Source of the DNA: Bacteroidota bacterium
Lineage (GTDB): Bacteria > Bacteroidota > Bacteroidia > UKL13-3
Direction: 5' to 3'
NCBI GenBank assembly: GCA_947491825.1
Contig: CANLLM010000013.1
Span: 1-37,885 of the forward strand
Length of the DNA stretch: 37,885 bases
Shown piece after piece: positions 1 through 37,885 of this stretch. The stretch's first letter is position 1, and each line of letters begins with the position of its first letter. A program made the translations under genes and the position numbers. Below the pieces are notes generated by a model. It was not told the DNA's origin. It was given only the letters and a program-made list of their open reading frames with translations, and made no database searches.

Positions 1-3000
1 GTAAATATAGAGCTACCCGTGTTGTTTCCACGAACCAAAGCATACGAATTATTAGCACCAGATGCCGAAGCTCCACTGATAACAATACTGTTATTAAATA
101 CATTGGTTACAAAAGCTGAGTTACTAACTGTTACCCAAATACCACCAAACTGGGTATTGGTTGTTTGACTAGCGCCTAAACTAATTTGGTTATTTGTGAT
201 GAAGCAATTAGTAGAACCACCACCCACTTGTATACCACTTGCTGTAGAAGCAGGATTTGATGAAACAGCGGTTGATGCATTGGTGATATCAAAAATGCGA
301 TTTGCATTTAAAGACAAACTTTGTCCTGATGTAATAAGTATACCTGTAGCATTGGTTGGAGCAGAACTATTAACAGCTCTAATTCCATTTACCGTATTGT
401 TATTTACAAAACCTTGGGTTGATGAACCACCTTGCATGATGATACCCACAACAGCACTTGTAAACGTTGTTGCAATACTAGCTGATGAAGATGTTAGGTT
501 ACTAACCGTATTGTTAGCAATAGTTGGTACAGCAGAACCTTGGAACGCGATACCACGTAATGAAATATTTGATTGTGTACCAGAGGCGGTAATGTTTGAA
601 ACCGTATTTGAAGATGCACTAAAGCTTGCTGCAAAAGTTGATGGTAAACCTAATAAGATACCAGTTGCTTGACCAGAACCTAAATAAGTAACCGCATTTG
701 CAAGTGTTGTACTACCAACTGTATTGTTTTCGAAACCTAACAAGCGACCATTGGTTACATTTATACCTGTAAAAGATCCAGTTTGAGAAGCACTTCCGAT
801 AACAATACCCGAAACTGTATTTCCTGATATAATACCATCAGCTGCGGCAGAAAAATTTATTCCTGTTCCACCACTAAAACCATTATGGATAATGCTGTTG
901 GTAGAAGTTGTACTACCAATGATATTACCTTGCGCAATGGTACCACCAATAGTGGCGTTACCGGCCAACACTGTTATACCCGTGAAAGTATTAAATGCAG
1001 GAATATTAAAGTTGAAATTACGTACAACATTGTTTCTAATAATTGCAGTTCCATTGGTACCACCAGAGTAACGTACACCAAGGAATGCTGTAGCTCCGGT
1101 ATGAGTCCAAGGAGTACCGCCTGCACTGGCAGCTGTTCCTCCCATGAAGTTATTAGTGATAATGTAACCACTTCCATTAACACCAGGAACAATGTTTAAA
1201 CAAACAAACTGGTTGGTGTTTAACGATATTGGTAAGTTGTTATAAAAACTGTTACCTGTTATCACCCAATTGTCGCCATTTTGTTGGTCTATAACAAACC
1301 CAGAATTACTGAAGTTAAATACCTCATTATCCATGATTACATTTCTTGCGTTAAACACACCTGGTATACCCTGCGAGTATATAGAGAAAGCTGGTATACC
1401 GTTAGGAAAGGCTAAGGTGGTATTGTTACCAACCGCGCAACCACTTATTGTATCAAACGTACAAGGAACTGTTCCACTATTGGTTATGAAAGTTACTGCC
1501 CCAGTAGTAAACGCATTCTGACCACCTTCTATCAATAAGTTATGAAACCTATTTCCGAAAGCACCATTCTGCATTTGAACTACCGCTCCAACACCATTGT
1601 TTCTTAATCTTACTAAACGTTGGTTTGCAGCGCCATTTGTTGGTATACCTAAAAACTTAACACGTGAAGTTCCATTTAATACAACAAGTGGATTTATCGT
1701 GTTTCCCTCTAAAGTTCTTACCACAGTTGTACCTGCAGATGGGCGAATAATTAAGTTATAACCACCTGTACCATCTTCTGCAAATGCATTTAAACCAACT
1801 ACACCTGGCTCAATAACATCAGAGGTAATCTCAGCGGTAATGTTACCTGCTAAAGTCCTTGTATTAATAAACTCAAAGAAACCTCCAGTACCTGTTAATG
1901 TTGGGTATGGTTGCCCGTTACCTATATTAAATACTGAGTTAGCCGGAATAACTGGTAAGAATTTGTAGTATGCAGGACGTGCTGGATGATTTGAAATATT
2001 AGCAATACCCACACCAGATGCAACTGCAAACGGAGCGTTTGAAATGGTATTTCCAGCATTGTCTTGTGCCAATACATAGTAGAACACAGAATCGCTTATG
2101 GTTAATGGTGCCAATTGCAATTGATCAAGGTTAAAAGATGCCGTTAATGTTGTTGATGGACCAGTAATGTTGGTAGCAGAAGCAACAAACCAATTGGTAC
2201 CATCTTTACTGTATAACAGTTGCGGACGATTAACACCTGATGTAGGAACTCCATTGTTATCTGTTATAACAACATTAGTAAGCGCCCTTGTTGTTGTGGT
2301 ATTTCCTGTATTATTAAAGTTTGTAAAAGATATTGCTGGTGGGAACAAATCTGTTCCAAGGTTAAAGTTACCCGCGTGAGCTCCAACATCATTTGGCGAG
2401 TTGTTTGCACGAATACTACCAAAGAAATCGTTAGCTACGGATAAGCTTGGATCACCACTTTTCTCGATATTATTTGTATTGGCAACTGTTAAACTAGCAA
2501 CATCAGCAACACCATCAGCATCAGCTGTAAATATTGGATCGCCACTAGCACTTGTCATATCTAAGCCAGTAACAGCTTTCCAACTATGAATCGAATCTTC
2601 TAATTGCAGGTAATATGTATTTGAAACAGTTATTCTACCTGTGTAATTAGCAGGTGTGTGATACAAATTGTAATTTAAAGTGTGGCGCAATGAGTCTTGA
2701 ATTTGAACACCAAAATTAATACCTGTTGCGGTTCCCGAGTTAGTTACACGGTTCACAACAATGTTATTTCTAAAGTCGTTTTGTTGACCAGTTAAAATGG
2801 ATGAAGCTGCCCTGAAACCAGTTGTATTAGCAACACCAACGGTAGGTGCACCATTTAAATAAATGGTATTGTGGTAATACCTACTTTGAGTTCCCGTAAA
2901 TTGCGTAATACCGTTTAACTCGCGCGATTTATCCATTAAAACACCCGCACTGTCGATACCTAAACGAATCATATTATTCGAATAAGTCATAAAACCGGCT

Positions 3001-6000
3001 AAGTTTAATATACCTGTAAATACTGGTGTACCTGTTAAGGCATCTGAACGGAAACTATGTATAAAGTTTGCATTCGCTGTACTTGTATTACCAGCTAAAG
3101 CAGCACTATTAGATAGCAACATGCCAATAATACTTGGAGATCCTGAAGTACCAATGTGGTTTAACACACTAACGCGGTTACCGATAAAATTCACATTAAA
3201 TGTACCTGTTGTGTTAGCATTGTTGTAATGAATACCAACAATGGCTGCCGATGCATTTATCAAAGTAGATGATGACGAACTATTGATGTTTCTTACGGTA
3301 TTGTTGTTACAATTCATCACAGCTGTAACAAAAGAACCTGGAGGTGTTGCCATGATACCTATAACTTGGGTAGCACTTGTACCAATGTAGAACATGCTAT
3401 CTACCATGTTATTTGCAATAGTGTGCGTTGCACTGTTAGTCGATGTTAGTGCAATACCAACAAATGGATTTAGCGTAGAGTTAGTTTGAACGCTTGTTGT
3501 GCGCGATAGCAAACCGTATACCGTATTGTTAGTGATCACATTAGCACCACTGGTTACTAAAATACCGTAAACAGAATGTGCAGATGTATTGTTTATATTT
3601 CTAATGGTTTGAACAACATTGTTAGAAACCGTTTGCAACAAACTACCAGATGTTAAACAAATACCAATAACAGAAGAAGTTGTTGTAATACTTGTGTTTG
3701 GCGCATTAACAAATAAACCACGAATGTGGTTATTGCTGATGTTGGTTACGTTACTGAAACCACTACCAACATTAATACCAACTATACCTGCAGAAGCAGT
3801 AGTATTAATATGGTAAATATTAACAACAGTATCAGAAGTAAATGTTACATCTCCAGATGCCGTACTATTTATACCTTGGAAACGGAAGGCGCCATTTGCG
3901 ATAATAGAAGTTAACGAATCAACACTACCAATTCTGTTACCATTAACCGTGTATGTTGCGCTACCTGCAACGTTTATCCCTGTGAACGATGAAGCAGCAG
4001 TTAAATTCGCAATAACATTGTTATTAATAATGGTACCCGTTGTTAATCCTGTAAATGCAGTTATACCCGTAAAACCACCAGTATAAACTAATCTTGAACC
4101 ACCAGCAAACCTTGCTCTACCTCCCATCCAGTTGTTGCTAATCACATTGCCGTTACTAGTCGAACCAGGGGTCATTGTAATAAAGGTATGCGTACCTGCT
4201 GTTGCTGTTGCATCATAAAAGAAACTATTACCTGTTATAGTGTAATTACCTCCATTTGCAGTAGTAGCGTTTATGCCTGTTGAAGTAAAATTATAAATTA
4301 CATTGTTTGCGATATTAATATTAGCATTAAAATTAGGCGATGTACCTGTAATTAATATGGCAGTACTTGGAAGAGATAATGTAGCAGACGTCATATCTTG
4401 ACGAACCAAGTTATTTCTAAAGGTAATGTTGTTTAGTATTGGTCCTCCATTTGAGTTTAGCGAACTACTAAAGAATACAACACCGTTTAATGTTGTGCGA
4501 CTTTCAAATATTACACCTCTAATACTATCTGCCGATCCACCATTAATAAATCCTATAGCTGGTGTTAAAGTAGAACTAGAACGTATGGTTAACAAAGTAT
4601 CGTTAACAGAACCTCCATTGGCAAAACCCAATAAGTTTAATCTGCTAATGTTATTAAATCTGATTAAACCATTAGTATTTGAAATAGCACCCGATAATAT
4701 AGCCGGGGTTGCAACAGCAGGACGAATAGTTAGCGTATAACCTCCAACACCAGACTCGTTCCACTGAAGTAACTCTACTGTTCCAGGCTCTGTTACATTG
4801 CCAGTAATTACAATTGTAGTGTTCCCTTGTAATATGCTGTTATTAATAGCAGCAAAAGCTCCGGTAGCTCCTGTTAAATCAGGATAAGTACCCGATGGGC
4901 CTACAGTAATTGTTGTTGCAATAGGATCCGTTATGGTATATTGAGCAGGAGCAGCAGGCAATACGGTTAAAGCACCTAAAGGACCAGATCCGTACATTGG
5001 CTCTGTATTTAAGTTGTTACCTAAAGTATCTCTTGCTGCAACAAAATATCTGATTACGTCATTTACTGCAACACCACCCATTAATGAGCCATTAATAGGA
5101 AACTGCCAAGTTCCATTGGTTCGATTTCCACCTGTTAATGTGCCCGGAAGCGAGAACCATGTTCCATTATTTTTATTAAAATAAATACGCGGAACACTGT
5201 CAATTAGGTTAACACCATAACGATCATAAATAGTTGCCGTTACGGTGCGATTTAGTGAAGGACCATTGGTTAATCTTGTATAAGTAATTTCTGGAGCAAT
5301 CACATCTGTAGATAAAGTAAAGTTACCCGCATCCGCGCCAATATCTATTGGTGTTAAACCAGAGCGAATGGCACTGTCCATGTCTGTTGTTACGAAAGCA
5401 GCAACAGCAGGATCACCGCCAGCCTCGGCAGGGTTTGGAGATGTTAAATGTAAATTAAGTGCAGAAAAATCACCTGTGCGATTTACAAATGGTATTGTTG
5501 TTGCACCCGAAGTACCATCAACTAAGAAATACGCTTTTAATGCGGCCATTGTATTGTGGTTAACAATTCCTCTTCTTCCTAAAAACGAGTTAGCAGAAGA
5601 ACCACTTTCGTACAAATTGTAACCCATACGAAGGTTGGTTGTGTATGCGGCAGGCACAGAAACTACAAAATGAGTTCCAGTTGCTGTTCCTAAATTTTCT
5701 GATGTATTTACAGCGATGTTGTTCTTGACATCTACAAACCCTGGTACACTGTTCACTCCTTGTACTTCTATTGCACAGCTGATTCCAGCTCCTGCATTAG
5801 GACTTGCATCAACAAGTATATTGTTATTATATATACGCGTTTCTGGGAAATTAAATAAACTTGGTATGCGTATACCAACATAACTACCTGCACGTTCGTT
5901 TCTTAATCCTGCTGTATCTCTGCCCATGCGAACAACGTTGTTGGCCACAAGTATATTACCAGAAACCACAATACCTAAAGAGTTTATTGAAGTTGCTGAT

Positions 6001-9000
6001 ACATTATCAAAATTAAAACTATGAACAACGTTTCTTGATAAACTTGAAGAATTACCAATAAGATTAGGCGAAACCTGCATATTAATACCCGTAATACCTA
6101 TTGCACTGGCCGTTGTGTTATATGAAACAAGTGAATGAATGGTATTATGATCAATAATTTGGTTTAATCCACCTGCACCATAAAATATACCTGTTAAAGC
6201 AGAAGATCCATTACTATTTGATCGTAAATTTCTGATGGTATTATTGGTGATGACATTTTGTGTTGCACTTGCAGATGCAATACCTACTATAGCGGTTCCT
6301 GCTGAAGTTACCGCTTTAAAATCATACATGGTATTGAATTGTACATTAAACAAATTAGATGCCACCACATTTATACCAACAATTGCAGCATTGTTAGTTG
6401 TAAGGGTATTGTTACTAAACGACAAGAAGTCGTATAGTGTGTTACCCACAATGGTGGTAGCACCAGAACTTGCCAATATCCCAGACATTCCTGTTGATGC
6501 AACACCAAAGCTCCTTAAGTTGTTAATGGTATTATTTCTTACAACACCACCCGCAGTAAACGAACTTGCCGCAATACCAATTACTTGAGATGAAGTACTT
6601 CCACTCGTTGCGGTTGTACTTCTAGAAATTAGGTTTGAAATATTATTGTTCTCAACCGTGTTTACACCACTAGAAAATGCGATACCAACTGTTCTACCGC
6701 CTGAAACGTTATAACAAGATAAAGAATCTTCGGGATTTGAACCACCAATTTGGTTATTGCGCACAAACTGCGCATTTGAACTACCCGTTACTAAAACACC
6801 AATGAGTGAGCTTCCTGTAAGTGTGCCCGTAGATGTTGAATTGGTGTAAAGAGACTTTACAACATTATTTTCTATGAATACCGTGTTGTTATTACCACCG
6901 TAATTAATACCGCGTAAGAAAACACTGGTACTGGCCGTAAAAGCATGAATGTTTGCTATTTTATTGGCCCTTACAAAATAATCTTGCGCAGGGAAACTTA
7001 TTGATATACCACTATGGGTAGTGGTGAAACCAATTCTAATGTTGTTATAATCAAGTTCACTACCAATGGTGTTACTGTCAATAATATGGTAACCCGTTTG
7101 TCCATTTATACCATTAAATGCAGAGAAAGAAAAGGTATTAAGAAACTCTAGGTTACTTATTCTATTACTTCTAACTGTTACACCCGTGTTGGTACCAACA
7201 GAGGTTCTTATACCTGTAAATGAGCCCGAACTTGACGCATTAAAAACCCACTTATTGTTACCTGCTGCTGCAAGAGGCGCATTACCACCAATATTATTAT
7301 AACCAATAAAGTTATTGTTTGATGCTGTACCAGGTACAAAGTTGATAAAAACCATGGCGTTAGTTGTCGAAGTTACTAACGTATCATAAATGTTGTTGCT
7401 TCTAATTCTAAAGTTGTCTCCGTTACCAGTATTGTTACCAGATATGTGGATTGCAGATAAACGACAACCATTAAAATCATTACTATCAATAGTAATGTTG
7501 TTGTTTTGAGCAATTAAAGATTGCCCATTACTCACAATACCTAAGTTATACGTTCCTGTTCCTGAATAGGTAAAGTAGTTGTTTGATATTCTGATGCTAT
7601 CGTTACCAAATGGAACCGGGCGATTGGAACCAGCAATGGTTACCGCGCCAAAAACAGGAAGAGCAAATAATGATGTTTGGCTGTTTACACTTCTGATTTC
7701 TGTGTACGTTAAAACTGCACCAATTGCATCATTTTGATATAAAACAACAGATGTATTTGGACCCACCGATGTATTTTGTAATGTTAGCCCTTTGGTGGTT
7801 GAAATTGGAACATCTCTACCATCTATATATACATACTTAGTATGATCAACAATAATTAAGGCATTTGCATTAGAACCTGTAATAATTGGTGTATTACCAA
7901 TTGCTGGACGAATGGTAATGCTTCTATTTGGGCTACCAGAACCAGGAACATTAGAAAGTACAATTGGGAAAACTTCGCCTGTTGTAGTGCTGTATTCCGC
8001 ATCTATTAGTGAAAAAGTAACAGGTCCTATAATTCCTAATGAATTGGCTTCATTAACAGCGGCAGTTAAAGTTGGAAAAGTACCCGTTGCACCAACTGTG
8101 TACAATCCGTTTAAAGGTGCTTTTATTTCACGGCTTCCAGCTGGGGCAGTAACTATTGGTGTTGAAGGTGAACCAGCAACGGTAATAGAAGTGCATTCAG
8201 CATCAACAACATTTGCAGCAACTGCGTTCGTGGCAATATCATAAGCAAGCCAAAAATTATTTGTACCGGTTACCAATGGTTGAGTACCATTAATGGTAAA
8301 AGTACCATTAGGATTAGCAACCACCGTACCGAATTGCGTGTTTGTATTATAATTCGCGTTGGTCGCTGTATAAAAAACCCTTGCATTTGCAATATTAGCA
8401 GCACTGGTGCTACCATTAGTATTAAACGTAATTGAAGAAACATTTAAAGGATTTAATCCCCCTTGCGTATAAACTTTTACATTTAGAATAGCTTGGTTGG
8501 TGGCTCCGGTAGGAACACCATTTGCAATTTGGAAAGTAGTTGTAGAATCGTAAGTCATGGGTGCTTGCTGCCAGGTGTAAGTTAAACCTACGGTAGGTAC
8601 GTTTGTACTAGAACCTGTTATACCTTGAGTATTAGCAGTAGCACCTAACGAAGTAGCAAAAGATGTTCCGGTGCGTGCATTAAAATCGGTTACAGTAGCA
8701 CCATTGATACCTACGCCAGTTGTCCAGCCAGCAGCTCCAGTAGAGTTATATGAAAATTGTGAGCCATAAACAACTTGAACTGGGCCATTTTCATTAAGCC
8801 TAATTTGGAAGTTAAATATATCATTTGGATAGGTTGTATTAACATACCTTGAAAAATCGCTCCATTGTATTACACATACCCTATTTGGAGCTGTGCCTAT
8901 GGTTTGAATCCTTACATTACTTGTGGCAAGACCCTTCCCTTGCAAATCGCCATTGAATGCACTTATGGTATTGGGGGTGAGTGATAAAATTGTGGGGTAT

Positions 9001-9296
9001 GAATTAGTTGCTAATGCACCTAAAGTTACATGTCCATTTGACTGCACCCCCACTGTTGTAAAAACTTGGCCGTTGTAATTAAAGTTAAAGCCAATAGGTT
9101 GAAGTGCATAACTGACATCATCCTCAATAAGCGAAGCTGATAGAACAGTACCGCCAGTAATGGGCGTGTACGTACCTGATGTACTTGTAAACGAATAGGT
9201 TGATGATACTTGAGCAACAGCGGATGTTGCAAAGAAGACCAACAATGAAAAGGCACTTAAAAGCCTTGTCAATTTTAGTTTGTAGTGTTGATTCAT
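1..9296 (-). CDS. Giant secreted beta-helix surface protein (3' part off the left edge)
   Basis: Starting at the ATG at 9294-9296, the minus frame stays open to the left edge wherever I translated it (about 3,098 codons), so the gene is partial at its 3' end. Residues 1-28 form a signal peptide ending SAVA before Gln29. Residues ~30-250 are a beta-rich domain with the GFNFNYNG and VGVQSNGHVTLG motifs common in Bacteroidota surface proteins. Residues ~250-395 resemble the BNR-repeat neuraminidase N-terminal domain. Three long modules follow, from about residues 395, 1464 and 2459. Each opens with a (G)TYPDLTGA-like motif and continues as short Asn-rich rungs such as SNNTVSNL and NNNTVNGI, typical of right-handed parallel beta-helices. 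Modules 1 and 2 end in DIGADAGNF or DVGAHAGNF and an Ig-like linker. Its role is probably an extracellular adhesin or carbohydrate-binding protein. A T9SS sorting domain would be expected off-window, but this is inferred. No catalytic residues were identified. Confidence 0.85.
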   Translation of the reverse strand, partial: MNQHYKLKLTRLLSAFSLLVFFATSAVAQVSSTYSFTSTSGTYTPITGGTVLSASLIEDDVSYALQPIGFNFNYNGQVFTTVGVQSNGHVTLGALATNSYPTILSLTPNTISAFNGDLQGKGLATSNVRIQTIGTAPNRVCVIQWSDFSRYVNTTYPNDIFNFQIRLNENGPVQVVYGSQFSYNSTGAAGWTTGVGINGATVTDFNARTGTSFATSLGATANTQGITGSSTNVPTVGLTYTWQQAPMTYDSTTTFQIANGVPTGATNQAILNVKVYTQGGLNPLNVSSITFNTNGSTSAANIANARVFYTATNANYNTNTQFGTVVANPNGTFTINGTQPLVTGTNNFWLAYDIATNAVAANVVDAECTSITVAGSPSTPIVTAPAGSREIKAPLNGLYTVGATGTFPTLTAAVNEANSLGIIGPVTFSLIDAEYSTTTGEVFPIVLSNVPGSGSPNRSITIRPAIGNTPIITGSNANALIIVDHTKYVYIDGRDVPISTTKGLTLQNTSVGPNTSVVLYQNDAIGAVLTYTEIRSVNSQTSLFALPVFGAVTIAGSNRPVPFGNDSIRISNNYFTYSGTGTYNLGIVSNGQSLIAQNNNITIDSNDFNGCRLSAIHISGNNTGNGDNFRIRSNNIYDTLVTSTTNAMVFINFVPGTASNNNFIGYNNIGGNAPLAAAGNNKWVFNASSSGSFTGIRTSVGTNTGVTVRSNRISNLEFLNTFSFSAFNGINGQTGYHIIDSNTIGSELDYNNIRIGFTTTHSGISISFPAQDYFVRANKIANIHAFTASTSVFLRGINYGGNNNTVFIENNVVKSLYTNSTSTGTLTGSSLIGVLVTGSSNAQFVRNNQIGGSNPEDSLSCYNVSGGRTVGIAFSSGVNTVENNNISNLISRSTTATSGSTSSQVIGIAASSFTAGGVVRNNTINNLRSFGVASTGMSGILASSGATTIVGNTLYDFLSFSNNTLTTNNAAIVGINVVASNLFNVQFNTMYDFKAVTSAGTAIVGIASASATQNVITNNTIRNLRSNSNGSSALTGIFYGAGGLNQIIDHNTIHSLVSYNTTASAIGITGINMQVSPNLIGNSSSLSRNVVHSFNFDNVSATSINSLGIVVSGNILVANNVVRMGRDTAGLRNERAGSYVGIRIPSLFNFPETRIYNNNILVDASPNAGAGISCAIEVQGVNSVPGFVDVKNNIAVNTSENLGTATGTHFVVSVPAAYTTNLRMGYNLYESGSSANSFLGRRGIVNHNTMAALKAYFLVDGTSGATTIPFVNRTGDFSALNLHLTSPNPAEAGGDPAVAAFVTTDMDSAIRSGLTPIDIGADAGNFTLSTDVIAPEITYTRLTNGPSLNRTVTATIYDRYGVNLIDSVPRIYFNKNNGTWFSLPGTLTGGNRTNGTWQFPINGSLMGGVAVNDVIRYFVAARDTLGNNLNTEPMYGSGPLGALTVLPAAPAQYTITDPIATTITVGPSGTYPDLTGATGAFAAINNSILQGNTTIVITGNVTEPGTVELLQWNESGVGGYTLTIRPAVATPAILSGAISNTNGLIRFNNISRLNLLGFANGGSVNDTLLTIRSSSTLTPAIGFINGGSADSIRGVIFESRTTLNGVVFFSSSLNSNGGPILNNITFRNNLVRQDMTSATLSLPSTAILITGTSPNFNANINIANNVIYNFTSTGINATTANGGNYTITGNSFFYDATATAGTHTFITMTPGSTSNGNVISNNWMGGRARFAGGSRLVYTGGFTGITAFTGLTTGTIINNNVIANLTAASSFTGINVAGSATYTVNGNRIGSVDSLTSIIANGAFRFQGINSTASGDVTFTSDTVVNIYHINTTASAGIVGINVGSGFSNVTNISNNHIRGLFVNAPNTSITTTSSVIGICLTSGSLLQTVSNNVVQTIRNINNTSAHSVYGILVTSGANVITNNTVYGLLSRTTSVQTNSTLNPFVGIALTSTNSATHTIANNMVDSMFYIGTSATQVIGIMATPPGSFVTAVMNCNNNTVRNINSSSSSTLINASAAIVGIHYNNANTTGTFNVNFIGNRVSVLNHIGTSGSPSIIGMLLSNSAALAGNTSTANANFIHSFRSDALTGTPVFTGILNLAGFMTYSNNMIRLGIDSAGVLMDKSRELNGITQFTGTQSRYYHNTIYLNGAPTVGVANTTGFRAASSILTGQQNDFRNNIVVNRVTNSGTATGINFGVQIQDSLRHTLNYNLYHTPANYTGRITVSNTYYLQLEDSIHSWKAVTGLDMTSASGDPIFTADADGVADVASLTVANTNNIEKSGDPSLSVANDFFGSIRANNSPNDVGAHAGNFNLGTDLFPPAISFTNFNNTGNTTTTRALTNVVITDNNGVPTSGVNRPQLLYSKDGTNWFVASATNITGPSTTLTASFNLDQLQLAPLTISDSVFYYVLAQDNAGNTISNAPFAVASGVGIANISNHPARPAYYKFLPVIPANSVFNIGNGQPYPTLTGTGGFFEFINTRTLAGNITAEITSDVIEPGVVGLNAFAEDGTGGYNLIIRPSAGTTVVRTLEGNTINPLVVLNGTSRVKFLGIPTNGAANQRLVRLRNNGVGAVVQMQNGAFGNRFHNLLIEGGQNAFTTGAVTFITNSGTVPCTFDTISGCAVGNNTTLAFPNGIPAFSIYSQGIPGVFNARNVIMDNEVFNFSNSGFVIDQQNGDNWVITGNSFYNNLPISLNTNQFVCLNIVPGVNGSGYIITNNFMGGTAASAGGTPWTHTGATAFLGVRYSGGTNGTAIIRNNVVRNFNFNIPAFNTFTGITVLAGNATIGGTIAQGNIIGSTTSTNSIIHNGFSGGTGINFSAAADGIISGNTVSGIVIGSASQTGSFTGINVTNGRLLGFENNTVGSTTLANAVTYLGSGQATGILLGLPSTFAASFSASSNTVSNITASGTQSNISLRGIAFQGSAVPTIANNTVSNLTSSSASIATTFTSAVVGIIMQGGSSTQGFVNNNTVNGIRAVNSSAPTNATGILITSGQSLSLNANRIFDITNASTAVSSNPASTASGIQVGGGSTNCFITNNQISLGASQTTNTQFGGIWVTVSNSAFVTNVFNNSIVISGASASGANNSYALVRGNNTGSSIF
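3..8115 (-). repeat. Three large internal beta-helix modules of the giant surface protein
   Basis: The coding region repeats at protein level with a period of about 3.0-3.2 kb. Module starts lie near 8109 (GTFPTLTAAV), 4905 (GTYPDLTGATGAF) and 1920 (PYPTLTGTGGFF), each about 30-60 residues before a sequence of the form IRPA/S and a long ladder of Asn-rich beta-helix rungs. The linkers ending modules 1 and 2 both contain DxGAxAGNFxLxTD followed by an Ig-like stretch of ~120-140 residues. DNA similarity between modules is low by eye, so this is an old protein-level repeat. The third module is cut by the window edge. Confidence 0.7.
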
Positions 9297-9786
9297 ATGA
9301 TAATTATAATTACGTTATATTAATGTTACTTTAAAAATTTATATTATTCGAAGATATATTTTAAATTAAAAAACGAAATAAAATTCTAATATTCGATGAA
9401 AAAAACTAAAATATATTTGAATTTAAATCGTATTTCATTGAATATTAACACTATATATTTAAACTTAATTAAACAAGTTGAATAAAATGATAATTAAACA
9501 AATTTGATAAGTTTTAGGATAAAGTGATCGACACACTGCATCTAGGATGAATATTGTGGCCTGATAACCGATAATAAGCACAATACATTGTATACCTTTG
9601 AATATTGTGGCAAATAAAAATACACTTAAGCTGTGCCGTCAGGATATTAAATTCTTAACCATTTTTGCTTGTTTAAAAAAGTAAACAACTCATCAAGTTC
9701 AGGTTTATCGATGTATCTTAATTTTACAAAAATCATTAAACTCCTGTTACAATTTATCAGTTACGGTAAGTTGGGCATAGCGATGA
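9297..9786. other. AT-rich intergenic region between divergent genes
   Basis: This 490-bp gap separates the start of the giant surface protein (minus) from the PAP2 phosphatase (plus). It is very AT-rich, especially 9297-9500. It holds a 13-bp direct repeat (TGAATATTGTGGC at 9548-9560 and 9599-9611) and two exact matches to the Bacteroidota -7 element TAnnTTTG on the plus strand (TATATTTG 9412-9419, TACCTTTG 9593-9600), neither with a TTG at the usual upstream distance. I found no convincing promoter for the giant gene on the minus strand. A 95-codon plus-strand reading frame at 9669-9956 overlaps the PAP2 gene and shows no recognisable protein features. Confidence 0.5.
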
Positions 9787-10458
9787 ATGTATTGTTTAGT
9801 ATTTACTCCACACAATTGGTTTTGCCACATAATAATTTATTACATTCGTCATGTGCAAAAAGCCATTACACCAAAACTACTTTTAATTGGTTTTATCGTT
9901 TGTTTTTTACCTATTCGAGTAATTTCTCAGCAAGCCGATATCCAACTCTTACGTAATTTAAACAGCAACCACAATGCATCAGCAGATCCAATGTTTAAAA
10001 CCATTACCAATAGCGTATTTCCATTGGCTTTTGCCGTGCCCACAGTTGTTAGCTGTTTGCATCTTTTAAAAAAAGATAGTGCCAATAAACAAAGAGCAAT
10101 TATTATTGGTGGTACATTAATTATTTCATCGGCAGTAACCGGAATACTTAAATATAGCATACAACGGGAAAGACCCTTTGTTACCTATCCTGACGTTAAA
10201 CACATCACACCAGAAGATAGTTATTCGTTTCCATCTGGGCACACATCTACCGCTTTTGCATTGGCTACCTCTGTTACCATTGTATATCCTAAATGGTATG
10301 TGGCTGCACCGGCTTATTTATGGGCATCTTCAGCGTCTTATTCTCGTTTACGGTTCGGGGTGCATTACCCAAGCGATGTTTTAGCTGGGGCTTTGATAGG
10401 AAGTGGTTCGGCATGGTTATGCTACAAACTAAACAAGCGTTTGCAACAACGTAAATAA
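9787..10458 (+). CDS. PAP2-family membrane phosphatase
   Basis: A type 2 phosphatidic acid phosphatase (PAP2/haloperoxidase-like) enzyme, expected to remove phosphate from a lipid phosphate such as undecaprenyl or phosphatidylglycerol phosphate, or a related substrate. All three family motifs are intact: KX6RP (K122, R129-P130), PSGH (149-152) and SRX5HX3D (S186-R187, H193, D197), numbered from the ATG at 9787. Hydrophobic segments lie at ~30-47, 75-93, 103-120 and 155-175. The start is uncertain. The ATG at 9787 gives an odd N-terminus, while a GTG at 9853 would give a cleaner signal-like segment (VQKAITPKLLLIGFIVCF). It sits alone, divergent from the giant surface protein and convergent with the feo genes. 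The exact substrate cannot be told from the sequence. Confidence 0.9.
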   Translation: MYCLVFTPHNWFCHIIIYYIRHVQKAITPKLLLIGFIVCFLPIRVISQQADIQLLRNLNSNHNASADPMFKTITNSVFPLAFAVPTVVSCLHLLKKDSANKQRAIIIGGTLIISSAVTGILKYSIQRERPFVTYPDVKHITPEDSYSFPSGHTSTAFALATSVTIVYPKWYVAAPAYLWASSASYSRLRFGVHYPSDVLAGALIGSGSAWLCYKLNKRLQQRK

Positions 10459-10551
10459 ATTACTTTAAAAAGTGCCTTGTTAAAAAGCAGCAACTACCAT
10501 GGCATAAATACCTATGGTTTGTTTGTTAATGGCATTACGTAGTTTTTCTGC

Positions 10552-10595
10552 TCGGGGTATTGTGTTGTAACAAAAACAAAAAACGATATCCCCGA
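10552..10595 (+). terminator. Possible terminator downstream of the PAP2 gene
   Basis: TCGGGGTAT at 10552-10560 can pair with ATATCCCCGA at 10586-10595 (six GC-rich pairs, then three more past a bulged T). It is followed on the plus strand by TTTCATTTTT. The loop is long (~25 nt) and the structure sits ~95 bp after the stop codon, so this is only a candidate. Confidence 0.3.
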
Positions 10596-10631
10596 TTTCA
10601 TTTTTGTCAAAACACTGCTTGAATCAGAAAG

Positions 10632-10745
10632 CTATTCACTAAAGAATAATTTCTTATTAGGATGAGTAAAGTTATAGTAGTTCCAACCACTTGTGTTTAT
10701 TAGGGTAGCACCAATTAAACCCACAATAATGAAAAGAATAAGCAT
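10632..10745 (-). CDS. Possible 37-residue membrane peptide downstream of feoB
   Basis: Thirteen bases after the feoB stop, an ATG at 10743-10745 opens a 37-codon frame ending in TAG at 10632-10634. The peptide begins MLILFIIVGLIGATLI, a single hydrophobic segment, and continues into a polar tail with Trp, Tyr, His and Lys (GWNYYNFTHPNKKLFF). Small membrane proteins next to feoB are known (FeoC, and Cys-rich FeoB-associated proteins in Bacteroidota), but this one has no cysteine and no winged-helix features, so it belongs to neither by inspection. Close spacing suggests cotranscription with feoAB. A chance reading frame is possible. The hydrophobic run and position are the only support. Confidence 0.45.
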   Translation of the reverse strand: MLILFIIVGLIGATLINTSGWNYYNFTHPNKKLFFSE

Positions 10746-10758
10746 AGAATCTTTTTAT

Positions 10759-12870
10759 TTAACTAAATATATTAAATACAATTAAACTACTAACATAAGC
10801 TAAGGCTGTCATGTAAACGAATTGTACAATAGGCCACTTCCACGATTGTGTTTCGGATTTTACAATAGATAAGGTACTCATACATTGCATAGCAAATGCG
10901 TAAAAAACCATTAACGAGAGTATCGTAGCTACTGAATAAAGCGGTTCACCTTTTTCATTTTTTTCTGCTAACATTTTGTGTTTAATAGAGTTTAAGTCTT
11001 CGCCCTCTGCAATTCCACCCACACTATAAATGGTACTCATAGTACCAACAAAAACTTCTCTAGCAGCTAAGGAAGTTAATAAGGCAATGCCCATTTTCCA
11101 ATCAAAACCAAGTGGTTTAATTGCAGGTTCAATCCACTTTCCAAACTCACCCGCATAGCTTGCTTGCAAACGTTCGGCACTTTTTTGTGCAGCTAGTTCT
11201 TCACTGCTCATAGTAGCATCAGCACTCATTGCAAGGGTCGCATACTTTTCGTCAATTGCGCGCATATTGCCGCGCGGACCAAAAGAAGCAAATGCCCATA
11301 ATATAACAGATACAGCCACAATAATTTTACCCGCACCAACCACAAATGCACTCCCTTTTTCGTATAAGGTAATAAGTAAGTTATACCAAACAGGTAATTT
11401 ATAACTTGGCAATTCCATCATAAAATAAGCTGTTCCTTCTGATTTAACAAACAACTTAAACACCGCAGCACTTGCCAAGGCTGCAATAAATCCAAGTAAA
11501 TACATGGCCATTAAAACCACACCATGCACATTAAATGGACCCCATTTAGCTGTTTCAGGAACCAGCATTCCAATTAATAAAGTATAAACTGGCAAGCGTG
11601 CCGAACAACTCATTAATGGTGTTACCAATATGGTTATTAATCGTTCTTTTTTATTCTCGATACTACGGCTTGCCATTATACTTGGAACAGCACAAGCCAT
11701 ACCACCAATAAGCGGAACTATACTTTTACCATTCATACCGAATGGCCGCATAATCCTATCCATAATAAAGCCTACACGTGCCATATAACCAACATCTTCG
11801 AGCACAGTAATAAATGCAAATAGTATAATAATTTGTGGTAAGAAAATAATTACTCCACTTAAACCTGCCACTACACCATGAACCAATAAATCGTTAAGCA
11901 CACCATCTGGCAAAGAATCTTCTATGGTTGCATTTAACCAAGCAAATCCCATTTCAACCCAATCCATTGGATAGGCACTCCAAGAGAAGATGGCTTGAAA
12001 AACAAAAAAAAGTAAACTTAAAAATATGACCAATCCCCATATGCGATGGGTTAAAATTGCATCGGCCTTTTGAGTGATGTTTTTAATTACATGATTTGTT
12101 TTTTGCCTACGACTTAATCGCACTGCATCATCAATCACTTTATAACGTTGTAAAATCTCTAACTCTTGAAACTGCTTGGGGTTAAAATGATACTTTTCGA
12201 AAGCCGCATTAATCTGTTTGGCCTGATTGTTTAAATAAACCCCTGCATTGATGGCATATTGTAAAGCAGCATAAGGATTTTTTTTATCTGTAATTTCACC
12301 TATCTCATTCAATAAGTTTTGGTCAACTTGATTGATATTAAAGTAGGTTACTTTTTTGTGTTTGCTTTCGTCAAGCAACAAATTTTTAATTTTTAATATC
12401 CCCTCTTTATTTCTTGCGTTAATAGAAACAACAGGAATGCCAAGCTCTTTAGCCAATATATCCAACTCGTAAAAAACACCTTTACGCTCGGCTAAATCAA
12501 CCATATTTAAAGCTAAAATTACAGGTACGCCTAAATCTGCTACTTGCGTTAGCAACAGTAAATTACGCTTAAGGTTACTGGCATCGGCTATAAACAATAC
12601 TAGATCAGGGAAATTTGTTTCGGCCTTATTGCGCAATATATCATAGGTAACTAACTCGTCAGCCGATTTTGGGTATAGGCTATATGTGCCAGGCAAATCA
12701 ATAATTTGTGCCCTTGTTTCCGTATTTAACTTACAATAGCCAATTTTCTTCTCAACTGTAGTGCCCGGAAAATTACTTACTTTATGGTTTAAGCCCGTTA
12801 AGGCGTTAAACAAACTGGTTTTACCACTATTAGGGTTACCGGCTAACGCAACTGTTATTTCCTGCTTCAC
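10759..12870 (-). CDS. feoB: Ferrous iron transporter FeoB
   Basis: An inner-membrane Fe(II) permease with an N-terminal G domain, 703 residues, within the usual size for the family. The G motifs are intact: G1 GNPNSGKTS (11-19), G2 FPGTT (34-38), G3 DLPG (58-61) and G4 NMVD (122-125). A linker/GDI-like region follows to ~270. The membrane part then contains two nucleoside-recognition (Gate) segments, including GGMACAVPSIMASRS and PLMSCSARLPVY with conserved cysteines, and a C-terminal FeoB_C region. It starts 5 bp after the feoA stop, so the two genes form an operon. Anaerobic or microaerobic ferrous iron uptake is the expected role. No Fur site was recognised upstream. Confidence 0.98.
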   Translation of the reverse strand: MKQEITVALAGNPNSGKTSLFNALTGLNHKVSNFPGTTVEKKIGYCKLNTETRAQIIDLPGTYSLYPKSADELVTYDILRNKAETNFPDLVLFIADASNLKRNLLLLTQVADLGVPVILALNMVDLAERKGVFYELDILAKELGIPVVSINARNKEGILKIKNLLLDESKHKKVTYFNINQVDQNLLNEIGEITDKKNPYAALQYAINAGVYLNNQAKQINAAFEKYHFNPKQFQELEILQRYKVIDDAVRLSRRQKTNHVIKNITQKADAILTHRIWGLVIFLSLLFFVFQAIFSWSAYPMDWVEMGFAWLNATIEDSLPDGVLNDLLVHGVVAGLSGVIIFLPQIIILFAFITVLEDVGYMARVGFIMDRIMRPFGMNGKSIVPLIGGMACAVPSIMASRSIENKKERLITILVTPLMSCSARLPVYTLLIGMLVPETAKWGPFNVHGVVLMAMYLLGFIAALASAAVFKLFVKSEGTAYFMMELPSYKLPVWYNLLITLYEKGSAFVVGAGKIIVAVSVILWAFASFGPRGNMRAIDEKYATLAMSADATMSSEELAAQKSAERLQASYAGEFGKWIEPAIKPLGFDWKMGIALLTSLAAREVFVGTMSTIYSVGGIAEGEDLNSIKHKMLAEKNEKGEPLYSVATILSLMVFYAFAMQCMSTLSIVKSETQSWKWPIVQFVYMTALAYVSSLIVFNIFS

Positions 12871-12875
12871 AATAA

Positions 12876-13097
12876 TTATTTCACTTTTATATCAATACAA
12901 TCTGCATCACTTAAACGCAAACACATTTTATACTCGCCAACCCTAATGGCAATAGGATCGCCAAAAGGAGCAATATTTTCAAGTTCAACTTCTTCACCTG
13001 GTAATAAGCCCATTTCAAATAACTTTAAACTAAGCTCTTGGCCTTGCACTGCAATAACTATAGCTATTTGGTTAAACTTTAATTCGGATAGTTTCAA
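12876..13097 (-). CDS. feoA: FeoA, SH3-like partner of FeoB
   Basis: A 73-residue cytoplasmic protein with the FeoA fold: MKLSELKFNQIAIV at the N-terminus, the central LFEMGLLPGEEVELENIAPFGDP block, and IRVGEYKMCLRLSDADCI at the end, which matches the family's usual small SH3-like domain. It is required with FeoB for ferrous iron uptake, probably by binding the FeoB G domain or membrane part. The start codon is TTG at 13095-13097. I saw no in-frame ATG nearby upstream, and the N-terminus fits the family length, so this non-standard start is likely. It leads the feoA-feoB operon, divergent from the glycosyltransferase across a 179-bp gap. Confidence 0.93.
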   Translation of the reverse strand: MKLSELKFNQIAIVIAVQGQELSLKLFEMGLLPGEEVELENIAPFGDPIAIRVGEYKMCLRLSDADCIDIKVK

Positions 13098-13276
13098 CTT
13101 GGTGTTATTATGGTTTGATGTGCGAATTTAGATTATTTCTAAAGAAGGAAAAAATGATTGATAACATAATTTAACACATACAATATCCTTGATGATCAAC
13201 TTAATTATGTAGCGTTAGTGAATACTATACAAAACATAAATTTCCCCGTTTACAAATCAACCTGCATATTTGCGGC

Positions 13277-14155
13277 ATGAGCAAGCCAACAATTTGCGGA
13301 TTTACTATGGTACGCAATGCCATTAAGTTTGATTACCCTATTTTAGAGTCTATTAAAAGCATTTTGCCTATAGTAGATGAATATATAGTGGCTGTTGGTA
13401 ATAGTGATGATGGCACATTGGAATTAATCAAAAGTATTGGCTCGCCAAAAATTAAAATCATTGAAACCATTTGGGATGATAGCTTACGCCAAGGCGGACA
13501 AGTTTTAGCGGTTGAAACCAATAAGTCGTTTGATGCCATTGGAGATCATTTTGATTGGTGTTTTTACCTGCAAGGTGATGAAGTGGTGCATGAAAAATAC
13601 CACCAAACCGTTTTAGATGGTTGTACTAAATACAAAGATAGAAAAGAGGTGGAGGGTTTATTGTTTGGCTATACCCATTTTTACGGCAGCTTTGATTATG
13701 TGGGCGACTCGCGTACTTGGTACCGCAAAGAAATACGCATCATAAAAAACGATAAAAGCATACGCAGCTATAAAGATGCACAAGGATTTAGAAAAGCTGG
13801 CCAAAAGCTACAAGTTAAACCTATTAATGCGCAAATTTACCATTATGGTTGGGTACGCGACCCACGATTTCAGCAGGCCAAACAAGAGAGTTTTAACAAA
13901 CTTTGGCATAGCGATGATTATGTGCAACAAAACGTGGCCAATGCAAATGAATATGATTATAAAACCATCGACTCATTAAAACGATTTGAGGGCACTCAAC
14001 CTGCCATCATGCAAGAACGTTTAGATCATATGAATTGGGTATTTACATGGGATATTAACCAGAAGAAGTTTTCATTAAAAGAAGGATTCTTGTATTGGTT
14101 TGAGAAACTTACTTCTAAACGTTTATTTGAATATAAAAACTACAAGGAGATCTAG
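13277..14155 (+). CDS. Glycosyltransferase, family-2-like (GT-A fold)
   Basis: A 292-residue soluble protein starting MSKPTICGFTMVRNA, with the nucleotide-sugar-binding beginning of GT2-like enzymes (FTMVRNA, ESIKSILPIVDEYIVAVGNSDDGT). An acidic QGDEVVH motif at ~97-103 stands where the metal-binding DXD usually sits. The tail is rich in aromatic and basic residues and has no membrane segment. It probably transfers a sugar to a glycan or lipid acceptor. Donor and acceptor cannot be inferred. It stands alone, without neighbouring polysaccharide genes, between divergent feoA and the convergent DUF3108 gene. The ATG at 13277 is the only sensible start. Confidence 0.8.
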   Translation: MSKPTICGFTMVRNAIKFDYPILESIKSILPIVDEYIVAVGNSDDGTLELIKSIGSPKIKIIETIWDDSLRQGGQVLAVETNKSFDAIGDHFDWCFYLQGDEVVHEKYHQTVLDGCTKYKDRKEVEGLLFGYTHFYGSFDYVGDSRTWYRKEIRIIKNDKSIRSYKDAQGFRKAGQKLQVKPINAQIYHYGWVRDPRFQQAKQESFNKLWHSDDYVQQNVANANEYDYKTIDSLKRFEGTQPAIMQERLDHMNWVFTWDINQKKFSLKEGFLYWFEKLTSKRLFEYKNYKEI

Positions 14156-14210
14156 TCTTAATCACATTGAGCCTATCGGATTGATTTTATAGTTAAATGG
14201 CTAACTTTTT

Positions 14211-14247
14211 AAAACAAAAAACCACCGCGCCCTTAAGCACCGTGGTT
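14211..14247 (-). terminator. Intrinsic terminator of the DUF3108 gene
   Basis: AACCAC at 14220-14225 pairs with GTGGTT at 14242-14247, with one mismatch and a further G-C pair inside. In the minus-strand transcript the hairpin is followed by a T-rich tract (complement of AAAACAAAAA, 14211-14220). It starts 23 bp after the DUF3108 stop. The plus side lacks a T-run, so it is not an obvious terminator for the glycosyltransferase. Confidence 0.6.
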
Positions 14248-14269
14248 AGTAAATTTGTGTATAGAAACA

Positions 14270-15085
14270 TTATTTAATTTTTGCAGTAAATGGGTTTTTT
14301 AGACCACTGAAATCAGATAAGTCCATTTTAATAGAACCTACAAATATTTCGCTTTCAGCACGTATAGGTAATTTGTTTTCATCATCGGTTACCCATAAGG
14401 TTAGCGCATCAGTATCTTTAAACAAACGGCCTTCCAACAATTGTGGCTTTACTTTTAATGTTCGGAAGGTTCCTAAATCAGTTTTTAAAATTTCTTTACC
14501 TACATACTTAAAACGTAACGGATAGTTTTTCCCATCCATATAAAAGTTAATAGGAAAAACATCCCCTGGTTTAGCATTGGTCATGTCCGTTGAACGGGCA
14601 AAGTAAATAGCCGAAGCAACGTCCTGTGTGCGGTCTCCAATTTCTAATTTACCTTTTATACTGCTATTTGCAATTCCATTTTCGTGGTCAAACAATACCA
14701 AATCAATAGCCTTATATCCACCTTCACGCACATTTTTAGTAGCTTTCCAAGGTATTAAAGCCTCTTCATCCATATAAGACTCAAATTGGTCCTTTACCTT
14801 AAACATCATATCAACCATGCCAGTTGATTTACCAAAAACCTTAATATAATAAGCATTGCGATTATTTACTTTAGCAGGTTTATTAGCCACTTCAAAATCG
14901 GCTATTCCGCCATTAATCAGGCCATAATACACTTTGTACTTTAGCTTTTCGCCATAGGTAAACGCAGTATTTGTTCTTTTGTAAATTTCATATTTCTTTT
15001 CAATAGGTATACTCAACTCCATAAACGGGTTTTGAGCAATGGCTACTCCAAAAAATAAACCAGCTGTTAATACAAATTTTCTCAT
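14270..15085 (-). CDS. Secreted DUF3108 protein
   Basis: A 271-residue protein with a short signal peptide (MRKFVLTAGLFFGVAIAQ) and a body matching DUF3108: FTYGEKLKYKVYYGLINGG near residue 42, then a beta-rich fold with FKVKDQFESYMD, YAIxFARSTDM-like and DLGTFRTLKVKPQLLEGRLF segments and a terminal ELPIRAE/ISxGSIKMDL-like block. The family is periplasmic or outer-membrane-associated in Bacteroidota and other Gram-negatives, and its function is unknown. It is monocistronic by layout, with 93 bp to the ALDH gene upstream and its own terminator downstream. No lipobox cysteine is present at the signal cleavage site. Confidence 0.85.
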   Translation of the reverse strand: MRKFVLTAGLFFGVAIAQNPFMELSIPIEKKYEIYKRTNTAFTYGEKLKYKVYYGLINGGIADFEVANKPAKVNNRNAYYIKVFGKSTGMVDMMFKVKDQFESYMDEEALIPWKATKNVREGGYKAIDLVLFDHENGIANSSIKGKLEIGDRTQDVASAIYFARSTDMTNAKPGDVFPINFYMDGKNYPLRFKYVGKEILKTDLGTFRTLKVKPQLLEGRLFKDTDALTLWVTDDENKLPIRAESEIFVGSIKMDLSDFSGLKNPFTAKIK

Positions 15086-15178
15086 AAAAATAACATTGTT
15101 GTTTATTCAAATACAAAATACTTGCCAGAATTATCTCCAAATTATTCGCTTAGGTAAATCTTCTTTTAATTAATCTGG

Positions 15179-16711
15179 TTAAATATTGAACGCTATTCCT
15201 TGAGCCAAAGGCAGTTCTTTACCATAATTAATGGTGTTGGTCTGCCTGCGCATATATGCCTTCCAGCTATCACTCCCGCTTTCACGTCCGCCACCTGTTT
15301 CTTTTTCGCCACCAAATGCACCGCCAATTTCAGCACCACTGGTTCCAATATTTACATTGGCAATGCCACAATCGCTGCCGGCAGCACTTAAAAACGCTTC
15401 AGCCTCTTGCAGGTTATCTGTAAAAATTGATGAACTTAAACCTTGACGAACCCCATTTTGAAGTGCAATGGCTTCATCAATGGTATTATATTTAATCAGG
15501 TATAAAATTGGAGCAAAGGTTTCATGTTGAACAATTTCAAAATGGTTCTCAGCCTCAATGACAGTTGGTTTCACATAACAACCACTTTCGTAACCAGCAC
15601 CGGTTAAAACCGCTGCACCACAGAGTACTTTTCCCCCCTCATGTTTCGCTTTTTCAATAGCGTTTAAATAGGCATTAACAGCGTCCTTATCAATTAGCGG
15701 ACCAACTAGGTTTTTAGGATTTAAAGGGTCGCCAATGGTTAATTGCGAGTAGGCTTTAACAACGGTGTCCTTAAATTTATCGTATATGCTACTGTGCATA
15801 ATTAACCTGCGAGTACTTGTACAACGTTGGCCTGCGGTACCAACAGCACCAAATACAACGGCACGAATGGCAATATCTAAATTAGCATGTTGCGATAAAA
15901 TAATGGAATTATTTCCACCCAACTCTAATAAACTTTTACCCAAACGAGCACCAACAGTTTGTCCAACAATTTTGCCCATACGGGTAGAACCTGTTGCAGA
16001 AATTAATGGTATACGCTCATCTTTGCTCATTAACTCACCCACCTGATAATCGCCATTAATTAAGCAAAAAATACCTTCAGGGAGGTTATTAGATTTAAGT
16101 ACCTGAGCCATTAAGTTTTGGCAAGCAATAGCACTTAATGGGGTTTTTTCTGATGGCTTCCAAACACACACATCTCCACAAACTACAGCAAGCATGCTAT
16201 TCCAGCTCCATACTGCAACAGGAAAATTAAATGCCGAAATAATACCAACAATTCCTAATGGATGCCATTGCTCGTACATGCGGTGGTTAGGTCGCTCACT
16301 ATGCATAGTTAAGCCATACAACTGACGTGAAATTCCAACTGCAAAGTCACAAATATCTATCATTTCTTGAACCTCGCCTAAACCTTCTTGGTAGCTTTTA
16401 CCCATCTCGTAACTAACTAATTTACCTAAAGGTTCTTTATATTCACGCAACAAATTTCCATATTGGCGGACAATTTCACCACGTTTAGGAGCGGGTATTG
16501 TTCTCCATGTTTTAAATGCTTCTGCAGCTGTAGTTATTACTTGTTCGTATTCTGCATGGGTGGTGTATTTTACCTTGCCAATCAAGGCACCATCAACAGG
16601 CGAATATATCGCTTTAATAGGCGCACCATCAGAACTAAAATGGCTTTGTCCGGTAGAAGTACCGTTGTTAACATCTAAAATGTTTAGGGCTTTTAACACG
16701 TCATTTATCAT
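15179..16711 (-). CDS. ALDH7-type aldehyde dehydrogenase (probable aminoadipate-semialdehyde dehydrogenase)
   Basis: A 510-residue NAD(P)-dependent aldehyde dehydrogenase. The catalytic residues are present: nucleophile Cys297 in [12 protein letters not shown], general base Glu263 in LLELGGNN, Asn162 in [10 protein letters not shown] and cofactor-binding Lys185 in WKPSEKT. The blocks ELGGNNSI and [14 protein letters not shown], the C-terminal [19 protein letters not shown] and the overall length match the ALDH7 (antiquitin) family. Those enzymes oxidise alpha-aminoadipate semialdehyde (= piperideine-6-carboxylate) in lysine breakdown, and some also oxidise betaine aldehyde or lipid aldehydes. 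The lysine role is inferred from the family only, since no lysine-degradation genes are nearby. A well-placed promoter lies 27 bp upstream of the ATG at 16709-16711. Confidence 0.93.
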
Positions 16712-16737
16712 GTTTATATATACTTAATAATTAGGTA

Positions 16738-16766
16738 CAAATTTAGCTAAATTCATTTAAGAACAA
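16738..16766 (-). promoter_or_regulatory. Bacteroidota-type promoter of the ALDH7 gene
   Basis: On the minus strand TTG (complement of 16764-16766) is followed after 18 bases by TAAATTTG (complement of 16738-16745). This fits the Bacteroidota primary-sigma pattern TTG-N17-23-TAnnTTTG. The -7 element ends 26 bases before the ATG, leaving a short leader. Confidence 0.65.
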
Positions 16767-16844
16767 GTGTAGTGTATATCTTACCATACACATATTGTAT
16801 TAAAATCGGATAGATTTATTTATCAATTCATTACAATTTGTATA

Positions 16845-19295
16845 TTGTACCAAATTTCAACCTTATTGAAAACCTGCATCACTAAACCTTTACTCGCACT
16901 TTTTGTGCTTTTTATTGGATTTTCGCTTAAAGCGCAAGACGTTGATATCGATTCGTTAAATAGCGCAATATTCAATCATATAAATACCCAACGTGTAGCT
17001 TCTGGTACAGAAGACTTGGTATTAACCGAGGTGATGGAAAACTCCGCTCAAGACCAAGCAAATTATTGTACATTAGTAAAAGCAGAAACCAATACGCAAA
17101 AAGAAATAAAGAAAAGTACTGCTGCCTTGCGAGTAACCTTTTTTGGAGGTATAAAAGATGGAATACCACAAGAAATTATTTTTAGTGAGGTAGTGAAGAA
17201 TAGCCGTGGCATTGATTATGGTACAAACGAATTACTTGCCAAGTTGATTAAAAAATTAGATAAAACTAGCTTTAAAAAATTATATACTCGACCAGATCTA
17301 TACTGTGCAGGTCTGAGAGGTTCTTTTGATCCTATTAGTAATAAGGTTTATTTCTGCTTAATTATGGGTGATATTAACATCATCAACAATACGTCTGCGC
17401 ACAGTAAGGAACTAGACAAAAATTATAAAGTAAATACACATGGCCTTCATTGGTGGATGAGAAGAACAGGTTGCCGCATTAATTGTGTGTTTGGAAAATG
17501 TGATGAAGGAACTGTTTGTAATGCATACGATGATTTAAAAGAATTGTTTAGCAAGGTTGACATTGATAAGGGATTTTATATTAAAGATAAAAAACTTTAC
17601 CTGCGCGAAGATTTTAAAAAATACTTTATTAGTGATGATCGAAATACCACAAAGCTAATTGCTGATAATAACGATAGGTTGTTAATTTACATCATAGAAA
17701 AATCTCAATTTCCTTGTAATACCTCATACAATATATCTGTGGGGGCTGCGTCCCAAGCAGGCTTACAAATTGGATTAAAGCCTGTTAAATTAAGTGGATT
17801 AATCGCCAAAGGTGATTTAACCATTGATAAATTACCAGAAGGATTCTCAGAGAATTTTGAAATTGGTATTAAGGTAGTAAAATATTGTGATGAAAAAGTA
17901 AAATGTGAGGTATACGATTTCTACGACAAGCTTAACCGTTTAAAGCCATACTTTACCCCTGTTGCTTTCGAGGATTTGCCACTGCTTTTAGATACCCAAA
18001 CTGCTAAAACTCCTGAGCCATTTATTGAAGTTAAAACATTAAGTTGGAATATTCCTTTTGAGCGTAACAAGTTTGAATACAAACAAAATGATATTTCGCC
18101 CATCATTGATAGCTTAAACGAGCCCAAGTTTATTATTCAGGAAATAAAAATAACTGCTTACTCGTCTATGGAGGGCGACTCGGTGAAAAACTTTGAATTA
18201 CAACGCAAACGCTCGGCAAGCATTATTAAAGTTTTAGAACAACAGCAAGCAGGTACAAAAATAAAATATACCGTTAATCAAGGTAACTCTTGGGATATTT
18301 TCCGTAAACAAATTGTATTAACTAATTATTATTACCTAGCAGATAGCACCCCTGCTTATGTGCGCATACAATTAAATAAAGACACCACCCTATCGCGTAA
18401 AATAGAATATCTGCTACAGGCAGAACGTTTTGCAAGTATAGACATGCGCGTAGCTTTTGATTTAAAGAAATTGAGCGAGGATGATTATTGGGCATACCGC
18501 ATACAAAAGGCTATTGAAAAGAAAGACGTGAAGCGCGCGCTAAACAACCAAACTGCTTTAATTAAATTGTACCAAGCAGGTAAAATTAGCTACGAAAAGT
18601 TTAAGGCAGTTCCGATACCTAATGATAAAAAGTACATTGCTTTGTTAAATAACAAATGCTTATTTATTAATAATGATGCAGAGAAAATATCGCGTTTTGA
18701 CGAACTAAGAACATTGGACCCAAACAATCCGATTATTAAATACAACTACCTGGCATTAAAACTAAATTCGTCAGGTAAACTAGATAATAATACCCGCAGA
18801 GAAGAATTACAAATACTTTCCTCACTATTCAGTTCATTAACGGCTACAATAATTCCTGTTAATTTATACAATACATTAAGGTCAAGGTTTCATCCAGTAA
18901 CCAACGATGCGCGTAAATCTAAAAAGTCAGAATCATACAAAAACATAAAGGAGCTATCACAAAGCAGCCCAATTTTAGAATCTGTGTTTTTAGCAGATTA
19001 TTACGCTGAACAAAAACGATTTGATTTGGCTGCACAAATTTTATTTGATCATTACAAAGATGTTGATGATGAAAATAAGTCACTATGTAAAGAGTTTTGC
19101 TTACGCATGTTTTACTACGGCAAAGCAAGTAAAATAGAGGCTTTTGAAAAACAATACCAAGGGGTATTTAAAAAACTTCAACAAACAAACCCCGAAGTAT
19201 TTTGCGAAATCTTTGCGAAATCAAAAGTATCGTTTAAGTTTTTTGAAAACCTACACATTAAAAAAATGTATTGCGATGCTTGTGCATCAAAATAA
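16845..19295 (+). CDS. Exported CAP-domain protein with OmpA-like C-terminal domain
   Basis: 816 residues. The N-terminus is a signal peptide (KTCITKPLLALFVLFIGFSLKAQ). Residues ~38-180 resemble a CAP/SCP domain (FNHINTQRVASG, then a helix ENSAQDQANYC, then YCAGLRGSFDP). A cysteine cluster follows (C210, C214, C219, C225). Residues ~425-470 match the peptidoglycan-binding OmpA-like fold (IKITAYSSMEGDSVKNFELQ, then RKRSASIIKVL). The remainder to 816 is mostly helical and ends with a CxxC (YCDACASK). It is likely a periplasmic or outer-membrane protein anchored to peptidoglycan, with unknown activity. The start is unsettled: both candidates are TTG, at 16845 and at 16866. The latter gives the more typical MKTC signal peptide. 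It is convergent with the PorP/SprF gene. Confidence 0.75.
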   Translation: MYQISTLLKTCITKPLLALFVLFIGFSLKAQDVDIDSLNSAIFNHINTQRVASGTEDLVLTEVMENSAQDQANYCTLVKAETNTQKEIKKSTAALRVTFFGGIKDGIPQEIIFSEVVKNSRGIDYGTNELLAKLIKKLDKTSFKKLYTRPDLYCAGLRGSFDPISNKVYFCLIMGDINIINNTSAHSKELDKNYKVNTHGLHWWMRRTGCRINCVFGKCDEGTVCNAYDDLKELFSKVDIDKGFYIKDKKLYLREDFKKYFISDDRNTTKLIADNNDRLLIYIIEKSQFPCNTSYNISVGAASQAGLQIGLKPVKLSGLIAKGDLTIDKLPEGFSENFEIGIKVVKYCDEKVKCEVYDFYDKLNRLKPYFTPVAFEDLPLLLDTQTAKTPEPFIEVKTLSWNIPFERNKFEYKQNDISPIIDSLNEPKFIIQEIKITAYSSMEGDSVKNFELQRKRSASIIKVLEQQQAGTKIKYTVNQGNSWDIFRKQIVLTNYYYLADSTPAYVRIQLNKDTTLSRKIEYLLQAERFASIDMRVAFDLKKLSEDDYWAYRIQKAIEKKDVKRALNNQTALIKLYQAGKISYEKFKAVPIPNDKKYIALLNNKCLFINNDAEKISRFDELRTLDPNNPIIKYNYLALKLNSSGKLDNNTRREELQILSSLFSSLTATIIPVNLYNTLRSRFHPVTNDARKSKKSESYKNIKELSQSSPILESVFLADYYAEQKRFDLAAQILFDHYKDVDDENKSLCKEFCLRMFYYGKASKIEAFEKQYQGVFKKLQQTNPEVFCEIFAKSKVSFKFFENLHIKKMYCDACASK

Positions 19296-19651
19296 ATAAC
19301 CCGTATCAGCAGCATTTATTAGTGGCTTTATTGCATTGGTAGCAATTTCCGCACCGTCTAATTAGCACTTTCTTCAAAGGCTTCGTAACACCAATCTAGG
19401 TTAAAGATTGTATAATAGGTTTATTCACCAATAACTTCAAGAAATCGCACCTATAACCTTTCTAACTGTTTTGCAACTTTACTTAACTCCAAAAATCAGT
19501 TACAACTTGTAGAACCCATTTTGTTATAAAGTGCGGATTTCACATTTTTCGCGTACCAATTTAACTGTACTATTAAGCCCAAAAATAGCAGCTATTTTTG
19601 TACCTGATTTGACGTTCTAGATTCGCTATTGATTATGCCTATGCCGCAAAA
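19296..19651. other. Intergenic region between convergent genes
   Basis: No gene is seen in these 356 bp after the CAP/OmpA stop. An AT-rich inverted repeat at 19580-19600 (CAAAAATAGC-A-GCTATTTTTG) may act as a weak plus-strand terminator, but no separate T-tract follows it. Nothing here resembles the adhesin locus to the right, so the left end of the duplicated unit is at the terminator hairpin that follows. Confidence 0.5.
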
Positions 19652-19685
19652 TACTAAAGGCCGAAGTATCCTTCGGCCTTTAGTA
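19652..19685 (-). terminator. Strong terminator hairpin after PorP/SprF copy 1
   Basis: A perfect 15-bp inverted repeat with a 4-base TATC loop: TACTAAAGGCCGAAG (19652-19666) pairs with CTTCGGCCTTTAGTA (19671-19685). In the minus transcript a short U-run (complement of AAAA, 19648-19651) follows. It begins 25 bp after the PorP/SprF stop and closes the adhesin operon. The matching place after copy 2 has only the right half of the stem. Confidence 0.85.
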
Positions 19686-21298
19686 ATGTTGTATAATAAA
19701 CAATAATGATTACCAGTAATTCGCATCACTACGTCTACCAGATTTTCGCTGTGGCTTAAACTTAAATGCAATAGCAATTTCGTTTTGCGCAGGGGCATAT
19801 CGGGTAAATTCGCCTGTAAAGTGATAGTAATTATAGGCAACCAAAAAACTGTTAATATTAAAGCCAAGACCCGCAACAGCAGCTCCACTAGATCTATAAC
19901 CGAGTTGTAACTTAAATGCATCGTTAAAATACATGCTCAACAGTCCATCAATTACTTTTTGTGTATTGGTGAAATTATAAAAATTGATTACTGGTTTTAA
20001 ATAGTTCGTTGACGAGTGACCACCTAAATTAAACTTGTAGCTAGCGCCAACAAGTGCAAATGCACTAAGTGGATCAGAAACGCTTACCAACATAGGTGAT
20101 GCTGCATATACCTCTAAACCGTTGCGGCTTTGATAAAGTATTCCAGCACCTGTAGTAAATAAAAACTGATTAAGCTGGGGTGCATCAATATTAGGATCCG
20201 CAAGGTTAACATTCGAACTCAATAGGTCTTTATCTAAAGCCGTTTGAATAAATCCTAAACTTAATCCTAAACTCAAATGGTCATCTTTAGATAAATCAAC
20301 TTTAACGGAATAGGCAGCCTCTGCATTGGTGGTTTGAAAAACACCTGCATTATGACTGATAAACTTTAATCCAATTGATGAGTTGCCATATTTAGGTACA
20401 TTATTTAAAGGTGTATGTACACTAAAATTAATGGTTCTTGCAGAAGAACTCGCACCGCCCACTAAGGTACGGGCATTAAACATAGCAAATGGAGCGCCTG
20501 AGGTACCTGCAACTGCTGGATTAGCAATGAATGGATTTAACAACGTAGTGTAAAACGTTTCGCGGTATTGAGCATTAGCATTATTCGCTATAAATTGTAA
20601 TGCAACTAATACAATTGTTAACTTTATAAATTTCATCATACTTTGAGCCTACTTAATTACTTAACAAAAACATTTAGTGTACCCTTAAATTCTTTTCCAG
20701 TATTCGTGTTATAGAATAAGTAATAGTATACACCATTGGTTATTCTGTTACCTCCAACATTGCCATTCCAATCATTCTGGTAATTACTTGTTATTGAATA
20801 TAATTCAACACCTATGTCATTAAATATCTTTAAACTATAATCAGCATAAAGTATAACGTTTTCTATTTCGAAAAAATCGTTTACGCCATCTCCATCTGGC
20901 GACATGAAATTGTTTACTGGTAATGGCTTATTAAGCTCTATCTCATCACCCACATTTATCGTGATTTCTGCTGTATCTGAAAGTACATTTACTACTGATT
21001 GATTATCTCTAACCAATACTTTTATTTTGTATCTGTTTGTTTTCTCGTAATCGAACGCTACAGTATTAGTAAGTAATCCTGTATTTTCATCAATTTCAAA
21101 GAAATCAGTTGAGGTAATGATACTATACTTTAGAACAGATGAAGCATCAGGGCTTGAAGATGAAATCACACCAATACTAGTTCCAGCCGGATCATTCTCC
21201 TTTATGGTAAAGCTTTGATCATTTATTGAAGGTTTTTCTTTGGTATCAACTATATTAATTACAAAAGTATTTTCAAAAGTTTCGCCATCTTTATCTTC
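19672..21298 (-). repeat. Near-identical 1627-bp direct repeat, copy 1
   Basis: This stretch matches 28093-29719 at a constant offset of 8421 bp. The only difference I saw is A19700 versus G28121. It contains half of the terminator stem, the whole PorP/SprF gene, the 17-bp spacer and the last ~213 codons of the cadherin adhesin. Similarity drops abruptly at both ends, at 19671 and after 21298. Confidence 0.93.
19710..20639 (-). CDS. PorP/SprF-family T9SS outer-membrane protein, copy 1
   Basis: A 309-residue beta-barrel protein with a signal peptide (MMKFIKLTIVLVALQ...NANA) and the family's N-terminal LNPFIANPAVAG motif, followed by alternating beta strands to a basic C-terminus (KFKPQRKSGRR). 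PorP/SprF proteins are outer-membrane partners of the type IX secretion system. SprF of Flavobacterium johnsoniae is needed to export SprB, and such genes typically sit directly downstream of a cargo with a type B sorting domain, as here (17-bp gap after adhesin 1). It likely secretes or anchors that adhesin and binds PorE-like partners. Either of two adjacent ATGs could be the start. The protein is identical to copy 2. Confidence 0.95.
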   Translation of the reverse strand: MMKFIKLTIVLVALQFIANNANAQYRETFYTTLLNPFIANPAVAGTSGAPFAMFNARTLVGGASSSARTINFSVHTPLNNVPKYGNSSIGLKFISHNAGVFQTTNAEAAYSVKVDLSKDDHLSLGLSLGFIQTALDKDLLSSNVNLADPNIDAPQLNQFLFTTGAGILYQSRNGLEVYAASPMLVSVSDPLSAFALVGASYKFNLGGHSSTNYLKPVINFYNFTNTQKVIDGLLSMYFNDAFKLQLGYRSSGAAVAGLGFNINSFLVAYNYYHFTGEFTRYAPAQNEIAIAFKFKPQRKSGRRSDANYW

Positions 21299-24200
21299 TG
21301 TTTTAATTCTAACGTTGTAGGTTTTTTTCACCTCATAATCAGCAATAAAATTGCTAAACATTGAGTTGCCATCAATAATAAACAATGCGTTATCTTGGTC
21401 GCCCGCTCCTGCCGAAAGTGTGTAACTATGCTGATCGTTTACATCCTCATCTGTAACAGTAAAAACGCCTATTTGCTTCTGTACCGAATCGTTCTCAAAT
21501 AGTTTATTATTTGATAACCTTAGTTGTGTTGGGGCGTCATTATCATCTGTGATGTTGATGTTAAACTGACGATCAATGTTACCTCCCGAAGCATCAGTGC
21601 TTCTTAACCTTACATTGTATACTTTTTTATTTTCATAGTTAAATACAAAGTTGGTTAACAATGAATCGTTTGAAATTAAAAAGTCGTTGTTATTGGTAGC
21701 TCCATCTCCTGAAACCAATGAATATATAAAATTACCAAACTGATCAGCATCTGTTGTAGAGAGCTTGCCCACATAAGAGCGTGTAGGTCTATTTTCAGAA
21801 ACACTGCTGTTGTTTAACAACAGTTCAGAAGGAAGATCGTTGGTATCTTTTACATTGATGATAAATTGGCGCGTATAAAATGCTCCAGCCACATCTGTAG
21901 TTCTTACATAAACAATATATAAAATTTTCGATTCGTAATTGAAAACAGATGCGGTTCTTATCTCATTACCAAAAATAAAGAACAAGTCGTTATTGTTTGT
22001 CGAAACATTATCAAAACCATACGTAAACTGACTGCCTAAGTCTTGATCAGTAGAACTTAAGCTGCCTACATAACTTCCAATTGGAAGATTTTCTGTAATT
22101 AAATTATTACTTAGTGCTATTGCCGAAGGAGCATCATTACTATCTAAGACATTAATAATAAATGCCTTTTCAAATGTTCCTCCTCTTCCATCATTTGTTT
22201 GTATACGAACACTGTACTGGTTTACTGATTCATAATTAAATATTGCATTACTTAGGAGTTGGCTGCCCTGAATAACAAAACTGTTGTTGTTGGTAGACCC
22301 TGCTCCACTGACCAAATTGTAAGTGAATGTATTCACATCTTCATCGGTTGTGAACAAGTTAGCGACAAGCGTTCGGATAGGGGTGTTTTCTTTAATTTCA
22401 TTACTACTAATTGAAATATCAGTTGGTGCATCGTTTGTATTTAATATTAAAATATCAAACTGTTTTTCAAACCATAATGCACCACCATCAGTAGTACGTA
22501 ACCTAATACTGTAGTTTGTTTTGGTCTCAAAATCGAATGAATTTAAAGCATACAACGAGTCGTTGCTGATTCTAAACAAACTATTATTTACTGCACCAGT
22601 TCCACTTATCAGAGAATACATAAATAAATCTGTTACATCTGCATCACTCGAATAAAATGTTCCGATAAATGTTTGTTGTATGTTGTTCTCATTTACCGTA
22701 TTATTCGTAAGTATCAAGTTATTAGGAGCATCGTTTGAATCTATAATGTTGATTACAAACTGACGGGTTATGCTTGCGTATCCATCTGAACTTTGAATGT
22801 AAATATTGTAAATACGTTTGGTCTCATAATCAAAAATAACATTGCTTCTTAATTGATTACCTGTTATAAAGAAGTTGCTGTTATCATTGCCCGGTATATT
22901 GGCCAAGGTGTATGTAAAGAAGTCTAGGTCTTCATCGGTTGTACTGATGTTTGCTACTAAACTGGCAAATGGTTTGTTTTCCTTAATGGTAGTGCCACTT
23001 AAACTTATTTGCGTTGGCGCATCGTTGCTATCTGCTATGTTTATCGAAAAGGTGTCTTCAACCCATAAACCTCCGTTATCTGTGCTACGCACTCTTACAA
23101 AGTATTTACTTTTTTGCTCGTAGTTAAATGAGCTGTTGGTTTGCAATTGATTACCTAATATCACAAATGATACATTATCCGTTGAGCCTATGCCTGATAC
23201 CAAACTATAGCTAAAGGTATTGGCTAAATCAACATCTGTTGTACTAAACTCCCCAACTCGTGTACGATTTATTACATTCTCTCGTATGGTGGTATTGTTT
23301 ATTGAAAGTGCAGTGGGTGCATCATTACCATCTGTTATGGTGATGGTAAACTGGCGTTCGATAAACAACCCATTATCTGTGGTTCTTACCCTTATATAAT
23401 AGATGTTTTGGGTCTCGAAGTTTAATAATGAATTGGTATATAACGAATCGTTACTGATACGGAAACTTGAGTTGTGATTTGAGCCTACTCCTCCAACAAA
23501 ACTGTATATAAAAGAAACGGAGACCAAGTCAATATCTGTGGTGGTAAACCTTCCTATAAATGTACTTAATGGTCTGTTTTCCTGAACAAGGTTATTATCT
23601 AAGGTTAAATCTGTTGGTACATCATTACTGTCGGTTACGTTTATTAAAAATTGTTTTGTGAAACTGCCTCCGTTACCATCATTGGTTTGTATCTGTACCT
23701 GATATATTTGTTTTACCTCATAATTTAATGCTCCATTCAATTTTAATTGATTTCCATTAAGTAAAAAACTTGAGTTATCGTTGGTGCCTATATTGGCAAA
23801 CTGGTAACTAAATATATTGGAATCTTCATCAATGGTGCTTAATAATCCTACAACAGAACCTACTACTCTATTTTCGGTTATCACATTGTTGCTTAATAAA
23901 ATATTGGTTGGTGCATCATTAGTATTTAATATACTAATGTTAAAAGTATCCGTAAATGTTCCTCCATTACCATCGTTGGTTTGCACGCGGATTGTATAGC
24001 TGCTCTTTACCTCGTAGTTAAAAATACTATTGGTTAGTAGCTGATTTCCGATGATACTAAATTGGCTATTATTGATTGAGCCTACTCCTGATACTAATGA
24101 ATAACCGAATGTTTGGCCTACATCTGCATCAACAGTACTTAGTGTTCCCACTAACGTACCTGTTGGCATGTTTTCGTTTACAGATGTGATATTGACATTC

Positions 24201-27200
24201 AAATCTGTAGGTAAATCATTGCTATCACTTATAGTTATTGTAAACGCTTTTTGAAAGCCTAAGCTTCCATTGTCAGTACTTTGCACACGAATAGAGTATG
24301 AGTTCTTGAACTCAAAATTAAGTATCGCAGTAGTATACAAACTGTCATTACTAATGCGGAAACTACCATTATCAACACTGCCAGTTCCATTAGTCAATGT
24401 GTAATTAAAGCCGCTATTTACATCCGCATCAGTGCTACTAAATATACCTACTAATGCGCCTGTAGGTCTATTTTCCATTATACTATTAATACTTAATGCA
24501 ATATCGTTTGGAGCATCATTGCTATCTTTTACGTTTATTTGAAACTGCTTCACATAAACCCCTCCGTTACCATCATTAGATTGTATGTATACAAAGTACA
24601 CACTTTGTTGCTCGAAGTTTAATACACTATTGGTTCTTAACAGGTTGCCCGTTAATGTAAACAAGTTATTGTTATTGCCTATTAAATTGGCAAAGCTGTA
24701 TACAAACGTATTGACTAGGTCTTCATCTGTGGTGATTAATGTACCAATAACTGTATTGCTTGGCCTGTTCTCGCTTATACTATCGTTGCTTACTGTAATA
24801 TTGGTTGGTGCATCGTTGGTATTAATAACTGATATTACAAACTGTTTTTCGTACCACAAGCCTAGGTTATCTGTTGAGCGTACACGTATGGTATAGCTGT
24901 TTTTTAGCTCGAAGTTAAACTGAGATGTGGCACGTAATGTATTACCAGATATCATAAAATAGCCATTATCCGTGCTGCCTATACCGCTTACCAAAGTATA
25001 AAAGTAAGTGTTGCCGGTATCTTGATCAGTTGTACTAAACAATCCTACATTGGTATTAGCAACCATATTCTCGTTTATTGTTACCTCACTTAACGTTATA
25101 TTGGTAGGTGCATCGTTACTATTGCTTACATTTACTATAAATATTTTCTGAAAAATACCACCTTGGTTATCGCTGGTTTGAACTCGTATGGTGTAACTCG
25201 ATTGGTTTTCATAATCGAAAATACTGCTGCTGTACAAGCTGTCTTGCGAAACCACAAATAAACCGTTATGTGTTGATCCAATACCATTTACCAAACTGTA
25301 GTTATAGTTTATGTTGTTATCAGGGTCGGCTGTTGTTAAATTACCTATATACGTTTTTATTGCATTATTTTCTGATAACGTAGCGTTACTTAAAAATACA
25401 TTCGTAGGCGCATCGTTTACATTGCGTATAAATACTTGGATAAGTTTTGTAAATGAAGTTACACCTGATGTGGTTGTGATGTAAAGCGTATAGGTGTTTT
25501 TAAATTCGTAATCAAATACGGCATTGCTTCTTAACTGGTTACCCGAAATGATAAAGTTCGCATTGTCATGACCCGATACGGAATTGTTAAAACTATAGCT
25601 GTAGGTAACGTTCGTATCTTGATTGGTACTGCCAAATAATCCTATTAGCGTATTGGCTGCTGTATTTTCGTTTATGCTATCATTACTTAGTGTAATATTG
25701 GTTGGTGCATCAACTACATTTATTATCGATATAGAAAATATTTTCTCGTAAAATGCGCCTACATTATCTGATGTGCGTATACGTATACTGTAACTACTCT
25801 TAGTCTCGTAATCAAAAGATATTGAGGCCCGCAATACATTGCCCGATATGTTAAAGCTCGCATTATCTGACGAACCTAATCCGCTTACTAAGTTATAGGT
25901 AAACGAATTACTGGCATCCTGATCTATTGTTGTAAAGCTTCCTATGGGTGTGTTTATTGGAAGGTTTTCCTCAATTTGATTTTGTGTAAGGTTAATATTG
26001 GTTGGTGTGTCGTTCGCATCTAAAATGGTAATTATTTTTGTTTGCTGTAAAACTCCTCCGTTTCCATCTGATACTTGAATTCTAATGCTATAACTATTTT
26101 GGGTTTCGTAATCAAAAACCAAATTTGAGTACAAGGTATCGTTACTTATTTTAAAACCTGCATTTCCAGAACTACCAGCTCCAGACACAAGTGTGTATGT
26201 AAAAGTACCCGTTTCATCAGGATCAGTAGCTAAAATTTTTGCAACAAAATAACTAGTTGGAGTATTCTCGTATACCTGACCATTGGTCATGTTAATATTT
26301 GTTGGTGCATCATTACTATCAGTTACAGTTAGCAATAATTGTTTAGTAAATATGCCTCCATTACCATCATTTGTTTGAACAAAAATTACATAGTTCTGCC
26401 TCGTTTCATAATCAAAAAAAGCATTGGTGCGCAACTGATTACCGATAATAGAGAAATCACTATTATTATTACCTGCTGTGTTTATAAACGAATAGGAGAA
26501 CACATTATAAGAATCTTCATCATTGGTAGATAAAGTAGCAATAACAGCACCCAAAGGTTTGTTTTCTGCAAAACTTTTTCCAATAGCATTTCCATCAATT
26601 AAAATATTACTTGGTTCATCGTTTACGTCATTAACAACAACAGTTATTATACGCTCATAAATATTACTAGCGACATCGGTAACACGCACCCTAATAGAGT
26701 AAGTATTTTTTACCTCGTAGTTAAATGAAACAGAGGCACGAAGTGATTTGCCTGAAATATTAAAGCTGCTATTATTGGTGCTTCCTATACCTGCTACTAA
26801 ACTGTAAGTCATAACATCTCCCGAATCATTATCGTTTGCAGATAGCACACCAATAACGGCAGGTATTCCTGCGTTTTCTGATATAGAAGAATCGCTAATA
26901 AATATTCCAATTGGAGCAGTATTAACATCTAGGATACTTATTGTAAAAGGTTGCTCAAAATAGCAGCCTTTCGAATCCGTGGTTCTTACCCTAATGCTAT
27001 AAGCATTCTTTACTCCATAATTATATACCTGAGATGAACGAAGTGTATTACCTGATATATTAAATACGGCATTATCATTACTTCCAACACCTGATACAAG
27101 CGTATAAGTAAACGTTTCTGGAGAGTCGGGATCTACTGAAGTAAACGTACCAATACCAGTATTAACGGCAACCCCCTCGTTAATAGATGAATTACTTAAG

Positions 27201-27622
27201 TTTAATGCAGTAGGTAAATTGTTGTTTCTTAACGTGTATGGACTTGTGGTTACACCAAACGAAGCATTATCTTGAAACACAACACTTCCTTTGGCATCAT
27301 AAATAGTATCATTTAAAGCGTTATAAATTTTGAAAGTAACCGTTTCGCCTGAACTTGTATTGCTATACACAATAAGATAGGCAATATACTTTCCGTTAAT
27401 AACGGTGCTTGTTGATGATACGCCCCTACACGTTGAACCGACAAATGCTGCGATCTTGTTTGTTGGATTAACCAACTCAACACAATTTACATTAGCAACA
27501 GAAGTTACCGTCATAGAAAACTGAAACGCACTCGAATTTACAGTCCAATTTGGTGCTGCAGCTCTGGCTTGCATCATGCACAATAAGCATACAATAGCTA
27601 CTAATATTTTACTCATTCTCAT
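20657..27622 (-). CDS. Giant cadherin-repeat adhesin 1 with T9SS type B sorting domain
   Basis: 2321 residues if started at 27622, the ATG that aligns with adhesin 2's start at the same 15-bp gap from the upstream stop. An ATG at 27628 is also possible. In order: signal peptide (MRMSKILVAIVCLLCMMQARA); an N-terminal module beginning APNWTVNSSAF (to ~145); 21 cadherin-like repeats of ~99 residues with ENxPxGxxIG, DPD/DED, FDYE and NDAPT motifs that suggest calcium binding; then a C-terminal gliding-motility/type B sorting domain (MSPDGDGVNDFFEIEN, NGVYYYLFYNTNTGKEF). It should be exported by the T9SS as a long, SprB-like surface filament for adhesion or gliding, in partnership with the PorP/SprF gene 17 bp downstream. 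Ligand unknown. Confidence 0.95.
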   Translation of the reverse strand: MRMSKILVAIVCLLCMMQARAAAPNWTVNSSAFQFSMTVTSVANVNCVELVNPTNKIAAFVGSTCRGVSSTSTVINGKYIAYLIVYSNTSSGETVTFKIYNALNDTIYDAKGSVVFQDNASFGVTTSPYTLRNNNLPTALNLSNSSINEGVAVNTGIGTFTSVDPDSPETFTYTLVSGVGSNDNAVFNISGNTLRSSQVYNYGVKNAYSIRVRTTDSKGCYFEQPFTISILDVNTAPIGIFISDSSISENAGIPAVIGVLSANDNDSGDVMTYSLVAGIGSTNNSSFNISGKSLRASVSFNYEVKNTYSIRVRVTDVASNIYERIITVVVNDVNDEPSNILIDGNAIGKSFAENKPLGAVIATLSTNDEDSYNVFSYSFINTAGNNNSDFSIIGNQLRTNAFFDYETRQNYVIFVQTNDGNGGIFTKQLLLTVTDSNDAPTNINMTNGQVYENTPTSYFVAKILATDPDETGTFTYTLVSGAGSSGNAGFKISNDTLYSNLVFDYETQNSYSIRIQVSDGNGGVLQQTKIITILDANDTPTNINLTQNQIEENLPINTPIGSFTTIDQDASNSFTYNLVSGLGSSDNASFNISGNVLRASISFDYETKSSYSIRIRTSDNVGAFYEKIFSISIINVVDAPTNITLSNDSINENTAANTLIGLFGSTNQDTNVTYSYSFNNSVSGHDNANFIISGNQLRSNAVFDYEFKNTYTLYITTTSGVTSFTKLIQVFIRNVNDAPTNVFLSNATLSENNAIKTYIGNLTTADPDNNINYNYSLVNGIGSTHNGLFVVSQDSLYSSSIFDYENQSSYTIRVQTSDNQGGIFQKIFIVNVSNSNDAPTNITLSEVTINENMVANTNVGLFSTTDQDTGNTYFYTLVSGIGSTDNGYFMISGNTLRATSQFNFELKNSYTIRVRSTDNLGLWYEKQFVISVINTNDAPTNITVSNDSISENRPSNTVIGTLITTDEDLVNTFVYSFANLIGNNNNLFTLTGNLLRTNSVLNFEQQSVYFVYIQSNDGNGGVYVKQFQINVKDSNDAPNDIALSINSIMENRPTGALVGIFSSTDADVNSGFNYTLTNGTGSVDNGSFRISNDSLYTTAILNFEFKNSYSIRVQSTDNGSLGFQKAFTITISDSNDLPTDLNVNITSVNENMPTGTLVGTLSTVDADVGQTFGYSLVSGVGSINNSQFSIIGNQLLTNSIFNYEVKSSYTIRVQTNDGNGGTFTDTFNISILNTNDAPTNILLSNNVITENRVVGSVVGLLSTIDEDSNIFSYQFANIGTNDNSSFLLNGNQLKLNGALNYEVKQIYQVQIQTNDGNGGSFTKQFLINVTDSNDVPTDLTLDNNLVQENRPLSTFIGRFTTTDIDLVSVSFIYSFVGGVGSNHNSSFRISNDSLYTNSLLNFETQNIYYIRVRTTDNGLFIERQFTITITDGNDAPTALSINNTTIRENVINRTRVGEFSTTDVDLANTFSYSLVSGIGSTDNVSFVILGNQLQTNSSFNYEQKSKYFVRVRSTDNGGLWVEDTFSINIADSNDAPTQISLSGTTIKENKPFASLVANISTTDEDLDFFTYTLANIPGNDNSNFFITGNQLRSNVIFDYETKRIYNIYIQSSDGYASITRQFVINIIDSNDAPNNLILTNNTVNENNIQQTFIGTFYSSDADVTDLFMYSLISGTGAVNNSLFRISNDSLYALNSFDFETKTNYSIRLRTTDGGALWFEKQFDILILNTNDAPTDISISSNEIKENTPIRTLVANLFTTDEDVNTFTYNLVSGAGSTNNNSFVIQGSQLLSNAIFNYESVNQYSVRIQTNDGRGGTFEKAFIINVLDSNDAPSAIALSNNLITENLPIGSYVGSLSSTDQDLGSQFTYGFDNVSTNNNDLFFIFGNEIRTASVFNYESKILYIVYVRTTDVAGAFYTRQFIINVKDTNDLPSELLLNNSSVSENRPTRSYVGKLSTTDADQFGNFIYSLVSGDGATNNNDFLISNDSLLTNFVFNYENKKVYNVRLRSTDASGGNIDRQFNINITDDNDAPTQLRLSNNKLFENDSVQKQIGVFTVTDEDVNDQHSYTLSAGAGDQDNALFIIDGNSMFSNFIADYEVKKTYNVRIKTEDKDGETFENTFVINIVDTKEKPSINDQSFTIKENDPAGTSIGVISSSSPDASSVLKYSIITSTDFFEIDENTGLLTNTVAFDYEKTNRYKIKVLVRDNQSVVNVLSDTAEITINVGDEIELNKPLPVNNFMSPDGDGVNDFFEIENVILYADYSLKIFNDIGVELYSITSNYQNDWNGNVGGNRITNGVYYYLFYNTNTGKEFKGTLNVFVK
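20960..27225 (-). repeat. 21-repeat cadherin array of adhesin 1, period ~0.3 kb, higher-order period ~0.9 kb
   Basis: Repeats 3-20 fall into six b-c-a triads. Type b has GNNN/NDN with GNxLRTN and YxVYIQSND. Type c has ISNDSLY. Type a has GSTDN with ISGN or IxGNQL. Repeats 1-2 are a-like, and repeat 21 (KEKPSINDQSF) is a separate terminal type shared exactly with adhesin 2. Boundaries are approximate, set by the NDxPT motif that ends each repeat. Confidence 0.8.
27219..27622 (-). repeat. Near-identical N-terminal module repeat, copy 1
   Basis: Matches 33858-34261 at a constant offset of 6639 bp, with about two dozen differences by eye. Most of these lie in the signal peptide and at the inner edge, while 27241-27560 has only about half a dozen. 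It encodes the signal peptide and the APNWTVN module. Confidence 0.85.
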
Positions 27623-27637
27623 ATTCATTAATATCTA

Positions 27638-28092
27638 TTAATACTTAACTAATTTAGTTCTTACATCAAAGAGCAACAATTGATATAGTTAACTTGCCGT
27701 TTATAAAAGCAACTTGCTATCTAGATCTTACGTTTCTCCTAACTTCCCGTTGATAGTGCTTCATTAAAAAACTCGGGTCTAATTACATACTCATTTTGTT
27801 CTCGAGGCTTTCTGCATTATATGCAAAACATTTTTTTTGTAGCGAATTTCTGTGCATTCAGTTTCACTAAACATTACAGATCTAGGATAAGTAAATTATA
27901 TTACTAAGGCTGATTTATAAACATAGCCTTTTTTTATCATTGTAATTAAGCTAACAACACAATTAATATTTGCATCATACATAGCAAATTGAGTTTAACT
28001 GTTTACTAAATCTCCTTTAGTTGCTTTAAAATTACAAGTTTGGTAAAATTACCAACTAACCTATTTGCAATATAATTTAGAGCAAGTGCAAT
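27638..28092 (-). pseudogene. Decayed 3' fragment of a second LamG/T9SS protein gene
   Basis: This gap aligns with parts of the LamG gene at 34277-37885. 27638-27664 matches its last codons (VRTKLVKY and stop). About 27720-28020 matches ~34800-35123, including GCAGATCTAGGATAAG-like and AGCAAATTGAGTTT blocks. 28021-28092 matches ~35494-35565. Stretches of roughly 0.4-0.5 kb and ~0.37 kb are missing between the blocks. The second deletion lies between two TTGCATT(T)AAA sequences in the intact gene (35110s and 35494). An in-frame TAA at 27896-27898 replaces the Gln codon CAA of the intact gene (complement of 34982-34984), and small indels occur. Similarity is about 75-80% by eye. It cannot make a protein, and it ends exactly where the 1627-bp repeat begins. 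Confidence 0.88.
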
Positions 28093-29719
28093 TTCGGCCT
28101 TTAGTAATGTTGTATAATAAGCAATAATGATTACCAGTAATTCGCATCACTACGTCTACCAGATTTTCGCTGTGGCTTAAACTTAAATGCAATAGCAATT
28201 TCGTTTTGCGCAGGGGCATATCGGGTAAATTCGCCTGTAAAGTGATAGTAATTATAGGCAACCAAAAAACTGTTAATATTAAAGCCAAGACCCGCAACAG
28301 CAGCTCCACTAGATCTATAACCGAGTTGTAACTTAAATGCATCGTTAAAATACATGCTCAACAGTCCATCAATTACTTTTTGTGTATTGGTGAAATTATA
28401 AAAATTGATTACTGGTTTTAAATAGTTCGTTGACGAGTGACCACCTAAATTAAACTTGTAGCTAGCGCCAACAAGTGCAAATGCACTAAGTGGATCAGAA
28501 ACGCTTACCAACATAGGTGATGCTGCATATACCTCTAAACCGTTGCGGCTTTGATAAAGTATTCCAGCACCTGTAGTAAATAAAAACTGATTAAGCTGGG
28601 GTGCATCAATATTAGGATCCGCAAGGTTAACATTCGAACTCAATAGGTCTTTATCTAAAGCCGTTTGAATAAATCCTAAACTTAATCCTAAACTCAAATG
28701 GTCATCTTTAGATAAATCAACTTTAACGGAATAGGCAGCCTCTGCATTGGTGGTTTGAAAAACACCTGCATTATGACTGATAAACTTTAATCCAATTGAT
28801 GAGTTGCCATATTTAGGTACATTATTTAAAGGTGTATGTACACTAAAATTAATGGTTCTTGCAGAAGAACTCGCACCGCCCACTAAGGTACGGGCATTAA
28901 ACATAGCAAATGGAGCGCCTGAGGTACCTGCAACTGCTGGATTAGCAATGAATGGATTTAACAACGTAGTGTAAAACGTTTCGCGGTATTGAGCATTAGC
29001 ATTATTCGCTATAAATTGTAATGCAACTAATACAATTGTTAACTTTATAAATTTCATCATACTTTGAGCCTACTTAATTACTTAACAAAAACATTTAGTG
29101 TACCCTTAAATTCTTTTCCAGTATTCGTGTTATAGAATAAGTAATAGTATACACCATTGGTTATTCTGTTACCTCCAACATTGCCATTCCAATCATTCTG
29201 GTAATTACTTGTTATTGAATATAATTCAACACCTATGTCATTAAATATCTTTAAACTATAATCAGCATAAAGTATAACGTTTTCTATTTCGAAAAAATCG
29301 TTTACGCCATCTCCATCTGGCGACATGAAATTGTTTACTGGTAATGGCTTATTAAGCTCTATCTCATCACCCACATTTATCGTGATTTCTGCTGTATCTG
29401 AAAGTACATTTACTACTGATTGATTATCTCTAACCAATACTTTTATTTTGTATCTGTTTGTTTTCTCGTAATCGAACGCTACAGTATTAGTAAGTAATCC
29501 TGTATTTTCATCAATTTCAAAGAAATCAGTTGAGGTAATGATACTATACTTTAGAACAGATGAAGCATCAGGGCTTGAAGATGAAATCACACCAATACTA
29601 GTTCCAGCCGGATCATTCTCCTTTATGGTAAAGCTTTGATCATTTATTGAAGGTTTTTCTTTGGTATCAACTATATTAATTACAAAAGTATTTTCAAAAG
29701 TTTCGCCATCTTTATCTTC
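28093..29719 (-). repeat. Near-identical 1627-bp direct repeat, copy 2
   Basis: Partner of 19672-21298. Its left end at 28093 begins inside the former terminator hairpin: TTCGGCCTTTAGTA is kept, but the complementary half is replaced by the LamG gene fragment. It includes PorP/SprF copy 2 and the 3' end of adhesin 2. Confidence 0.93.
28131..29060 (-). CDS. PorP/SprF-family T9SS outer-membrane protein, copy 2
   Basis: 309 residues, identical in amino-acid sequence to the copy at 19710-20639, with the same signal peptide and LNPFIANPAVAG motif. It follows adhesin 2 by 17 bp and should serve as its T9SS outer-membrane partner. Because both PorP/SprF copies and both cargo sorting domains are identical, either copy should be able to serve either adhesin. 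Unlike copy 1 it has no complete terminator hairpin downstream, so transcription may continue through the LamG fragment into adhesin 1. Confidence 0.95.
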   Translation of the reverse strand: MMKFIKLTIVLVALQFIANNANAQYRETFYTTLLNPFIANPAVAGTSGAPFAMFNARTLVGGASSSARTINFSVHTPLNNVPKYGNSSIGLKFISHNAGVFQTTNAEAAYSVKVDLSKDDHLSLGLSLGFIQTALDKDLLSSNVNLADPNIDAPQLNQFLFTTGAGILYQSRNGLEVYAASPMLVSVSDPLSAFALVGASYKFNLGGHSSTNYLKPVINFYNFTNTQKVIDGLLSMYFNDAFKLQLGYRSSGAAVAGLGFNINSFLVAYNYYHFTGEFTRYAPAQNEIAIAFKFKPQRKSGRRSDANYW

Positions 29720-32700
29720 CACCCTTACCCTAACAGAATAAGTAGATTTAGTCTCAAAATCAGCAATAAAATTACTGAACAATGTTTTACCATCAATAAT
29801 AAATGAGCCATTGTCTTGGTCTCCAGAACCTACTACAAATTTATAACTATGGGCTTCGTTGGCATCCTCATCAGCAGTAGTAAATGCACCTATGCTTTTT
29901 TGTATAGAATCATTTTCTTGTAATTTAACAGCAGAAATTTTCAACTCAGTTGGTGCATCACTAGCATCTAAAACACTAATTGTGTAAGCACTTTCTATAA
30001 ATGAGTTTATCTGATCATTACTTCTCAAACGAACTGAGTATGTACGCTTATTTTCGTAATTAAATACCTGGTTGCTGTAAAGTGAATCTTGAGCAAGATA
30101 AAACAATCCATTATTTGTTGACCCTTCACCACTAGTTAAAGTGTAAGTAAAATTAGAGGCCTGATCAGGATCAGTTGTTGAAAGCTTTCCAACGAAAGTT
30201 CCAATAGGCCTATTTTCAAACACGGTATTATTATTTAGACTTAACAAGGTTGGCGAATCATTGGTGTCTTTGATGGTAATGATAAACTGTTTAGAATAAG
30301 CAGCTCCACTTTGATCTGTAGTTTTTAAATAGATAACATAAAGGCTTTTATTCTCATAGTTAAAGGTGACTGCAGTTCTTAGCTCGTTACCTAGTATGAA
30401 GAAGTTACTGTTGTCGCTACTTACAACGTCATCCAAATTATATACGAACTGATCTGCAGGGTCTTGATCGATACTTGATAAGCTAGCAACCTTAGCACCA
30501 GAAGATAAATTTTCTGTTACAACGTTATTGCTTAATATTATGTTTGTTGGTGCATCATTACTATCTAAAACATTTATGGTAAATACTTTTTCGTAAACAC
30601 CTCCATTAAGATCACTTGTACTTAAGCGAATGCTATATGTAGATACTGATTCGTAATTAAAAATACCATTTGTTCTGAGTTGGCTACCTTGAATAACAAA
30701 ACTATTATTATTGGTAGAGCCAGCACCACTAACTAGGCTGTATGAATAAGTATTAGCCAAATCTTCATCTATTGTTGATAGATTACAAACCACAGTTCGC
30801 GTAGGCAAGTTTTCCCTTATTTCATTTGAAGAAAGCTGAATGTCTGTTGGTACATCATTTATATCATTGATATTTATAACAAAAGTTTTTTCAAAAAATA
30901 AATTACCGGCATCAGTAGTTCTCATTCTTATATTAAACAACTTTTTGGTTTCGTAGTTAAACACAACCGAGCCATATAATGAATCATTACTTACTTTAAA
31001 GCTTAAATTATCATTAGATCCAACTCCATTAACAAGTGAATAAACAAAACCTCCTGGAGCGTCAGGATCTGACGTATTTAATAACCCAATAAAACTTGAG
31101 GTAGTCAGGTTTTCTGAAACGGCATTATTTGAAAGTATAATATCACTTGGAATATCGTTGCTATCAATTATGCTAATGGAAAACTGCTGACTGAAAATAC
31201 CGCCTTTGGTATCTGATGTTTGAACCTGAATAATGTGGATTTGTTTGGCTTCATAGTTAAAAACAGTATTCGTTCTTATCTCATTCCCGCTTATAAAAAA
31301 TCCGTTGTTATCGTTAGATGCGCTATTAATTAAACTATATACAAACTGACTCAGTGTGTCTTCATCGGTGGTGCTAAGCAAACCAATTAAAGAGCCAACA
31401 TTTTTATTCTCTTTAGTAGAATTATTTGATAAAGCCAACGCTGTTGGGTTATCATTCACATCAACAACGTTTATTGTAAATGAGTCACTTAAGATCCCAC
31501 CATTACCATCGCTTGTTTGTATACGTACTGCATACGAGCGCTTACTTTCAAAATTGAATACTGCATTTGTATAAATCTGGTTTCCAGCAATATAAAATTT
31601 ACTATTGTCTGTGCCACCGGTGCCAGAAATTAACGAATAGGTAAAACTCTGATTGAGATCAGGATCAATTGTTGTAAAAGTTCCGATTGACGTGCCAATT
31701 GACATGTTTTCATTAACCATCTTATTTGAAAGAGATAATGAAGTTGGGGAATCATTGCTATCTGTAACGTTAATAACAAAAGCCTTCTGGAAAGTCAGTA
31801 ATCCATTGTCTTGCGTTTGAACCCTAATATAAAGTGTACTTATTAACTCGAAATTTAAAATTACTGCACTAAACAAACTATCATTTCGTATTGAGAAACT
31901 AGCATTATGGGTTGACCCTAAGCCAGTAACTAGCGAATAAGTATACGTGTTTCCAGCATCAGGATCAACGGTATTAAGTAGTCCAATAAAACTACCAGAA
32001 GGGCGATTCTCTGTAATTGATGTTGAATTAAAATACACATCTGTTGGTGCATCGTTAATGTCTCTAACAAAAATTTGGATAGCCTTGACAAATGATACTG
32101 CACCTAATGTTGATTTCACGTAAATGGTAAAGGTTGATTTTGCTTCGAAATTAAAAACTGCATTTGTTCTTAATTGCTTTCCTGATATAATGAAGCTTGA
32201 GTTATCATTACCTGGAGCGGTATTATCAAAAGTATAAGTATAAGAGGTAATGGTATCTTGAGTTGTGCTCGATAGAAGGCCTATTAAAGAATTTGAAGGT
32301 TGATTTTCACTAATGGTATCATTTGAAATTACAATATTGGTTGGTGCATCAATCAAATTATTTACTGTAATAGTAAACTGTTTATCGAAAAACGCTCCAA
32401 CATTATCTGTAACCCTAATCCTTATGGTATAAACACTTTTTATCTCATAATCAAAAGATGCTGAAGACCTTAGCACATTGTCTGAAATATTAAAACTATT
32501 ATTATCTGTTGAACCAGCTCCCACAACGAGACTATAAGTAAATGTATTTGAAGCATCCTGATCAATGGCAGTTAAGTTGCCTATTGGTGTATTGGAAGGC
32601 GAGTTTTCATCTATTTGATTTTGTGATAGATTAATATTGCTTGGCAGATCATTACCATTCAAAATTGTAATGGTTTTGTTTAGTTGAAGCGTGCCTCCAA

Positions 32701-34261
32701 ATCCATCACTTACTTGTATTCTAATAGAGTATGAATTGGTAGTTTCATAATCAAAAATCACATTTGAATACAAACTATCGTTTCTAATCAAAAAGCTAGC
32801 ATTACCTGAACTTCCTGCGCCAGCAACTAATGAATATGAATACGTTCCTGTAGCATCAGGGTCAGTTGCCGACAATTTTGAAATAAAGGATGTTTGAGCT
32901 GAATTCTCATAAATCACATTATTGGACAAATTGATATTTGTAGGTGCATCATTACTGTCTATGATACCAATGACGAATTGCTTGGTAAAAAAACTACCTC
33001 CATCATCATCTGTCCTCACATAGATGATATAGTTCTGCCTTGTTTCAAAATCAAATAAATTGTTGGTTCTTAACTGACTTCCAACTATGAGAAATTGATC
33101 GTTATTATTTCCTGTTGTATTTACAAAACTGTAATTAAAAGTACTAAACGCATCTTCGTCTGTAGTTGTAAAGGTGCCTACAACCGAGCCAATGGGCTTA
33201 TTCTCTTTAATACTTGCACCAATGCTACTTCCATTAATTTGCATGTTAGTAGGTTCATCGTTGGTATCTTTTACGGTTATTACAAATGTTTTTTCAAAAA
33301 AACCATTTGCCGCATCTGTTACACGAACACGAATATTATAAAAATTCTTAAACTCAAAATTAAATGAAATAAGAGATCTTAGTGTATTACCTGTAATAGA
33401 AAAATTACCATTGTTTGTGCTTCCAAAACCAGGCACAAGGGCATAAGTATGCGTATCTCCTGAATCCGTATCAATTGGGGTAAACAAACCTACCACTGTT
33501 GGCGTATTTCCATTTTCTGTTACGTCTATATTACTGAGTGAGATACCCGTTGGTGGACCATTGACATCACGAATTGTGACCGTAAATTCACGTTCAAAAA
33601 AGCATGCCTTCGAATCAGTAGTTCTTACCCTAATACTATACGTATTTTTAATCCCATAATCAAAAATTGCATTCGATCTAAGCGATGAACCTAACAAATT
33701 GAAACTGGCATTATCCGTACTTCCTGTTCCTGTCACTAGGCTATAAGTAAAGGTTTCAGGCGAGTCAGGGTCAGTGCTAGTTAATGAACCAACAGTAGAG
33801 TTTACTGGCAAACCTTCAGAGATTATCGCATTGCTGATAGAAATAGCTGTTGGAGCATTGTTACTTCTTAACGTATATGGACTTGTAGTTACACCAAACG
33901 AAGCATTATCTTGAAACACAACACTTCCTTTGGCATCATAAATAGTATCATTTAAAGCATTATAAATTTTGAAAGTAACCGTTTCGCCTGAACTTGTATT
34001 GCTATACACAATAAGATAGGCAATATACTTTCCGTTAATAACGGTGCTTGTTGATGATACGCCCCTACACGTTGAACCAACAAATGCTGCAATCTTGTTT
34101 GTTGGATTAACCAACTCAACACAATTTACATTAGCAACAGAAGTTACCGTCATAGAAAACTGAAACGCGCTCGGATTTACAGTCCAATTTGGTGCCGCAG
34201 CTTTAGCTTGCATTACAACCAACAAGCACACAAGAGCTACTAATACTTTACAAATTCTCAT
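29078..34261 (-). CDS. Giant cadherin-repeat adhesin 2 with T9SS type B sorting domain
   Basis: 1727 residues with the same plan as adhesin 1: signal peptide (MRICKVLVALVCLLVVMQAKA), APNWTVN module to ~140, 15 cadherin-like repeats and a type B sorting domain (MSPDGDGVNDFFEIEN). The last ~213 residues are identical to adhesin 1, and the N-terminal module is nearly so. The first two repeat triads and the last two align by position with those of adhesin 1, but with clear divergence, and two triads are absent from the middle. It is expected to be a T9SS-exported surface filament. It starts 15 bp after the LamG protein's stop and 17 bp before PorP/SprF copy 2, so the three form one operon. Confidence 0.95.
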   Translation of the reverse strand: MRICKVLVALVCLLVVMQAKAAAPNWTVNPSAFQFSMTVTSVANVNCVELVNPTNKIAAFVGSTCRGVSSTSTVINGKYIAYLIVYSNTSSGETVTFKIYNALNDTIYDAKGSVVFQDNASFGVTTSPYTLRSNNAPTAISISNAIISEGLPVNSTVGSLTSTDPDSPETFTYSLVTGTGSTDNASFNLLGSSLRSNAIFDYGIKNTYSIRVRTTDSKACFFEREFTVTIRDVNGPPTGISLSNIDVTENGNTPTVVGLFTPIDTDSGDTHTYALVPGFGSTNNGNFSITGNTLRSLISFNFEFKNFYNIRVRVTDAANGFFEKTFVITVKDTNDEPTNMQINGSSIGASIKENKPIGSVVGTFTTTDEDAFSTFNYSFVNTTGNNNDQFLIVGSQLRTNNLFDFETRQNYIIYVRTDDDGGSFFTKQFVIGIIDSNDAPTNINLSNNVIYENSAQTSFISKLSATDPDATGTYSYSLVAGAGSSGNASFLIRNDSLYSNVIFDYETTNSYSIRIQVSDGFGGTLQLNKTITILNGNDLPSNINLSQNQIDENSPSNTPIGNLTAIDQDASNTFTYSLVVGAGSTDNNSFNISDNVLRSSASFDYEIKSVYTIRIRVTDNVGAFFDKQFTITVNNLIDAPTNIVISNDTISENQPSNSLIGLLSSTTQDTITSYTYTFDNTAPGNDNSSFIISGKQLRTNAVFNFEAKSTFTIYVKSTLGAVSFVKAIQIFVRDINDAPTDVYFNSTSITENRPSGSFIGLLNTVDPDAGNTYTYSLVTGLGSTHNASFSIRNDSLFSAVILNFELISTLYIRVQTQDNGLLTFQKAFVINVTDSNDSPTSLSLSNKMVNENMSIGTSIGTFTTIDPDLNQSFTYSLISGTGGTDNSKFYIAGNQIYTNAVFNFESKRSYAVRIQTSDGNGGILSDSFTINVVDVNDNPTALALSNNSTKENKNVGSLIGLLSTTDEDTLSQFVYSLINSASNDNNGFFISGNEIRTNTVFNYEAKQIHIIQVQTSDTKGGIFSQQFSISIIDSNDIPSDIILSNNAVSENLTTSSFIGLLNTSDPDAPGGFVYSLVNGVGSNDNLSFKVSNDSLYGSVVFNYETKKLFNIRMRTTDAGNLFFEKTFVININDINDVPTDIQLSSNEIRENLPTRTVVCNLSTIDEDLANTYSYSLVSGAGSTNNNSFVIQGSQLRTNGIFNYESVSTYSIRLSTSDLNGGVYEKVFTINVLDSNDAPTNIILSNNVVTENLSSGAKVASLSSIDQDPADQFVYNLDDVVSSDNSNFFILGNELRTAVTFNYENKSLYVIYLKTTDQSGAAYSKQFIITIKDTNDSPTLLSLNNNTVFENRPIGTFVGKLSTTDPDQASNFTYTLTSGEGSTNNGLFYLAQDSLYSNQVFNYENKRTYSVRLRSNDQINSFIESAYTISVLDASDAPTELKISAVKLQENDSIQKSIGAFTTADEDANEAHSYKFVVGSGDQDNGSFIIDGKTLFSNFIADFETKSTYSVRVRVEDKDGETFENTFVINIVDTKEKPSINDQSFTIKENDPAGTSIGVISSSSPDASSVLKYSIITSTDFFEIDENTGLLTNTVAFDYEKTNRYKIKVLVRDNQSVVNVLSDTAEITINVGDEIELNKPLPVNNFMSPDGDGVNDFFEIENVILYADYSLKIFNDIGVELYSITSNYQNDWNGNVGGNRITNGVYYYLFYNTNTGKEFKGTLNVFVK
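29381..33864 (-). repeat. 15-repeat cadherin array of adhesin 2, four triads
   Basis: Repeats of ~99 residues ending in NDxPT-like motifs. Repeats 3-14 form four b-c-a triads with the same signature residues as in adhesin 1 (GNNN/NDN plus GxQLRTN; RNDSLY or SNDSLY; GSTDN/GSTNN with ISDN or IQGS). Two a-like repeats precede them and the KEKPSINDQSF repeat follows. The array is two triads shorter than in adhesin 1. The two genes differ by 1782 bp overall, counted from matched starts. Confidence 0.8.
33858..34261 (-). repeat. Near-identical N-terminal module repeat, copy 2
   Basis: Partner of 27219-27622 (offset 6639 bp). It covers the signal peptide, the APNWTVN module and the start of the first cadherin repeat. 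Beyond 33858 similarity falls to that of the diverged repeat arrays. Confidence 0.85.
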
Positions 34262-34276
34262 TTTTAAAAATCTCTA

Positions 34277-37200
34277 TTAATACTTAACTAATTTGGTTCT
34301 TACAACATTGCCGTTACTTCTAATTTCAACAAAATACAATCCACTTTTCACTTCTACGCCTCTTGATTCAGCATTCCAATTCATGTTAACAGAATTACTC
34401 TTTCCAACATTTTTGTATTCAAATGCATCAACAAGCTTTCCTGTTACATCCAATACTTTCACACTAAGTGTTTCAGCAAGTGTTCCTTGTACATTAAACT
34501 GCACCTCTTTATTATAAGGATTAGGGAATGCATACATACTAATATTGCTTACTGCACCAGAATAATAGTCTTCACATTTTACAGTTGTTGTTGTTTGGGT
34601 TTGATATGGTGAAGATAAAGAGCCAACTAATTTACCGCTTCCAAAAAGCACCTTACCATCTAGGTCAAGTGTTGTTCCATTTTGTTCATCCAATAATTTA
34701 AATGTAATTTCTTCAGCGTTGCTATTAGATGATACATTTAAAAAGTATAGATGCTTACCATTACTCAACTTCGTTGGTTTGGTTATTCCCCTTACTTCAT
34801 TACCAACAAATGCACCAATACTTAATCTTCCTGTTGATAGCACCTCATTACAAAAACCAGGATCTAAGACCACGCTCATTGTATTTTCAAATCCTTCTGC
34901 ATTGTATGCAAAATATTTGCTTTGATAGCGATTATCTGCTGCTTCAGTTTTACTGAACATCGCAGATCTAGGATAAGCAAATTGTTTTACTGCTGCTGAT
35001 TTGAATACATAGCCTTTGTTAGGAAGCATGGTAATTAAACTACCAACCCAACCAATATTTGCATCGTAAACAGCAAATTGAGTTTGACTGCTTACCCAAT
35101 CTCCGCTTGTTGCATTTAAAGAAGAGAATGCTTCAATAACACTTAAATTTCTTTGAGATTGGAAGCCAATCCAATTCCAACCTGAATCTAAACGAATAGG
35201 TTGCAACGAAGGATTAACCTCAACACCAGTAATTACTAAAGTATCTGTGGTACTTGATTTCCAACGGTATGATTTTTCAGTTTTAACGCCTCTAACCGGA
35301 CTAGCAAGTGTTCCTGCCCAACCATTAAGCGATGTATAATCAGCATAATTAATTTGATCTTTAAAAATATCGCCTTCTGTACTTACCACATTTTTCAACA
35401 CTTTATTGATGTCAGTCGAGTCTTTCATTAATAAATTAAACGAAATCCAATTCCAACCTGCCATTACAGGTATATACCTGGTTATCTTATCAGTTGCATT
35501 AAAAATTTGAGGGCTGGTAATGTTACCCACTAAACTATTTGCAACATATGGAAGAGAAGGTGTAACTTCTGTATGGATTTTGCCTTCGGTAGCGTTCCAA
35601 ATTCTAAACTCAATAGTTTCTCCACTAGTAACATTACTAAAAACATTTATAAATGCGTAATAACGATCAACTTGTGAGAAATATTGAAGATTTGCAATAC
35701 CCCTGCATTGGCCATTAACAAATGCTGCCAACTTATCATCAGGATTGGTTGAAATAATGCTGTTAACCCTAATCTGCCCAACAATACTCATTGTATTTTG
35801 GAATGCGGCCGGATTAACTGACCATGATGAAGGTGGCTCAGCATATACCTTCAGTTTAATCAACAAACCATCTGGGTATCCAAAGTCTGTAAGCACTTGA
35901 ATTTCGTTTTCGTAAGCACCTATATTAACATTCGGATCAACGGTAAAGGTTACTGTAACTGTGCTGTTAGGCAAAATATTACCTGTTGCAGGACTAGCAG
36001 TTAACCAATCTGGTAGGTTTTGAATGGTGAATTGTTTAACCGCACCACCAGAATTAACAATCTTCGTATTAAATGACAATGCGGCCCCTTTTAATTTATT
36101 AAAAATAAAGTCTTGGTCTTGCCACTTCACTTGATTTTTCTCTATGAAAGCAATCCATGTTCTTGGAGATTGCATTTTGTTGCCATTAAGGTCATAAACA
36201 TCTTTTACTGTTACATCAAGCGTAACATTTTCAATTAATGCAGGCAGGGTATTTGGTGTAAGTATGATACGGTCATTATTTACCAAATAGGTAAAATTAA
36301 TGGCCTCAACAGGCCGTTGTAGTTTAATTTTAGCTGTTTCCGTATTTAATCCACTACCATTAGCTGTTGCTCCAGTAATAACACGAGTTGGCGATTTAAT
36401 ATCCTTAACACTAGGTGTTAAAATTGGCACACCCAAATTAATCGTATACAACTCAAACGGAATGTATAATGTCAAATCTGATTCGGTTCCACCTAACCTA
36501 TTAACAAAGTCTCTTTCTATCTGGAATTGAGTTCTTGCAGAACTCCAGATCCTAACTTCATCTACAAAACCAGTAAACAAACGATCCAATACATCAGCGC
36601 CAAAAGCTGGCTGATACGCTCTAGCACCAATCCAAATTTTGTTACCGCCAAACATTTCGAAACCAGATGAATTTACTGTATTATGCTGATTACCGTCAAC
36701 AAAAGCAGTTAAACTTGTTGCCCTTTGCATTACCAAAGCAAAATGATGCCAGTTACCATCAAAATAATTGGTTGTAACTGCCTCAAAATTGTAACCTTTA
36801 TGCTTAACATAAATCTTGCCGCTGGCATCTTTTTCAATACTCCAACGAATAGATGGATTAATATCTGTAGAATCGCCTTTACCATTAGAGAACAATGCTA
36901 CATTACCTCCAACGTTATTTCCTTTAAACCAAAATTCAATAGTGAAATCACTTTCTTGGGTAAATGCAATGTTTGATGCTTCAATAGTTAAAGGTTCGTT
37001 TACTATTTTATAAGAGCTTCCTTTAGGTGTTATTTCCCATACTGCGTTAACAATCTCAGCATTTCTTGAACGGATATAATCTTTAGCTGTATTGGTTTTC
37101 GCTTCATTAAACCTCCAGTTTGCAACAATCCCGGCTTCTGTTCCTTTTAAAGTTCTATTAATAGAGCTTAGGATTTCCGATGACGTTCTGGTTTTTGACC

Positions 37201-37885
37201 ACAACCTAAAGTCTCTTAAGTTACCTATGAATGCAAGGCTATTATCGTATGAAAGTTTACCGATAATTGTTTTTCCTCCACCCTCATATTTAGTAAAAAT
37301 AGTGGTGTTACCTGTGTTACTAACTACCCCATTTAAAAACAACTCACACCTATTTAAATCTGAGTTATAAGAAACCGTGTAATGGTTGTAATTTACCAAA
37401 TCTGTAACCGCAGTATTGCTAAATACCTTATCGGTGCCAATCTGGAGGTAAAACTTATTAGCTGCGTCAAAGCCTATAGCAAAGTATTGATTTGGATCAA
37501 TGCCTTGTGAGAAAACAACTTGTTGTCCTAAAGCATCTCTTCTTGCCCAAAACTCGAGTGAGAAAGATTTTTTGTTCAGGTTTAATCCTGTTGGAATCTC
37601 CACATAATCATTATTGCCATCGAAATAAATACTTACGTTGCTTTCTGTTGCGCTTCCGTTAAGCACACCTCTAATATCAAAGTTTTGGAAACTGAGAGAA
37701 GCATTATCTATTGGTTCATTAAATTGTATGCTAATCTCATCGTTTGGAGATAGTATACCATCAGCTGGAGAAGGATTTCCGAATGGTGCAGGATTTATAC
37801 GATCTGCTAATCCACGGTTAACCTCTGATTCCATAAGTGCATCCGGATGATTAGGAGCGGAACACCTGCTCACAGCTCTTATGTC
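34277..37885 (-). CDS. LamG/Ig multidomain surface protein with T9SS type A sorting domain (5' part off the right edge)
   Basis: The frame is open to the right edge (about 1,202 visible codons), so the start is outside the window. In order: an SbsA-like Ig domain (SPADGILSPNDEISIQF); two LamG/concanavalin-like domains (FSLEFWARRD ... FRLWSKTRT and FTIEFWFKG ... DEVRIWSSART); another Ig-like stretch and a BACON/Ig-like domain (NLPDWLTASPATGNI); two copies of a module like the adhesins' N-terminus (SWSVNPAAFQNTMS and AYNAEGFENTMSVV), separated by twin AGWNWISF and SGWNWIGF domains; and a type A Por sorting tail (FPNPYNKEVQF ... KSGLYFVEI, VRTKLVKY). It probably binds glycans or surfaces and is exported and anchored by the T9SS. 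It leads into adhesin 2 with a 15-bp gap. A decayed relative lies at 27638-28092. Confidence 0.92.
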   Translation of the reverse strand, partial: DIRAVSRCSAPNHPDALMESEVNRGLADRINPAPFGNPSPADGILSPNDEISIQFNEPIDNASLSFQNFDIRGVLNGSATESNVSIYFDGNNDYVEIPTGLNLNKKSFSLEFWARRDALGQQVVFSQGIDPNQYFAIGFDAANKFYLQIGTDKVFSNTAVTDLVNYNHYTVSYNSDLNRCELFLNGVVSNTGNTTIFTKYEGGGKTIIGKLSYDNSLAFIGNLRDFRLWSKTRTSSEILSSINRTLKGTEAGIVANWRFNEAKTNTAKDYIRSRNAEIVNAVWEITPKGSSYKIVNEPLTIEASNIAFTQESDFTIEFWFKGNNVGGNVALFSNGKGDSTDINPSIRWSIEKDASGKIYVKHKGYNFEAVTTNYFDGNWHHFALVMQRATSLTAFVDGNQHNTVNSSGFEMFGGNKIWIGARAYQPAFGADVLDRLFTGFVDEVRIWSSARTQFQIERDFVNRLGGTESDLTLYIPFELYTINLGVPILTPSVKDIKSPTRVITGATANGSGLNTETAKIKLQRPVEAINFTYLVNNDRIILTPNTLPALIENVTLDVTVKDVYDLNGNKMQSPRTWIAFIEKNQVKWQDQDFIFNKLKGAALSFNTKIVNSGGAVKQFTIQNLPDWLTASPATGNILPNSTVTVTFTVDPNVNIGAYENEIQVLTDFGYPDGLLIKLKVYAEPPSSWSVNPAAFQNTMSIVGQIRVNSIISTNPDDKLAAFVNGQCRGIANLQYFSQVDRYYAFINVFSNVTSGETIEFRIWNATEGKIHTEVTPSLPYVANSLVGNITSPQIFNATDKITRYIPVMAGWNWISFNLLMKDSTDINKVLKNVVSTEGDIFKDQINYADYTSLNGWAGTLASPVRGVKTEKSYRWKSSTTDTLVITGVEVNPSLQPIRLDSGWNWIGFQSQRNLSVIEAFSSLNATSGDWVSSQTQFAVYDANIGWVGSLITMLPNKGYVFKSAAVKQFAYPRSAMFSKTEAADNRYQSKYFAYNAEGFENTMSVVLDPGFCNEVLSTGRLSIGAFVGNEVRGITKPTKLSNGKHLYFLNVSSNSNAEEITFKLLDEQNGTTLDLDGKVLFGSGKLVGSLSSPYQTQTTTTVKCEDYYSGAVSNISMYAFPNPYNKEVQFNVQGTLAETLSVKVLDVTGKLVDAFEYKNVGKSNSVNMNWNAESRGVEVKSGLYFVEIRSNGNVVRTKLVKY

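Follow-up and report, generated by a model that had tools for sequence, protein, structure and literature searches.

In H. pylori, the adhesin gene pairs babA/babB and homA/homB combine near-identical ends with a divergent, allele-defining middle, and their 3' segment is in concerted evolution through within-strain gene conversion (PMC4552749, PMC2795765). In F. johnsoniae, sprB-sprF and similar pairs consist of a gene for an adhesin with a type B CTD and, immediately after it, that of the shuttle (PMC12618676, PMC9143113); SprB is bound, and presumably anchored, by SprF (PMC9143113). Pairing between type B tails and PorP/SprF-like shuttles is specific there, high-identity tails can share a shuttle, and most CTDs have only 20-30% identity to one another (PMC12618676). 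The pattern of like ends and an unlike middle is thus known from H. pylori; for T9SS adhesins it is apparently unreported, as no report of tandem or converted genes of this kind was found in open-licence papers, nor any evolutionary record of how sorting-signal/shuttle pairs stay matched while giant adhesins diversify.

The locus described here belongs to G000, a metagenome-assembled genome of a Bacteroidota bacterium (2.5 Mb, 148 contigs, 88% complete), and the window, 37,885 nucleotides long, is its entire contig C13. Like the F. johnsoniae pairs, it encodes type B adhesins each followed directly by a shuttle; unlike them, it holds a tandem of two pairs that differ in their adhesin bodies and agree fully in CTD and shuttle. 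With the bab and hom pairs it shares like ends, an unlike middle and a homogenised 3' part, but it is a direct tandem within the T9SS of Bacteroidota and its homogenised stretch continues through the shuttle gene. No phase-variable repeat tract was seen in it, and any switching would be hypothetical. The locus is probably a tandem two-allele T9SS adhesin locus built stepwise, by the joining of a second unit, the exchange or arrival of a different adhesin body, and later homogenisation of the copies.

Organisation of the tandem operon

Transcription on the minus strand runs through LamG, adh1, porP1, a LamG remnant, adh2 and porP2 (Table 1). The sequence-only reading had proposed that the order LamG, adhesin, PorP occurs twice in tandem, and gene calls, domains and a self-comparison of the window bear this out: 19672-22495 corresponds to 28093-30919 (85%), 25390-27668 to 32028-34307 (71%) and 27743-28030 to 34827-35120 (78%), an order and homology of blocks that are not due to chance. 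PF13585 is present in both adhesins; TIGR04131 scores above cut-off in adh1, and the adh2 tail is identical, which places both among type B proteins. The PorP/SprF gene (PF11751 and TIGR03519 above cut-off) lies directly downstream of the adhesin, with 17 bases between the open reading frames. Cadherin repeats are spaced 297-300 bases apart, and the 596-aa difference in adhesin size amounts to about six of them. The LamG protein, about 3120 aa in relatives, is represented by its last 1202 aa, its 5' part being missing because the window is the whole contig and the contig end cuts the gene.

Table 1. Coordinates of the features of the tandem operon within the window.
Feature	Position	Strand	Description
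porP2 terminator	19654-19689	minus	intrinsic-terminator-like hairpin; conserved in relatives
Export module, copy 2	19701-21298	minus	exactly identical to 28122-29719
porP2	19710-20639	minus	PorP/SprF-like shuttle gene
adh2	20657-27628	minus	2323 aa; cadherin repeats; T9SS type B CTD; chimera
adh2 body	21299-27235	minus	cadherin repeats of about 99-100 aa each; G001-type allele
adh2 head tract	27236-27529	minus	aa 34-131; 98% identical to 33875-34168
LamG remnant (decayed)	about 27638-28092	minus	blocks collinear with LamG; stops in all three frames
Junction	28090-28105	minus	hairpin arm GGCCGAA joined to LamG; candidate microhomology GAAGTT
Export module, copy 1	28122-29719	minus	exactly identical to 19701-21298
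porP1	28131-29060	minus	PorP/SprF-like shuttle gene, identical to porP2
adh1	29078-34261	minus	1727 aa; cadherin repeats; T9SS type B CTD; body allele of G006/G007/G008
adh1 head tract	33875-34168	minus	counterpart of 27236-27529
LamG gene, 3' part	34277-37885	minus	1202 aa; two Laminin_G_3 (LamG_3) domains; T9SS type A CTD

Both adhesin-PorP pairs are intact, and the adhesins are constrained against their orthologues (dN/dS 0.04-0.08), in agreement with the earlier statement that both pairs were kept. The accompanying suggestion that selection has kept two filament versions is made plausible by this constraint, from which selection itself would be a further step. Antigenic variation with one expressed locus and silent partial donors was considered and rejected: neither adhesin gene is partial, both are constrained, and a genome-wide search of the 88% complete assembly for the adhesin head and for the export module returned only these two copies.

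One LamG domain (residues 674-792 of the 1202-aa fragment) and the adhesin head domain (33869-34261) are 37-40% identical in relatives, so that the two big proteins of the operon share one module. The head fold was modelled with moderate confidence (pLDDT 75); a PDB search with the model gave nothing significant (best E 0.04), and neither the head nor PorP had a sequence match among solved structures. Elsewhere in the window, a 3098-aa open reading frame on the minus strand (3-9296), cut by the contig start, has a BNR-associated N-terminal domain as its sole Pfam match. The flanking 816-aa gene on the plus strand (16845-19295), without a Pfam match, is intact in G000 and G007; in G001 (L036:1528-3978) it is split into two separate open frames and may therefore be broken there. 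No known RNA families were found in the window.

Single-copy forms in related genomes

The comparison within the genus covered nine genomes, four of them at least 90% complete. The single-copy operon that the earlier reading had asked for in relatives is present at the same locus in four other genomes of the genus, and each of them has a single PorP of this kind. Bodies of the adh1 type, 85-91% identical at the nucleotide level, occur in G006 (JAIXWD01, from a pond), G007 (CALPIR02) and G008 (CANHBJ01); the G007 and G008 copies are split over contigs, and the latter is seen without its downstream flank. The adh2 type of body occurs in G001 (DITN01, UBA6183), whose adhesin is as long as adh2 (2323 aa), 85% identical to it in nucleotides and collinear over 7.9 kb. 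No closer donor of this body was found among 64 genomes of the family, the next best after G001 (85%) being G012 (66%), and the tandem itself was found in one of the nine genus genomes and no second. In G012, which belongs to another genus, contig C53 (L064-L066) carries a pair of LamG-adhesin-PorP operons separated by about 30 kb, whose adhesins are long (2346 aa) in the one and short (1739 aa) in the other.

The second adhesin is a chimera

The protein encoded by adh2 is a chimera of an own-lineage leader and head (aa 1-131), a G001-type body of about 1,980 aa, and an own tail followed by its PorP. The leader is 83% identical to adh1, 79% to G006 and 62-65% to G001. The body reverses this order, with 53-69% identity to adh1, 56-70% to G006 and 81-86% to G001, the exception being aa 1021-1140, only 63% identical to G001. 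Head and tail return to the local type and reproduce the bab-type pattern: within G000 the tails are 100% identical (85% to G006, 74% to G001) and the heads 98% (83% and 79%), around the divergent middle.

Phylogenies agree with this division. Protein trees of LamG and of the tail follow the species order, with which PorP is compatible, and the body tree separates the two G000 genes and groups adh2 with G001 with full support. For the body, AU tests accepted adh2 with G001 and rejected the alternatives (p=6e-6, 2e-8); for leader and head they accepted adh2 with adh1 (alternatives rejected at p about 0.03), as they did for the tail (p 0.008-0.03, adh2 with G001 at 0.008). Between adh1 and adh2, dS is saturated in the body and dN reaches 0.35, deeper than the species divergence, against a dS of 0.44 in the leader (wide limits) and 0.06 in the head. 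The claim that adh2 descends from adh1 and then diverged consequently fails for the body, an allele of G001 by nucleotide identity as well as by topology, and the daughter topology holds for head and tail. Duplication of the adhesin with nothing but divergence afterwards was rejected on the body topology (AU p about 6e-6).

Sharing of such bodies across operons is not a one-off, as a second case exists in G001. There, paralogous operons on contigs C2 (L037:14487-16395) and C21 (L069:8624-10520) share a nearly identical adhesin body, which begins abruptly near aa 130, at the same head/body junction, and is 90.6% identical over 1.6 kb, with patches of 98-100%. Their LamG proteins and heads are deeply diverged, with roughly half of the bases alike. 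These operons resemble the tandem in their LamG-adhesin order and in the onset of the shared body at about aa 130; they differ from it in not being in tandem and in being seen only up to the body, within which both contigs end.

A homogenised export module

The two copies are exactly identical over 1598 bp, a stretch that takes in the adhesin's final 213 aa, with the type B sorting signal, and all of porP. About 338 synonymous sites in this module are without change, and its ends are abrupt: the last 30-base bin inside has 0 mismatches and the first outside has 16. The head tract is a second such segment, with 5 differences in 294 bp (98.3%) and bodies about 53-69% alike beside it. Since the unhomogenised parts of the two copies differ by about 16-22%, the identity of the module shows recent homogenisation, and the idea of a second copy that had diverged as a whole does not hold for the CTD and PorP. 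Recombination between the copies, whether gene conversion or unequal crossing-over, is the simple reading. Selection for matched export could explain why tail and shuttle were homogenised jointly, and the same picture would be left by a neutral conversion tract that stops once the bodies are too dissimilar.

Junction, LamG remnant and terminator

The remnant consists of four LamG blocks (35569-35502, 35115-34826, 34666-34628 and 34305-34239), collinear and separated by internal deletions. It is 78% identical to the LamG gene of G000 over 458 aligned columns and 68% identical to that of G001, shares states with the G000/G007 clade, and is grouped with G000 in the best tree, its placement with G000 over G007 not being significant. 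None of the four relatives carries it: a search for it returned only LamG genes and short adhesin-leader matches. The stops in every frame, together with the deletions, confirm the proposal that the second LamG is a broken 3' fragment that decayed, and the predicted breakpoint near 35570 agrees with the start of the remnant, which aligns to position 35569. The best-kept block is the last one, spanning the LamG stop and the adh2 leader, a preservation that would be expected if this block still serves adh2 translation.

At the other side of the joint (28092/28093), half of the porP terminator hairpin abuts LamG sequence. The full hairpin is present at porP2 and in all four relatives; porP1 keeps the first arm only. 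This cut through the hairpin upholds the earlier view that a segment from inside LamG to the porP terminator was added in tandem. Read by eye, the sequence is GAAGTTTACTTC in the hairpin loop of G007 and G001 and GAAGTTAC in LamG at the remnant edge, which makes a six-base microhomology joint likely. With the porP1 terminator lost, LamG to porP2 are probably transcribed as one operon: transcription starting at the LamG promoter, outside the contig, would pass the half terminator and continue through adh2 and porP2 on a single transcript. A consensus search of the remnant for a Bacteroidetes-type promoter found none, an outcome of little weight.

Origin of the locus

In the favoured scenario, a unit of LamG 3' end, adhesin and porP would have been joined behind porP in or near the lineage of G000 itself, through recombination of the porP terminator hairpin with a site within LamG, and the LamG stub would have decayed later. 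Next, the cadherin body of adh2 would have been exchanged for, or have arrived as, the allele of the single-copy operon of G001, with leader, head and tail remaining of the local type. Finally, recombination between the copies would keep the type B CTD and PorP identical and the head nearly so.

The timing of these events may be approached through synonymous differences. The adh2 and G001 bodies have a pS of 0.52 (1847 codons), below the pooled value of 0.65 obtained for LamG, PorP and aldehyde dehydrogenase (permutation 0/1000). In closer pairs, body and LamG pS are 0.50 and 0.43 (G000-G006) and 0.36 and 0.30 (G000-G007); slow body evolution as the cause of the likeness to G001 is therefore not favoured, the body being at least as fast as LamG in both. 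A body below the background and otherwise no slower than LamG suggests an exchange after the G000-G001 split, with only moderate confidence because of gene-to-gene spread (G000-G001 pS 0.56 for aldehyde dehydrogenase, 0.62-0.66 for the flanking 816-aa gene) and window heterogeneity. Remnant and leader both belong to the own-clade type, and their divergence is close to that of the G000-G007 split (species pair dS 0.38-0.41), which would date the joining event near that distance. A very recent duplication of the whole unit was rejected, because remnant and leader differ by 16-22%. The lineage may have duplicated its own copy and then had the body replaced, or it may have received a unit with the second body from a close unsampled relative.

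The same data allow an ancient tandem duplication before the G001 split to be weighed, which we regard as unlikely. Under this hypothesis G001 deleted the adh1 unit, the G006, G007 and G008 lineages deleted the adh2 unit and G000 kept both, with conversion resetting head, tail, PorP and remnant. It would explain why both bodies are old, with saturated dS between them; deletion between modules or head tracts would yield both single-copy forms of the relatives, and the aldehyde dehydrogenase value is near that of the body. It needs, however, at least three independent losses and the conversion of leader and remnant as well, both of which show own-clade instead of old states (leader 83% to adh1 against 62-65% to G001). 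A placement of the remnant before the G001 split obtains a bp-RELL of about 0.02 (p-AU 0.075), and the pooled synonymous divergence of the body lies below the background, though bodies are otherwise slightly faster than LamG.

An assembly artefact, in which alleles of two strains were joined through the shared 1.6-kb module, is very improbable. The evidence on the tandem is the metagenome assembly rather than reads, from one genome of the species; the contig comes from a fragmented 148-contig assembly, and the exact repeat, difficult for short reads, sits where an assembly graph would fork. Yet the junction of half terminator and decayed LamG occurs in no single-copy relative and requires that a second unit truly follows a copy of porP, and the downstream flank of the operon is conserved with G007 and G001. 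The assembler could mask a few copy-to-copy differences within the repeat, though not differences on the scale of the roughly 16-22% found in the unhomogenised parts. A tandem duplication after which the second adhesin simply diverged fits the block order and truncated LamG and stands for the joining event itself; it is rejected for the body, 85% identical to and collinear with that of G001 against 53-69% to adh1 (p=6e-6), and as a full account is extremely improbable.

Implications

On the stepwise account, the cell would display two surface filaments that differ in body, have head and secretion signal in common and could use either shuttle. The locus, with its direct repeats, would be prone to collapse, and the products would be the two single-copy forms found in relatives. 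A more tentative idea, possible at best, is that the tandem serves as a store of alleles in active use: the 1.6-kb modules could recombine with loss of 8421 bp, or the head tracts with loss of 6639 bp, collapsing the operon to an adh1-only or adh2-only form. Each form would retain an intact LamG, PorP and terminator, and conversion would keep export signal and shuttle identical, so that cells of one population could switch filament. Body cassettes would move among species and operons of this family by way of the fixed head/body junction.

Homogenisation of the type B signal and its PorP/SprF shuttle as one 1.6-kb unit, with the adhesin body swapped, is what cognate pairing of signal and shuttle would predict, and the locus offers a concrete place for testing adhesin allele exchange in environmental Bacteroidota.
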